Positions 1 to 44,421 of a stretch of 44,421 bases of DNA are shown here, in pieces; the stretch's first letter is position 1, and every line of letters begins with the position of its first letter. Source of the DNA: a virus. A model generated the notes under the pieces. That model had not been told where the DNA came from. It worked only from the letters and a program-made list of their open reading frames with translations, and did not search any database. The translations under genes were made by a program, and so were the position numbers. Location: IMG/VR virus record IMGVR_UViG_3300032282_002981, positions 1 to 44,421 of that record. The stretch is one strand, 5' to 3'.

Positions 1-1017
1 ATCAGCCATCAGCTTGTCAAGCGATCCATTGTCATTGCGTTCCCAAGCCTTGCGGAACTGCTTGATGATCTCACCATGCTGTGTAGTATACACCAGGCTG
101 TTGCCTTCCTTCTTGAGCATGTTTTTGCTTTCAAACATATCAACCAAACCTGAGTATGGATTCATGCCTGATGTGTAAGGAATCTTGACCTGGACACTTT
201 CAAACGGTTTGGCATAGCGTGTCTTCATGACCTTGCATGCGGCACGGATACCAACCACGTCTGAAATCTTGTTGCCGTCTTCGTCTTCCTTTAGCTTGAG
301 CTTTTTCATAGCAACAACAATGGAACTGGCGTACACGAAACCTTGACCACCAGAGATTTTGTCGTCGGGATCAAACATGTCCTGGCTGGCATAGGTATGG
401 TTAGTTGCGATGATACCAACTGGATGTGCCGCAATAAGGTTAACTGAGTTACGGATCAATGCCGCCAGTGACTTAGGCTTACGACCCATGTCGCCTTTCA
501 TGTCACCTGCTTGGAACTGATTGACATCGGTTGGTGTCAGCAACATACCCAATGAGTCAATAACAAACAACACCTTCTGTTGGTCATCATACTGCTGGCC
601 TTCTGCTTCGGTTTTGTATTCCTTCATGAAGCTGTGAATGATACTGGCAACATCATCTACCATGCTAACACCAAATCGCATCAGCTTGTCTGGTGCTGTA
701 TCAACACCCAGTGCCTTGAGCCAATCCTCATCCAGTGCGTTTTCAGTATCAAGGATGATCGGAAGGATACCCTGTGCCTGTGCCGCTTTTACGATGTTAC
801 CAGAACAAATATAGCTCTTACCTGAGCCAGACTCGCCTGCAAACATTGTTACCTTGCCCAGCGGAATGCCACGTGTGAAATCGCCGCTGATAAGATAGTT
901 TAGTGTGTAATTGCCAGTGGAGACCCAATCCTTAGGATCGTGGAAACCCACAGCCATACCAGGTACAGCCTTCGTGAGGCTCTTCCTGAATTTTGAAACG
1001 TCAAATGGTTTTGTCAT
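1..1017 (-). CDS. uvsX: UvsX RecA-like recombinase (3' end cut by window)
   Basis: RecA/Rad51-family strand-exchange protein of T4-like phages, which coats ssDNA (with gp32 and UvsY as known partners) for recombination-dependent replication and repair. The reading frame starts at the ATG complementary to 1015-1017 and stays open to base 1, so 339 codons are visible and the C-terminus lies outside the window. Seen in the translation: Walker A GESGSGKS at residues 61-68, a Walker-B-like stretch KVLFVIDSLGML near residue 165, and a conserved IIATNHTYASQ segment. The start is preceded by AGGT and lies just downstream of a terminator-like hairpin that separates it from gp32. UvsX next to gp32 makes a replication/recombination pair at the left edge. 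Confidence 0.95.
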   Translation of the reverse strand, partial: MTKPFDVSKFRKSLTKAVPGMAVGFHDPKDWVSTGNYTLNYLISGDFTRGIPLGKVTMFAGESGSGKSYICSGNIVKAAQAQGILPIILDTENALDEDWLKALGVDTAPDKLMRFGVSMVDDVASIIHSFMKEYKTEAEGQQYDDQQKVLFVIDSLGMLLTPTDVNQFQAGDMKGDMGRKPKSLAALIRNSVNLIAAHPVGIIATNHTYASQDMFDPDDKISGGQGFVYASSIVVAMKKLKLKEDEDGNKISDVVGIRAACKVMKTRYAKPFESVQVKIPYTSGMNPYSGLVDMFESKNMLKKEGNSLVYTTQHGEIIKQFRKAWERNDNGSLDKLMAD

Positions 1018-1040
1018 TATTTTTACCTGTCAAAGAAGAA

Positions 1041-1063
1041 GTAGGGGAGTTCGCCTCCCCTAC
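1041..1063 (-). terminator. Rho-independent terminator after gp32
   Basis: Perfect 9-bp inverted repeat GTAGGGGAG / CTCCCCTAC with a 5-nt loop (GCGAA on the minus strand), 12 bp past the gp32 stop. On the minus strand it is followed by TTCTTCTTT, a U-rich tail with two interruptions. It probably limits read-through from gp32 into uvsX. Confidence 0.8.
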
Positions 1064-1074
1064 TGGATAGTGCT

Positions 1075-2058
1075 TTAGGCCTGAGTCTTACGTTCACGGA
1101 TCATCTTGAGGATGTCGTCAACATTGGTCTTCTTGCCTTCTTCCTTGGGAGCTTCTGCTGGAGCAGCCGCTACTGGAGCAGGAGTTGGTGCTGGACGAGC
1201 AACTGGAGTAACTGCTACTGGCTCATCATCTGCATCAATATCAGGTGTTGCCGCCGCACGTGCCGGGCTGTTGCCGCCGCCGCCTGAGCGATAGAATGAG
1301 CCCCAACGGTCCTGGTCAAACAGTTCACCGTTGACACTTGCTTCAAACATTTCCTTGATAAGCACCAATTCATCCTTGCTAGGACGCTTTGGCATAAAGT
1401 CGTTCAAGTTGAACAAACCATGCTTCTGGACTGCTTCAAGCTCTTGCTCGTTGAGACCACGTTCCTTACGTGCCCAGTTGGACGTAGAGTAGTCAGCGTA
1501 CTGACCCTTAGTGGTCTTGATAAGACGGAAGTCCGTACCGTTCATGTAGTCGGTTGGGATATTTTCCATCTCTGGATCCATCAATGCACCCTTAATGATA
1601 TTAAAGATTGATGGATTGATAATGAACCTACGGATAGGATTCTCTGGTTCGCTGTCTTCGTTAAGCGGATTGCTTACAACGAAGCCTTGGAAAATGTACG
1701 AACGCTTCTTCCAATACTTGCGACCAAGATCCTCAAGGCCCTTGTCCTTGAACCAAGGACGAACCTCTGCTAGAATTGGACACGCATCTCCCCACATTTC
1801 AACGCAAGGGACCTGAACGCCAATTGCTCGGCCTTCGTCACCACCTTTAACGCCTGGGAATGGCAAACGGATCATCTGACGTTCGAGCCAGAAGAATGTG
1901 TTGCTTGCATCACCATCGGGAAGGAATCGGATTGTTGCTGTAGTGCCTTCTGGGATGTTCCAGAAAGGATAAATGGCTGAGTCGCCACCTCCGGACTTGC
2001 CGCCGGACTTTTGTTCTTGCTCTTGTAGACGAGCACGGATTTCTGCTAATGAGGCCAT
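1075..2058 (-). CDS. gp32: gp32 single-stranded DNA binding protein
   Basis: Cooperative ssDNA binding protein of the phage replisome and recombination machinery. The 327-aa length is close to T4 gp32 (301). Seen: basic N-terminal helix (MASLAEIRARLQ), an OB-fold core with YPFWNIPEGTTATIRFLPDG near residues 30-49, and VPCVEMWGDACPIL at 83-96, where T4-type proteins carry the zinc ribbon. Only Cys85 and Cys93 are visible there, so the full T4 His-Cys-Cys-Cys zinc site is not obvious. The C-terminal third is a Pro/Ala-rich linker after DIDADDEP, ending in a basic helix (DDILKMIRERK) and not in the strongly acidic tail of T4. Start supported by TTAGGAG upstream. It has its own promoter and a repeat-rich leader. 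Confidence 0.92.
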   Translation of the reverse strand: MASLAEIRARLQEQEQKSGGKSGGGDSAIYPFWNIPEGTTATIRFLPDGDASNTFFWLERQMIRLPFPGVKGGDEGRAIGVQVPCVEMWGDACPILAEVRPWFKDKGLEDLGRKYWKKRSYIFQGFVVSNPLNEDSEPENPIRRFIINPSIFNIIKGALMDPEMENIPTDYMNGTDFRLIKTTKGQYADYSTSNWARKERGLNEQELEAVQKHGLFNLNDFMPKRPSKDELVLIKEMFEASVNGELFDQDRWGSFYRSGGGGNSPARAAATPDIDADDEPVAVTPVARPAPTPAPVAAAPAEAPKEEGKKTNVDDILKMIRERKTQA

Positions 2059-2069
2059 GGTTTGTTTCT

Positions 2070-2131
2070 CCTAAGTTGTGCCTAAGCTGCCTAAATGTTG
2101 CCTAGAGTGCAGTCGCTTCTAGCGAAAGCAC
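2070..2131 (-). promoter_or_regulatory. gp32 mRNA leader: 5' hairpin plus TAGG repeats (putative autogenous operator)
   Basis: On the minus strand the predicted transcript begins at about 2131 with an imperfect hairpin: GTGC (2131-2128) and TCGC (2125-2122) pair with GCGA (2116-2113) and GCAC (2110-2107), with a 2x2 internal loop and a TAGAA apical loop. After it come four copies of (T/C)TAGG(C/A), with cores at 2101-2105, 2090-2094, 2081-2085 and 2070-2075, spaced 9-11 nt; the last is the Shine-Dalgarno AGGAG. T4 gp32 is known to repress its own translation by binding cooperatively from a 5' pseudoknot along a short repeat array into the ribosome site; this leader has the same plan with a different repeat. 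The operator function is inferred. Confidence 0.6.
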
Positions 2132-2137
2132 ACGTGT

Positions 2138-2166
2138 AGTATATGCTGTATGTCTCTGTATGTCAA
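2138..2166 (-). promoter_or_regulatory. Host sigma70-type promoter of gp32
   Basis: Minus-strand -35 TTGACA (2166-2161), 17-bp spacer, -10 TATACT (2143-2138). The expected start, about 7 nt downstream at 2131, coincides with the first base of the leader hairpin. Confidence 0.85.
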
Positions 2167-2190
2167 CGAGTGTATTTACCGAAAGGTAAC

Positions 2191-3399
2191 TTAAACACCC
2201 AGATTGTTGAGTCTACCAAGAATTGATTGCATCGCTTCTTCATGTAGGCTCATCTTAAATTTATCATCAGGTACCGCTAGCTTGGTCTTCGCCAATTTAA
2301 CAGCCTGTTCCATCCTCTGCATGTGTGTTTCGGCCAGATGATGCGATCTCACCATGACCAAGTCATATGATTCTTTGAGTCCTGCTTTGAGTAAGAACTC
2401 GGTTGTATCGTCCATTTCACTCAGTGGGTCAAATGCCAGCTTCTTTTCGGAGCCATCGTATTTGGCTACCTTCTTTTCAAACTCACCAAGATTGAATTTA
2501 GCTCGTAGTGTTTCAGCAACACGCAAACGCTGTTGCTCCACAGCACGTAGTCCAGGTAGCAATGCTTCGTCAAACTGTTGTACTGTAAATTTGATCCTGC
2601 TACTTTCTGTTGGTTCTACTTTGGGAATGGTATTGGCAATCTCTCCGCCTACACGATGGAAACGCTTTAGGGCACGATCAATTTCATCAACACGACCAAG
2701 TGCTAATCCTAGTTCTTCATCAAGTCCGTCCATGAGTTCATTTTTACGAGCATAGGACACAAGTTTACGCAGGTCCTGTCGCTCAACTGCCATGTCATAT
2801 ATCACGCGACCTTTTTCATCATATGGTGCTCCGCCGTCACTTACATGTCGTGCCATTGCACGTGCGGCAGTAAGATAAGGAACGTCAAACTTGAAACGCT
2901 CGCCTTGATTGTTATCGATGTAAATCTGCTTGATGTTACGACTGCGTGATCCTGGCTTTTCTTCTGCAACAGGCTTGCTGTGACGTAGCACTACTTTGGC
3001 CTGTGGTTGCACATGATAGCTGGTCTTTGTAGAACCAAATGCTGATTCAGATACAGTAGAGCTGGCAACAAATGATTCAAAATCTTTTGGTTCAAGATGC
3101 TTGCCAAAGATACGTACGGTTGGCAATAGGTTATAGTTCTTGGCCATTTCACGCAAAGACATATACATGTCCTTGATCTTAGCTGTGTCTAGGCCTTGGC
3201 TCAACATGATCTTGAGCTCTGGTTTAGTTTTGTCATCAGTTAAGTGTACCATTATGCCAAGGTCTTTGGCATAAAACCAACGTGCGTCTTGGATGTTTAA
3301 TGTTGGGCGCAGGGTTGCCAAGAAAGTCTGGACGCCAAGTCCATTGCCTTTCATGATTTGCAATATTGCCCTAGATACGTTCTCTATACTAATGCTCAT
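2191..3399 (-). CDS. Conserved-type phage protein of unknown function (402 aa)
   Basis: Not recognised. A soluble, mostly alpha-helical 402-aa protein with no signal peptide or membrane segment. The N-terminal ~110 residues look globular (SRAILQIMKGNGLGVQ, then a WFYAKDLGIMVHLTDD strand region); the second half is charged and helix-rich (residues ~170-330), ending in a helical bundle-like stretch with many Lys/Glu. Start ATG at 3399 has AAGGA 10 nt upstream. It lies 13 bp downstream of the gp17 stop and is co-directional with it, so it may be expressed with the packaging/morphogenesis genes. A structural, packaging or replication accessory role is all that context suggests. Confidence 0.8.
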   Translation of the reverse strand: MSISIENVSRAILQIMKGNGLGVQTFLATLRPTLNIQDARWFYAKDLGIMVHLTDDKTKPELKIMLSQGLDTAKIKDMYMSLREMAKNYNLLPTVRIFGKHLEPKDFESFVASSTVSESAFGSTKTSYHVQPQAKVVLRHSKPVAEEKPGSRSRNIKQIYIDNNQGERFKFDVPYLTAARAMARHVSDGGAPYDEKGRVIYDMAVERQDLRKLVSYARKNELMDGLDEELGLALGRVDEIDRALKRFHRVGGEIANTIPKVEPTESSRIKFTVQQFDEALLPGLRAVEQQRLRVAETLRAKFNLGEFEKKVAKYDGSEKKLAFDPLSEMDDTTEFLLKAGLKESYDLVMVRSHHLAETHMQRMEQAVKLAKTKLAVPDDKFKMSLHEEAMQSILGRLNNLGV

Positions 3400-3412
3400 G
3401 AGTTATTTATCC

Positions 3413-4984
3413 TTAGAATGCTATGGGCATGGGCATAATGGTATCAGATGAAATCTCTGTACGATCTGTCAACTGATTGTACAATTTCTGATCCCAACTC
3501 AGCATGTGCTGTACTATGCGCACAACAAGAATCGTTGCCATCACTAGATCGTCTGTTTCGCCATCCTTGGCCGCAAATCCTGCGCCACGTGCCACGAATG
3601 TTTTTATCTCGCGCACCAAGTTAGGACTCATCAGTTGCATGCGATTGTTTTCAATGTAGAACTTTAGTTTCATACAGGCAGCTACTTTGTTTTTGTTGCC
3701 CGTAGTAAATCCTCTGCGCTTGTTGCCTGCTTCAGTAATCATCATGCCCGGAATACGTTCTTCTCCGTACTCGCGTATTGCCAACAGCGCGGCTTCGCCT
3801 AGGGTGTTATTTTCCACACTCCAATATATCTCAGCGGTGTCATTTGTTTGCTGTTTGATATAGGTCAATATTTCAACCACATTGCGCAACTGTCCTGAGA
3901 TGTCTGTCTTGTTATGTTGCCACTCGACTATCTGCTTCATTGCTGGCAATTCAAATACTTGTATAGCGGCATTGTCGCCGCCTGTTCCTAGGCTAGGATC
4001 CCAGCCAAGCACATAGGTCATGCGTGGTGTAATCTTATCAAAGAAGCGAACCTGTCCTAGCTTCATTATAGGCTCGTGGCTTTCTAATACCTGTAACTTG
4101 ATAGGACTGATAAGTGTTTCGTCTGCTGTAACAAAGTCGCATTCATGTTCACGTAAGAATCGTTCGTTGCCAATCTTGCTACGTTCTTCGTCGGCCCATG
4201 CTTCGTCGCGATCTGGATGATGATTCCATGCAAACTTCAGCGCACGGAAACCATTGGGTCCAACACCACCTGTGTCATTGCCAAACTCATCAAGTGTACG
4301 AATAGCTGTTTTCCAGATACGAGCAAACTGATCATCATCCTGGTTTGGTGTGCTTGTGATAATACACTTACCACCTGTTGATAATGTAGGACTGATAGCT
4401 GTCCAAAACTCTTTAGCAATACGAGGCGGAACGAATGCAAACTCGTCTAGGTACACGATTGTAAGTGACATACCGCGTCCTGTTGTTTCAGTAGTTGTTG
4501 CTGAAACAATGCGTGAGCCGTTTTCGAAGTCCAATGATCCTTTGTTGTAGCTAGTGACACCTGCGCGGATATGGTCTGGAAGGTTCTCGTATATGAACCT
4601 GATACGACCCATGATTTCCTGCGCACCTGTATGCTTGTGTGCCGCGATAAGGATAGTCGAGTCTTGCACGAACATTGCATACCATAACAAGTAGCAGGCC
4701 GCCACAGTGGTTTTACCCATCTGACGACCCAGCATGTTGATGCTGTATTTGTTTTCATGATAGCACTTCAACAGGTCTCGTTGATAGTCAAACAATATAA
4801 ACTTGACGCGACCTTTAGTAGGATGCTGGATGTATGCGTAAGTCTCTAAGAAGTAAACTGGATCCGCGGCACATCGTGCCAACTCTTGTATTTCTGCAAG
4901 GGACCATGATTCAACTTGATGAGCACGTTTTGTTAGATTTACTTCTGTTACCATATTAGTATGTAGCCAAGAGAAAGCCCCCAT
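3413..4984 (-). CDS. gp17: gp17 terminase large subunit
   Basis: DNA-packaging motor: an N-terminal ATPase drives translocation into the prohead and a C-terminal RNase-H-fold nuclease cuts the concatemer. Seen: Walker A GRQMGKTT at 86-93, Walker B TIVYLDE with acidic pair D180-E181, coupling motif CIITSTPN at 207-214, then nuclease acidic residues in VLGWDPSLGTG (D329), WSVENN (E391) and GETDDLVMA near the C-terminus. At 523 aa it is shorter than T4 gp17 (610), with reduced termini. ATG at 4984 is preferred because AAGGAA lies 6 nt upstream; an in-frame ATG at 4954 has no such site. The 4984 ATG sits in the loop of a strong hairpin. Small subunit gp16 is ~2 kb upstream, separated by two other genes. 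Confidence 0.96.
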   Translation of the reverse strand: MGAFSWLHTNMVTEVNLTKRAHQVESWSLAEIQELARCAADPVYFLETYAYIQHPTKGRVKFILFDYQRDLLKCYHENKYSINMLGRQMGKTTVAACYLLWYAMFVQDSTILIAAHKHTGAQEIMGRIRFIYENLPDHIRAGVTSYNKGSLDFENGSRIVSATTTETTGRGMSLTIVYLDEFAFVPPRIAKEFWTAISPTLSTGGKCIITSTPNQDDDQFARIWKTAIRTLDEFGNDTGGVGPNGFRALKFAWNHHPDRDEAWADEERSKIGNERFLREHECDFVTADETLISPIKLQVLESHEPIMKLGQVRFFDKITPRMTYVLGWDPSLGTGGDNAAIQVFELPAMKQIVEWQHNKTDISGQLRNVVEILTYIKQQTNDTAEIYWSVENNTLGEAALLAIREYGEERIPGMMITEAGNKRRGFTTGNKNKVAACMKLKFYIENNRMQLMSPNLVREIKTFVARGAGFAAKDGETDDLVMATILVVRIVQHMLSWDQKLYNQLTDRTEISSDTIMPMPIAF

Positions 4985-4994
4985 AGGGGCTTCC
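4973..4994 (-). promoter_or_regulatory. Hairpin enclosing the gp17 ribosome site and start codon
   Basis: On the minus strand GGAAGCCCC pairs with GGGGCTTTC (one G-U) around a TATG loop holding the gp17 ATG; the 5' arm includes most of the AAGGAA ribosome site. A tail TCTTGG is only weakly U-rich, so it may be a weak terminator of the upstream gene, a translational brake on gp17, or both. Confidence 0.6.
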
Positions 4995-5007
4995 TTGTTC
5001 CATTATA

Positions 5008-6201
5008 TTATTTGCCTTCTTTAAGGAATTCAGCAAACTCACGATGGATTGATTCTGTTACATCGCGATCGTTGCGACCCAATGGATTGTCACCAGTTGT
5101 GCTCAAGCCCTTGTCACCACGTCCACTCTTACCGTTGCCTGTTCCTTGTACTGCAAAGTCAATGGTATCACCAACGATTCGTGGATCGCCTTTAGGACCA
5201 GCTACGCTGTTACCAAACTTGCCTTCTGATACAGGTGCAAAGCCCGACATCTTGCGAAGGATAGCAATGTTTTCAGCTATCTTCTTATCGTCTTCAGTAT
5301 CTTCATCTTCATCTTCTTCGTCTGGAACGCCAGTGCTAGCACCGCCGTAGTTTCCTGATCCTGCTTTATGTACTTGACCTGTTTGTGTCTGGGTAACAGT
5401 ACCGCCAGTTGACGAACGAGTGGTATCGCCAACAGCTTCTTCAGTTTTTTCTTCTTCGGCAGGTGCAGGACTTGCCGGTGTTGAATTTACCTGTGGAGCT
5501 GGGGCCTGTGCTGGTGGCTGATAGCCAACTGCTTCTGAAGACTTAACATCAATACCTGATGCTTTCAACACTTGCATGATTTCTTCTGGATTGTCTGTGA
5601 TGAATGTCATAGTCTTGTTAGCTGTCTTGACATCCAACTTGTACATGTCACCTTGCATGTTGTCTGCATCTGGTTCCATGTGTGGTGTCATTTCAGCTGG
5701 GTTGCCGTATTCAGCATCGCTTGATGCAATCTGTATTGGCATACCGCACTCGTCGAGTTCAACGCTTTCTTTAACTTCTTCGTCGTCGTCCTTACCTGGC
5801 TTCTTGTCTGCCCAATCCGGAACACCATCGCCGTCAGCGTCTGGTTTCTTTTTAGCTTCTGCGACTGGCAAGCCTGCTAGCTTTGATAAGCTAGTGATCA
5901 TATCGTCGATGTTTGACATCTGAGTCTCCTCTTGCACCTGTGGCGCATCTTGTGGTTGTTCTTCAACTGATTCCATACCTGGTAGGTTAGGCTGGCGAAT
6001 TTCATTTGTTACTGCTTGCATCTTTTGCATAGCATCTTGCATACCTTGCCACCAATCGCCAACTGCTTGTTCTTCACCAGCGTACTTGATAAGGTCATGT
6101 GCATGATTAGCCAATGCTTCAATGCGAAGGTAGATGTCGTCAAACTTATCTGCGGCATCAACTAATGCGTTGGCTTCTGTGATTGTCTTGAGTTCTCTCA
6201 T
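5008..6201 (-). CDS. Acidic virion/prohead-type protein with a calcium-binding-like DxDxDG motif
   Basis: Family not named with certainty; proteins of this style occur in marine T4-like phages. 397 aa, very acidic and low-complexity over most of its length. Residues ~1-70 are helical; DADGDGVPDWADKK near residue 122 matches a thrombospondin-3/EF-loop-like calcium-binding pattern; residues ~230-310 are rich in Pro/Ala, Thr/Gly and Asp/Glu (DEEDEDEDTEDD); the C-terminus is a predicted helix (IHREFAEFLKEGK). Composition and position between gp16 and gp17 fit a scaffold, core or decoration protein, but that is inference. Start ATG at 6201 has AGGAG upstream and overlaps the previous stop as ATGA. 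An in-frame ATG at 5919 also has a strong AGGAGA site. Confidence 0.75.
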   Translation of the reverse strand: MRELKTITEANALVDAADKFDDIYLRIEALANHAHDLIKYAGEEQAVGDWWQGMQDAMQKMQAVTNEIRQPNLPGMESVEEQPQDAPQVQEETQMSNIDDMITSLSKLAGLPVAEAKKKPDADGDGVPDWADKKPGKDDDEEVKESVELDECGMPIQIASSDAEYGNPAEMTPHMEPDADNMQGDMYKLDVKTANKTMTFITDNPEEIMQVLKASGIDVKSSEAVGYQPPAQAPAPQVNSTPASPAPAEEEKTEEAVGDTTRSSTGGTVTQTQTGQVHKAGSGNYGGASTGVPDEEDEDEDTEDDKKIAENIAILRKMSGFAPVSEGKFGNSVAGPKGDPRIVGDTIDFAVQGTGNGKSGRGDKGLSTTGDNPLGRNDRDVTESIHREFAEFLKEGK

Positions 6202-6794
6202 CTGTATTTCTCCTGTTCAGCACCGCTGATAGGACTTAGAGATTTAGTAGACTCAAGTGGTTCTCTTTTGCCGGCTGGTACTTTAGCAGAGTATTCGTAT
6301 TTGAATACGCGATCTTTTTGAGCTTTAGCAAGTTCTTTCATGAACATGCTGTTATACTCATCGCCAAACAATGGTTCTTTTTTTGGACCTTCGTCGTCGC
6401 TGTAGTTAGTACCCATCTTGACTTTGTATTCTGATTTGCCGTCTTTGATTTCAGCTTCTTGTTCTTGTTCAATCGGTTCGTTTGTACCACGAATCTTTAC
6501 TTGATTTTCACTGAGACCCATTGCTTCGGCAAGTTCCATTGCAAGCGCACGTGGCTGAGCTGGAAGACCTAGCGTTACATCAATGTACCAAATTTCTACA
6601 CCGCGACTATCTGGAAAATCAATATTGTGCGATTGGAGCATTAGCTTTACTGGCTTAGCCACGCTCTTAACATCGTACTTGACAAGATGTGACTCAAAGC
6701 GTCCCATGATTTCTGGCACCGGCTCAGCAGTCATTTTAACCCTATACTCGTACTCGGGCTGGCTGTTGTAAATGAATTGTTTTAGACTGGACAT
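6198..6794 (-). CDS. Unknown phage protein (198 aa), packaging/head cluster
   Basis: Not recognised. Soluble 198-aa protein. The first ~105 residues look like a compact alpha/beta domain (strands EYEYRVKMTAEP and VEIWYIDVTLGLP, helix RALAMELAEAMGL), possibly ferredoxin-like; the rest is a charged, probably flexible tail with many Lys/Glu (residues 105-198). It starts 19 bp after the gp16 stop with GAGGTGAT as ribosome site and ends overlapping the next start by 4 nt, so all three are likely co-translated. A late-type box overlaps the gp16 stop just upstream. Being between gp16 and gp17 suggests a head-assembly role, without direct proof. Confidence 0.75.
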   Translation of the reverse strand: MSSLKQFIYNSQPEYEYRVKMTAEPVPEIMGRFESHLVKYDVKSVAKPVKLMLQSHNIDFPDSRGVEIWYIDVTLGLPAQPRALAMELAEAMGLSENQVKIRGTNEPIEQEQEAEIKDGKSEYKVKMGTNYSDDEGPKKEPLFGDEYNSMFMKELAKAQKDRVFKYEYSAKVPAGKREPLESTKSLSPISGAEQEKYR

Positions 6795-6812
6795 GGTTTT
6801 ATCACCTCTGAT

Positions 6813-7310
6813 TTATTTATCTTCAGACAAGCTGTTTGTATCCTTGAGCTTTCTCATCATTTCTTGGATAATACTGTTTCTGTCAGTTACCATGACAGCA
6901 TCAACAACTGGCCCATTAGGCCCTGCTTTATTAGCATCTCTGTCCATCTTTTCCTTGCGCATTTGTAGCTCAACAATGCGCAATTTCTTTTCAAGTTTGG
7001 CAGTTTTAGCATCTACTGCATTTTTCAGCATAGTTGATGCTACTTCAAATATCTTCCCAGAGTTACGATCGTCCATGTTAGAACCAAGCACCATTAACTG
7101 GTCAAATGCTTCTTCTGCTTTGGTTGCAAGATTATCTAGTGCTCGCTCTGTTTCGCTGATGTCTTTTACTTCTTCAAGTGCCGCATCAATTCGCTTGCTC
7201 ATGTCTAATGTGGAACGAAGTTCCATTATTTCAATTTGAGTTTCTTCAGCAGTGAGTGGTTCGCTTTCTACTTCTGGAAGATTGAATAAGTTTTCAAGTT
7301 TTTTGTTCAT
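6813..7310 (-). CDS. gp16: gp16 terminase small subunit
   Basis: DNA-recognition subunit of the packaging terminase; T4 gp16 forms oligomeric rings and stimulates gp17 ATPase. 165 aa, the same as T4 gp16 in size. Layout matches the family: short N-terminal LFNLPE segment, central coiled-coil-forming helices (residues ~30-115, including the IFEVASTMLKNAVDA helix shared in pattern with cyanophage gp16) and a variable C-terminal tail. Overlaps the gp4 stop by 4 nt (ATGA), so translation is probably coupled. Identification rests on length, helical pattern and gene context, since small terminases diverge fast. Confidence 0.82.
   Translation of the reverse strand: MNKKLENLFNLPEVESEPLTAEETQIEIMELRSTLDMSKRIDAALEEVKDISETERALDNLATKAEEAFDQLMVLGSNMDDRNSGKIFEVASTMLKNAVDAKTAKLEKKLRIVELQMRKEKMDRDANKAGPNGPVVDAVMVTDRNSIIQEMMRKLKDTNSLSEDK
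6814..6821 (-). promoter_or_regulatory. Late-type promoter box GATAAATA
   Basis: Minus-strand GATAAATA overlapping the gp16 stop codon, 19 nt before the ATG at 6794. One base from the T4 late consensus TATAAATA. A coding-sequence coincidence (Glu-Asp-Lys-stop) cannot be excluded. Confidence 0.45.
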
Positions 7311-7747
7311 CGTTTACCGCCCATGTTATTATATAGCTCTGTTTCAGTCACCACACGGAATTGCATGCCCATTTGTTTGCACCATGCACGTGCGGCTTCC
7401 CACTTTGCCATGTTTAATACTACTGCGGCTTTTTCGCTTTGGCTTCGAGCTTTTTCTAAGAGTGCTTGGCCTTTGGGTTTTATCTCAATGACTTCAGCTT
7501 TCTTATTGCCATCTTTGTCTTGATATGTGATCAAGAAATCTGGATAGTAAGTTGTTGGCTTACCTGTAAAAGGATTCTTGTAAGGTATACGAATGCTTTC
7601 GCTTGCCCATCCAACAATGCTAGGATGATTATCACAAAATCTCATAAAAGTAAGTTCCCAGCCACTGCGATATTTGGGTCTGTTTGAACCTATATATTTT
7701 GTTGGATTTTGCGGTATGTAAAAACCTTGTACATAGTTTCTTGCCAT
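7307..7747 (-). CDS. gp4: gp4 head completion protein (endonuclease-like fold)
   Basis: T4 gp4 (gp50) completes DNA-filled heads before tail joining. 146 aa, close to T4 gp4 (150). Family signatures seen: GFYIPQNPTKYIGSNRP at the N-terminus, the SGWELTFMRFCDNHP helix, IVGWASESIRIPY, then YYPDFLI followed by VIEIKPKGQ. The E(WELT)-PD-ExK arrangement matches the PD-(D/E)xK/TnsA-like nuclease fold reported for this family: Glu in WEL, Asp in YPDF, Glu-Ile-Lys in IEIKPK. One nt separates it from the preceding stop and its own stop overlaps the gp16 start, so it is tightly embedded in the head operon. Confidence 0.9.
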   Translation of the reverse strand: MARNYVQGFYIPQNPTKYIGSNRPKYRSGWELTFMRFCDNHPSIVGWASESIRIPYKNPFTGKPTTYYPDFLITYQDKDGNKKAEVIEIKPKGQALLEKARSQSEKAAVVLNMAKWEAARAWCKQMGMQFRVVTETELYNNMGGKR

Positions 7748-7748
7748 A

Positions 7749-8171
7749 TCAATATATAATCGCTCTATCTATGTGTGGCGGAATTGGTTCATCGCCAATT
7801 AAATCCAGTTTGCTTGAAGTGGCACGTTCTGCATTCAACGAATCAAGATATAATTGAGTAAATTTGAATCCACCTTGCGCTACTGCATAGGTACTTGCTA
7901 TGTTAGATATTTCATTGAAAGTAAATGTTCCAGCATTAACAAGCTTCAGCATTTCTTTTGCAATCAACGCACATCCAAATTTATCAATACCTTGTGATGC
8001 TAGCTGGCTGCGTAACCTATCAAACTGTCCAAGGTTAATGCTAGTCATGCCAGCTTTGTTAGATGCAGATGCATTCTCAAAGTTTCCATTGTACTCAACA
8101 ATAGTAGTTTTGAAAATACCAAATTCTTCTTGGGTAACTGATGCAGTTACTATGTTGTTTAATTCAGACAT
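7749..8171 (-). CDS. Unknown small protein between tail-tube and head-completion genes (140 aa)
   Basis: Not recognised. 140 aa, soluble, Ala/Asn/Ser-rich with alternating helices (QFDRLRSQLASQGIDKFG, ALIAKEMLKLVNAG). No motif visible. Its ATG overlaps the stop of the 325-aa tube-like gene by one base (TAATG) and it ends 2 nt before gp4, so it is translated in the same run and is probably a minor structural or assembly protein. No strong ribosome site of its own, which fits translational coupling. Confidence 0.75.
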   Translation of the reverse strand: MSELNNIVTASVTQEEFGIFKTTIVEYNGNFENASASNKAGMTSINLGQFDRLRSQLASQGIDKFGCALIAKEMLKLVNAGTFTFNEISNIASTYAVAQGGFKFTQLYLDSLNAERATSSKLDLIGDEPIPPHIDRAIIY

Positions 8172-9148
8172 TATCCAGGAAACCTTCTAATAACGTTCTC
8201 AAAGAACCTACCAACACTACGACCAACTTCTTGTACACCTCGTGATACAGTACCTGTTGCACCACCTACTGCCGTAACTCCAGTGGTTGCAGGCGGTCCA
8301 TATGCATAGCTTTCATATCGCCATGTGATTGTCCATGTCAATGCAGATCCACCGTTTGCATAGTCCAGTTGGTCTTGGCTAATATCAACTATCTTGGGAT
8401 TGTATAAAGTAATCTGTTGCGATTTATCTTCTGGCTGGCCGTCAGGTGTAGCGGCAACACCTGGTGACGTTATAGTATCAATGTATCCTGTTACATTTCC
8501 CATCACATCTACGTTTGGCATCTGTGTGGTTGTAGGGGCCACGGCTGATCTGCCTGGTGTACCTGGTCCCATCATTTCTTTTGTGATAACAATATGGCTG
8601 GCAAAATTGTCATTAAGTGTTGATGTAGGGCTGAAGTCACCAAAGTTAATACCGTCAATGATACCGCCTTGGCCAAAACCAGTTTTAGGAGAACGCATAC
8701 CGAACTCTGGTACATATCCAGAACCAAGCTGAAATGGTGCTCGCACATTAGGAGCATTATCCCAGTTTTTTGATTTGAAAGCCATGTACGCCATCAGATA
8801 TTGCTGGAAAGCATTATCCTGTGTATCATAGAAAGTCATAGTCAACGGTTCGTAGGAAACATGAGTATTCACGTTCCTACGAATGTTGTACTGATTCAGG
8901 GTTTGTGTTTCGACGGTGATTCGAGGTAGATCTGTTGATTTGATATAAAAACCAATACCGTTAACTAAATTGGCGGCAGCTGATCCTATTAAATTACCAA
9001 CTGCACCACCTGTTACTTCGGCGGTCGGACCAAACTGCATTGTCCACTGATAAAGATTTCTAACTTCAGCAGTCTGACCTGGTCCGTGTTGTACAGCTAC
9101 GTTATCAAATTGGATCAGGCCCTTGCCACCAGTATCAACTGTAGTCAT
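8171..9148 (-). CDS. Tail-tube-fold baseplate protein (gp54/gp48-like)
   Basis: Likely a baseplate/tube-junction protein with the tail-tube fold. In T4, gp48 and gp54 share that fold and form the first rings on which gp19 polymerises. Seen: FYIKSTDLPRITVETQTLNQ near residue 65, a VSYEPLTMTFYDTQDN strand pair, an insertion of ~100 residues (Gly/Pro-rich), then TLYNPKIVDISQDQLDY and ALTWTITWRYESYAYG, the closing strands that resemble tube proteins. 325 aa is near T4 gp54 (320). Position directly upstream-adjacent to gp19 supports this. Which T4 protein it matches cannot be decided by eye. AGGTGAT precedes the ATG. Confidence 0.65.
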   Translation of the reverse strand: MTTVDTGGKGLIQFDNVAVQHGPGQTAEVRNLYQWTMQFGPTAEVTGGAVGNLIGSAAANLVNGIGFYIKSTDLPRITVETQTLNQYNIRRNVNTHVSYEPLTMTFYDTQDNAFQQYLMAYMAFKSKNWDNAPNVRAPFQLGSGYVPEFGMRSPKTGFGQGGIIDGINFGDFSPTSTLNDNFASHIVITKEMMGPGTPGRSAVAPTTTQMPNVDVMGNVTGYIDTITSPGVAATPDGQPEDKSQQITLYNPKIVDISQDQLDYANGGSALTWTITWRYESYAYGPPATTGVTAVGGATGTVSRGVQEVGRSVGRFFENVIRRFPG

Positions 9149-9163
9149 GGGCCATCACCTTTA

Positions 9164-9802
9164 TTATTGAGCGCCGTTAGCGGTTGCTGTTGAAAGTCCA
9201 GTTGCTCTATTTGGTTGTAGTGATAGCTGTGAGCTACCGTTTACAACGTGATCGGCATTATCGTAACGAATTTGCATTGTGATGTTAACAACGTCGCTGG
9301 TTGCATAGTTGTTTTCACCGTACTGCACGTTCTGCAAGAAACAACCAGCTAATGTCCATTCATCAAGGACAATTGGAGTATCGCCTGCTGTGTTTACATT
9401 GTTTCCGCCATCAAGTGCTTCAATCTTCATTGCGAACTTATAGTTGGCGCCTGCAACAGGTGCGCTCTGTGCCGCATGGTTCAACTGACGTTGAAGTTGA
9501 GCAGCAATATTTCTATCTACGTTTCCGCTGATATCATCTTTTACAGTCAATGTAATTGGATCCCAAGTGTGCTTACCTGCAAGGTAAATCTTTGAGTTAT
9601 ATACATCAACAGTAATTTCTTCGTGTGTTAAGTTAGGCTTAGTTACGCTGACAACTTGCGATGTCAATGTACTAGTTGCCGCAAGTCCACCAAAGTTCAA
9701 TAGTGTGACACGGAAACGATAAGCTAACTTTGGCATCAGGATAGGGGAATCGCTTCCGCCTCCTGAGAGCTGTGGTACGCCAAAATTTATAACGGTGGCC
9801 AT
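9164..9802 (-). CDS. gp19: gp19 tail tube protein
   Basis: Major subunit of the inner tail tube, stacked as hexamers inside the sheath. 212 aa versus 163 in T4; the extra residues are an N-terminal Gly/Ser-rich piece and a C-terminal Gln/Asn/Thr tail. Conserved pattern seen: PKLAYRFRVTLLNFGG, ITVDVYNSKIYLAGKHTWDP and WTLAGCFLQNVQYGENNY with closing strands VVNITMQIRYDN. Start ATG at 9802 has AGGAGG 10 nt upstream. It has its own late-type promoter and is insulated from gp18 by a terminator, so tube and sheath can be made in different amounts. Confidence 0.93.
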   Translation of the reverse strand: MATVINFGVPQLSGGGSDSPILMPKLAYRFRVTLLNFGGLAATSTLTSQVVSVTKPNLTHEEITVDVYNSKIYLAGKHTWDPITLTVKDDISGNVDRNIAAQLQRQLNHAAQSAPVAGANYKFAMKIEALDGGNNVNTAGDTPIVLDEWTLAGCFLQNVQYGENNYATSDVVNITMQIRYDNADHVVNGSSQLSLQPNRATGLSTATANGAQ

Positions 9803-9827
9803 TTGGTATTCCTCCTGAATCTATGTT

Positions 9828-9835
9828 TATTTATA
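9828..9835 (-). promoter_or_regulatory. Late promoter of gp19 (perfect TATAAATA)
   Basis: Minus-strand TATAAATA, identical to the T4 late consensus, 25 nt upstream of the gp19 ATG and just downstream of the terminator after gp18. No -35 element, as expected for T4-type late promoters. Confidence 0.8.
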
Positions 9836-9868
9836 CTGCCGGGCTCATATTCATTTAGTACGCCTAGA

Positions 9869-9891
9869 AAAGAGGCCTAGTTGACCTCTTT
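9869..9891 (-). terminator. Rho-independent terminator after gp18
   Basis: On the minus strand AAAGAGGTC pairs with GGCCTCTTT (9 bp, one G-U) around an AACTA loop, followed by TTC. It lies 13 bp beyond the gp18 stop and before the gp19 late promoter. Confidence 0.7.
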
Positions 9892-9904
9892 CCTATGCTA
9901 TCCT

Positions 9905-12268
9905 TTAGACCCCTGCTGGTCCAAGGCTACCGGTATTAACTACACGTATTGGAATGTAGATGAATTCCGCGGCTTTTACAGGAGCAATAGCAACGTCCAC
10001 ATACAACTCGTTTCTATCGATTCGAGCTGGCGTGTTGTTTGTTTCATCGCAAACAACCAAGAAGTCGTACAATGCTCGCTTACTGATCATATCAGTCAAG
10101 AAGTCGTCGAAACGATTCTTAACAGACAAACGTGTCTGCTTGTCGTTTGGTTCAAAGATGAACGGACGAGCTAGTGGCTCAAAACGCTCACGCAAGTAGC
10201 AAACCAAACGTGCTACGTTAACACGATCAAGTGCGCTATCATATGGGTGCAATGTCTTCTGACCGAATACAAACAAGCCCTGTCCAGGGAAGTTTGTCAT
10301 TGGGTTAATACGCTTGATATACAATGCATCGCGCATGCCTTGGCTCAATGCCAATGGCATGAATTCGCTTTCGCTATTCACATAACCAAAGTTTGTTACG
10401 TTGCTTACTGCGCCGCGCTGTAGGCCAGCTGGAGCAAACCATGGATAAGCTACCTGGTCGTTGTAGGCATAAGTGCGCAGTACTGCATGGCTAGCTGGAA
10501 CAACAACGTCATTACCATCAAGGTCTGATGTGATTGCACTTGGATAGTAAACAGCTACGTTGGTATTGCGTGTAACAAGACCGTCTTCGCCATTGACACC
10601 AGCATTGGTACCAGTTGCCCATGTTTCTACTGCTGAACCACGTCCACTTAAACGTAATGGAGTATCGCCGATAATAAACGCAGTTTCCTTGCGGTTTACG
10701 TTCAACTCGATCATTTCGTCGATTGTCTCTGGATATGATGGGCAGGCAATTAAGCTGAAGCTTACTGTTTCATCAGCAAGTACTTCTTCACGAAGAGCTG
10801 CCTGCAAACGCTTGACAACCACACGACGCTGTGCTTTGCGCAACATGTAAGGTGCGCCAGCATTGAAGCCTGAATCGTAGTTGCCTGATTCTGTCTGCCA
10901 GTATGTGCCGTTGTATGTCTTAACATTACCTGTTGAAACGATTGCGTTCCAGCACAGCATGCCAGTTGGGTAGAACAATGGATCTGGTGCATCAACGTCG
11001 ATCAATGTTGCCGCGCCGCCATCTGTATCGTCATTGGCAGTTGTTGTCAAGTCAGCAAACACTACACCCATTGGTGTTGTTTGATCTGAATTGTCATGCA
11101 AGTCCCATGCGGCGCCATTGTATTCATAAATCTTTGGATAGTTTTCCATGTCTGAACTGTCAACCCAGATATCACCAGTTGAAGGACCAGCAGGTGCATC
11201 AGTGTTAATGTATACGTTAGCATTGTCAATTGGTTCCCATCCAAGTGAGCTCTTACGATACAAGTCAACTGTCAGTTCATCGTTGTACCACAATGTACCC
11301 ACTGCCGGTGTACCGGCTGGTTCGTTGGCATTGGCTTCGTATTCAAGATCTTCCCAACCCGATGATGTATAGATGCGCAACTTAAAGGCTGCTGAACCTG
11401 TTGTGGTTTTAGCATACACACGGTTAATAACATTCTGTCCGTTTGTATTAGCTGTTGAATCATCTGGGTAAGCAAGGATAGCAGTCTGAGCAGTTACCCA
11501 TGTACCTACAACCTGACCATTTGCAATAACATACTTCTTCAATGATGGTAAGAAACCATTGTTTGGAGAAGTTGTCTTGAACCATAGTGCGCCAGCGCCA
11601 GATGCATTTGGAATGCTATAGTGAGGAGCAATATTTACAAGTGATGTAACTGCCGCCCATGAACCTGTGGTTTTCTTGTAGATCTGATTTACGTTGGTCT
11701 GTGTTACCCAAGCATAATCACCGTTTGATCCATATCCAGCATCTGGTGCAGTACCGTCTAGATCATCAGCCATTGGCATCAGAAGAGTAACTGGTGACCA
11801 GTTGTCGTATGCATCGCCTGCTGCCGCTGCCACAAAAAGACCAAAACGTGCGGCAGATGTATCCATCCAGTAAGTGCCAGCTGTTGGCTGTGATGTTGGT
11901 TCTACTGAAGTTGGCTCTAGCTGTGCTAGATCAACGTCTGCACGGATAACGTATGCACGATTAGCAAGACCCAAGAAGCTATAGGCTGCATAGAGTCCGT
12001 ATTCGTTTGTTTCGTAACCGTGGATTGGAGTACCGTCAACGATCTTAAACTGTGGCTTGCCGTAACGGATCAAAAGATCACGTTGGCTAGTCAACAATTC
12101 CAAGACATTTGATTGGGTAGTTCCTGATGCAATCGTGGATCCATCCACGCTATATTTGTTTGCCTCTGTAGCAATCGCTATCAGTGGTACTGTGCCGTTG
12201 CCGGCTGAAACGTAGATGCTTTCGTCGATGACGCTAATCGCTACGCCTGGTGAAGTTAAAGTTGCCAT
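9905..12268 (-). CDS. gp18: gp18 contractile tail sheath protein
   Basis: Sheath subunit whose contraction drives the tube through the host envelope. 787 aa from the ATG at 12268 (T4: 659). The ATG is preferred over a TTG two codons upstream because AGGAG is 8-9 nt from it. Conserved C-terminal half: PWFAPAGLQRGAVSNV, KTLHPYDSALDRVNVARL, RFEPLARPFIFEPND, YDFLVVCDETNN and AAEFIYIPIRVV, which form the sheath core. N-terminal MATLTSPGVAISVIDES is also typical. Residues ~120-465 hold about four or five short modules of the form GxxWxx...YxxxxW, an enlarged surface domain. Related modules occur in gp14 and gp15 here. A late-type box lies in the leader and a terminator follows the gene. Confidence 0.95.
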   Translation of the reverse strand: MATLTSPGVAISVIDESIYVSAGNGTVPLIAIATEANKYSVDGSTIASGTTQSNVLELLTSQRDLLIRYGKPQFKIVDGTPIHGYETNEYGLYAAYSFLGLANRAYVIRADVDLAQLEPTSVEPTSQPTAGTYWMDTSAARFGLFVAAAAGDAYDNWSPVTLLMPMADDLDGTAPDAGYGSNGDYAWVTQTNVNQIYKKTTGSWAAVTSLVNIAPHYSIPNASGAGALWFKTTSPNNGFLPSLKKYVIANGQVVGTWVTAQTAILAYPDDSTANTNGQNVINRVYAKTTTGSAAFKLRIYTSSGWEDLEYEANANEPAGTPAVGTLWYNDELTVDLYRKSSLGWEPIDNANVYINTDAPAGPSTGDIWVDSSDMENYPKIYEYNGAAWDLHDNSDQTTPMGVVFADLTTTANDDTDGGAATLIDVDAPDPLFYPTGMLCWNAIVSTGNVKTYNGTYWQTESGNYDSGFNAGAPYMLRKAQRRVVVKRLQAALREEVLADETVSFSLIACPSYPETIDEMIELNVNRKETAFIIGDTPLRLSGRGSAVETWATGTNAGVNGEDGLVTRNTNVAVYYPSAITSDLDGNDVVVPASHAVLRTYAYNDQVAYPWFAPAGLQRGAVSNVTNFGYVNSESEFMPLALSQGMRDALYIKRINPMTNFPGQGLFVFGQKTLHPYDSALDRVNVARLVCYLRERFEPLARPFIFEPNDKQTRLSVKNRFDDFLTDMISKRALYDFLVVCDETNNTPARIDRNELYVDVAIAPVKAAEFIYIPIRVVNTGSLGPAGV

Positions 12269-12276
12269 GTTCAAGT

Positions 12277-12324
12277 CTCCTGAGTATTGGCTTTTCAGCT
12301 GTATCTATTTAGCTGACGCTCAGG
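12277..12324 (-). promoter_or_regulatory. gp18 leader: late-type box between hairpin arms
   Basis: Minus-strand GCTAAATA (12313-12306) is a late-type box 37 nt before the gp18 ATG. Upstream CCTGAG (12324-12319) is complementary to CTCAGG (12284-12279), which overlaps the gp18 ribosome site; an inner CAGCT/AGCTG pair flanks the box. A transcript starting at the box would lack the CCTGAG arm, leaving the ribosome site open. Confidence 0.5.
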
Positions 12325-12376
12325 AAAATGGGTGGTATTTACCAGGAACCTTAAAAATCGTTATCCAGCATGCGCA

Positions 12377-12994
12377 TCATAACACGGCATTGAGCTGTTT
12401 GTATAGTTCGTCAAATGAACGATTGTTATCTACTATATAGTCAAAATTGGTTCCAACCCAGGCAGTTTCGCTAGCATGTATGCCTTCTTGTGTCAGGAAA
12501 CGCTGTGCAGACTCGCTGCCTTTGTTTGCTTGAACAGCAATATCATGCCAATGCGGTAAGATACCGCGCTGTACCCAGATGACCTTGCCGCCTGCTGACT
12601 TGATAGCTTTGATCTCGTTTGGAAACCTGCAATCAGAGATGACAATGTTGTCTTGGCTGGTACGAAGTTTGTTTTCTACGCTGGCAATCCAGATATCATT
12701 GTGGAATCCTTTACGGCACACTTCTGTGCCCCACAACTGTAACACAAGACGAGGAGTTAGGTTAGGCATTTCAAGGCGTTCTGCCCACCACGGATCAATT
12801 TGCTCTCGCCATTCACGTGCGTGTTTGGTGCGACCTTCAAGCATTTCTCGGTCCCAACCAAATACAGCGGCGACAGCATCTTTGAGAGTAGCGGCAAATG
12901 AGTCTCGTCGAAACCCGTGGATGTTAACCAGATAATCTGCGGCTGTGTCTTTGCCGGAACCTATGAAACCGCAGATGCCAATAAGTTTTGTCAT
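12377..12994 (-). CDS. gp1: gp1 deoxynucleoside monophosphate kinase
   Basis: Phosphorylates dNMPs to dNDPs, feeding phage DNA synthesis (T4 gene 1 family). 205 aa versus 241 in T4. Seen: P-loop GFIGSGKDT at residues 9-17 right after the start, the EQIDPWWAERL segment, LVLQLWGTEVCRKGFHNDIW (family-typical GTE/WI region), and DNIVISDCRFPNE, the Walker-B-like DxRFPNE element. The P-loop fixes the start: no other start codon fits upstream of residue 9. There is no Shine-Dalgarno; the ATG lies 6 nt after a -10 box, so the mRNA is predicted leaderless. A nucleotide-metabolism gene set between sheath and neck genes, with its own early-type promoter. Confidence 0.93.
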   Translation of the reverse strand: MTKLIGICGFIGSGKDTAADYLVNIHGFRRDSFAATLKDAVAAVFGWDREMLEGRTKHAREWREQIDPWWAERLEMPNLTPRLVLQLWGTEVCRKGFHNDIWIASVENKLRTSQDNIVISDCRFPNEIKAIKSAGGKVIWVQRGILPHWHDIAVQANKGSESAQRFLTQEGIHASETAWVGTNFDYIVDNNRSFDELYKQLNAVL

Positions 12995-13000
12995 AGTGCT

Positions 13001-13029
13001 ATATTAGCAAAATTAACAATCAAGGTCAA
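13001..13029 (-). promoter_or_regulatory. Sigma70-type promoter of gp1
   Basis: Minus-strand TTGACC (13029-13024), 17 bp, TAATAT (13006-13001). The -35 box contains the TGA stop codon of gp13. Predicted initiation falls on or next to the A of the gp1 ATG (12994). Confidence 0.8.
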
Positions 13030-13763
13030 CCTATAACAATACCAAGTGGCTTTCCGCCTTCTTCGTAAAGTCCAATTGATAGATCTAGTTTTTCTAGTTC
13101 GGCCTGTGCTTCAACTTTGAGATTTTCACCATTCAAACTTGAGCCGCCCTGTGGACCTGCTATCTGTGCAAACTTGCTACGTGCTTCACCTAGCATCATC
13201 TTAGCATGGGCTGTTGAATAATCTTTGATCCACGAACCGGCATACACATCTGTAAACAATGAAACGTCTGGACGGAACATGTAGGCTTGCACAATGATTG
13301 AATCATTCTGTGACTTGATGTTACGATGTAACCTGAGTGTCTTGGTCTGTTCTACCCAGTCAAATATGATTTCTTGACCAAACATCCTACCAAGCAATTC
13401 ACGATACTGCGAATAAATTTCGTAGTTTACTAGTGAACCTGAACCTGTGCTTTGCAGTAGGTATGCGTTAATATACGCCGCGCCAAACGGTTCAAAGGAA
13501 ACACCAGACGATACGCCACCTGCGCCACTGCGGAAAAGATAGCGTACCTGGATGACTTCTTGGGGCAATACGTAAGTGTCCTGTTGGGGCTGTAAATCAA
13601 GAACTAGGTAGCCTTCTTCTACAGAATTAGAACTGCGCTGACGATACTTGCTTATAGCACGATTGATTGCGATGTCGTAGTGATCTCGGTCCAACTCAAC
13701 GTCAACCATGCCGCCACCCAAACGTAGCTCAATTTCGCGGATTATATCGTTTCTTGTTGTCAT
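13026..13763 (-). CDS. gp13: gp13 neck protein (head-tail connector)
   Basis: Neck protein which in T4 assembles with gp14 on the portal after packaging. Assignment rests on pattern: N-terminal RNDIIREIELRLGGGMVDVE followed by HYDIAINRAISKYRQRSSNS, YLVLDLQPQQDTYVLP, and C-terminal WIKDYSTAHAKMMLGEARSK, GGSSLNGENLKVEAQAELEK. 245 aa against 309 in T4. It follows a terminator hairpin so closely that the ATG directly abuts the T-run; GGAGG in the 3' arm, 7 nt upstream, is the ribosome site. Its stop codon lies inside the gp1 promoter. Partner gp14 is 2.6 kb away on the other strand, unlike the usual adjacent arrangement. Confidence 0.82.
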   Translation of the reverse strand: MTTRNDIIREIELRLGGGMVDVELDRDHYDIAINRAISKYRQRSSNSVEEGYLVLDLQPQQDTYVLPQEVIQVRYLFRSGAGGVSSGVSFEPFGAAYINAYLLQSTGSGSLVNYEIYSQYRELLGRMFGQEIIFDWVEQTKTLRLHRNIKSQNDSIIVQAYMFRPDVSLFTDVYAGSWIKDYSTAHAKMMLGEARSKFAQIAGPQGGSSLNGENLKVEAQAELEKLDLSIGLYEEGGKPLGIVIG

Positions 13764-13800
13764 AAAAAAGCCTCCGATAGTATTTAGCTACCGGAGGCTT
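13764..13800 (-). terminator. Terminator hairpin with a late-type box in its loop
   Basis: On the minus strand AAGCCTCCGGTAG (13800-13788) pairs with CTATCGGAGGCTT (13780-13768) over 13 bp with a single G-U, then T6 and immediately the gp13 ATG. It is a strong Rho-independent terminator for the 421-aa gene. The 7-nt loop reads CTAAATA, a late-type promoter box, and the 3' arm carries the gp13 ribosome site GGAGG. The one non-Watson-Crick pair is G-U only on the minus strand (A-C on plus), which fits minus-strand function. Confidence 0.85.
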
Positions 13801-13816
13801 GCGTGACAGCGACGGA

Positions 13817-15082
13817 TTACTTGTATGCCCTTAGCAGTATGGTATGCTCGTTAGTACGTCCGTTGAGCGCAATATCTGTGCTCTTGACTTTTTCCAACCA
13901 CTTACGTGCCGCTGGCTTGCCAAGTGTAAGGAACTCTTTGAGCTGTACCTCTGGCTTGCGCAGGGTCTTTTGACGGCTGTCTTTTGTACTAAACCCTAGC
14001 AAGCTGGCTCCTTTGACGGAGAGCACTTTGCTATAATCGTCTGCTACATAGATACCAATCTTGCGTGTCTTGACGTTGTACACCCAAATTTCGCTTGAAC
14101 CAATCAGCTTGGTTGGGTCAATACTAACCAGTCCAGTCGCATCGTCTTTCTTGAGGAACTTGATGCCCTTGACTTGCTTCTCAAGCGGAACAGGCTTGCG
14201 CTTACGTGGCGCACGTTCTGCTTTCTTGACGGTACCATAGCTGTTAGCGGCGTCAACCACAGTGGTCCACATCTCAATCGTGCTCTTGATCTGCTTCTTG
14301 CTAAGATGCCTGTAGCCTTCAACTAACTGCTCTTCGTCATCTGAACGTTCAGACACCTTCTTAGAGATTGCTTCCTGTAGCTCAAGATATTCTTCTAGCT
14401 TGGGTTCGGCCCACTTTAGCACATCACCGACTTGGTTCTGATGCAGGTTAAACTGCTTGAACAAGCCAAACACGTTTACCTTACCAGTGTGTCCATTGCC
14501 TACAAACTCGTCAACGAGCCCTTCAGCTTCACCAAGACACTCACCTAGCTTTTCTCGCATGCGCTCCTGGATAGTAGGCTGGTAACCTTTTGGCTTTTCA
14601 TTCTTTTCTTCTTTGTCAGCTTCATCTGCAAGGAACTTCTTGTACTCAATCTCAGCCAGCTTGATAGCCTTGACAAGATAGCGCAGGGTACTGTAAGGTA
14701 CATGGCCGCCGCGCATGATAACACGTGAGATCCAGCCTGCTGTACGACTAAGGCGCCAGTCTTGCATTTTCTTATAACGCTCAATCAAATGCTTGCGCTT
14801 GGGCATAGCACCAATCAGCTGTTCGGTCCACGCTCGTGCATCTGCGCCTTCACAGTTATACGAATACCAATTGTAGATACGGGCCATTTCAATCGTTTCA
14901 AGCACACGATCCTGGGGAGGCACTGGCTCATCGCCCACATACTTGATCTCACCAACTGTGACTTTGACGGGTTTGAGCTTGAACGCCTGCGTAAGCGGAC
15001 GCAACGGTAAAGGAGTAGACGTGTCCGCAAATACCATCTTGGGTGCAGGCGATGCGATTCGTTTTGATTGCAGTCTTGCCAT
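13817..15082 (-). CDS. Unknown phage protein (421 aa) with own early-type promoter
   Basis: Not recognised. Basic, soluble, 421 aa. Helical segments dominate residues ~55-270 (many Lys/Glu, including DEADKEEKNEKPK), followed by a basic patch APRKRKPVPLEKQ near 290 and a C-terminal beta-rich part (SSEIWVYNVKTRKIGIYVAD) ending at a terminator. AAGGAG sits 8 nt before the ATG and a TTGACC-17-TATAAT promoter 28 bp upstream. The promoter type suggests early expression, so a host takeover or replication-accessory role is more likely than a structural one. Basic patches would allow nucleic-acid binding; that is a guess. Confidence 0.82.
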   Translation of the reverse strand: MARLQSKRIASPAPKMVFADTSTPLPLRPLTQAFKLKPVKVTVGEIKYVGDEPVPPQDRVLETIEMARIYNWYSYNCEGADARAWTEQLIGAMPKRKHLIERYKKMQDWRLSRTAGWISRVIMRGGHVPYSTLRYLVKAIKLAEIEYKKFLADEADKEEKNEKPKGYQPTIQERMREKLGECLGEAEGLVDEFVGNGHTGKVNVFGLFKQFNLHQNQVGDVLKWAEPKLEEYLELQEAISKKVSERSDDEEQLVEGYRHLSKKQIKSTIEMWTTVVDAANSYGTVKKAERAPRKRKPVPLEKQVKGIKFLKKDDATGLVSIDPTKLIGSSEIWVYNVKTRKIGIYVADDYSKVLSVKGASLLGFSTKDSRQKTLRKPEVQLKEFLTLGKPAARKWLEKVKSTDIALNGRTNEHTILLRAYK

Positions 15083-15109
15083 GTTGGCTCCTTATGTGTT
15101 CAATGTGTA

Positions 15110-15138
15110 ATTATACGAGAGAACCAGATTGTGGTCAA
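15110..15138 (-). promoter_or_regulatory. Sigma70-type promoter of the 421-aa gene
   Basis: Minus-strand TTGACC (15138-15133), 17 bp, TATAAT (15115-15110). The -35 box overlaps the TGA stop of the 88-aa gene upstream, the same arrangement as at gp13/gp1. Confidence 0.88.
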
Positions 15139-15401
15139 CCCCAGTCTTTGAAATCACCGTTGCGCTCGTTATTTTCGTACCCAGCCATGTATTCAGCAAT
15201 TTCAGCTGGAGTGAGATTCACGATACGATCGCCACGGCTAGTGCCTTCTGGATACCAGTGTGGTTCAGGGCCACGGCGATAGTAACTATCTGCTGAGCCA
15301 CGGTCATAAAGTCCACCATGACGCTCACGATCAAACGGACGTTCGTCCTTGAAACCCAACGGGGTCATGCCAGCAAGGGCCTGGACTTGTGGTGTCTTCA
15401 T
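15135..15401 (-). CDS. Small hydrophilic phage protein (88 aa)
   Basis: Function unknown. Rich in Arg, Asp, Gly and Tyr: GLYDRGSADSYYRRG, PEPHWYPEGTSRGDRI, then a short helix LTPAEIAEYMAGYENN. No Cys, no hydrophobic segment. AAGGAGG 8 nt before the ATG is one of the strongest ribosome sites in the window. The ATG overlaps the stop of the 131-aa gene by one base (TAATG), so both are made from the promoter at 15824-15852. Its composition looks like an adaptor or binding protein made early, but this is not demonstrated. Confidence 0.82.
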   Translation of the reverse strand: MKTPQVQALAGMTPLGFKDERPFDRERHGGLYDRGSADSYYRRGPEPHWYPEGTSRGDRIVNLTPAEIAEYMAGYENNERNGDFKDWG

Positions 15402-15793
15402 TATGCAACCTCCTTAAGGATGGCATCAAATTCAGCCTGCATGCGGTAGGGCAGGCCCAGCTCAAAGCAAATGTAGGAGCCGCCGTATGCACGGTCGTAC
15501 TCAGTGAGGTTAAGGCTGTCAATGATCCAACGTACAGCCACTTCGCGGCTGGGCGCACCCAGCTCAATATTTTTAGCAACCTGCGACTCAAACTGAGCAA
15601 CGGCTATGGCCTCGCGAGCTTCTTCTTCCTTGATGGAAGCTTCAAGAGCACGGAGGAGACCGTCCCAGATAGCCTGCTTCTCGTCCATAGTGGACAAGTT
15701 CCAGTGATTCCAAAAGCCCTCACGTGGACGAAAGCCATATGCATCCTTGTGTAAATCGGACACAATATCTGCATCAAATGTGTACTGGCTCAT
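15401..15793 (-). CDS. Small phage protein (131 aa), early-type cassette
   Basis: Function unknown. MSQYTFDADIVSDLHKDAYG is followed by FRPREGFWNHW and a long Ala/Glu-rich helix (residues ~40-75), then NLTEYDRAYGGSYICFELGLP. The ATG at 15793 is chosen over one ten codons upstream because AAGGAG lies 8 nt before it and the upstream ATG falls between the -10 box and the expected leader. Paired with the 88-aa gene downstream (1-base overlap). A mostly helical 15-kDa acidic protein. Confidence 0.82.
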   Translation of the reverse strand: MSQYTFDADIVSDLHKDAYGFRPREGFWNHWNLSTMDEKQAIWDGLLRALEASIKEEEAREAIAVAQFESQVAKNIELGAPSREVAVRWIIDSLNLTEYDRAYGGSYICFELGLPYRMQAEFDAILKEVA

Positions 15794-15823
15794 CGCTGGC
15801 TCCTTATCGTTCATCATACCCAT

Positions 15824-15852
15824 ATTATGCTACAAAATGGGTTCACTGTCAA
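15824..15852 (-). promoter_or_regulatory. Sigma70-type promoter of the 131-aa/88-aa pair
   Basis: Minus-strand TTGACA (15852-15847), 17 bp, CATAAT (15829-15824), then a leader of about 24 nt with AAGGAG. Confidence 0.88.
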
Positions 15853-15882
15853 CCACTTTTTTCCACTTTTTTGGACTATTTT

Positions 15883-15910
15883 GCAGGTGTTGCAAGAATA
15901 CAACACCTGC
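15883..15910. repeat. Perfect 10-bp inverted repeat (hairpin) in intergenic region
   Basis: GCAGGTGTTG (15883-15892) and CAACACCTGC (15901-15910) with an 8-nt loop, 13 bp beyond the stop of the 86-aa gene. No clear T-run follows on the minus strand; on the plus strand a T-rich stretch starts ~10 nt later. Possibly a terminator or 3'-end stabiliser, or a protein-binding palindrome. Confidence 0.6.
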
Positions 15911-15923
15911 TAAGTTGTTGTTT

Positions 15924-16184
15924 TTATTGGATTTTTTGTGCTTTAGCAAATGCTTTGCTAGCAGGGCTCTCTACTAGCACTATATTTTGCATGCGCAAGT
16001 CTTGAAGGGCTTGCTTTATAGCTAATTTTACGTCTACGTCATCTAATACTGAGCGTGTAGTTAACACTTGCACAATTTTATTTGAAGTGTTGTCTGTAAC
16101 GAGCCCAATTTTAAGCTCAAAACGGTCCGTTTTTTTGCCGCTCCAAGTTTTAACTTGCTGTAGCTTTGCAATAGCTTGTGACAT
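15924..16184 (-). CDS. Small phage protein (86 aa), own early-type promoter
   Basis: Function unknown. 86 aa, basic, with Lys-rich N-terminal half (KLQQVKTWSGKKTDRFELK) and a strand-helix-strand pattern (GLVTDNTSNKIVQVLTTRS, VKLAIKQALQDLRM). No Cys or membrane segment. AAGGAG lies 6 nt before the ATG; a TTGACG-17-CATAAT promoter precedes it. Of the same style as the neighbouring 131-aa and 88-aa genes, small proteins with strong ribosome sites and host-like promoters, hence probably early host-interaction proteins. Confidence 0.8.
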   Translation of the reverse strand: MSQAIAKLQQVKTWSGKKTDRFELKIGLVTDNTSNKIVQVLTTRSVLDDVDVKLAIKQALQDLRMQNIVLVESPASKAFAKAQKIQ

Positions 16185-16213
16185 GTGTGACTCCTTAGTT
16201 GCCTAGTGTTTGT

Positions 16214-16242
16214 ATTATGCACGAAACGAGCGTGGGCGTCAA
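16214..16242 (-). promoter_or_regulatory. Sigma70-type promoter of the 86-aa gene
   Basis: Minus-strand TTGACG (16242-16237), 17 bp, CATAAT (16219-16214), leader of ~24 nt. It fires away from the gp14 promoter in a divergent 145-bp gap. Confidence 0.85.
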
Positions 16243-16303
16243 CCGTTTTTCTAGGATTTTTGTGTTGTATTTTTGCAACAGATCTCAGCTGGATGGCTGG
16301 CAC

Positions 16304-16311
16304 CATAAATA
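16304..16311 (+). promoter_or_regulatory. Late-type promoter of gp14/gp15
   Basis: CATAAATA on the plus strand, 18 nt before the gp14 ATG and upstream of its GAGGAA ribosome site. One base from the T4 late consensus. The only candidate promoter seen for the plus-strand block. Confidence 0.7.
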
Positions 16312-16329
16312 TACTGTGAGGAACCTATA

Positions 16330-17391
16330 ATGCCACGTTTAAGCCTTTGGCGCAAAGATAAGACCAACGATTACAAGTTCATTGATCGCAACATCAAAGA
16401 ACAGTTCATGGTTGGCGGAACATCCATCCTGATCCACAAATACATTGGCCCTGATCCGCAAGGCGAAACAGGAGATCCAACACAGCCCAACTATCAAGCT
16501 GACGATGTTTTCAATGAAACAAAAATCCAGGACTTGCTGTTCTTAGAAAATCGTGATCGCAAGTACGACAAAGACATCTATGATATGCGCGGTGTGTACA
16601 ACGTAGGCGACAATGATTTTGACCTGACACAGTTTGGCCTGTTCATCAACACAGACGTACTGTTTATCACGTTCCACTTGAACGACATGATCGAACGACT
16701 GGGTCGCAAGATAATGGCAGGTGACGTGTTTGAAGTTCCGCATCAGCGCGATGATACGCTACTTGATCCCAATGCTCCAGCTATCAACAAATGGTATGTG
16801 GTACAGGATGCTAGCAAGGCAGCAGAAGGATACAGCCAAACATGGTGGCCACACTTGTGGCGTGTCAAGGCTGCTCCGTTAACAGACGCACAAGAATACA
16901 AGGACATACTTGGACAAGCAACTGATCCTGACAGTCTTAAGAACCAGATCAGTACCTATGTCAAAGAGAAAGAAATTTCAGACGCAATCGTTGCGGCAGC
17001 GGCCCAAGAAGTTCCAGACTTGTATCCGGATGTCAGTACGCTGTTCAACTATGATACTCCGCCTGATCCAAATGGTCCAACTGATGCGGCAGGGTTTGAA
17101 CAATATTATGGAGTACCAATCGCAAGCGGTGTGATATTTCCAGGTAACCCACAGCAAGGTGATATGTTCATACGTACAGATTTCTTACCAAACCGCTTGT
17201 TCGTATATCGTGGCGGTCGTTGGGCAAGATTGTACGACAACGTGTTCCCGAGCAGGACAGATGTTGTTGCACGTTCTGTCAACGCAGGTGGCTTTATCAA
17301 CAATGACACACAAGGTGTCAACCTTGATGGCCAGGCTTATCCAACAAGACAACCAATCAGCGGTGTGGTTAAACCAAGGACAGACTTCTAA
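16330..17391 (+). CDS. gp14: gp14 neck protein
   Basis: Neck/head-completion protein that joins head to tail with gp13 and gp15. 353 aa against 256 in T4. Pattern seen: LLFLENRDRKYDKDIYDMRG, the FDLTQFGLFINTDVLFITFH segment, GDVFEVPHQRDDTLLDP, KWYVVQDASKAAEG and WWPHLWRVKAAPLTD, which fit marine gp14 proteins. Residues ~268-302 hold a short module (QQGDMFIRTDFL then LFVYRGGRWARLYD) resembling inserts in gp18 and gp15. AGGA 7 nt before the ATG. Its stop overlaps the gp15 start by one base (TAATG). The strand switch separates it from gp13. Confidence 0.85.
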   Translation: MPRLSLWRKDKTNDYKFIDRNIKEQFMVGGTSILIHKYIGPDPQGETGDPTQPNYQADDVFNETKIQDLLFLENRDRKYDKDIYDMRGVYNVGDNDFDLTQFGLFINTDVLFITFHLNDMIERLGRKIMAGDVFEVPHQRDDTLLDPNAPAINKWYVVQDASKAAEGYSQTWWPHLWRVKAAPLTDAQEYKDILGQATDPDSLKNQISTYVKEKEISDAIVAAAAQEVPDLYPDVSTLFNYDTPPDPNGPTDAAGFEQYYGVPIASGVIFPGNPQQGDMFIRTDFLPNRLFVYRGGRWARLYDNVFPSRTDVVARSVNAGGFINNDTQGVNLDGQAYPTRQPISGVVKPRTDF

Positions 17392-18737
17392 TGAATTATT
17401 TCTACGATCGCCAAATACGTCGTTACCTGCAACAGTTCATGCGATTCTTTGCAGGCTTCAGTGTGAAGATGGGCAAGGATACAAATGGATTAGACATATA
17501 TCAAAAAGTTCCTGTGCGCTACGGTGATATCAATCGTATGGCAGCGCACATCTTGAAGAACAACAGTGACAACACCATGAACACAGTTCCGTTCATTGCT
17601 GTGTATATCACTGAACTGTTGCCTGCACCAGAACGCCGGCTCAATCCCACACATACTGACTCAGTACAAGTGTACGAAAAACAGTACGATGCGGCCAGCG
17701 GTCAATTCCTAGACCAAATGGGACAGACATATACCATCAAGCGTCACATGCCTGTACCATATGACCTAAACGTACAGGTTGATATATGGACTTCAAATAC
17801 TGATCAAAAGCTACAGTTGATGGAACAGATATTGGTGTTGTTCAATCCGTCGCTGGACCTGCGCAACAACGACAACGTGTTTGACTGGAGCCGCATGAAC
17901 TTTGTGGAACTGATCAATACTGTATGGAGTGTGCGACAAGTTCCCAATGGCACAGATGATGTGCTTGATGTGGCTAGCATGATATTCAACTTGCCTATCT
18001 TTATCAATCCTCCTGCAATGGTACAGCGCCAGCAGTTGATCTACAACGTGATCAACACGATCCGTGCAGGTGACCAGGATGAGCTTAATCAGTTACTGGA
18101 TGATACCTATATCAGCGACGTGCAGTCCAAGTGGCAAAGTGTCACAGATCCTGAACGTGCTGTGCGTTTGGCCAACGGTGAACTTACATTGCTCACGCGA
18201 GATCTAAAGACCACAGTGGGCGGCGACTTGTTGTTATGGAACAAGTTCCTAGAGTCGTATGGTGGCATACGCAACGGTATAAGCCAGATCCGTGTCAATC
18301 GGCAGGATCGTCCAGGTGTATGGGGAGGCGAATATGTTGGTGTACTAACTGAACACCCAACTGACCCAAACAAACTTCTTGTTGATATCGATAGTGATAG
18401 TTTGCCTTCAAACACAAAGACAGCTATTGATGGCGTAATAGATCCTACACGTGCCGCACCAGGTGCAGGATTGCCTGCGGCAGCGGCTGGCCAGCGATAC
18501 ATAGTTGTATCATCACCTGCTGAGATTCCTGCATGGGATGGTCTTGTAGCAAATCCCGAAGACATCATTGAATACAATGGTAGTGCGTGGGTGATAAGTT
18601 TTGATGCGGCTGCTTCTACCGCAGTCGAATATGTCTTAAATATTGCAAGCAATCAACAATTAGCTTTCATGGATGGACAATGGATACTGAGTTACGAGGG
18701 GATATTTCAACCGGGATACTGGCGCCTGCTGGTGTAA
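17391..18737 (+). CDS. gp15: gp15 tail terminator / sheath stabiliser, extended
   Basis: Caps the finished tail and provides the head-binding interface. 448 aa, much longer than T4 gp15 (272). Core at residues 1-210: MNYFYDRQIRRYLQQFMRFF, VPVRYGDINRMAAHIL, VPFIAVYITELLPAP, then QTYTIKRHMPVPYDLNVQVD and LMEQILVLFNPSLDL. Residues ~210-340 are a helix-rich extension and ~355-445 carry a DIIEYNGSAWVISF-type module similar to those in gp14 and gp18. Starts inside the gp14 stop and overlaps the Nudix start by 58 nt, so the plus-strand genes are tightly coupled. Confidence 0.88.
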   Translation: MNYFYDRQIRRYLQQFMRFFAGFSVKMGKDTNGLDIYQKVPVRYGDINRMAAHILKNNSDNTMNTVPFIAVYITELLPAPERRLNPTHTDSVQVYEKQYDAASGQFLDQMGQTYTIKRHMPVPYDLNVQVDIWTSNTDQKLQLMEQILVLFNPSLDLRNNDNVFDWSRMNFVELINTVWSVRQVPNGTDDVLDVASMIFNLPIFINPPAMVQRQQLIYNVINTIRAGDQDELNQLLDDTYISDVQSKWQSVTDPERAVRLANGELTLLTRDLKTTVGGDLLLWNKFLESYGGIRNGISQIRVNRQDRPGVWGGEYVGVLTEHPTDPNKLLVDIDSDSLPSNTKTAIDGVIDPTRAAPGAGLPAAAAGQRYIVVSSPAEIPAWDGLVANPEDIIEYNGSAWVISFDAAASTAVEYVLNIASNQQLAFMDGQWILSYEGIFQPGYWRLLV

Positions 18738-19165
18738 CACGAGCCGCTGGCGGTTTGATCTATGCACTAGACACGCACAGATATTGCTGGCAGTTACGTA
18801 GCACAGAAGAAAAGTGGAGCGGCACATGGGGATTATGGGGTGGTCGCAGTAATCCCAAAGAAAGCCCTCGAGACACGCTACTTAGAGAGTGCCAAGAAGA
18901 AACAGGCATAACAGAATGGAACAAAATCGTACCATTGCATAGATACGTTAGCAAAGACAAGAAATTTATCTACGACACATTTTGCTTGGTAGTAGAGAAA
19001 GAATTCCTTCCAGTACTAGATCACGAAAGCGATGGCTACTGCTGGTTACCACTCGGAGTTCAGCCAAAGCCACTACATCACAAAAGCAAACAGCTGGTAC
19101 AGAATAGCAGTTTCATGAGCAAGTTGGTCAACATGGAGAAATGGTTAGATCAGCATGTCGATTGA
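18680..19165 (+). CDS. Nudix hydrolase
   Basis: Hydrolyses nucleoside-diphosphate-linked substrates. The box is complete: G-RSNPK-E, then seven residues, RECQEETGI (pattern GX5EX7REUXEEXGU) at residues ~55-77, with the preceding WSGTWGLWGG typical of the family. 161 aa from the ATG at 18680, which overlaps the gp15 end by 58 nt; no other in-frame ATG precedes the fold, so a long overlap is hard to avoid. The substrate cannot be read from sequence: oxidised dNTP, ADP-ribose, dinucleoside polyphosphate or capped RNA are all known for phage Nudix enzymes. It overlaps the next gene by 11 nt. Confidence 0.9.
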   Translation: MDTELRGDISTGILAPAGVTRAAGGLIYALDTHRYCWQLRSTEEKWSGTWGLWGGRSNPKESPRDTLLRECQEETGITEWNKIVPLHRYVSKDKKFIYDTFCLVVEKEFLPVLDHESDGYCWLPLGVQPKPLHHKSKQLVQNSSFMSKLVNMEKWLDQHVD

Positions 19166-19559
19166 AGCAGAAATAATTATTTTTCCAAAGACTATCAAGG
19201 CACCAGTAACCAGGCGCGGCGTAGATTTATATCATTGCTGGGATAAAAGACTAGCCAATCCACGACTAAAGAAAACATACAAAGACAGTATCAGTTGGAT
19301 CGAGCGTTGGTACTTAGAAGCAAGATACCATGCGAACAAAGAAAATTGGGATCACCCTATTGTAAAAGCTGTAAGGGAAGATAAAGAATTTAATCGACTG
19401 TTACGTTGGTGTTGCCTAGAGGATATCAAGTTATTGCAGACGTTAGCTGAAAATCCTATCTATAGGGACAGTAGTGCTACACAAAGACGTAGGCTTATCA
19501 TATGGCACAACAAATTTGCCGCGCTTATACTAAATCAGGAAATAGACAATCGCTTATAA
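19155..19559 (+). CDS. Unknown protein (134 aa), convergent with the bilin reductase gene
   Basis: Not recognised. Basic, helical, Trp/Tyr-rich: DLYHCWDKRLANPRLKKTY, ISWIERWYLEARYHANK, then RLLRWCCLEDIKLLQTLAEN. No metal motif beyond an adjacent Cys pair. The ATG overlaps the Nudix end by 11 nt, so it is probably co-translated. The last 35 bp overlap the end of the oppositely directed bilin reductase gene. A small inverted repeat at 19549-19567 spans its stop codon. Confidence 0.7.
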   Translation: MSIEAEIIIFPKTIKAPVTRRGVDLYHCWDKRLANPRLKKTYKDSISWIERWYLEARYHANKENWDHPIVKAVREDKEFNRLLRWCCLEDIKLLQTLAENPIYRDSSATQRRRLIIWHNKFAALILNQEIDNRL

Positions 19560-20196
19560 AGCGATTAACAGTAGTTTCATCAAAGCCAAGACTTTGCATT
19601 ACCCGAGGCGTATGAGGATTCATACGTTGATGCTGAGAATAAAAGTTCTGGCATCCTTTTGTATACTCTCTTTCTTTAAGATCAAGAGTTTTCCCTACAT
19701 TACCTAAGTACCACGGCAACGTAGTTGATACCATGTTTAGAATCTGATCAATTTCTTTTTCGTCACTTACGTTACCAGCGGCTACCATACCCGGGCTGAA
19801 TATCATACGTGCCCACTCAGGTAGTTCGCGTTCTTTCCGCCAATCATATTGCTTAACATGTTCTTGAAACCATAACATCATTTCATGTCGTGGATCACTT
19901 GACGCACTAAAATCATGGAAGCAACCGGTTATCTTCTTCTCGCCACAAATGATATCAAACCCAAATATAGGGCTTGTATCGTTAGTATGTGGATAGACTG
20001 TTACGTGTAACATATAGAGACCTTTTGTATCACGAACATCTACTGCATCAAGATGGGCTCGTCTGTAGGATGCTGATGTCCACACATGATTAGGCCAAGG
20101 AAAATCATGCCCTTCGTTGACTGGCAATCCAGTTGAGTCTAACATCGCCTGGATATCATCTTGAAGCTTCAGCATGGTGTCCCAAACATAGCTCAT
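19525..20196 (-). CDS. Ferredoxin-dependent bilin reductase (PcyX/PcyA/PebS family)
   Basis: Reduces biliverdin IXalpha with electrons from ferredoxin to a phycobilin. 223 aa, normal for the family. Seen: SYRRAHLDAVDVRDTKGLYM at ~43-62, LHVTVYPHTNDTSPIFGFD (His64), ITGCFHDFSASSDPRH with candidate catalytic Asp95, the LPEWARMIFSP helix near 125-135 and the C-terminal VNRFISDCLFP. The HDFS Asp and LPEW..IFS element are family hallmarks. Phage members make phycoerythrobilin (PebS; PcyX from uncultured ocean phages), and the product here cannot be assigned by eye. It overlaps the heme oxygenase stop by 4 nt (ATGA), so substrate supply and reduction are coupled. Confidence 0.9.
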   Translation of the reverse strand: MSYVWDTMLKLQDDIQAMLDSTGLPVNEGHDFPWPNHVWTSASYRRAHLDAVDVRDTKGLYMLHVTVYPHTNDTSPIFGFDIICGEKKITGCFHDFSASSDPRHEMMLWFQEHVKQYDWRKERELPEWARMIFSPGMVAAGNVSDEKEIDQILNMVSTTLPWYLGNVGKTLDLKEREYTKGCQNFYSQHQRMNPHTPRVMQSLGFDETTVNRFISDCLFPDLV

Positions 20197-20732
20197 ATCA
20201 TTATTTCTTCCATTGCTTGCATAGTAAGTTCAAATCCTTTGTTGGCTTCATCTGCTAGGTCGTCTGATACATTGGCTCGTATTATTGCTTCTAGACCGGC
20301 AGCATCGTCATAGTCTACGTGGTGCATAGGCATCTTGACTATTTTCTTCAGCATTTGACCTCCACGTAGGTCTCCTAGATAATGAACATAAACATGCGCC
20401 CAGGCTTCTCTATCACTGATACTTAATACATGATCTATATAATTTGATGTGGATGCTAGGGTTCTTGGTTGTACACCAGTTTTTTCTATGTCTTCGTTAA
20501 ATTGCGCAGTCCTGTCAAAACCTGGATGCTGTTCGCTTAATCCTAGCTTGGCACCTAGTGCTACTAATAAATTTCTTTTCCAGGCAAGATAATCTGCCCA
20601 TTGTGCAGGTGTCAGTTGATTTTTGACCATCGACGAAACAAAAGCATGACGCTCTGCTCGTCGATGATTTTCTTGTGTTAGTTCTTTAAGTGTAGTCATA
20701 CAGGTAATTATGCCTGCACTCAAGAAGCTCAT
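20193..20732 (-). CDS. ho1: Heme oxygenase (biliverdin-forming)
   Basis: Opens heme to biliverdin, CO and iron using reduced ferredoxin, supplying the adjacent bilin reductase. Seen: proximal His23 in TQENHRRAERHAF, distal-helix GDLRGGQ at 120-126 (family GDxSGG), and HVYVHYLGD before it. 179 aa from the ATG at 20732, or 168 from the ATG at 20699 (MTTLKELTQ), which is where homologues usually begin; the upstream ATG is 3 nt after the transporter stop and would be coupled to it, while the inner ATG has no ribosome site. Compact beside cyanobacterial heme oxygenases (~230-240 aa), lacking much of the C-terminal tail. Confidence 0.93.
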   Translation of the reverse strand: MSFLSAGIITCMTTLKELTQENHRRAERHAFVSSMVKNQLTPAQWADYLAWKRNLLVALGAKLGLSEQHPGFDRTAQFNEDIEKTGVQPRTLASTSNYIDHVLSISDREAWAHVYVHYLGDLRGGQMLKKIVKMPMHHVDYDDAAGLEAIIRANVSDDLADEANKGFELTMQAMEEIMI

Positions 20733-20735
20733 CGC

Positions 20736-21779
20736 TCACACTAAGAAAGTGAGAGTGCCAGCTGTTACTAATAGTATTGCCGCCCATGAACCAAGTGCAA
20801 TGTAATAGGTCTTCAGAGGTGTACCAAAATATCTATTACCAACCATCACGCATTTATGTGTTGGACTCAACAAATATCCGGCATAATCAACTGCAAAGAA
20901 CCACAAGAAATATTGTGGTCCAAACAGTTGCCCTAACAGCACAGCAAAGGCAACAAATTTACCCGAACTTCCCATCAAGAAACTAGCTACAAACCCAACA
21001 AGACTGATTATCAACATTCCCATAAATGTTGTTGGATCAAGTCCAAGTGACTGTATATAGGTTTGATAATCTTTTTCATACATCTTGAAATAATTACCCA
21101 AGATGATCACTGTAGCAACTACAATTATCACCTCCCAGTTGACATAAGACAACAATTTTCTTGGAGACCATTGCTGTGTGATAAACACATAGTATAATGT
21201 CAACAATCCAAAGATTGCAAACACATTATTTTCTCCGCCGCCCCATATGTATAATCCTAATGCAATAAACATCGGGAATATATTGCGTATGACTGAACTG
21301 ATCTTAAAGTTACCTGGTGTTATCACAATATCTTCTTCTTTGACCTGATACCAAATGTACCAAGCAATAAAAGCAAAGCTCACAACTAACAGTGGTGCGA
21401 TCATACCTATGAAAGTAGCATAGGTCAAACCAAATGCCGCTATCGGTAATATCACTGTTTTTTCCAGTGGTGACCACATGTAGTAGTGATGTGTAGACAG
21501 ATAATCAACTATGCCTAGTTTTTCTCGTCCTGGTCCTGATTTTGGGGCTACAGTATCTAGCAATCCTGCTGATACAGTTACTCGTCCTTCAATAGGCAAT
21601 ATTCCGCCTATTGCACTGAGCAACACCACCACAAACTTATTTGAACGGAAAGTATTTCTTACATAGGCAAACGCTGGGGCAAATAGAGCATACTCTTTAG
21701 CTAGTCCGGCGCTGATCATAATGAAGAATACCATCCATAGGTAGCCGAGACCACCTGTAAGTTTTGGAAGCATTTCCAT
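20736..21779 (-). CDS. Polytopic inner-membrane transporter-like protein, DUF401 type
   Basis: Integral membrane protein, 347 aa, about nine or ten hydrophobic helices. Two half-repeats can be seen: ILPIEGRVTVSAGLLDTVAP at 60-79 and LSPTHKCVMVGNRYFG near 310-325, resembling paired substrate-gate motifs of the DUF401 family within ion-transporter-like proteins. VDYLSTHHYYMWSPLEKTV between helices also fits. Substrate unknown. AAGGA is 8 nt before the ATG. It precedes heme oxygenase by 3 nt, so transporter, heme oxygenase and bilin reductase form one translational unit. Full-length-looking transporters are uncommon in phage genomes. Slightly short for the family (~400 aa), so an end helix may be missing. 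Confidence 0.78.
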   Translation of the reverse strand: MEMLPKLTGGLGYLWMVFFIMISAGLAKEYALFAPAFAYVRNTFRSNKFVVVLLSAIGGILPIEGRVTVSAGLLDTVAPKSGPGREKLGIVDYLSTHHYYMWSPLEKTVILPIAAFGLTYATFIGMIAPLLVVSFAFIAWYIWYQVKEEDIVITPGNFKISSVIRNIFPMFIALGLYIWGGGENNVFAIFGLLTLYYVFITQQWSPRKLLSYVNWEVIIVVATVIILGNYFKMYEKDYQTYIQSLGLDPTTFMGMLIISLVGFVASFLMGSSGKFVAFAVLLGQLFGPQYFLWFFAVDYAGYLLSPTHKCVMVGNRYFGTPLKTYYIALGSWAAILLVTAGTLTFLV

Positions 21780-21843
21780 GTTTTATTTCCTTAGGATTGC
21801 ATTGTAATTCAATGCATACTAATTATAGCTTGTGACCGATATC

Positions 21844-22293
21844 CTAGTCTACGAAGTCAATTACCAATATGCTTCTTTTGGTTGTAGCAGGCAAACTCTG
21901 ATGCATCACGTTGCCTGGAAAATAAACATAATCGCCTGTCTGTAACAACACGTGGGTATTGCCAATTTTTAGTTCGCCGATGCCTCTGACATTCAATATC
22001 AGTGTGATCTGACTGCTGGCGTGTATATGTGGATCTTGGTAACCACCGATCTGATAATCAATTACCCAAGAGCTTTTGACTCGTTTATTGATTTGTTCTA
22101 TTGCAGGTTCAAGGGCTTCAAACCAGGCGCGATGCCACATTGGCCTTTTCATATCATTGTTCAATGCAACCTGGAATCCGTTGTGTGTAGTGGTTTCTTC
22201 TTGTACTTGTTCCTCAAGAAGTCTTTCTACATCCATCCAGACATCGTAATCTTGTAATTCACTGTCATGTATTTCTATACGACCGCGTTGCAT
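21844..22293 (-). CDS. Cupin-fold metal-binding protein
   Basis: 149 aa with a C-terminal cupin barrel. Motif 1: GGYQDPHIHASSQITLIL (His89, His91); motif 2: LLQTGDYVYFPGNVMHQSLP (Pro126-Gly127 and His131). Three histidines would bind Fe(II), Zn or Mn; a Glu normally in motif 1 is not clear. The first ~60 residues are charged and include PMWHRAWFEALEPA. It could be a small dioxygenase, an isomerase or a non-enzymatic sensor. The start directly follows the previous stop (TAA-ATG). About 64 bp separate it from the transporter gene, the largest gap within this run. Confidence 0.75.
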   Translation of the reverse strand: MQRGRIEIHDSELQDYDVWMDVERLLEEQVQEETTTHNGFQVALNNDMKRPMWHRAWFEALEPAIEQINKRVKSSWVIDYQIGGYQDPHIHASSQITLILNVRGIGELKIGNTHVLLQTGDYVYFPGNVMHQSLPATTKRSILVIDFVD

Positions 22294-23028
22294 TTACTTT
22301 TTCCAATGTTTAATATATAGTTCTTTGATTTTGTTGCGTATGGGTGCAAAAGAATAATTGTGGAACAGTTTTCTTTTTTTCAACCACAATTTATCGCGTT
22401 CATTCGCATCTCGCACCACAAGTTCAAACTTATGCTCGCTCAGTGGAATAACGTGTGCTAACGGTGTACCGGTCTTGATTGTGATCCTGCCGTTATTATT
22501 AAACCAACGTAGCTGTACGTTTATTTCACTACTATGTCCTGGATCAAACAATCCTGGAACAGAATAATACTCAACATTATCATCATAGCTAAGAGGCAGT
22601 ACTAACAATTTAAGATTGTCTGGAACAACCACATGCCACGGTGTTGCTATTTTTACAATGGTATTGAGCGCACCTTTGGGTACAGGAATGTGCTGTGCCG
22701 CTTCTTTGTGGCTCACAACAAGAGGAACATCCATTAGGTTTGCTAGTTCAGCATCTGGAACTGTCCATTTGAAATCCCACATCTTACCTGGTTCTGTCTC
22801 AATGATAATGTCCCAGGGTGCTGTTAACAGAAAACCCTCTTGCATGATTTCAAACATTGCCGGACATCTATACGCATGTACACCACGCAGGCCTTCGGTG
22901 CGTTCTTTGAAATCAACATAGTCTTCTCTGCATTTTGCCACCCATGCTGGACGATAATCTTTGGCCTCAATGATTGGACTTAGATCTGTCATGCCATCTA
23001 TTGTTGAGAAGAATTCTATTTTTTTCAT
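22294..23028 (-). CDS. Unknown phage protein (244 aa) in the metabolic island
   Basis: Recognised only as a style of protein met in marine T4-like phages beside oxygenase genes; no function known to me. 244 aa, all-beta-looking: MKKIEFFSTIDGMTDLSPII, YRCPAMFEIMQEGFLLTAPW, then IATPWHVVVPDNLKLLVLPL, a NVQLRWFNNNGRITIKTGTP segment and LAHVIPLSEHKFELVVRD. The C-terminus is basic (KLWLKKRKLFH). It overlaps the 2OG-oxygenase stop by one base and abuts the cupin start, so it is made together with two probable non-heme-iron proteins. Confidence 0.72.
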   Translation of the reverse strand: MKKIEFFSTIDGMTDLSPIIEAKDYRPAWVAKCREDYVDFKERTEGLRGVHAYRCPAMFEIMQEGFLLTAPWDIIIETEPGKMWDFKWTVPDAELANLMDVPLVVSHKEAAQHIPVPKGALNTIVKIATPWHVVVPDNLKLLVLPLSYDDNVEYYSVPGLFDPGHSSEINVQLRWFNNNGRITIKTGTPLAHVIPLSEHKFELVVRDANERDKLWLKKRKLFHNYSFAPIRNKIKELYIKHWKK

Positions 23029-23621
23029 TACGTTGGTTCTCTTGTTAATGTTAGATTGAAAGCAAGATTTATTCTATCTTTGTTGGACAAATTTGTTTCC
23101 ACTTCGTGTGGCAAGTGTGCTGGAAATAAAATCAAGTCTCCGTCTGTTGGAGTGAAAATAAAATCTCTCACGAACGGCCCAGAGTCTAAACATTCGCCCA
23201 TCATGTTTGATGGATTTGGAAATCTCAATGCACCAGTACCAGTTCCTTGCAGATAGTATACTACAGCAAAGTGATTTTGTCTATGGGCATGCATGGTATT
23301 TTTAGATCCAGGTGCATTTATGTTTGCCCAATAATAGATATGCAAGTGCCGATTCTCTTCTACCGTTTCCTTGAAATTCTTGTCGATATTTCTATAGAAT
23401 CCAACTGCATTGTCTAAGAGATTCAATATGGGCTCTTGTAGCCAGTCTATCTTGCCAAGTGGGTTATCCCTTCTCCAACAACCTGGATTTGTTTTTGGTA
23501 AGGTCCTTGAATCTTTAGACTTGAGATCGTATAGTTCATTGATCAACTGTTGTCGTTGCTCATCTGTTCCAGCAGTAGTGTGGAACAGATCTGATCTGAA
23601 CATCGCTGCCATTGCTGCCAT
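23028..23621 (-). CDS. 2OG-Fe(II) oxygenase-like protein (cyanophage TIGR02466 type)
   Basis: Putative 2-oxoglutarate/Fe(II) oxygenase with jelly-roll fold, a family common in marine phages. 197 aa. Seen: YYWANINAPGSKNTMHAH with His111/His113, HFAVVYYLQGTGTGALRFP, GDLILFPAHLPHEVETN with distal His172, and DRINLAFNLT with Arg183 as 2OG-binding candidate. An H-x-H pair takes the place of the usual H-x-D/E. Substrate unknown. AAGGAG 5 nt before ATG. It begins 10 nt past the halogenase stop and overlaps the next gene by one base. Confidence 0.82.
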   Translation of the reverse strand: MAAMAAMFRSDLFHTTAGTDEQRQQLINELYDLKSKDSRTLPKTNPGCWRRDNPLGKIDWLQEPILNLLDNAVGFYRNIDKNFKETVEENRHLHIYYWANINAPGSKNTMHAHRQNHFAVVYYLQGTGTGALRFPNPSNMMGECLDSGPFVRDFIFTPTDGDLILFPAHLPHEVETNLSNKDRINLAFNLTLTREPT

Positions 23622-23630
23622 AGAAACTCC

Positions 23631-25148
23631 TTACACTATACCATCGTTGTTGTACCAGTCCTTGAGATACTGATAATGATTCTTGAATGCCTGTGTACCT
23701 GTTTTTACACGATACCTATGATTGTCTAAGTAAAACTCAACATACTTCTTTTGATCTGGCGTCAATTTAGACTTTGCATTTTTGTATCTTCCGCCGGCCT
23801 TGAGAATACTAAACCAATTGCCTACGTGGAAGCCAGAATGCTCTTGCAAGTACAGTTGATCATGCAATGGATCAAAGCTGTTGATAATATCTTTCATTGG
23901 CTGAGGTATCGCATTTTCGTCTTGTGCATGTATGGCCTGCCAGAATGGAGTATCGTTCTTGGTACTGAAATGATAGTGAATCCACACAAATGTAACGATG
24001 TCAAGTACCATTGCATTGTAATCAATATTGATGCCTTTGATGCAAGTGTCTGACCATACATTGTAATTCTTGTTCAGCATCAATGTAAGAACTTCAACTA
24101 TCTTGGTCGTAAAGGTGATGCTGGTTGCTTCTAACGGTTCAACAAATCCTGCTGCCAGACCAACTGCAACCACGTTCTTATGAGCAATAGAACGATGTGC
24201 ACCACATTTCATCTTGAGATGGTTGGCAGGTAAGTCTGGTTCGCCTAGTGCATCTCTTAGTTCTTGTTCTGCCTGTTCAGGTGTAATAAACTTGTCGCTA
24301 TACACGTAGCCGTTGCCAATCCTATTGAATGTAGGGATAGTGAATCTCCAACCAGCATCCATTGCAGTAGCCTTGGTATAAGGAAAACATTCTTTTTCTG
24401 GGTCTTTGTATTTTGTAGGAATCATCACCGCACGGTTGCAAGGCAATAGTCCTTCAATGCTATCAAATGGTACATCCAGTGTTTTCTCAATGAGCACAGA
24501 AGCAAATCCTGTGCAGTCTAGATAAAGATCAGCAGTATGTGTGCGGCCTTCTTGATCAACCAGCCCAGCGATGCCATTTTCATTTTGCTTTATATCAACT
24601 ATCTTGGTGTCAAAATATGATATACGATTGCCAATCAATTCTTTAAGCGAAGAAAGTATATCATATGCATTGAAATGTACTGCACCAAAGTCTTTGTTAT
24701 GCATCACAGAAAAATTGGTATCCATGTTTGCTAATTTAGGGCTGACGTTATTTTTAGCAAACTGATATGCTGGCATCCAATCAAAATATTCCTTAGCTGG
24801 ACGGTCAACAAAATAATCCACTGTTCGAACACCTGGGCCTACCACTGTGTTTTCAATGAAGTCATTCTCAATGAAAAAGTTTTCTTCGGTCCATCCTTCA
24901 AATTCAACACCTAGCTTGAAACTGGCATTGCTAGGCTTCATCCATTGCTTAGGCAAAAGTCCTGCATCGTGTAAGAATCTAGCAGTGGCCGGTTGTGTGC
25001 CTTCACCGACGCCAATTGGTCCAATGTCGGTACTTTCAATCAAAGTTATTTTTGTAGGCGTGTTTAGTCGTCCAACCAGATATGCCGCAGTCAGCCAACC
25101 ACTTGTACCACCACCAAAAATAATTATACTTTTGACTTTGTTTATCAT
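23631..25148 (-). CDS. Flavin-dependent halogenase (tryptophan-halogenase family)
   Basis: FADH2-dependent enzyme that makes a hypohalous species for electrophilic halogenation; a cyanophage member, VirX1, has been shown to act in vitro with preference for iodide. 505 aa, typical length. Seen: FAD-binding FGGGTSGWL (12-18), GVGEGTQP (~47-53), catalytic-lysine motif ASFKLGVEFEGW with Lys78 (cf. PrnA Lys79), AGWRFTIP at 266-272 matching the halogenase WxWxIP signature with Phe for the second Trp, and GFVEPLEATSI containing the Glu corresponding to PrnA Glu346. Key residues for halogenation are present. AAGGA before the ATG; 1 nt after the upstream stop. Substrate unknown. Confidence 0.9.
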   Translation of the reverse strand: MINKVKSIIIFGGGTSGWLTAAYLVGRLNTPTKITLIESTDIGPIGVGEGTQPATARFLHDAGLLPKQWMKPSNASFKLGVEFEGWTEENFFIENDFIENTVVGPGVRTVDYFVDRPAKEYFDWMPAYQFAKNNVSPKLANMDTNFSVMHNKDFGAVHFNAYDILSSLKELIGNRISYFDTKIVDIKQNENGIAGLVDQEGRTHTADLYLDCTGFASVLIEKTLDVPFDSIEGLLPCNRAVMIPTKYKDPEKECFPYTKATAMDAGWRFTIPTFNRIGNGYVYSDKFITPEQAEQELRDALGEPDLPANHLKMKCGAHRSIAHKNVVAVGLAAGFVEPLEATSITFTTKIVEVLTLMLNKNYNVWSDTCIKGINIDYNAMVLDIVTFVWIHYHFSTKNDTPFWQAIHAQDENAIPQPMKDIINSFDPLHDQLYLQEHSGFHVGNWFSILKAGGRYKNAKSKLTPDQKKYVEFYLDNHRYRVKTGTQAFKNHYQYLKDWYNNDGIV

Positions 25149-25149
25149 A

Positions 25150-26829
25150 TCATTTCCTTATAACTGTTATATACAATCCGTTCCACCACTCTCTAGCAGA
25201 CTCTTGAGAATTGAGTATCAACTTTTTGTATGGTACACGTACTCCTATTTTTTCAAATGCACTATTGGCACCATCTACTACACCATCCCAGTTGGCATCG
25301 TCAAATATCACGATGACTTCGTCTGCTAACACAGGATAATAATATTGCATCACCTGTTCAATCGATTCCGCATCGTGTGGTCCGTCGTAAAACATCATCT
25401 GCACAGGGGGATTAATCCTGTTGAGATTAACTCCTAGCATGTCCATGTCAAAAATATTAACAACGCTCATGTCAGCATATGGCTCTATATTTGCCGCAAA
25501 CTTTTCTGCGCTGTAGTCTGTTGGTAATCTTTTCAAATCGGTCCTGGCTGGTTGTGTTGCCTGTTTCCAGTTGTCAACAAAATATGCTGTTAGGTTGTTG
25601 TCTTTGAGAACGGCAGCGGCTGTTGCTCCTTGTGCGCTGCCAATTTCTAGATAAGATCCTACGCCTTTGGCCAGTAGATTCAAAAGTGTTTGCACACGAC
25701 TGCTGGTTAGCCCTGGAATCCTGATGTTGATTTTTGGTATGCCGGATTGCGCCACACATTCTGCCACGTGCTTGATAGTGTCTGTGTAATCAATTTCACT
25801 CTTGACGTGTTCAATCTTGTCACAGTACTGGCATTCCCAGCAATCAAACTTGCAGTCTTTGATTTTTTCTCGCCACACATTGATTGGCTTGCCTTTGAGA
25901 TTGGTTTCTTCTAGGAACTTTTCAAAGTTGTCGTGTAGTATTTCTTCGCCTGCGGCCCAGCGACTGATAATGTTCATTGTTTCGCCAAGGCGATCAACAC
26001 TTTCTCGGCCGTGCATCTTGAAAACATCAATACCTAGGTCGTCAAGGAATTCTTCCCAGTCGCTTCGCCATGGTGGAAGATTTGCTGTTTTAAGATACAC
26101 AGCAGGATCTTGTACTTCCCACTTAGGACAGCTGACACGGCTTATTGGATCGTTGAAGTATTGTGGCTGTTTGCCTGAGCGAGCATTGTTGTATTCAAAA
26201 TGCTCTACCATCATTGGACAGCTACCTAGACATCCTTCGTTGCCAAGCAGACTGTACTGTATGTCTTTGCCAAGATTGGTTTTAATCCATTCTTTGGCCT
26301 GCTTCAGTCTGAGCAATGTTGTACGATCTCTCATGAGGTCTCGATCTAGATTTATGTAATCAAAACCGTACTTGGCAAGATTTACGATCTCAGTTGCTGA
26401 GTGTACATCACGAAGTATGGTGTTCTTAACAAATAGATCTGGAAACGCGGCTTTGATCTGTCCTGTAGCCATCCAATGTGTGTGCGGTATGGTTACAACG
26501 CGAACACCGGCGTCGTACAACGGTTTGAAATTGATAATGAACTTATCAAGGTTCTGTTGTGTTGGAGGTACTTGTGTATTATTGAATGTAGCACTAATTG
26601 GAATACCAAGATGTTGCTGGATATTCAATGCTGTTTCAATTGCTGACTGGGCATCGCCAGTAGCATGGAATATATCGCCCATTGCATCTTGATCAAATGG
26701 AGATATGCGTGAAGTAAAATAGATATCAGCTATCCATTCTTTGTGAATGGATAGCCAATTGTAAAACATTGCAAACTGATTTTCGTTCAGCTTTGGGTTC
26801 AGCGGTATACTGAATATTTTTCTCGACAT
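25150..26829 (-). CDS. Two-domain protein: Cys-rich U32-like barrel fused to a class I methyltransferase
   Basis: 559 aa. N-terminal ~340 residues resemble a peptidase-U32/UbiU-like alpha/beta barrel: YDAGVRVVTIPHTHWM, YGFDYINLDRDLMRDR, then GNEGCLGSCPM (Cys200, Cys204), VSCPKW (Cys234) and CKFDCWECQYC (Cys326, 330, 333, 336), enough cysteines for one or two Fe-S clusters. Residues ~388-559 form a Rossmann methyltransferase of the Methyltransf_24 kind: YLEIGSAQGATAAAVL (SAM-binding loop), AYFVDNW, MMFYDGPHDAES, and EVIVIFDDANWDGV. The fold calls are from pattern; the fusion is seen in one uninterrupted frame. First gene of the eight-gene run, preceded by a hairpin leader and a late-like box. 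Confidence 0.7.
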   Translation of the reverse strand: MSRKIFSIPLNPKLNENQFAMFYNWLSIHKEWIADIYFTSRISPFDQDAMGDIFHATGDAQSAIETALNIQQHLGIPISATFNNTQVPPTQQNLDKFIINFKPLYDAGVRVVTIPHTHWMATGQIKAAFPDLFVKNTILRDVHSATEIVNLAKYGFDYINLDRDLMRDRTTLLRLKQAKEWIKTNLGKDIQYSLLGNEGCLGSCPMMVEHFEYNNARSGKQPQYFNDPISRVSCPKWEVQDPAVYLKTANLPPWRSDWEEFLDDLGIDVFKMHGRESVDRLGETMNIISRWAAGEEILHDNFEKFLEETNLKGKPINVWREKIKDCKFDCWECQYCDKIEHVKSEIDYTDTIKHVAECVAQSGIPKINIRIPGLTSSRVQTLLNLLAKGVGSYLEIGSAQGATAAAVLKDNNLTAYFVDNWKQATQPARTDLKRLPTDYSAEKFAANIEPYADMSVVNIFDMDMLGVNLNRINPPVQMMFYDGPHDAESIEQVMQYYYPVLADEVIVIFDDANWDGVVDGANSAFEKIGVRVPYKKLILNSQESAREWWNGLYITVIRK

Positions 26830-26832
26830 ATG

Positions 26833-26860
26833 AAGTACCTCAATTATGTAGGTACTTATA
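26833..26860 (-). promoter_or_regulatory. Leader hairpin with overlapping late-like box, head of the metabolic run
   Basis: Minus-strand AAGTACCT (26857-26850) pairs with AGGTACTT (26840-26833), 9-nt loop, 3 nt before the ATG; the 3' arm contains the only ribosome site (GAGGTA). TATAAGTA (26860-26853), one base from TATAAATA, overlaps the 5' arm, so a transcript starting there (~26846) would lack that arm. Confidence 0.5.
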
Positions 26861-26881
26861 CGTGCTTACCAAACGACAGGT

Positions 26882-27556
26882 TTAATCAACTGTGCTGAAG
26901 TCTACTACAGGATCATCGCCGGGTAAGTTAACCAGTCTGCGGCCTAATCTCATTTCAACTCCGAGTTCGCTGAGATCCCATTTGCAGTAATCAAGCCCGT
27001 GTTCTTCTCTACCCGCATTTGGAATTTCTATACCAAAGTGGTCATGCATTACCAGATTGCATTCTTGTACTGTTGTACATGCATCTATTTTGGCTTGTAC
27101 CATTACACGTTTTTCTGCATACATCTCGCGTTCTTCTTCCGTGATGTAAGAAAAGTGATTATCCAACTCTAAGGTCATTAAAGTTTTCAAGAAAGTTGTA
27201 GTATTGGCTTTGTCTTCTTCGGTTAGTTCGTAGACTAATTTTCCGCTTGAGGATATTTCAACTTCATCTTCTGTTGAAGAGTATAAAACTTTAATGTCAT
27301 CATCTGAGGCTTTGAACTTGATAATATCTCCACGTGCATAGTCGCCTTCAGTGGTAAACAAATTAACACGTGCAAACTTAGATGCAAATGCTACTGGTTC
27401 GTCTAGGCCTACTGCCTTCAAAGCAATAAAGTCTACCTTAGGTATGTCTTTGGCTTCAATCTTGCCAATGCGATACATCCAGTAGTCATAGTAATATGAT
27501 ACGTGCTCTAGTAGCGGATCAGCTGGGTTTCTGTTTTCAAAAAGTATATAGTACAT
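26882..27556 (-). CDS. Unknown acidic phage protein (224 aa)
   Basis: Not recognised. Acidic, soluble, 224 aa: MYYILFENRNPADPLLEHVS, YDYWMYRIGKIEAKDIPKVD, a beta-rich VNLFTTEGDYARGDIIKFKA segment, a helical centre with YITEEEREMYAEKRVM, and a conserved-looking tail CNLVMHDHFGIEIPNAG then WDLSELGVEMRLG. It follows the 304-aa gene by 45 bp containing GGTAAATA (27585-27578 on the minus strand), a weak late-type box. Lies between the fibre region and the metabolic run and may belong to either. Confidence 0.75.
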   Translation of the reverse strand: MYYILFENRNPADPLLEHVSYYYDYWMYRIGKIEAKDIPKVDFIALKAVGLDEPVAFASKFARVNLFTTEGDYARGDIIKFKASDDDIKVLYSSTEDEVEISSSGKLVYELTEEDKANTTTFLKTLMTLELDNHFSYITEEEREMYAEKRVMVQAKIDACTTVQECNLVMHDHFGIEIPNAGREEHGLDYCKWDLSELGVEMRLGRRLVNLPGDDPVVDFSTVD

Positions 27557-27601
27557 TTATGGTCACCGTCTTCATGTTATTTACCAAACTTTAACGTATG
27601 G

Positions 27602-28516
27602 TCAGACATTATACACTTGGTTTAATCCGTCGTCTTTTTCACCTGAATTGTTCTCAATCAGCTGTTGTTCATCTGGTTGTACTTGCATTTGTCTAGCTCG
27701 TAGCTCTTCTTCCATACCTTTTTTATCAACTTCAAGTACTTTGTTGATAAAATCAGAAGTAACTTCGCCAATGTATCCAGCTTGTTTAGCCGGTAACAAT
27801 CCGAGATTTTTAGCTACTTCGTTGCGTATCAAATCTTGTCGTCTTTCAAAACGCAAATTCATGTGATTTGCCAGACCAACAACTTCCACCTGCTGTTCTG
27901 GAGATAACATCTGTATGGCTTCAAGATTGCCTGCGCCAATCCTGCCGTATGCTGACATGTCCATTGCAGCCTGGCTGGCCATACGAACTGTCCAATATTG
28001 TTTTTCAAACTCTTCTTCTTCTGGAGTACCAATGATTGACATTAAACTACGTCCATCTGCAGTCTTGCCATCTGGACTATCTAATAGTTCTTGAATCAGG
28101 TCCAAATAGTCCCTGCGCTCTTTATACACGTCGGCACAACGATTAACGCTACGACCAATGTCTTTGCGCACTTTTCCTGCTTCAATGAGAAGCATTTCTT
28201 TTTGCAACTCATCGTCTGTAGTTTCTGCGTCGCGCAAGAACATTTTTTCTTGCACTTCAAATTTAGCAATCTCATATTCCAGTGATTCAATAGAATACTC
28301 TCGAGATTTAAGTTCAGTCATGTACTGACGCAATTTACCAAAAGGAGTGAAAGAAGCTTCCCCAATAAACCAGCGCACCTTGAACCTGGGTTGTGTCCAT
28401 TCTTTATTATGTGCTGTGAAAAGAAGTTCTTTTTCAGCATCCGTTAAGATATTTTGATCAGTTACTGATCCCCTGGATGAATAGTTACTGTGATACTTGA
28501 TTATGTCGTTGCTCAT
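27602..28516 (-). CDS. Unknown helical phage protein (304 aa)
   Basis: Not recognised. Strongly helical and charged. Residues ~80-150 are a likely coiled coil (SLEYEIAKFEVQEKMFLRDA, DELQKEMLLIEAGKVRKDIG); residues ~165-230 have EFEKQYWTVRMASQAAMDMS and VEVVGLANHMNL; the C-terminus is Gln/Glu-rich. Near the N-terminus FKVRWFIGEASFTPFGKLRQ looks globular. GAGGAATAAA precedes the ATG. In the leader CTAATAG (28550-28544) and CTATTAG (28532-28526) form a 7-bp inverted repeat just before the ribosome site. Probably a virion or assembly protein by context. Confidence 0.75.
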   Translation of the reverse strand: MSNDIIKYHSNYSSRGSVTDQNILTDAEKELLFTAHNKEWTQPRFKVRWFIGEASFTPFGKLRQYMTELKSREYSIESLEYEIAKFEVQEKMFLRDAETTDDELQKEMLLIEAGKVRKDIGRSVNRCADVYKERRDYLDLIQELLDSPDGKTADGRSLMSIIGTPEEEEFEKQYWTVRMASQAAMDMSAYGRIGAGNLEAIQMLSPEQQVEVVGLANHMNLRFERRQDLIRNEVAKNLGLLPAKQAGYIGEVTSDFINKVLEVDKKGMEEELRARQMQVQPDEQQLIENNSGEKDDGLNQVYNV

Positions 28517-28561
28517 TTTATTCCTCTAATAGTGTGACTCGCTCTATTAGTTATCTGAATA

Positions 28562-30238
28562 TCAATCACGGTGGAAACAGTGACCTGAGCTGGCGCCTGA
28601 GTGACCACCAGGACTGAGTGATCCGTTTATTTCTGTTGCTGTATCGCTGGAATAAACCAATTTGCCTGAACGATTATTCTGCGCACCATCATATAACGCA
28701 ATAACATATCCGGCTGTTTGCCCCATGCCGTAGTTCTCTTCACCTGAGTTACCACAGGGTTTTGATACACTAGACCCACTGGCTTCAGTTGATGTTGTAA
28801 GATTGACTTTGTTGAATGTATATCCACCTAGATACGTGGCAGCGGCTGTATTACCAGCATAACCATATCCCGTCTTGGCACTGAGTCCTTTTTGCTGACC
28901 GTGCGTACCTGCGGTAAACGAGGCCGAGGATACTGTTTCATTTGCCCAGTTGACTTTAGCAGTACTTGATGACGTATTAGTCCACCAGATACCTATGAAC
29001 TCCCCTGACACACAGGCTCCGTGATCATTCCAAGCGGCGCCTCCAAGGTTGGCAAATGTTTCTGTTGATATGGTAAATCTGTACATGCTACCTACAGCTT
29101 CGCCAGCTGTGTATATTTTCAATCTGTTGGAATCCTGTGCAGATCCAGTATTAGCCCATGCAGCCGGTGGAGATGCACCGCTGTTTGATTTGACTTCGGT
29201 ACGCATGTTAAATGCAGTGGTTGAACTACCATTGAAAATATAACCTTTGGTATCTCCTACACCGCCCGACTTGTAATGATAGTTGTCAATACAACCGTCA
29301 CCTAGGTTAGTTGAGGTGTCATTGGAATGCAGTACTCGATTGGCATTTGACCACAAACTGCTGTTCTGATATCCACCTACCATGTAGTTACGAGTGATGA
29401 TCTGCTTGTACAAGAATGGTACGTTTTGCTTGAGAGTAAATGTTCTCTCAACATACTGCGCGGCCGCATTGTTGTCTGTAGCACGTATGGTAAAAGTATA
29501 TGTGGTACCATCGGTATTGATACCAGCTGGTGTGTATGTACCTGTTATCAATCCTGTACTTGTGTTTAACGAAAAACCGGTAGGCAATGCGCCCGAAGAC
29601 AACGAGTATGTTATGTTACCCATTTGGAATGGATCATATGCAGATGTTCCAAGGCTTGCACCAGTGGCACTGGTAGCAGTTGTAACATGATATCCATATG
29701 TACCAGTTGAAGAACTTAGCACATCAGATGATGTATATCCACCGCTGTTGAGAGTGAAATCCCACACATACATTGCTGAATTATTATCAAATGTGTATGT
29801 TCCTGCCGCGATATCTTTATAATAAACTGTTGTATTAGTATCTGGGCTTAGATAGTTTTTAGCAGTTTCGTAACTGGTCCAACCTGTGGTATCGACTGCG
29901 TTCCATCCTGGATTTCTAAGCATGTAAGCACGGCATGGGCGAGTTGTGGTAAATGTACCGGCATCTACTTCGTTGATACCCACTGTGCATAATTTACCGT
30001 TGCCTGACAGATAGGCTGGCAAGTTTTGCCAATATCCCCAAATTGTAGTTGTACTTGGTACAACAAGGCCCGAACCATAACTTGTAGGTATATAAATGGC
30101 CACGTTGTTTGCTGGCGTCACAAGAGGACTACTGATACTGGTTGTTACTAATGCTTTTTCCAGTGGAGGAACGCCGGCGTGGTATCCACCGATACCTTTC
30201 GCTTCAAAATTTCCTCCAACGCTTCCAAAAAATGGCAT
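28562..30238 (-). CDS. Tail-fibre/adhesin-like protein, copy B of a tandem pair
   Basis: 558 aa, Gly/Ser/Thr/Asn-rich, beta-structured. N-terminus MPFFGSVGGNFEAKGIGGYH is shared with the upstream paralogue. Residues ~207-269 are a putative Ig (He_PIG-like) domain: ITYSLSSGALPTGFSLNTST, ITGTYTPAG, YTFTIRATD. Then a conserved block QIITRNYMVGGYQ, ANRVLHSNDTSTNLGDG at ~279-315, and a C-terminal NSGEENYGMGQ plus SLSPGGHSGASSGHCFHRD. Likely a receptor-binding or accessory fibre. AGGGGAAG precedes the ATG. Function inferred from composition, duplication and location among fibre genes. Confidence 0.75.
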   Translation of the reverse strand: MPFFGSVGGNFEAKGIGGYHAGVPPLEKALVTTSISSPLVTPANNVAIYIPTSYGSGLVVPSTTTIWGYWQNLPAYLSGNGKLCTVGINEVDAGTFTTTRPCRAYMLRNPGWNAVDTTGWTSYETAKNYLSPDTNTTVYYKDIAAGTYTFDNNSAMYVWDFTLNSGGYTSSDVLSSSTGTYGYHVTTATSATGASLGTSAYDPFQMGNITYSLSSGALPTGFSLNTSTGLITGTYTPAGINTDGTTYTFTIRATDNNAAAQYVERTFTLKQNVPFLYKQIITRNYMVGGYQNSSLWSNANRVLHSNDTSTNLGDGCIDNYHYKSGGVGDTKGYIFNGSSTTAFNMRTEVKSNSGASPPAAWANTGSAQDSNRLKIYTAGEAVGSMYRFTISTETFANLGGAAWNDHGACVSGEFIGIWWTNTSSSTAKVNWANETVSSASFTAGTHGQQKGLSAKTGYGYAGNTAAATYLGGYTFNKVNLTTSTEASGSSVSKPCGNSGEENYGMGQTAGYVIALYDGAQNNRSGKLVYSSDTATEINGSLSPGGHSGASSGHCFHRD

Positions 30239-30266
30239 TAACTTCCCCTAATATTCTTTATATTAC

Positions 30267-31937
30267 TTAATCTCTCTGGAAACAATGTCCAGAACTACAA
30301 CCACCGTGTCCACCAGGACTGAGTGATCCGTTTATTTCTGTTGCTGTATCGGTGGAAAAAACCAACGTGCCTGCACGATTATTCTGTGCGCCATCGTATA
30401 GCCCAACTAGATAGCCTTTGGTTTGACCTATACCGTAGTTCTCTTCACCTGAGTTACTACAAGGTTTGGTAGCTGTACCTGCACTACTCACAGTAGTTGA
30501 GTTGGCAAAGTTTGCTTTGTTAAACGTATATCCGCCTGCATAGTCACCTTGGGCGCCGCCGTAGCCATAACCAATCTTACCGCTGAGCCCTTTTTGCTGA
30601 CCGTGCTGTCCGATGCGTACATCTGCAGATGAAACTGTTTCGTTGGAAAATATCACTTTGGCTGTGCTAGTGTCAGTTGACCACCAAACACCAATCAATT
30701 CGCCCTGTATGGCACATCCGTGGCCGGACCAGGAAGCACCACCTATGTTGGCAAAAGTTTCGTTTGAGATTGTGAATCTCTGCATGTAACCTACGCCTTC
30801 GCCTGCTGTGTATATCTTTGTGCGGTCTGCATTGGTTGCCGATCCACTGTTATTTGCGGCTGCTCCTCCGCTGAGGGTGGTCATTTTAGCCTCAGTTCTT
30901 AGATTGAATTTGGTTGCAGCAGAGTTGTTAAAGATGTAACCTACGTTATCACTACAACCGCCTGACTTGTAGTGATAGTTGTCAACACATCCATCGCCTA
31001 GGTTAGTTGATGTGTCATTGGAGTGCAGTACTCGATTGGCGTTTGACCACAAACTGCCGTTCTGATATCCACCTACCATGTAGTTACGTGTGATGATCTG
31101 GCGATACAAGAAAGGAACTGTTTGTGTAAACGTATATGTTCTTTCGCTGTACTGTGCAGTTCCTCTGCTGGCATCGGTAGCACGTATAGTAAAAGTATAT
31201 GCGGTACCGTCGGTATTGATACCAGCAGGTGTGTATGTACCTGTTACAGCACCAGTAGATGTATCAAGTGAAAATCCGGTAGGCAATGCGCCTGATGATA
31301 TAGAATATGTTAAGTTACCCATCTGGAATGGATCATATGCAGAACGTCCTGCATTAATCGTTGATGACCCAGTTGCGCTGTTTATGTGAAAGGCAACATT
31401 TGATCCACTAGGAGCCGACACAACGGTTGAAGATGTCAATCCGCCACCATTCAACGTAAAGTCAAATATGTACATGGCAGAGTTGTTGTCATAGGTATAT
31501 GTTCCTACAGCAAAATCTTTATAGTACACGTTGATCGTTGCACCATAACCTGAGATATATGATGTGTTGGATTCGTTTAATGTCCAGCCGGTAATATCTA
31601 CTGCGTTCCATGCTGTTGATCTCAGCATGTACGCACGACATGGGCGTGTCAATGTAAATGTAGCTGTGTCAGTTTCGTTGACTGAAAGCGAAGTTAGTTT
31701 ACCTGGTCCAGATAGATAGGCTGGCAAACTGACATAGGTTTGCCAAAGAGCTGCGTTAGATGGCGTAACCAGACCTGTAGCAGAGCCAATATACAGTTGC
31801 ATATTGCTCACAGGAGTTGCAAAATGACTACCAATGCTGGTTGTTACACCAGCATTGTCTAGTGGGGTAACACCTGAGTGGTATCCCCCAATCCCTTTTG
31901 CTTCAAAGTTTCCGCCTACACTTCCAAAAAATGGCAT
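30267..31937 (-). CDS. Tail-fibre/adhesin-like protein, copy A of a tandem pair
   Basis: 556 aa from the ATG at 31937 (GGAGA 7 nt upstream; a TTG one codon earlier is ignored). Same architecture as the 558-aa neighbour: near-identical first 20 residues, He_PIG-like Ig domain (LTYSISSGALPTGFSLDTST, VTGTYTPAGINTDGTAYTFT), the ITRNYMVGGYQNGSLWSNAN block and a GGHGGCSSGHCFQRD C-terminus. Differences concentrate at residues ~25-200 and ~320-480, suggesting diversified binding surfaces on a common frame. 28 bp separate the two genes. Confidence 0.75.
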   Translation of the reverse strand: MPFFGSVGGNFEAKGIGGYHSGVTPLDNAGVTTSIGSHFATPVSNMQLYIGSATGLVTPSNAALWQTYVSLPAYLSGPGKLTSLSVNETDTATFTLTRPCRAYMLRSTAWNAVDITGWTLNESNTSYISGYGATINVYYKDFAVGTYTYDNNSAMYIFDFTLNGGGLTSSTVVSAPSGSNVAFHINSATGSSTINAGRSAYDPFQMGNLTYSISSGALPTGFSLDTSTGAVTGTYTPAGINTDGTAYTFTIRATDASRGTAQYSERTYTFTQTVPFLYRQIITRNYMVGGYQNGSLWSNANRVLHSNDTSTNLGDGCVDNYHYKSGGCSDNVGYIFNNSAATKFNLRTEAKMTTLSGGAAANNSGSATNADRTKIYTAGEGVGYMQRFTISNETFANIGGASWSGHGCAIQGELIGVWWSTDTSTAKVIFSNETVSSADVRIGQHGQQKGLSGKIGYGYGGAQGDYAGGYTFNKANFANSTTVSSAGTATKPCSNSGEENYGIGQTKGYLVGLYDGAQNNRAGTLVFSTDTATEINGSLSPGGHGGCSSGHCFQRD

Positions 31938-31955
31938 CAAATGTCTCCTTGACTA

Positions 31956-34900
31956 TTAACCAAACGAGCTCAATTGTCCATATACTGTGAAAGTTCCGTT
32001 AGCATTGACCAACAAGAATGTAACGATATCTGTCTTGCTTGCCCTACCAGTAGGTGTTGTACCACCTGCCCAGTTGATAGATATTGCGTTACCATCACGT
32101 TGGAATGCGCTTGGTATGTATGGTGTAGCACCTTGTGACAGTATCAATGTCAGTGTGATTACTCTGTCTGACGTTGTTGGTATGTTGGTAAAGTTGGCAG
32201 TAAAGTTAGCTGAAATACTGCTGTGATAGAACACATCACCTGTTGAGTAATCATGTGCTACTGTACCAGTTGCGCCGGTCTTTCTATTCATTACTTCAGT
32301 GATCTGTTGCAATGTAGTTGTACCACCAACTGCCAACGATGTCAATGTACCAACGCTGGTCAAGCTAGAACTTGTAACACCTGAACCAAGTGCAGTACCA
32401 CTCAACACACTTGTGCCGTTGATGTAGTATGCCTTGCCGCTGGCTAAGTTGATATGTTCACTGCTGTTCCAAGATGTTGTTGCGTTTGTATACTGCCAAG
32501 TCTTGTCAGTTGCGCCCTTGACAGTTATACCGCCGCCGTCTGCTGTGACGTCAGTAGCGCCGCCTGCGTTGAATGTCACAGAACCAGCAGTATTGCTTGC
32601 TGTTGTTGTGATACTGATCTGTGTAAGGCTGTCAATACTTGCGATGGTACATGTACCACCAAACACACCTGCACCTGAAGTTCTTGTCAATACCATGCCT
32701 GGGATCAAACCGTTTACTGAGCTTAGTCCAGTGATGGTTGTTGATGTTGATGTTCCGCTGATCGTACCAGTGATACCAGTTACCGCAGTAACGTAAGCCA
32801 ATTCCATGTTCTTGTCAGATACACGAACGTTGGTTGCGTCTTGATATGAAATCAAGCCATTTACTTGCATGTTACCGTTTACCACAAGATCGTTACGTAC
32901 TGTGGTTGTACCACTTGTAGCACCCAAGTTCAACGATGTAGCGGCACCAAAAGCATTAACTGTCAACAAGCTGGTATTGAACAATGTCAATGTACCAGTT
33001 GAAGTTGATGCAATAGTTGGGCTTGTACCGTTTACGTTCAGTGTAGTGGCGTTGGCCAATGTCACTGTTGCGTTGTTGATTGTGGCTGTACCAGTGCTTG
33101 CACCAACAGTCAATGTAGTTGCCGCACCTGCGAAGTTAACAGTAGTTGCCGTGGTGTTGACTAACGGGAACGATGTTTGGTTAGTTACGATACCACCTGA
33201 TCCGTTAGCATTCAATGTACCTGCAACTGATAGTGAACTGTTAGCATATACTGCACCACCAATACCAACACCGCCTGCTACTTGCAATGCACCTGACTGA
33301 TAGTTTGTTGAAACATCAGTGCCTGTTAATACCAATGTGCTTGCTTTGAACGGTGCATAGTCAATGCCTACACCGGTAGCAAAGTTAACTGTGCTTGTTG
33401 GTATTGCACCTTGTAGTGTCTTGAACAACTTGAAGGTTGCATCGTTGTGATCTCTTACCAAACCAGTAAATATTGACTGTCTTACTGGCGTAGAGATTGC
33501 GTGTGTTGCCGCAGTTGAACTGCTTGCGCCACGTGTACATCCAGCCAACTGTGCGTAAGATGTGACTGTTACGCCACTGTTATGGCTGGCCGCTGTGGTT
33601 CCGTTAGCACCACGTGTACATCCAGTCAATGTGTTTGTTGACTTGCCGGTGTAAGTGATCTGTTCAGATTCAATCAATATCGTGCCGGCAGTTGGGAAAG
33701 ATGCTGCCGATGTCAATGCAATGCTTGTGGTGCTATTGTTGATAGCGCCGTTTAGTGTAGTTGTTGCTGCCGCTGTGATGCTGGTATAGGTGATCTGTTC
33801 GTCTTCAAGCAACACGCGACCAGATGCGGCAAAACTTGTTGCTGATGCGATAGTAATCGTTGTATCGGATATACCAACTACTGTAACAACAGTCGAGCTT
33901 GCTGTGGTTGTTTCACCAAAGAAGCCTAAGTCAACTGTGTCACCTACGTTGCCTTTACCCATACGGATCATCGGATCGCTAACACTCAATGACTGTGTGC
34001 TAACACTTGAACCTGTACCGCCTACAGTAATCGTTCCTGTGATCGCTACGTTACCACCAACGTTCAAGTTACCAACGATACCAACACCGCCTTGTACACG
34101 CAATGCGCCTGTGCTAGTTGATGTAGATTCTGTTGGGATGTAGATTTCAACACCAGCAGGTGCGCCTACTCTATTCTGACCAATAATACGCATACGTTCG
34201 TTACCAGCATCAAAGCCGTTTGTAAAGAACGCAATGTCGTTGTGTGAACCATTTGAATCTGTACCAACTAACAAGTCACCTGTACCTGCTGTATCAATTG
34301 GTGCAGAGAAGAACAAGTACCCAGTACCTGGGCCTGTAACAGTGAAGTTAGGGTCTGCGTAGTTGGCAGATGTAACACCCAAGTCAATCCAACCACTTTC
34401 GTTATCGCCGTCAGATGAGTAAGCAATAAAGTCTGTAGATGCGCTTGAACCACTGCTCAAGTTCTTGACAGCAAATTGTACGAACTCGTTTGAAGAACCA
34501 GTGAACACACCAGTTGCACCAGTTAATCCAAATAACGTAGTACATACGACTGTTACGCCACTGGTATGGCTAGCGGCTGTTGTACCATCATAGGCGCGAC
34601 CACCAGTGGCAGTCAATGTATTTCCAGCTTTACTGATGTATTGGATGTTCTCACTACCGATGGTAATGATACCGTGGCTTGGGAACGAGCTGGCATCTGT
34701 CAATACGATGCTTGTATCGATGCTGTTGATTGAAGTAGCCAGTGTGGTAGATACCGTAACATCCTGTGTCAATGCACGTGCATCAGCACCTTGATAGATA
34801 GCATCACCGACGGCATGTATGATGCCTTCAACTAGCAAGCCTGGAACAAGTCCATCGTGCTCGGCACCAACTAAACGCATCTTTTCGTTGCCGGTTGTGA

Positions 34901-37900
34901 ATCCGCCGGTTGTGAATACGATGTCGTTTTGCTGACCGTTGCCGCTGGTGCTTATGTACAAGTTACCATTGGAAACAATAGTTACAGTTGTACCATTAGC
35001 ATGGCTAGCTGCCGCTGTGCTGTTTGCACCGCGTGTGCAACCTGTAAATGTCGTGGCTGTTTTTCCTGAATATGTAACTTGCTCTCCATCAATATACAAT
35101 GTGCCAGCAGTTGGGAAGTTATGTGTTGAGCTTACTGTGATTGTGCTTGCACCACTGCTTAATGTACCACCTGTGATGGTAGTACCTTCTGGTGCACTCA
35201 TGAATAGGTAGCCGTCGCCTGGACCAGTTACACCATATGCTATATCGGCAAACTTGCTGGATGTAATACCTAGATCAATCCAACCAGAGTTGTTATCACC
35301 AATGTCCATATAGGCAATAAGGTCGGTACTGGCCGATTCGCCTGAATTTTGATTCTTAAGAGCTAACTGTACGAATGCGTCGTTATCAGCTGTAAAAATT
35401 GCTGTGGTATCTGTGAATCCAGTATAACCAGCAGTATCATTTGTCAATGTTTCTGCATCTGGACCAACAAACAATGCTTTTTCGTTTGATAAGAACGCAC
35501 GATCAGCATGTATATCCTGCCAACGATAAGAACTGCTACCTAGATTGTACGTAGCATCTTCGCCCGGAGTCACATCTGATGTGATCTGTGGGAAATAATT
35601 CTTCACAGCATATTCAGTAGGAACAGCAAGATTACTGTTACCACTTAATGTTGCGTCTGCTGAGAATTCGTTAATCGCTTCACCAAGCTGTGCACCGATA
35701 CTACCAAGTCGCAAGCTGGTCAAACCACTCAAGTCGAACGCACTAGCGTTCAGTGTTGCACGACCAGTTGCCTGGTCGATCTTGAAGTATTCACCAACTC
35801 GGAAGTTACCGTCTTGGTCAGTTGACACATAGAACACACGACCTGGGTATGTTTCAATAACTTCGTTACCTTGGCTTGATGCCTGCAATGGCAATCCAGG
35901 ATAGTTTGTTGTAGATCTGGTACCTGTACCAATGCTCAAGAAGTCGTGACCTGTTAGTCGGCACTGGCTGTATGCATAACGGATCTTGGTGCCAACACCC
36001 GGATTGCTTGCAACAACTTTTTCGTTAGCCAAAACAAGTATAACTTTACTTGAACTGTTTACCCAGTTTGTTGCGCTTTGGATAACATAAGTTCCTGTAT
36101 CACCAGATGTGAATTCGATAGAACCACCTGGTTTAGGTTCAGCACTCAATCCTGTTACAACCAGGATGAATCCTTTTTGTCCACTCACACCGCCTGTTGC
36201 GATAGTTGCAGTTGCTCCGCTGGTTCCACCTGTGATGGTTTCTCCTGCTTGGAATGTACCGCTAGTTGAGTGGTAATAAATCTTGTTAACTGAAGTTTGT
36301 ACGTTAACGATAGTACCAACTGCTCCGCTGGTTCCACCAGTAACAGTTTCGTTGGCAACAAACTCGCCTTCTAGCGTGATCTCAGAGTATTCTAACTGAG
36401 CACCGTACAGCGTACCGTTCAGTGTTGTTTCGCTGTCAAGATATCCTTTAGATACCGCACCATATGTACCATATGAGTTGTTACCGTTCAACGAACGTAT
36501 CTTACCACCAGCTGTGGTCACGTAACCAATATGGCAGTAGTATGTAAAGCAAGAAACAATTTCAGCTTTACCATCATCGTTTACCCAGAAACCAATACCG
36601 CCGTCGTTAACGCAGGTAAAGGCATGGAAAACCATTGACTTCAAACCGCTAGTATGTACAGTACCATCAACGATCGCACCAACACCACCGTTGATACCAA
36701 ATGCCGCGCACTCTAAAACGTATGGTGATTTTGTTGAAATTGGACTGCTTGGATTGAATCCTACGAACACACCACCAACTGTCGCGCCGCTTGGGTCTTC
36801 TGGGTCACCAATATCAGCTTCAAATCCACTCATGCCGGAGAAGAACATGCGATTCAACATGGTAGCATCGCCTAGACGCCACATAGTGTCGCCACTGACT
36901 GTTGCACCTGAATAGTCTACAGCAATAGTTCCTGCTGTGGCGGCTACAGTTTGTGAAGCAAAAGATACAGTGATACGTGTTTGTCCTGTACCTGGAGTAT
37001 CCGTTTCTACATCGGTGATTGTACAAGTACCGGTAATACCTGACACAGTAGCACGTGATCCAACTGCCCAATATGAGCCAGTCGTACCTGTTTCAGTTAG
37101 ATCGTCGGAAATAATAATTGTAGTTGATGTACCTGTGACTGGTGCAACGTCTGCGCCTGGGTTGCTGATTACTATTGGTTGAACTTTAGTAACACGCTGG
37201 CCGTCACCTTGTACTGTTACATTGTAAGGAACATCAATTGGAAGGATTTCAGTATAGGTACCAGTTTGTACGTGGATAACAGCTGGCCCTTCTACTTGTG
37301 AACAAGCATATTTGATAGTGCGGAATGCTTGTGTTAAGTTGGTACCGTTGTTTTCGTCACTACCGTCAAGACTGACATAGTATACGTTTTGTGCAGTAAC
37401 CAATGGTTCCCATGTAGGGAATCCATCAACTATAACCAGTGCATGGCCATCTGGACCGACTGGCAGACGTTCGTTACCTTCTGCACCGTAAACAACCAAG
37501 TCACCGTAGGTTGTTGTTGGAATCGTTAAGTCTGCGTCCTGTCCTTTTGCAGCCATCAGTTCCCATTTGCCGGCAGCGAGGTCAGCCGCAAATGAGTTTG
37601 AACTTGAGTGTGCAGTTACGCAAATGTAAGCAGAACCAGCATGATTAACAACGTCATCCTTTACATATGGATGACCAATACCGCCACCATATGATGTTGC
37701 AGTATTGATGATATTGAATTCACCCGCCATCATGGCATGGTATTGGCAGTTATAATACAGCGTATCTGGTGCATCTTCAGGAACAGTAAACTGGATGATA
37801 CCGCTGTCGGTACCGTTTCCGCTTACGCCATCAACTTGCGCATCTCCTGTACCAGTGCTGTTCGCTGTTTTGATCCAGAAAGGATGCCCTGGTGCATTGA

Positions 37901-38069
37901 TTGAAAAGTTATAGGTGGCTCCACGAGTCAGATCCACAGTTGGATCGTTTCCGCCTAAAATTACGTAGTTAGATGAGCCGTCGTTTGTGACTGTAATTGA
38001 GCCTCCAGAAGAGCCGATCCACTCGCCCTTCCAAACAAACTTCAATCGCCCTAGCTTAAATTCTGCCAT
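31956..38069 (-). CDS. Giant tail-fibre-like virion protein (2037 aa) with cupredoxin-like N-terminus
   Basis: Largest gene of the window. Residues ~20-120 look like a cupredoxin: APGHPFWIK (His62) and YYNCQYHAMMAG (Cys108, His111, Met113/114), the order of type-1 copper ligands. Residues ~130-172 resemble a carbohydrate-binding module (VKDDVVNHAGSAYICVTAH). YYVSLDGSDENNGT and AVIHVQTGTYTEILPI begin a pectin-lyase-like right-handed beta-helix. Then come typical marine-phage fibre phrases (FRVGEYFKIDQATGRA, NLGSSSYRWQDIHADRA), several CTRGAN repeats, and a C-terminal SFG-ending domain (LVNANGTFTVYGQLSSFG). GAGGAT before the ATG and a late-type box upstream. No tail chaperone peptidase domain was seen. 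Confidence 0.82.
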   Translation of the reverse strand: MAEFKLGRLKFVWKGEWIGSSGGSITVTNDGSSNYVILGGNDPTVDLTRGATYNFSINAPGHPFWIKTANSTGTGDAQVDGVSGNGTDSGIIQFTVPEDAPDTLYYNCQYHAMMAGEFNIINTATSYGGGIGHPYVKDDVVNHAGSAYICVTAHSSSNSFAADLAAGKWELMAAKGQDADLTIPTTTYGDLVVYGAEGNERLPVGPDGHALVIVDGFPTWEPLVTAQNVYYVSLDGSDENNGTNLTQAFRTIKYACSQVEGPAVIHVQTGTYTEILPIDVPYNVTVQGDGQRVTKVQPIVISNPGADVAPVTGTSTTIIISDDLTETGTTGSYWAVGSRATVSGITGTCTITDVETDTPGTGQTRITVSFASQTVAATAGTIAVDYSGATVSGDTMWRLGDATMLNRMFFSGMSGFEADIGDPEDPSGATVGGVFVGFNPSSPISTKSPYVLECAAFGINGGVGAIVDGTVHTSGLKSMVFHAFTCVNDGGIGFWVNDDGKAEIVSCFTYYCHIGYVTTAGGKIRSLNGNNSYGTYGAVSKGYLDSETTLNGTLYGAQLEYSEITLEGEFVANETVTGGTSGAVGTIVNVQTSVNKIYYHSTSGTFQAGETITGGTSGATATIATGGVSGQKGFILVVTGLSAEPKPGGSIEFTSGDTGTYVIQSATNWVNSSSKVILVLANEKVVASNPGVGTKIRYAYSQCRLTGHDFLSIGTGTRSTTNYPGLPLQASSQGNEVIETYPGRVFYVSTDQDGNFRVGEYFKIDQATGRATLNASAFDLSGLTSLRLGSIGAQLGEAINEFSADATLSGNSNLAVPTEYAVKNYFPQITSDVTPGEDATYNLGSSSYRWQDIHADRAFLSNEKALFVGPDAETLTNDTAGYTGFTDTTAIFTADNDAFVQLALKNQNSGESASTDLIAYMDIGDNNSGWIDLGITSSKFADIAYGVTGPGDGYLFMSAPEGTTITGGTLSSGASTITVSSTHNFPTAGTLYIDGEQVTYSGKTATTFTGCTRGANSTAAASHANGTTVTIVSNGNLYISTSGNGQQNDIVFTTGGFTTGNEKMRLVGAEHDGLVPGLLVEGIIHAVGDAIYQGADARALTQDVTVSTTLATSINSIDTSIVLTDASSFPSHGIITIGSENIQYISKAGNTLTATGGRAYDGTTAASHTSGVTVVCTTLFGLTGATGVFTGSSNEFVQFAVKNLSSGSSASTDFIAYSSDGDNESGWIDLGVTSANYADPNFTVTGPGTGYLFFSAPIDTAGTGDLLVGTDSNGSHNDIAFFTNGFDAGNERMRIIGQNRVGAPAGVEIYIPTESTSTSTGALRVQGGVGIVGNLNVGGNVAITGTITVGGTGSSVSTQSLSVSDPMIRMGKGNVGDTVDLGFFGETTTASSTVVTVVGISDTTITIASATSFAASGRVLLEDEQITYTSITAAATTTLNGAINNSTTSIALTSAASFPTAGTILIESEQITYTGKSTNTLTGCTRGANGTTAASHNSGVTVTSYAQLAGCTRGASSSTAATHAISTPVRQSIFTGLVRDHNDATFKLFKTLQGAIPTSTVNFATGVGIDYAPFKASTLVLTGTDVSTNYQSGALQVAGGVGIGGAVYANSSLSVAGTLNANGSGGIVTNQTSFPLVNTTATTVNFAGAATTLTVGASTGTATINNATVTLANATTLNVNGTSPTIASTSTGTLTLFNTSLLTVNAFGAATSLNLGATSGTTTVRNDLVVNGNMQVNGLISYQDATNVRVSDKNMELAYVTAVTGITGTISGTSTSTTITGLSSVNGLIPGMVLTRTSGAGVFGGTCTIASIDSLTQISITTTASNTAGSVTFNAGGATDVTADGGGITVKGATDKTWQYTNATTSWNSSEHINLASGKAYYINGTSVLSGTALGSGVTSSSLTSVGTLTSLAVGGTTTLQQITEVMNRKTGATGTVAHDYSTGDVFYHSSISANFTANFTNIPTTSDRVITLTLILSQGATPYIPSAFQRDGNAISINWAGGTTPTGRASKTDIVTFLLVNANGTFTVYGQLSSFG
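33480..35180 (-). repeat. Repeated ~65-aa modules in the giant protein
   Basis: At least four modules of the form SFPxxGTIxIxxEQITYTGK, TLTGCTRGANxTTAASH, xSGVTVT are encoded at about 35170-34980, 34755-34550, 33905-33780 and 33760-33480. The DNA motif for CTRGA recurs in most copies. These look like stacked beta modules lengthening the fibre. Confidence 0.75.
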
Positions 38070-38090
38070 ATGATTATCCTCGCCTTGATC

Positions 38091-38098
38091 TATTTATC
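38091..38098 (-). promoter_or_regulatory. Late-type promoter of the giant fibre gene
   Basis: Minus-strand GATAAATA starting in the stop codon of the 117-aa gene, 21 nt before the giant-gene ATG. TTGAT and ATCAA flank it as a 5-bp inverted repeat. Confidence 0.6.
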
Positions 38099-38450
38099 AA
38101 ACGTCTTCTGAATAGGTACGGTTCCCGAACTTTAGAACCAATTCACCATCATCATTTATGTAATAGGACAAAATCTTATCGTCCCACCTGAATTGCTCAT
38201 AGTTAAGATTTTGGTAAATCAGCTCGTGCGTTTCAGGGTCTCTACCCTCAACAAAATCTACCCCAAATTCAAAATCAGTGTAATTTCCATCATCACCGCC
38301 CGGAGTGTTGATTATCAGGGTATCTGCACCGCTCTGACTATCAAATCTTCCAAGATAGAGTGTTCCGTCATCAGCACGTCTTAGACCATAGAAAAATCTA
38401 TTCTTCTTAACGGAATCGTTTTCTGGGCTACCGCCAATGTATGTGGTCAT
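38097..38450 (-). CDS. Small virion-type protein (117 aa) of the fibre cluster
   Basis: Resembles small structural proteins that sit next to large fibre genes in marine T4-like phages; no biochemical role known. Seen: KNRFFYGLRRADDGTLYLGR, NYTDFEFGVDFVEGRD and LNYEQFRWDDKILSYYINDD, all beta-rich. Acidic, no Cys. The ATG overlaps the 112-aa stop by 4 nt (ATGA), so the two are coupled. Its stop lies inside the late-type box of the giant fibre gene. Confidence 0.75.
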   Translation of the reverse strand: MTTYIGGSPENDSVKKNRFFYGLRRADDGTLYLGRFDSQSGADTLIINTPGGDDGNYTDFEFGVDFVEGRDPETHELIYQNLNYEQFRWDDKILSYYINDDGELVLKFGNRTYSEDV

Positions 38451-38785
38451 GGTATAATCTCACTATAACTTAGTAGCACGTCTGCGCTACTATCCAATGA
38501 TGATGTTATCAGTAACTGCTGTCTGTAGTACATATTAAACTTTTGATCGCCACCACAAACTACCAACGAACATCCAGGTAAAATTTCAATATTTTTGAAC
38601 AACCAAACTGATGCAGATGAGTCCAAATCTAGGATTCTTGCATTCACTTGTATAACCTCATCGGTAACATTTGCCACATTGAAACTTAGTATTACTGCAT
38701 ATTTAGTCACGTCTGTTTCCAGCAGGACAGTTTCGGTTGTTCCGCAGCCTGGACTTATCGTGTTTTTGAGTTCTGTTAGGGCCAT
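38447..38785 (-). CDS. Small virion-type protein (112 aa) of the fibre cluster
   Basis: Beta-sandwich-like: ALTELKNTISPGCGTTETVL, YAVILSFNVANVTDEVIQVN, EILPGCSLVVCGGDQKFNMY, then SSLDSSADVLLSYSEI. The pattern matches small phage structural proteins found beside fibre genes in marine myoviruses. GGATAA serves as ribosome site and overlaps the stop of the 397-aa gene 4 bp upstream. Attachment to baseplate or fibres is an inference from context. Confidence 0.72.
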   Translation of the reverse strand: MALTELKNTISPGCGTTETVLLETDVTKYAVILSFNVANVTDEVIQVNARILDLDSSASVWLFKNIEILPGCSLVVCGGDQKFNMYYRQQLLITSSLDSSADVLLSYSEIIP

Positions 38786-38789
38786 ATCG

Positions 38790-39983
38790 TTATCCGTAAA
38801 TCATTGCTGTTGACAACATTTCTAGAGGGTCTGCTGATCCTCCACCGCCTCCGCCGGTTGCGGAAATTGTGATTGCATTCTGTGCTGGAATCGTGTTTAG
38901 TGTTATATTTGCACCTGCTACAAGTTTGAAAGTGTCGCTAGTAACGTCAGCTGTCACTGATGTTTTGCCTGGTACCTCAATCGTTGCAAAGTAAGGATTT
39001 ACTTTGAAAGTTATTTTGTTTGATGCTGGTACTGTATCAATTACCATGCCTGAATCAGTCGCTGGCTCAATGGTCAGCGTATCGCTGGTTGCATCTGCTG
39101 TCACTGAAGTCCGACCAGTAACAGCTACTTTATCAAAGAAAGGAAGCACACCAATGGTCAGCGTGTTTCCGCTGGTAGTCAAATTCAAACCAGAATTTAC
39201 TGCTTTTGTGATAGTAAATGTATCGCTTACTACATCAGCTGTGATCGGGCTTTGTCCAGTCACATCAACAGTTGAGAAGAAAGGATTTACACCCAAAGTA
39301 ACTGTATTTGTTTGTGGTATAGTATTGATTACCAAACCTGAATTTGCTACCGGTGCAATCGTTAAAGTGTCTCCGGTGACATCTGCTACAACTGTTGTTC
39401 TACCAGGTACTGCGATTCCAGCAAAAAATGGATTTACACTGATAACTCCATTTAGCTCGTCATAGTATGCGCCAGCACCGGCACTGATAGCTGCTCGAGC
39501 GGCACTGATATGAAAGTATTTGTTGGTAGCACCTTCTGGTATGACATCAGTGCTAGGAATATTGACTGCTAAGTTGATATGATTTGACGCATCATCGTAC
39601 ACCACATCAATATACTGATGTGTGCCGCCGGTAAACAATGGTGCAATAACATCTTGTATTTGTTCGTTTGTGATGTGCTGTCCTACATAGTTCAACACAC
39701 CAGTTGTTGGATTGTATTCTAAATCTCCTGTAACAGTGAGAGCCAAGCGGGCTACTTCTGTTATGTCTGATTCTAGTAGATCAATGATTCCTGTTGTTAC
39801 GTTGTACGACAGTAATCCGCCTGATACGTTTATTGCGTTTCTTGCACGGTCGTTGGTATAATAGCGGTGGAGCGTTCCCTCGCTAATGGAATCTGTTGTT
39901 AATGCGGCTATCTGGTCTAGTACATACTGCTGATCAGCAATATCTACATCCAGCATGCGCCGTGGAACACGTGTCAAGCTCAT
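38790..39983 (-). CDS. Repeat-containing fibre/baseplate protein (397 aa)
   Basis: N-terminal ~40 residues are helical (RRMLDVDIADQQYVLDQIAA) and may dock to the virion. Residues ~35-185 carry short fibre motifs (EGTLHRYYTNDRARNAI, EGATNKYFHISAARAAI) also found in the 769-aa fibre protein, so they share ancestry. Residues 186-375 are four repeats of ~49 aa, ending in a Gly-rich linker and short hydrophobic tail. No Shine-Dalgarno is visible; a late-type GATAAATA lies 7 nt before the ATG, so transcripts may begin at or within 2 nt of the start codon. Confidence 0.78.
   Translation of the reverse strand: MSLTRVPRRMLDVDIADQQYVLDQIAALTTDSISEGTLHRYYTNDRARNAINVSGGLLSYNVTTGIIDLLESDITEVARLALTVTGDLEYNPTTGVLNYVGQHITNEQIQDVIAPLFTGGTHQYIDVVYDDASNHINLAVNIPSTDVIPEGATNKYFHISAARAAISAGAGAYYDELNGVISVNPFFAGIAVPGRTTVVADVTGDTLTIAPVANSGLVINTIPQTNTVTLGVNPFFSTVDVTGQSPITADVVSDTFTITKAVNSGLNLTTSGNTLTIGVLPFFDKVAVTGRTSVTADATSDTLTIEPATDSGMVIDTVPASNKITFKVNPYFATIEVPGKTSVTADVTSDTFKLVAGANITLNTIPAQNAITISATGGGGGGSADPLEMLSTAMIYG
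38859..39428 (-). repeat. Four ~49-aa (147-bp) repeats in the 397-aa protein
   Basis: Each unit reads (F/Y)Fxx(I/V)xVxG(R/Q/K)(T/S), then ADxxSDTxTI, a Gly-hydrophobic turn, and (T/I)xxVNP. Lengths are 49, 47, 49 and 45 residues. Likely stacked beta-hairpin modules. Confidence 0.85.
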
Positions 39984-39990
39984 GATAAGT

Positions 39991-39998
39991 TATTTATC
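39991..39998 (-). promoter_or_regulatory. Late-type promoter box at the 397-aa gene
   Basis: Minus-strand GATAAATA in a 38-bp gap; 7 nt (ACTTATC) separate it from the ATG at 39983. Confidence 0.6.
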
Positions 39999-40021
39999 AA
40001 TAGGACAGCGATGGGTTTGGA

Positions 40022-40486
40022 TCATTTTGAAATAGGTTTTTTGGGCCAAATTACTGAGGTTATGCTTGCATTGTCTGTGATATCGCGTAGTGCTTGACGA
40101 TATTGATCCCACTCTGTAGCCCATTCTTCTGAACGATTTTTCCTTACTGACGGTAATTCTACCCAGTCAGACTCAGTTAAAAATCTATCTCTTTCTGTGC
40201 GTAATTGTACCCATGCTGTGTCAATTGATTCCTGTATTTCCTCTGAAGTATAGTTTACAATTTCAAAAGATTCTCGTACTTGAGATTCTTCTATCACATA
40301 ATGTGTGACTAGATATTGCGTTGCTTTGTTGTACAGAGGAATGCTATCAGTTACTACAGGATACCATCCTATCTCTGCCAATGATTCATTGGGTAAAAGA
40401 TCAAGCCGCGAAACATTTTCCCAATTTTCTGGCAGGGTTCGTGGACCTTCTAAAATTTCTCTATTTTTTACAAGCGCATATATCAT
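40022..40486 (-). CDS. Tail-fibre assembly chaperone-like protein (Phage_tail_APC type)
   Basis: 154 aa. The C-terminal half matches the tail assembly chaperone pattern: IDTAWVQLRTERDRFLTESD, then W, followed by EWDQYRQALRDI. The N-terminal half (MIYALVKNREILEGPRTLPE, IGWYPVVTD) is a small beta domain also usual in this group. Such proteins help fold or trimerise adjacent fibres. It sits 1 nt downstream of the propeller gene with no ribosome site of its own, implying translational coupling. The exact client cannot be told; the large fibre gene downstream and those upstream are candidates. Confidence 0.75.
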   Translation of the reverse strand: MIYALVKNREILEGPRTLPENWENVSRLDLLPNESLAEIGWYPVVTDSIPLYNKATQYLVTHYVIEESQVRESFEIVNYTSEEIQESIDTAWVQLRTERDRFLTESDWVELPSVRKNRSEEWATEWDQYRQALRDITDNASITSVIWPKKPISK

Positions 40487-40487
40487 G

Positions 40488-42014
40488 TTAGTTGTACTTA
40501 TTAACGTAATCAGTTGATTCAGCCGTCACAGTTGTTGAGATAGACACAGCCGAGGCGCTAGTATCTACCATTGTTGCAAAATGTGTGCTGTTGGTTCCAA
40601 CATAGTTTGTTGCAACCATAGTTGTTCGTGTTATATCTACTATTTTTATGGCACGGCGATTACCAACAAAGGTGCCTACATAACTACCATTGGTTAGAAG
40701 TTTTCCATCTTTATCAAATTTAAGTTGTAGCGTTTGCCATTGTCCGTTGTTATCTACGCTAGTCAATCCTGGATCAACTACATCGCACACAGCATTTACA
40801 TAAATGATATTCTTGTTTATACCAATAGCCCAGCCATCACTGATACCAATGACTGCACCTGTATCTTGTCGTATAACATCTATTGCCTTGAGCCAGCGCC
40901 AATCTGCATCTCCCCAATTTATCTTACCAATGATGCATCGTGTATCTGAACTAGTGTAGCCTGATAATGATCTCGAACCGTAGGTGATATAGATATTACT
41001 GTCATTATCTACTACAATAGATTCAGCACTTAGTCCTAAATTAGTAGATGTTGCAGTTGTTACTGAGCCAGCATAGGTAGGACGATCAACTGAAAGATAA
41101 TCCATCCTGGCGCCGCTTGCTGGAACACGTACTATCAATGTTTGGGAAACAGTTGCACGATTGGCAGCAATGAATACTGTACCATTGTAATCCACATGCA
41201 TTGCTGGTCCAGAGGTGCTAGTGTTAAATGTACCAAATCCAGAGGTTACTTTTCCCCAGACCCGAGAAAAATCAGTCTTAGAAAATTTAGTAACAGAAAG
41301 CTGATTGCCTATATATGTTCCAACATATAGATAATTTCCAAACTGCTCTAATGCTAAAATAGGGTTTTGATTTCCATAATTAGTAGCGTCGCCGTTGCCT
41401 GATGTTTTGCTTATTACAACTGCTCCAGTTGATCCGTTGATTTTGGTCAATCCCATATAGCTAGTAGATGTACCACTTGCTTGTATATCGCATGCTACAT
41501 ATATTGAATTGTCAGCTGAATCGTATACAGCAAAAGGAGAGGATCGTCCCATTGTTGCTCCTCTGATTAGCAAGTTCTCATATCTATACTGCCACTGTAG
41601 TGCATGAGACGACATATCAAATTTTGAAACGATCAGATAGTTGTAGCCAAGGGCATTAGAAAGATTACTAACGGCAACAATGTAGTAGTAACTAGCAGTA
41701 CTGTCTGGAAATACGCTGACTATCGTCCAAGGTTTTTCTATAGCGCCCTGACCTGTTGTATTATATCTTGACCAAACTATACTCCCAGATGAATCTAATT
41801 TTACCCATCTGGTAAGATAGGTAGAAGTATACCCGTCTCCTATTGCCAGGTACTGATTATCAGATGAATCAAATCTGGGACGATATCTAATGATTCGAGC
41901 GTCTGTGGCTGCTGACTGATTTGCAGTTGTGCGCTCATAACTCAGCGCCTTGTATACCGGTGGCACGTAGTTAGATTGCTCAGCAATTATTGCTAGTACA
42001 GCCGGCCTGGTCAT
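40488..42014 (-). CDS. Beta-propeller virion protein (508 aa)
   Basis: Looks like a six- to eight-bladed propeller of PQQ/WD-like strand groups: repeated segments such as WVKLDSSGSIVWSRYN, IVSKFDMSSHALQWQYRY, LTKINGSTGAVVISK, VTKFSKTDFSRVWGKV and LQLKFDKDGKLLTNGSY follow the (V/L)xKxDxxGxxxW pattern. No signal peptide or catalytic motif. It overlaps the fibre gene upstream by 4 nt (ATGA) and uses AGGA as ribosome site. Probably a fibre-tip, baseplate or receptor-binding accessory; propellers in this place are inferred to bind surface ligands. Confidence 0.75.
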   Translation of the reverse strand: MTRPAVLAIIAEQSNYVPPVYKALSYERTTANQSAATDARIIRYRPRFDSSDNQYLAIGDGYTSTYLTRWVKLDSSGSIVWSRYNTTGQGAIEKPWTIVSVFPDSTASYYYIVAVSNLSNALGYNYLIVSKFDMSSHALQWQYRYENLLIRGATMGRSSPFAVYDSADNSIYVACDIQASGTSTSYMGLTKINGSTGAVVISKTSGNGDATNYGNQNPILALEQFGNYLYVGTYIGNQLSVTKFSKTDFSRVWGKVTSGFGTFNTSTSGPAMHVDYNGTVFIAANRATVSQTLIVRVPASGARMDYLSVDRPTYAGSVTTATSTNLGLSAESIVVDNDSNIYITYGSRSLSGYTSSDTRCIIGKINWGDADWRWLKAIDVIRQDTGAVIGISDGWAIGINKNIIYVNAVCDVVDPGLTSVDNNGQWQTLQLKFDKDGKLLTNGSYVGTFVGNRRAIKIVDITRTTMVATNYVGTNSTHFATMVDTSASAVSISTTVTAESTDYVNKYN

Positions 42015-44421
42015 CTACTGTCCTGCTGAATTATTGTGCCGCGCCATGTTGTACCACCATCCCTAGAAATGAATACTAATAAGTCAACACCACTTACTGT
42101 AAATGTCGGAGGAGATCCTCCTGGCCATTTTACACTTGTTGGCCAAGTAATACTGTATGCACCTGGGTTAGTCAATTCCATCATGATCACATTGACAGGT
42201 GTAGTTGTATCAGCAGTGAAATATGCCGTGACTGTACCAGTTAGTGTTGCGCTAAAATGAGAAGCAGAACTTGCATCAAATATTATAGGTCCTGTAATAT
42301 TTCCCAATGCTGAAGTTGGAAATGGTTGATTGCCCGGGCGCCAGTATGTGCCATTCCAATAAAGTATGTTGTTTGCAACCGGAACAACAGATGTTGTATT
42401 AACGTCAGATAATTTGTCTATGCTGTTAGCACTTGTAATAACGGTAGAATCAACCGCTATTGCACCAGTTGAACTATTATAACTGATACCGGTTCCTTGG
42501 CTAAAGAGACCTCTTACTGCCGAGTTGTCTAACGTAAATGCACCAGTACTGCTATTATAGGAGACTCCAGACGACCCACTTAATAATCCTCTAACAGAAG
42601 TTGAAAAATCTGAAACTTGGCTAGCAGTAATAGATATATCTGAGGCCGAGGCTGCTGTTAGCCTGCCCTTGGAATCAACAGTTATGGTTAAAGTTTTGCT
42701 AGATGATCCATATGAGGCTGCTGTAACTGATGTATTTGCTAATGTTGTTGCAATTGATGTTGTACCTGATCCTGTTATGTCTCCTGTTAGAGAAATACTT
42801 TGGTTAGCTGTAAGATATGCAATTGATGATCCAGATGTAACACGGCCATATATATCTACTGCTAGACTGTTATATGTTCCTGCACTGACACCAGTTGTAG
42901 CTAAATCAATATTATCTGTATTAACAACAATCCTGGTGCTAGAGGCGGTACCTACGTCAATCGTATTGCCTGTTTTAGACATACCTGCACCAGCAGTAAT
43001 TTGCCCAGCACCTGAAAACTGTACCCATGTTATCGCTGTTGTTTCCAAGGTGCCGCCTGGATTTACTGTACAAACAAATCCGTTATCTCCGTTAGCTGTT
43101 CCTTGCTCAACAAACACAAAAGCTGAAACTAAATTATCCCATACACCTGTATCTGCTGTTCTAGACCACAATCCAGATTGAACATTATAAAGTCCATTTT
43201 GTGCTGGATTGGACTGATTTTTAACCAATACTTTATCGTTAGCTACTACTGAAATATCATCTATAGTCTGCGCACCCGATAAAGTGATTGGTCCTGTAGT
43301 TGCCGCCTTTACAGAAGGTTTAATGTCAAGTCCTTGCACAACTCCATCAACATAACTTTTATTGGCAGCGTCTGTATCATTGCTAGGGGTGCCTAGTCCA
43401 GTTATCTTATTGGTACCCATGGCGATAGCACCTGACATAGTGCCACCAGATAGGTTTAGTTTAAGTCCAAGACCATCGTCGGTATATTTTTTAGTAGAGG
43501 CATCTTGTGCTAAGGTTGGGTCACCTAGTCCAGTTATCTTATTGGTGCCCATTGCGATAGCACCTGACATAGTGCCACCTGATAGGCTTAACTTAGTGTC
43601 TGTATAATTTTTAGTAGCGGCGTCTTGTGCTAATGTTGGGTCACCTAGTCCAGTTATCTTATTGGTACCCATTGCGATAGCACCTGACATAGTGCCACCA
43701 GTCAGATTTAATTTCAATGCTAGGCTGTTGTCTACTTCTGTTTTAGTATAAGCATCTGTAATTGCATAACCAGATATGGTTGTTGGATTGGTACCTGTTG
43801 TTATTCTACCATACACATCTACTGTCAACGAACGATAGGTACCAGCAGTTACCCCGGTTGTTGCTAAATCAAGTGTAGCTGTTCCTGATCCTGTTGATAC
43901 CGTTAGTCTGCTTGTATTAGATGTTGCAACTGATAATATGCCAGTGTTTGAAATTACACCCGATGTAGAATTATAGTTTATACCAGATCCAGCAGAAACA
44001 GATTGTCTTGCCCTGGCTGTGGTAAAGAACAATGCCGTAACTGCTTCGTCTATATCTGATGACTTGATTAATTTTCCTGAGGCATTGGTAACTGTATATC
44101 CAAGATAACCTGCATTATCTGTTAGCGTGATTCCGCCTAGTTTAATATTTCTGTTAACCCAAAGATCTCTCCAACGCTTTGCAGTTGTACCAAAATCATA
44201 AGTGTTGGTTGTAGCAGGGTAAGATACAAAATCAATATTTTGCATCCTATCAATGAAATGTGCTTTGCTGAAATAATAATTTGTCACACCTTCTGGCAAC
44301 TGGTCTGTGTTTTGCAACACAATACCACCATTGGGATTTCCACCTGTTAGATACCCGTCACCTGTGTAAGCATGATAGCCATATACTATCTGTCCGTCGC
44401 TAGCGTAAGCTGTATATCCAG
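42011..44421 (-). CDS. Tail fibre protein, 5' end beyond the window (803+ codons seen)
   Basis: The frame has no stop between 42011 and the right edge, and the reading from 44421 (GYTAYASDGQIVYGYH...) runs straight into the LPEGVTNYYFSKAHF segment, so the GTG at 44320 is not the real start. Fibre signatures: NLGSS-type replaced by YDFGTTAKRWRDLWVNRNIK, TARARQSVSAGSGINYNSTS, three LSGGTMSGAIAMGTNKITGL repeats, and a C-terminal domain ending WPGGSPPTFTVSG, VDLLVFISRDGGTTWRG that is common in marine phage fibres. Overlaps the propeller gene start by 4 nt. Likely a long shaft with a C-terminal head domain. Confidence 0.85.
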   Translation of the reverse strand, partial: GYTAYASDGQIVYGYHAYTGDGYLTGGNPNGGIVLQNTDQLPEGVTNYYFSKAHFIDRMQNIDFVSYPATTNTYDFGTTAKRWRDLWVNRNIKLGGITLTDNAGYLGYTVTNASGKLIKSSDIDEAVTALFFTTARARQSVSAGSGINYNSTSGVISNTGILSVATSNTSRLTVSTGSGTATLDLATTGVTAGTYRSLTVDVYGRITTGTNPTTISGYAITDAYTKTEVDNSLALKLNLTGGTMSGAIAMGTNKITGLGDPTLAQDAATKNYTDTKLSLSGGTMSGAIAMGTNKITGLGDPTLAQDASTKKYTDDGLGLKLNLSGGTMSGAIAMGTNKITGLGTPSNDTDAANKSYVDGVVQGLDIKPSVKAATTGPITLSGAQTIDDISVVANDKVLVKNQSNPAQNGLYNVQSGLWSRTADTGVWDNLVSAFVFVEQGTANGDNGFVCTVNPGGTLETTAITWVQFSGAGQITAGAGMSKTGNTIDVGTASSTRIVVNTDNIDLATTGVSAGTYNSLAVDIYGRVTSGSSIAYLTANQSISLTGDITGSGTTSIATTLANTSVTAASYGSSSKTLTITVDSKGRLTAASASDISITASQVSDFSTSVRGLLSGSSGVSYNSSTGAFTLDNSAVRGLFSQGTGISYNSSTGAIAVDSTVITSANSIDKLSDVNTTSVVPVANNILYWNGTYWRPGNQPFPTSALGNITGPIIFDASSASHFSATLTGTVTAYFTADTTTPVNVIMMELTNPGAYSITWPTSVKWPGGSPPTFTVSGVDLLVFISRDGGTTWRGTIIQQDSR
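43392..43710 (-). repeat. Three near-identical ~65-bp repeats in the fibre gene
   Basis: Units starting at 43392, 43524 and 43644 (spacing 132 and 120 bp) each encode GGTMSGAIAMGTNKITGLG with only a few base changes, mostly at third positions. The near identity at DNA level suggests recent copying or gene conversion. Confidence 0.88.

Follow-up and report, generated by a model that had tools for sequence, protein, structure and literature searches.

A 5' hairpin and GGC(A/U) repeats precede gp32-family single-strand DNA-binding protein genes in a jumbo-phage clade: a candidate autoregulatory operator

The locus

The window analysed here covers positions 1-44,421 of IMG/VR record IMGVR_UViG_3300032282_002981 (44,421 nt), and the leader and gene under study lie on its minus strand. 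The gene (1075..2058, minus strand) encodes a 327-aa single-strand DNA-binding protein (SSB) of the gp32 family, which is assigned to PHROG 1192 (phrog_1192, E 7e-62). An AlphaFold (AF2) model, for which the input was the window SSB with 49 relatives and the mean pLDDT is 82, matches the RB69 gp32 core (2a1k; E 7e-10, TM 0.73 by target length) and T4 gp32 (1gpc; E 1e-8); all six structure matches at E <=0.001 are gp32 structures. A search of the PDB by sequence only, with the SSB alignment, returns nothing relevant. The family and model matches together uphold the first-pass annotation of this DNA, which had named the gene behind the leader as gp32.

Upstream of the SSB gene, the window encodes a member of a virion-protein PHROG and a T4-type terminase. 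Genes for terminase, structural protein and SSB are likewise consecutive in most of the cultured jumbo phages examined, with a RecA/UvsX-type gene soon after; the exceptions are SCTP-2 and some stretch ends, in which not all of the genes are present. By SSB, Sinorhizobium phage Phosso is the closest cultured relative (62% across 82% of the protein), and the SSB of the PA5oct group stands at 56% against that of the window. Two invariant cysteines, C85 and C93, are kept throughout the SSB clade, and its C-terminus forms a conserved helix that carries basic residues (IRERK), where T4 gp32 has a charged, Ser/Asp-rich tail. The zinc residues of T4 gp32 are given as Cys77-X3-His-X5-Cys-X2-Cys90 (PMC535899). 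Because both the cysteine pattern and the C-terminal helix differ, the zinc site and tail of the clade may differ from those of T4 gp32.

The predicted sigma70 promoter of the gene consists of a -35 element, TTGACA (2161..2166, minus strand), and a -10 element, TATACT (2138..2143, minus strand), separated by a 17-nt spacer. The +1 position predicted from this sequence is G 2131, and the whole predicted 5' leader, from +1 to the gene start, is 73 nt long (2059..2131, minus strand). It begins at +1 with a 25-nt hairpin (2107..2131, minus strand), built as GUGC / UU / UCGCU / AGA loop / AGCGA / CU / GCAC, that is, 4 bp, a 2x2 internal loop, 5 bp and a 3-nt loop. The hairpin folds at -11.1 kcal/mol with a z-score of -3.23, and 1 of 200 shuffled sequences folds equally well; the first-pass annotation had described promoter, start and hairpin accurately.

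Four TAGG repeats follow. Three have the form TAGGCA (2099..2104, 2088..2093 and 2079..2084, minus strand), and the fourth, TAGGAG (2068..2073, minus strand), doubles as the Shine-Dalgarno sequence. Their starts at 2104, 2093, 2084 and 2073 give steps of 11, 9 and 11 nt, confirming the 9-11 nt spacing into the ribosome site that had been noted earlier. A cluster of four TAGG within 48 nt occurs just once over the two strands of the window taken together, against 0.01 expected per shuffled strand, and shuffling the 48-nt tail of the leader yields at least four TAGG at a frequency of 5e-5. Leaders of 39 genes in the window were scored, and that of gp32 alone has four TAGG or three GGC[AT]. The tail forms weak competing pairs (tail-only z -0.5, mean unpaired probability 0.59). 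Adjacent CUUAGG units within 2059-2106 are able to pair via G-U wobbles, which would hide the Shine-Dalgarno sequence; relatives whose flanks differ show no such pairing.

A possible T4-type late promoter motif, GTAAATA (2173..2179, minus strand), of a motif class enriched upstream of genes, lies further upstream, and no strong hairpin follows it in the window. A search of the window and eight loci against Rfam release 15 gives no match at or above the gathering cut-off of any family.

A small pseudoknot had also been suggested, in which the apical TAGA of the hairpin pairs with TCTA (2106-2103). This pairing is possible on paper in the window. Over 38 leaders, pairing between the loop and downstream sequence is 3.47 against 3.41 when shuffled, with at least 4 bp in 17 of the 38 where 41% are expected. 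The complementarity is thus at the level of chance, and the pseudoknot was rejected as a conserved element.

Conservation of the repeat array

The first set of relatives comprises 80 IMG/VR loci with SSBs 56-67% identical (best segment), plus the window; two of these 81 loci have less than 70 nt upstream of the gene and were dropped, leaving 79 usable leaders including that of the window. TAGG itself does not hold as the conserved unit, being present in two or more copies in just 25 of the 79 leaders, and the unit was therefore recast on this set as GGC[AT]. At least two GGC[AT] are found in 69 of the 79 gp32 leaders and in 11 of 220 leaders of other genes from the same loci; for at least three, the counts are 39/79 and 1/220. 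The other 10 gp32 leaders of the set have fewer than two. The consensus unit reads A/U, GGC, A/U and a stretch rich in A. Most neighbouring units are 9-17 nt apart, in a spacing that varies widely, from 6 to >30 nt.

Since the motif had been defined on the first set, held-out loci were collected in three further scans. These supplied 159 new loci, of which 6 were dropped for having less than 70 nt upstream and 153 were usable. At least two GGC[AT] are present in 140 of the 153 held-out leaders, and in 63 of 70 once similar leaders are removed; non-redundant counts are given because the loci came from protein similarity and many are related. One locus with a misplaced start (L137) is a miss in the held-out count and is excluded from the hairpin analyses below. 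The repeat noted in the window is therefore kept in relatives, with (A/U)GGC(A/U) in place of TAGG as its conserved core. That core contains GG and is not UUAAA, in agreement with the earlier remark that the repeat is unlike the T4 array.

The gp32 leader was also compared by GGC[AT] score with all leaders of its own record, a procedure that replaced a pattern scan of 15 records with many coding matches. No other leader equals the gp32 leader in the window or in record G001. One other leader has as many units in each of G002, G004 and G010, and two have as many in G009 and in G012; the gp32 gene of G012 lies outside the retrieved pieces, and the leader of L013 was used instead. The gp32 leader is not outstanding in G003, where four other leaders equal it, or in G006, where fifteen do; in G006 it has one GGC[AT] unit in its last 60 nt.

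In a protein tree built on 137 rows, one long, well-supported branch splits the full set of 114 GGC leaders, along with 15 others, from the RaK2-, 121Q-, BF- and XaC1-type phages. The GGC label requires 11 changes on this tree, against 21.7 with shuffled labels. As read from the tree, the array is a mark of the whole clade, with some losses, rather than of the window phage alone. In a small group of leaders (L077, L195, L203, L288 and L039), the usual array is missing and a GACCATCT- or GACACCATGTC-like sequence precedes the Shine-Dalgarno sequence, possibly as a replaced operator. The gp32 genes start with ATGGCA in 175 of 239 cases and with ATGGCT in 37 of 239, so the start-codon region is itself a GGC(A/T) unit, which may reflect a conserved Ala2 alone.

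Hairpins at predicted transcript starts

Neither the loop nor the stem of the hairpin is conserved in sequence; what is conserved is its location relative to transcript starts, all of which are predicted from sequence. Folding was scanned in 30-nt windows along 57 first-set leaders, and a sigma70 score of at least 5.7 was required for tests at +1. The fold peak lies at the predicted sigma70 start, with a mean z of -1.54 at -6 against -0.08 for 26 control promoters of the same phages, and past +6 the leaders have almost no structure (mean z about 0). In held-out loci, the signal at the sigma70 start is weaker (z -0.59 at -6 and -1.13 at 0; n=42 of 72), and the stronger peak, at -18 (z -2.05), is a late hairpin.

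A T4-type late-promoter motif, with a hairpin at the late start, is a feature absent from the first-pass annotation and stands before most gp32 leaders; a second fold peak of the first-set leaders, upstream of that at the sigma70 start, belongs to it. On the sense strand, ATAAATA is 15-fold and TAAATA 8.6-fold denser within 120 nt upstream of a gene than elsewhere in the non-coding DNA of 9 records, and for the related phage CBB the late promoter has been proposed to be ATAAATA (PMC5259590). Of 81 gp32 loci, 56 carry NTAAATA between -160 and -40, and the hairpin directly after it has a z of -2.29, compared with -0.64 in controls (first set). In held-out loci, the motif is present in 63 of 72 leaders, against 20% of shuffled leaders, and the hairpin z is -2.48.

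A stem of at least 6 bp is located at the sigma70 start, the late start or both in 98 of 116 non-redundant leaders, and stem and at least two GGC units occur together in 89 of the 116. The first-pass annotation had made its reading depend on hairpin and repeats being kept in close relatives, as these counts show them to be. Set against controls that are few (26 sigma70 promoters; 25 or 33 late ones), the stem is present at the late start in 81 of 93 leaders (33% when shuffled; 16 of 33 control late promoters) and at the sigma70 start in 46 of 76 (3 of 26 controls).

The arrangement can be duplicated within one leader. In L011, the order is late motif, hairpin, ACATGGCA, sigma70 -10, second hairpin, ACATGGCA, ATGGCA and Shine-Dalgarno sequence. 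A GGC(A/T) lies just before the sigma70 -10 element in 14 of 14 loci of the subclade with weak covariation described below, to which L011 belongs, against 1 of 42 other first-set loci; being upstream of the sigma70 start, this unit would be carried only by the transcript started upstream. Hairpin and GGC units together look like a module placed behind each promoter. In L012, L050, L069, L074, L076 and L212-L264, the late hairpin is preceded by an A-tract and followed by a T-tract, and the sigma70 -10 element is in or near its loop, so that the promoter is nested in a terminator-like hairpin.

Selection on the RNA

Stems with one internal mismatch, chosen by a selection that does not favour G-U, were used to determine the strand on which selection acts. 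The internal mismatches are G-U/U-G in 30 cases, A-C/C-A in 2 and others in 10, whereas the base composition of the leaders alone would make A-C commoner than G-U. This imbalance argues that selection acts on the sense RNA, the 30 G-U events not being independent because related phages share some of them.

The covariation in relatives that the first-pass annotation proposed to look for is found in one subclade, with 98.6% of cells paired, 14 compensatory cells and 0 of 500 shuffles as high. It is weak in a second subclade, where 93.4% of cells are paired, 37 of 500 shuffles reach the covariation and RNAalifold predicts no pairs, the latter partly because two rows of the alignment (L044 and L071) are misaligned.

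Comparison with known systems

In T4, gp32 binding starts at a pseudoknot at the 5' end of the leader and extends across UUAAA/UAAA repeats as far as the ribosome-binding site, and repression needs both pseudoknot and repeats (PMC535899; PMC3014915). Like the T4/RB69 gene 32 operator, the present leader precedes the gene of a gp32-fold SSB and runs from a structured 5' element through short repeats to the ribosome-binding site (PMC535899). The two differ in that a pseudoknot of ~28 nt there is a simple hairpin at +1 here, and UUAAA/UAAA repeats there are GGC(A/U) units 9-17 nt apart here. In addition, RNase E cleaves the T4 gene 32 messages at -71 (PMC3014915), whereas here the hairpin is placed at the sigma70 and/or late transcript start. 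The earlier claim that the leader follows the T4 plan thus stands for the order of parts and falls for the pseudoknot and the UUAAA units. Because tests for these two elements are both negative, the window leader is not filed as a member of the T4 operator class; the best reading of the analysis is that it would work like the T4 gene 32 operator, yet is not of the pseudoknot-UUAAA type.

In the operator of T4 gene 43, gp43 recognises a conserved loop, whereas in the present leaders the sequence of loop and stem is free and a repeat array is present. The two are alike in that a plain hairpin before the ribosome-binding site controls a replication gene in T4 (PMC3014915). The STAXI motif is likewise a repeated structured element that is often near SSB genes (PMC2864571), but it consists of tandem pseudoknots in other contexts, and the window and eight loci have no Rfam match. 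In the literature searched, which covered few subscription journals, no paper deals by its title or abstract with the gp32 leaders of such phages or with a GGC array.

A proposed autoregulatory operator

Across the leaders compared, the layout is conserved and consists of a strong promoter, a hairpin at the 5' end of the predicted transcript and a tail that usually has 2-4 (A/U)GGC(A/U) units up to or into the ribosome-binding site. Judged by the same comparisons, this layout is nearly specific to the SSB gene and is selected as sense RNA. Since the parts come in the same order as in T4 and the gene behind them has the same fold, we infer a T4-like logic, and we put at about two in three the probability that the 5' leader of the SSB mRNA is a translational operator for autoregulation. 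Whenever SSB outstrips the single-stranded DNA available, it would be seeded at the hairpin and would then fill the tail unit by unit, with the GGC units as stepping stones. The Shine-Dalgarno sequence would be the last unit, so that SSB would come to cover both it and the start codon. As single-stranded DNA builds up, SSB would depart from the leader and translation would resume. Because the late promoter of most relatives also starts with a hairpin, early and late transcripts could each carry the operator.

An unlikely alternative, and the strongest of those considered, is that the hairpin guards the mRNA against 5'-end-dependent decay while the GGC units help ribosomes to load or serve as sites for some other protein of phage or host, with no self-regulation by SSB. 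A hairpin at the extreme 5' end whose sequence is free to vary would suit such a role, and AGG is common to the units and the Shine-Dalgarno sequence. The C of GGC, however, does not extend pairing with the anti-Shine-Dalgarno sequence at the 3' end of 16S rRNA. T4 gene 32 mRNA is itself unusually stable (PMC3014915), but a protective role leaves the joint occurrence of hairpin and array unexplained, and GGC arrays are rare in the other leaders of the same phages.

It is considerably less probable that the hairpins terminate a transcript from upstream and enclose a promoter, the repeats being a separate matter. A T-run follows 26 of 98 stems, and the hairpin of a freshwater group follows an A-tract, precedes a T-tract and holds the sigma70 -10 element in its loop; the remaining 72 stems, that of the window among them, have no T-run, and the stems are anchored at promoter starts. 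That the repeats are DNA sites (an operator or replication iterons) is hardly credible: direct repeats do adjoin a replication gene, but they lie downstream of the predicted +1, reach into the ribosome-binding site and are variably spaced, and the neighbouring stems, with G-U and hardly any A-C mismatches, point to selection on the sense RNA.

The autoregulatory operator favoured here bears on how a sequence-indifferent SSB selects its own mRNA, which PMC535899 terms unclear, and on gp32 autocontrol in diverse T4 relatives, for which PMC3014915 calls for study. Recognition of the own mRNA becomes directly testable here, since the layout is fixed, the GGC unit defined and the partner protein known across about 240 natural leaders. 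The number, spacing and letters of the units can be altered separately from one another and from the hairpin, and cultured relatives, Phosso and the PA5oct group, offer a source of protein and of infected cells. In the leaders collected, many related viruses share the hairpin-and-repeat layout with a repeat unlike that of the textbook T4 operator.

A broader proposal, which we offer tentatively and rate at somewhat below even chances, is that gp32-type proteins, thought to be nearly indifferent to sequence, recognise in the mRNA that encodes them an RNA code particular to their lineage: GGC(A/U) for the present large clade of jumbo phages, UUAAA for T4 and possibly CAAUAC for cyanophages. The seed would be a hairpin whose sequence is free, rebuilt at each transcript start, early and late.

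Leaders of other gp32 lineages

A motif-free repeat test was applied to leaders within and beyond the clade. In the clade of the window, 23 of 78 and 48 of 153 leaders pass, against 41 of 754 controls. Among named gp32 leaders, 5 of 23, including that of the window, pass at p <=0.05 in this low-power test, and T4 fails (p 0.72); the idea that every gp32 lineage has a significant repeat of its own was not upheld, and no general repeat rule is drawn for gp32 lineages.

In the leader of the cyanophage P-SSM4, the Shine-Dalgarno sequence is flanked on both sides by AATAC units, four in all at a spacing of 9-10 nt (motif-free test p 0.005). The same locus (L344, 200-358) has TTGACA and GATAAATA, both promoter motifs, and a possible hairpin in the gp32 leader. 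The gp32 leader of Atu_ph07 has TTAGCACAA-like units. The RaK2-type leaders of XbC2, BF, GAP32, CBB and Kaldavass (L085, L086, L091, L092 and L093) have quite different repeats and a hairpin at the predicted +1. In these hairpins, a small internal loop, which is GA/GA in BF, separates an outer stem of 4 bp (or 3 bp) from a short inner one, an outline that resembles that of the window hairpin.

Follow-up and report, generated by a model that had tools for sequence, protein, structure and literature searches.

Organization of the gp13 locus

The DNA analysed here, called the window throughout, is a 44,421-base IMG/VR record of a virus of bacteria. Its T4-like virion genes include those for a gp13-like neck protein, the tail sheath, the tube, head closure and terminase, and a deoxynucleoside monophosphate (dNMP) kinase gene sits among them (Table 1). 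No tRNA was found in the window, and megablast of positions 10001-20000 against the phage collection gave no match. The gene order 421-aa homologue, gp13, kinase, sheath is kept in PA5oct, the nearest named phage by this measure. The window also carries a tryptophan-halogenase-like gene at 23631-25148 (PHROG 2928, E 2e-99), in what is a phage.

Table 1. Features of the gp13 and tail-sheath loci, in window coordinates
Feature	Positions	Strand	Remarks
Sigma70 promoter of the 421-aa gene, TTGACC-17-TATAAT	15110..15138	-	
421-aa gene, PHROG 11903	13817..15082	-	upstream of gp13; plausibly early
Intrinsic-terminator-like hairpin, 13-bp stem and 7-nt loop	13768..13800	-	
5' arm AAGCCTCCGGTAG	13788..13800	-	anti-Shine-Dalgarno arm
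T4-type late promoter box CTAAATA	13781..13787	-	exactly the loop
3' arm CTATCGGAGGCTT	13768..13780	-	contains the Shine-Dalgarno sequence
Shine-Dalgarno GGAGG of gp13	13771..13775	-	7 nt 5' of the ATG
T6 tract	13764..13769	-	candidate terminator U-tract and SD-to-ATG spacer in one
ATG of gp13	13761-13763	-	
gp13-like neck gene (head-tail adaptor Ad2, 245 aa)	13026..13763	-	PHROG 211, E 1e-35; presumed late
Sigma70-like promoter of the kinase gene	13001-13029	-	
dNMP kinase gene	12377..12994	-	between two late genes
Second SD-masking hairpin, TTTCCTGAG ... CTCAGGAGA	12276..12327	-	around the late box, 5' of the sheath gene
Late box CTAAATA of the tail-sheath gene	12306..12312	-	
Tail-sheath gene, 787 aa from ATG	9905..12268	-	789 aa if the upstream TTG is taken

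Read on the minus strand from 13800 to 13761, the element in front of gp13 is AAGCCTCCGGTAG CTAAATA CTATCGGAGGCTT TTTTATG. The stop of the 421-aa ORF (at 13817) lies 16 nt 5' of the stem, the stem has 13 pairs, one of them G.U, and the T6 tract directly adjoins the gp13 ATG, two of its Ts belonging to the stem. The sequence-only reading of this DNA had described the 13-bp stem, the CTAAATA loop, the GGAGG of the 3' arm and the T6 run abutting the gp13 ATG, and both the letters and the predicted fold agree with it (minimum free energy -21.4 kcal/mol, z -6.17, none of 200 shuffles equally stable). A stable GC-rich stem of 13 bp followed by a U-tract is the make-up of an intrinsic terminator. In a scan for terminator-like hairpins that covered positions 1-20000 and 24422-44421, this hairpin had the highest pair count among the 41 matches of the first interval, and the second held one match with 15 pairs, AT-richer than the gp13 hairpin. 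A search of Rfam with positions 13600-13900 returned nothing above the gathering threshold (NsiR1 reached 16.8 bits, against a gathering value of 39, E 0.56). A function on the plus strand was dropped, as the stem there precedes GCGTG with no T-run and the surrounding long ORFs are on the minus strand.

The window and the relatives L002, L003, L005 and L006 (of which L002 and L003 are identical at this promoter) share both hexamers of the 421-aa gene's sigma70 promoter without change, the spacer varies, and the PA5oct homologue has TTGACA-18-TACAAT. This conservation makes the 421-aa gene plausibly early, and thereby supports a label that the sequence-only reading had given it by inference. 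The kinase promoter is TTGACC-17-TAATAT in the window, with TATAGT or TATATT as its -10 in the same four relatives. With sigma70-like promoters in front of both the 421-aa and the kinase gene, late genes thus seem to be interspersed with early ones along a single strand, a setting that PMC2988022 describes as common to the mask-controlled genes of T4. The -10 of the kinase promoter is only 6 nt 5' of the kinase ATG, and therefore the early mRNA of this gene may be leaderless.

The late box and the late sigma factor

Neither CTAAATA (three found in the window, about six expected) nor TATAAATA (one found, about two expected) is enriched as a word; what distinguishes the late box is its position. 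Ten of the 15 TAAATA boxes of the window precede a same-strand start by no more than 45 nt, when about 2% would be expected (p 4e-14, using our own list of 41 gene starts in the window). Seven of the ten genes behind them belong to virion families (neck, sheath, tube, tail fibre and three head or virion proteins), one to a NUDIX family and two to families of unknown function, so that TAAATA is found just 5' of late virion genes, as is typical of T4-type late promoters. The late box spans -13 to -6 in T4, and CTAAATA starts at -12 in Aeh1, according to the part of PMC1524935 on box placement. From this published placement we infer that the late +1 of gp13 is position 13775, the first G of GGAGG, which falls within the range 13774-13780 where the sequence-only reading had expected a late 5' end.

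A late sigma factor of the gp55 type (PHROG 12791) is encoded by the 339-kb relative G004 (E 2e-94), and the same family is present in PA5oct, Phosso and Atu_ph07. No gp55-type sigma turned up when the 44-kb window record, the close contigs G001 and G002 and the 217-kb relative G003, all four of which are or may be fragments, were searched with PHROG 234 and 12791; PHROG 351 misses T4 gp55, and the search relied on the other two families. The gp33 family (PHROG 254) is present in three of 12 records, T4, Syn9 and S-CAM1. In L105, a sigma-factor-like gene (11739-12509, PHROG 351) has a late-type box within its SD hairpin, an arrangement that could allow transcription feedback.

Predicted masking and release of the gp13 ribosome site

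In the predicted fold of read-through RNA the gp13 SD is unpaired with a probability of 8e-5, against 0.62 in the predicted late RNA and 0.48-0.76 for RNAs beginning 12-19 nt 5' of the ATG. The two marks of the T4 gene e and I-TevI type of control are thus found here, an SD predicted to be paired in RNA coming from upstream, and a late box between the two arms, the box being the loop and the start site being placed as above. According to PMC3014915 and PMC2988022, control of this kind is established for the T4 genes e, soc, 49 and I-TevI and has also been described for mobE (Aeh1) and segB, so that the masking mechanism, which the sequence-only reading had proposed without naming these T4 genes, has established precedents.

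Masking does not extend to late genes at large. Masked SD-led genes number 2/6 with a box and 3/16 without one in the window, 1/6 and 2/13 in G001 (where gp13 fell on a piece boundary), 2/4 and 3/11 in G002, and 2/7 and 1/20 in 50 kb of PA5oct; in G004 the figures are 5/35 for late genes vs 9/104, with no enrichment. These counts led us to reject the idea that late genes are masked in general, and therefore to regard masking as gene-specific. PA5oct has no strong masks at gp13 and sheath (SD unpaired 0.15 and 0.28), and we did not rely on the Phosso gp13 mask, which appears in folds with 80 or 100 nt of upstream sequence (P 0.006) but not with 60 nt.

Late boxes inside SD hairpins occur in other settings. 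HNH and GIY-YIG endonuclease genes in L037, L093 and L127 have them, in the manner of T4 I-TevI. T4 itself carries at 77344-77379 (L174) a palindrome in which both strands have late boxes and each end has an SD and start codon; the ORFs that follow, on opposite strands, encode 196 and 150 aa.

Conservation of the hairpin in relatives

In the close relatives L002, L003, L005, L006 and L056, whose gp13 proteins are 80-97% identical, the 5' arm core GCCTCCGGTAG is unchanged, and the stem core and TAAATA are retained. The loop, the flanks and the T-run vary in this group and the stem core does not: the loop of L005 and L006 has 9 nt, GTAAATATA, and the T-run reads TTTTTT in the window, TTTTTC in L002, L003 and L056, TTTTCC in L004 and TTTCC in L005 and L006.

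A wider survey used 78 of the 80 gp13 loci listed, 64 of them distinct. Among these matches listed, 33 have the box exactly 5 nt 5' of the ATG, 21 have a box and an open SD, nine (including L240, which is the L056 contig) have a box and a masked SD, and one has a box with no recognised SD; by the same criterion 21 of the 30 box-plus-SD gp13 starts listed are therefore not masked. The masked loci L254, L255 and L267, with gp13 proteins 51-53% identical, read AAAATCTCCCG, box, CGGGAGATTTTT(T)ATG and have a P(SD unpaired) of 0.0001 each, so that they share the plan of the window (box, SD, T-run, ATG) with different arms. Relative to the window group, stem positions -5, -4, -1, 4 and 5 differ on both sides in these three loci with pairing retained, and an invariant GGAG/CTCC core lies amid these two-sided changes in an alignment anchored on GGAG; positions 6 and 7 change on both sides only via L076, whose gp13 is 25% identical. 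The eight sequences of this comparison were picked for being masked, and the covariation is therefore an illustration rather than an unbiased test; close-group arms are nearly identical, so it rests on the lineages selected as masked. L255 and L267 also hold an upstream gene of the 421-aa family (PHROG 11903), the kinase and a masked sheath gene (P(SD unpaired) 0.0003 and 0.0010), but in both the PHROG 11903 gene is separated from gp13 by an extra ORF, and gp13 from the kinase by one or two.

A second predicted mask, at the tail-sheath gene

The SD of the sheath gene lies within a 9-bp stem that encloses its own late box, and in predicted folds it is unpaired with a probability of 0.009 in read-through RNA vs 0.43 in late RNA. 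This hairpin is retained in the window, L002, L003, L004 and L006. Beyond the close group, a survey that used 64 of the 80 loci listed, 51 of them distinct, found 32 of 51 sheath starts masked, 18 open and one without a box. Among the same matches listed, the controls, compared with the masked counts by Fisher tests, were 48/255 for shuffled upstream stretches, 3/72 for box-less SD starts of the same loci and 19/68 for their other box-bearing SD starts. In a subgroup (L351, L356, L362, L365, L368, L369, L377 and L389) the late box TAAATATCT itself forms the anti-SD arm, as computed folds show for L356 and L368 and as judged by eye for the others. The sheath masks of the survey have no T-run, by eye and among the matches listed.

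The putative terminator half and its occurrence elsewhere

A scan of viral contigs for CCTCC-box-GGAGG gave at least 120 stretches; of the 119 distinct matches listed, 51 have a start downstream on the strand of the box alone, 17 on the opposite strand alone, one on both strands and 50 on neither. These stretches were combined with the other collected loci, GGAGG lying 3-12 nt 5' of an ATG, and among the matches listed a T-run of at least four in the SD-ATG gap was found in 28/59 starts with CCTCC and box, in 5/20 with CCTCC and no box and in 4/162 without CCTCC (Fisher 4e-15 for the first against the last). Many of the 28 are related, and grouping by protein similarity places a T5 case in eight of 34 clusters. 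The end of a same-strand ORF lies no more than 150 nt upstream for 24/29 T-run cases and 24/31 others among the matches listed, so upstream gene ends do not distinguish the T-run cases.

We scored the hairpins with a terminator formula of the d'Aubenton-Carafa type. On this scale the window reaches +25.9, L056 +24.6, L087 +23.3, L038 +21.8, L002 +19.9, S-CAM1 +18.7, L068 +15.7, L035 +9.7, Atu_ph07 +9.6, L055 +6.4, L267 +4.6 and L254 +2.0; negative values were obtained for L005 and L006 (-5.3), L255 (-8.2), L262 (-12.0), L189 (-32.9), L119 (-34.3), T4 e (-36), L076 (-55.8) and Phosso (-94.7), those of L255, L119 and L189 despite a T-run. The L004 score was discarded, as the contig begins inside the 5' arm. 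By the same formula, gp13 of the window is the sole positive among 91 SD-led ATGs scored in the window and nine of the 17 G004 pieces.

Among named phages the composite is carried by S-CAM1 (164556-164589) and Atu_ph07 (225069-225014). That of S-CAM1 stands 3' of genes annotated as recombination protein, primase/helicase, MazG and a small ORF and 5' of two ORFs and a cytidyltransferase, gene 182 directly behind it being a PHROG 8438 member with no known function; that of Atu_ph07 precedes a 138-aa hypothetical gene. S-RIM44 lacks the S-CAM1 composite, as do S-RIM32 and Sf-CH11, to judge by the pattern being missing there. The looser pattern CTCC-box-GGAG occurs 28 times in 15 named phage records, vs five for the reversed control, the two palindromic T4 sites being counted twice in the 28.

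The sequence-only reading, which had joined termination, masking of read-through RNA and late release in one element, therefore fares differently in its parts. Masking and release, as modelled, have good comparative support in the conserved stem core, in the arms altered with pairing retained in other lineages and in the predicted difference in SD pairing; we hold this firmer half of the reading to be very likely, and sequence comparison gives good support for counting the element among masked late genes. The termination part has the score of the window and the excess of T-runs among the matches listed in its favour, and against it L005 and L006, close relatives with TTT and a negative score. 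Real termination at the U-tract is the weaker half, which we still think somewhat better than an even bet, and a terminator is likely in the window itself and not fixed in the group.

A model for the element and its alternatives

The element is probably a late switch of the T4 gene e type, for gp13, with a terminator built into it. RNA polymerase starting at the 421-aa gene's sigma70 promoter would make an RNA in which the 13-bp hairpin forms; some of this early RNA would terminate at the U-tract, and the read-through part would carry GGAGG locked in the 3' arm, so that gp13 would remain untranslated from it. Late in infection, a gp55-type sigma factor, which the phage presumably has, would recognise CTAAATA in the loop DNA, and the late RNA would start at about 13775, opening with its own ribosome site, 5'-GGAGGCUUUUUUAUG. 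Such an RNA would have no 5' arm and therefore could not fold, leaving the SD free.

Masking with late release being already known, the new part looks like the built-in terminator. As described for T4 gene e in the sources at hand (PMC3014915, PMC2988022), early read-through RNA would hide the SD in a hairpin, promoter placement would leave late RNA without the 5' arm, and the late gene would lie on transcripts of early or middle genes, here perhaps those from the sigma70-like promoters. T4 gene e differs in having two TATAAATA boxes 5' of the SD and no U-tract, whereas in the window a single box makes up the whole 7-nt loop, a terminator is predicted at the stem, and its U-tract doubles as SD-to-ATG spacer. 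The masked genes also differ, being neck and sheath here and lysis or homing genes in T4-type cases. T4 intrinsic terminators likewise consist of a GC-rich stem and a poly(U) tract, but with a 4-nt loop, in the section of PMC2988022 devoted to them, while in the window the 7-nt loop is a late box and the ribosome site lies in the 3' arm; unlike the window element, the terminators of mobE and segF described there lie within the coding region. The Aeh1 late promoter has the same CTAAATA box, from -12, and the part of PMC1524935 that presents it describes no terminator or mask alongside. We found no description of a fused terminator, mask and late box in the open-access literature searched.

A simpler view keeps the gene e-type mask and the late promoter and takes the T-run as an AT-rich spacer at which little termination occurs. 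The close group lends itself to this view, as its stem core is invariant while the T-run decays to TTTCC, and T-runs are lacking from the gp13 masks of the L076 group, from T4 gene e, with its negative terminator score, and, by eye, from the sheath masks. It leaves unaccounted for the concentration of T-runs at hairpin-plus-box starts among the matches listed, their recurrence with different arms in L254, L255, L267, S-CAM1, Atu_ph07 and L087, and the singular positive score of the window start among those scored, and we consider it rather unlikely.

That the hairpin is an ordinary intrinsic terminator of the 421-aa gene, in which the loop box and the arm SD are coincidental, would fit a GC-rich stem with T6 directly after a gene end. 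We judge this highly improbable: TAAATA stays in the loop of close relatives even where loop length is altered, the arrangement recurs with new arms at distant gp13 genes and in a second case at the sheath gene, and starts among the distinct matches listed prefer the box strand threefold. Stable hairpins beside gene ends often stabilise RNA, and the element could on that general ground serve chiefly in RNA protection or processing, as a 3'-end stabiliser or RNase site, with translation control secondary. This leaves unexplained both the arm changes that preserve pairing with an invariant SD core and the box in the loop, and is very unlikely.

If the late switch with a built-in terminator is correct, mask and terminator can be compressed into about 40 bp, giving a ready-made early-off/late-on part; the silencing of late genes in early read-through RNA known from T4 would not be confined to lysis and homing genes, and large environmental phages would use it repeatedly for virion genes that sit among early ones. 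On a broader proposal our opinion is evenly balanced, namely that a single late box of 6-8 bases, through its placement, serves large T4-related phages as a genome-wide code for the translation of late messages. Its classes would be a mask fused to a terminator (gp13, S-CAM1 gene 182), a box inside or forming a mask arm (sheath), a box 5' of an open SD, and a box exactly 5 nt before the ATG of a leaderless message without SD. If this holds, every class but the open one ties translation to the gene's own late promoter.

Late boxes five nucleotides before the start codon

In 28 distant relatives (L007-L034), TAAATA lies exactly 5 nt 5' of the ATG in 24 of 199 distinct starts, at 1-4 nt in none and at 0 nt in two, and an SD is present in 1/34 starts with a box at 4-8 nt vs 51/148 box-less starts. 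Starts were taken as the first ATG of long ORFs and some will be wrong, which should blur a peak at 5 nt and not create it. The distances in G004 are bimodal, with 24 boxes at 5-8 nt (one with an SD), three at 10-11 nt, 32 at 16-32 nt and none at 0-4 nt; beyond 8 nt, 27/35 have an SD (p 2e-8). Boxes at 5 nt stand before many SD-less genes in L007-L034, L219-L235 and L265-L319. With T4 box spacing, transcripts of this class would start on the A of the ATG, and we predict from these sequences that distant T4-like relatives make leaderless late mRNAs, which would make leaderless translation a mass strategy in a group of T4-like phages. No description of leaderless late mRNAs in T4-like phages was found in the open-access literature searched; PMC5312081 says in a passing remark that phage transcripts are often leaderless.

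The close group has few such boxes: one gene each at 4 and 7 nt in the window, two at 4 nt in G001 and G002 together, and one at 5 nt in the 50 kb of PA5oct. The two window genes are at 2191-3399 and 38790-39983, their boxes 4 and 7 nt 5' of the ATG, so near-leaderless late RNA is likely for both; the first has AGGA just upstream of its box.

Follow-up and report, generated by a model that had tools for sequence, protein, structure and literature searches.

Aquatic viruses are rich in phage halogenases and 2OG oxygenases, for which, to our knowledge, no convincing role has been found so far. In cyanophages syn9, Syn10, S-RIM44, and S-CREM1, halogenases of the VirX1 or PrnA type follow tail-fiber assembly genes and have a phrog_7084 gene and 2OG oxygenases as neighbors. 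The hemO-pcyX cassette of phages, known from pelagiphage Mosig and from marine PcyX, has already been described together with its characterized enzymes; in a T4-like phage from aquatic habitats, adjacent genes for a heme oxygenase and a PcyX-type reductase lie close to those of the tail/neck (PMC11480375). Cyanomyoviruses, in turn, have hyperplastic regions (g15-g18, near gp5), where a structural-gene neighborhood gathers metabolic genes (PMC2984593, PMC3037559). The locus examined here resembles all of these, and differs from the hyperplastic regions in its site, which lies between the tail fibers and the NUDIX and tail-sheath-stabilizer (TSS) genes, and in its insert, which is a recurrent ordered module.

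The window, by which we mean the whole stretch of DNA analyzed, is a 44,421-base IMG/VR fragment of a T4-like myovirus. At 19525-26829 it contains eight ORFs, all on the minus strand, designated Uf, HAL, OX, UNK, CUP, TRN, HO, and FDBR in transcription order. An earlier note on this DNA had listed eight minus-strand genes here, spaced by 10 nt or less except for one 64-bp gap, and both points were confirmed: the junctions measure 1 nt (Uf/HAL), 9 nt (HAL/OX), a 1-nt overlap (OX/UNK), 0 nt (UNK/CUP), 64 nt (CUP/TRN, the sole junction above 9 nt), 3 nt (TRN/HO, with HO starting at 20732), and a 4-nt overlap (HO/FDBR). These gaps are too short for a peptide precursor gene, which is therefore unlikely within the run. 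As all main genes from 44320 down to 19525 are on the minus strand, the shared strand of the eight is uninformative; the run closes a long late tail operon at its 3′ end, and taking Uf as the first gene of the run is arbitrary. From the evidence below, we consider it very probable that the run comprises two functionally separate cassettes joined at a hot spot of recombination between the tail-fiber and NUDIX/TSS genes.

The bilin pair lies at the downstream end. HO (20193-20732, minus strand) is a heme oxygenase (Heme_oxygenase, E 2e-14) that matches PDB heme oxygenases and, by alignment, has the proximal histidine (His23) and the GDxxGGQ motif, as GDLRGGQ. The earlier note had recognized this gene correctly; the true start is probably 20699 and not 20732, because homologs begin M-S-T-L-K-E-L, and with this start the TRN/HO gap becomes 36 nt. 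An inverted-repeat leader (20690-20721, minus strand) spans the HO start. FDBR (19525-20196, minus strand) is a PcyX-type ferredoxin-dependent bilin reductase (Fe_bilin_red, E 9e-15), matching PcyX (5owg) at E 8e-59 and PcyA at E 5e-13 in the PDB. The catalytic Asp55 is specific to PcyX (PMC11480375); Asp50 of the window protein aligns with it, and locus L063 has Glu instead. Residue numbering of PcyX appears to be shifted by 8 in the PDB chain. FDBR is thus predicted to be a phycoerythrobilin synthase, and HO and FDBR together (cassette 2, 19525-20699) would convert heme to biliverdin and then to phycoerythrobilin. The Mosig reductase is 44% identical to FDBR, and the Mosig HO likewise comes after 2OG oxygenases. 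Unlike the Mosig cassette, the bilin pair of the window is preceded by a halogenase/transporter module, and no AlaS gene was noted in the window.

The HO-PcyX cassette and the cyanophage halogenases are already known; greater novelty lies in the six-gene block upstream (cassette 1, Uf-HAL-OX-UNK-CUP-TRN, 20736-26829). The activities of its enzymes, like those of the bilin pair, are predicted by homology. In Uf (25150-26829, minus strand), an N-terminal TIM-barrel domain is fused to a class I O-methyltransferase-like domain at the C terminus. It matches Methyltransf_24 in Pfam (E 9e-10) and phrog_1458 (E 2e-169), and alignment reveals invariant Cys clusters in the TIM-barrel domain (NEGCxGxC, C234, and CxFDCWxCxxC). 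The earlier reading of Uf as a fusion of U32-like and methyltransferase domains was borne out for the methyltransferase; the U32 Pfam profile matched none of 13 Uf members, and the structural match was weak. The best matches of the predicted Uf model were COMT-like methyltransferases, U32 peptidase 5d88, and MTHFR, with 5d88 at E 7e-7, MTHFR at a similar score, and the Cys regions poorly modeled. HAL (23631-25148, minus strand) is a flavin-dependent halogenase (Trp_halogenase, E 6e-93) that matches the PyrH-type 5-halogenase at E 8e-71 and VirX1 at E 6e-50 in the PDB. Its FAD-binding GGGT motif and the catalytic residues Lys78 and Glu340 are invariant in the alignment, and its WxWxIP motif reads GWRFTIP, the second W being replaced by F, while some module relatives have WRWTIP. 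The YYHG segment of PyrH, which we take to be part of the Trp-binding site, aligns with QEHSG in HAL; the Tyr pair of PyrH is therefore absent and free-Trp binding doubtful. Cyanophage halogenases of the VirX1/PrnA type are ~30% identical to HAL, and the window differs from those phages in having a single HAL directly preceded by Uf. OX (23028-23621, minus strand) belongs to the 2OG-Fe(II) oxygenase family and is TIGR02466-like (2OG-FeII_Oxy_5, E 3e-14; TIGR02466 slightly under cut-off), with residues H111, H113, H172, and R183 kept in 31/31 sequences.

UNK (22294-23028, minus strand) is a member of the phrog_7084 family (E 7e-37). It has no Pfam match, and hence no dUTPase sequence profile; its predicted model has a dUTPase-like beta fold with a weak Foldseek match to dUTPases (E 6e-4). 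DUF6065 had been suspected for UNK and was dropped, as no Pfam family was found for UNK and DUF6065 was not named in the literature searched. The other seven genes matched the domains that the earlier note had named. CUP (21844-22293, minus strand), a cupin/2OG-oxygenase-like protein (Cupin_2, E 2e-7), is an optional member of the block, and TRN (20736-21779, minus strand) is a DUF401 (AF0261-type) membrane transporter (DUF401, E 8e-11, 42.4 bits against a curated Pfam cut-off of 24; TIGR00529 partial). Upstream of Uf lie s224 and s304 (26882-28516, minus strand; phrog_1604 and phrog_1409) and, farther upstream, s558 and s557 (28562-31940, minus strand; phrog_1417), which are paralogous Ig-like-domain proteins of the tail-fiber region (He_PIG, E 4e-8 and 2e-7). 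Trp content in loci with and without HAL was 1.65 vs 1.13 percent for s224, 1.48 vs 0.63 percent for s304, and 2.24 vs 2.14 percent for s558; as the aromatic difference is modest and confounded by ancestry, we draw nothing from it.

To place the run among its relatives, we collected loci from viral contigs by TRN (60), HAL (6), FDBR (80), and UNK (80), labeled their ORFs with profiles built from the gathered loci, and then read gene order. The best 80 loci per search were kept: the FDBR profile scan matched >580 stretches (scanning viral contigs with one FDBR protein had given no match), and UNK, which is very widespread in aquatic phages, had 366 viral relatives. Since the queries were designed from the window, any bias should favor finding both cassettes together. 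The recurrent order was s558-s304-s224-Uf-(HAL)-OX-(CUP)-UNK-(TRN), with s224 and s304 before Uf in most module loci. Among the 92 UNK loci kept (best 80 per search), OX was present in 88, Uf in 79, s224 in 73, s304 in 70, HAL in 61, and TRN in 42; HO/FDBR occurred in just one, the window itself. Conversely, HO accompanied FDBR in 83 of the 87 FDBR loci kept under the same limit, and in this set UNK/HAL occurred in the window only, as did TRN directly before HO. The 79 loci with both Uf and UNK fall into 48 clusters at 95% Uf identity, so the module pattern is not that of one repeated phage. In cyanophages S-H25 and metaG-MbCM1, the tail-fiber region has s558-type, s304-type, Uf, and TRN genes ordered as here; unlike in the window, no HAL or UNK was found in their run. 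A set of 29 long contigs (59-353 kb) was also considered. FDBR was present in 21 of these, UNK in 11, and both in 3, two of them by weak UNK matches; in the clear case (G014) the two are 183 kb apart. In agreement with this, Uf occurred in one and HAL in two of the 21 FDBR-bearing long contigs. As most contigs are fragments, absence in any single one is no proof.

Comparison at the insertion site places the boundary between the cassettes. Loci L074-L077, whose NUDIX is 84-98% identical to that of the window, have HO-FDBR beside NUDIX/TSS and lack the six-gene block, while L155, L156, L032, L223, and L226 have the module at this site without HO-FDBR (NUDIX 35-41% identical where measured). In L155 and L156, Uf-HAL-OX-UNK-CUP-OX-TRN adjoins NUDIX/TSS, and the module proteins are 38-76% identical to those of the window vs 35-39% for NUDIX, so the module, more than the backbone, resembles its counterpart in distant phages. 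In a sister contig, G001, DNA similarity to the window covers 18450-20720 and 38018-42757, and the ten-gene stretch TRN-s557 is missing; s557 and s558 are thus exchanged together with the module. The edge of this homology is the inverted-repeat leader, ~20 nt before the HO start, which sets the boundary at TRN/HO; HO-FDBR belongs to the resident backbone. The earlier note had offered, as its second option, two modules meeting at the 64-bp gap: two cassettes do exist, and their junction lies elsewhere. Its pairing of the bilin genes with the transporter is contradicted by gene order, as TRN accompanies the enzyme block in part of its loci, nearly always (22/24) where HAL is missing, and sister DNA homology stops at the HO leader. 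That TRN directly precedes HO in no other locus kept (best 80 per search) could suggest a chimeric assembly with an artefactual TRN/HO junction, which we regard as very unlikely: sister DNA flanks the exchanged block on both sides, and two coincident misjoins would be needed.

These data also bear on the main proposal of the earlier note, a single pathway in which a heme-derived bilin would be halogenated, hydroxylated, methylated, and moved by the transporter. The eight genes are adjacent and tightly spaced in a single contig, and all enzymes look intact by sequence. Their halves are nonetheless apart in essentially all relatives, the nearest sisters retain HO-FDBR without the rest, and the eight-gene combination, for which the note had proposed searching viral contigs, was found in the window only among the loci kept (best 80 per search). 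Separate travel in related phages was the outcome that the note itself had named as refuting. Given two unrelated cassettes, we judge a single halogenated-pigment pathway extremely improbable, and the tempting lead of a halogenated phage pigment is removed. The cassettes could nevertheless be co-transcribed within the window, since no clear terminator was found between them there. The window has a single copy of the T4-type late promoter TATAAATA, which lies beyond the run and does not exceed chance expectation, and the 64-bp gap holds a sigma-70-like site (10/12 match) of a kind no commoner than in shuffles.

The HAL family is thus usually no lone metabolic gene and belongs to an ordered block with the uncharacterized Uf and UNK families. 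This widespread tail-fiber-linked block was not described as a unit, nor was a flavin halogenase linked to phage tail fibers, in the literature searched, which covered few subscription journals. Cassette 1 is an exchangeable module that moves with the distal fiber-region genes s557-s224, and its enzymes may modify the phage's own adhesin proteins, or the surface that these contact, by halogenating, hydroxylating, and methylating an aromatic or sugar target there. Such chemistry is its most likely job, much less certain than the architecture. We tentatively favor covalent modification of the phage's own adhesins, which would diversify host recognition through an editing system exchanged with the fibers, because Uf-OX-UNK keeps a fixed place beside fiber-region genes, with which it is exchanged, and because even very divergent phages have HAL-UNK close to fiber genes. 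Thus HAL-UNK adjoins fiber genes in cyanophages syn9 and S-RIM44, as well as in phage-like stretches of contigs that were binned as Nonlabens and Gammaproteobacteria. Gain and loss of the HAL-Uf-UNK block as a unit with distal fiber-region genes likewise points to adhesin chemistry. Nearly as probable is that cassette 1 instead produces a small halogenated molecule, diffusible and derived from Trp or another aromatic, that acts on the host or competitors, with TRN moving the product or a precursor and the site beside tail-fiber genes being merely a convenient late locus. Among proteins of solved structure, free-tryptophan halogenases are the nearest to HAL, the cassette includes a transporter, and an antibiotic function was proposed for PrnA of cyanophages (PMC2984593); this account fits less well with the substitution in HAL of the PyrH Tyr-Tyr-H-G segment by Q-E-H-S-G, with the Uf-OX-UNK core that remains without HAL in 24/79 loci, and with the tight linkage to fiber-region genes. 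It seems unlikely that cassette 1 acts during infection on the surface of the host cell, or on its glycans, in place of the virion, for instance to block superinfection. An oxygenase, a methyltransferase, and a transporter fit surface chemistry, and adhesin and receptor would presumably swap together, but among the module genes Pfam identified neither a glycosyltransferase nor any gene known for surface biosynthesis.

The place of TRN in cassette 1 is perhaps opportunistic, because the gene is found in many other contexts, and it may be an independent passenger. The TRN search gathered 60 viral loci with differing gene neighborhoods, and among the 79 loci with Uf and UNK it accompanies the enzyme block in 17/55 with HAL vs 22/24 without. 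A link between TRN and bilin genes is not absent elsewhere, but the arrangement in the window differs: in ~6 freshwater contigs, TRN lies ~3-5 kb upstream of HO, with DnaK/Hsp20/ClpS-like genes between them.

In L074, L075, and L076, sister phages that carry the genes for heme oxygenase (HO) and bilin reductase (FDBR) without the six-gene block, a 13–14 bp inverted repeat lies over both the start codon of HO and its Shine-Dalgarno region. Folding energies of this repeat are between −17 and −20 kcal/mol, with a z-score near −7. The window has an inverted-repeat leader in the same place over the HO start (20690–20721, minus strand), but its copy is decayed, folding at −8 kcal/mol. The repeat is a candidate hairpin, possibly for translational control or processing. 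At the other end of the gene pair, the 3′ end of FDBR overlaps that of a convergent plus-strand gene (19155–19559) by 35 nt (19525–19559), and a hairpin is located at 19547–19567.

Among the surveyed viral loci, six (L010, L029, L030, L031, L063, and L109) carry phage DnaK/Hsp20/ClpS-like genes followed by HO-FDBR, with the DUF401 transporter gene a few kb upstream of the pair. The bilin reductase of L063 (12551–13252) has Glu in place of the PcyX-specific catalytic Asp55 and may perhaps form a PcyA-type product. In L038, L039, and L046, one clade of the six-gene module, a Dps/ferritin-like gene (sequence judged by eye) directly follows the transporter gene.

The window also encodes a 2037-aa fibre-like protein (31956–38069, minus strand) with a borderline CBM_5_12 carbohydrate-binding module match, which at 25.2 bits is under the cut-off. 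Elsewhere, the genes for the flavin-dependent halogenase and the phrog_7084 family protein adjoin tail-fibre-like genes in two contigs binned as bacterial, L234 (Nonlabens) and L236 (a gammaproteobacterial MAG); these regions are probably prophage or misbinned phage DNA. Finally, the 191-kb viral contig G016 has four consecutive halogenase genes (C1:185117–191092) and, distant from them, FDBR.
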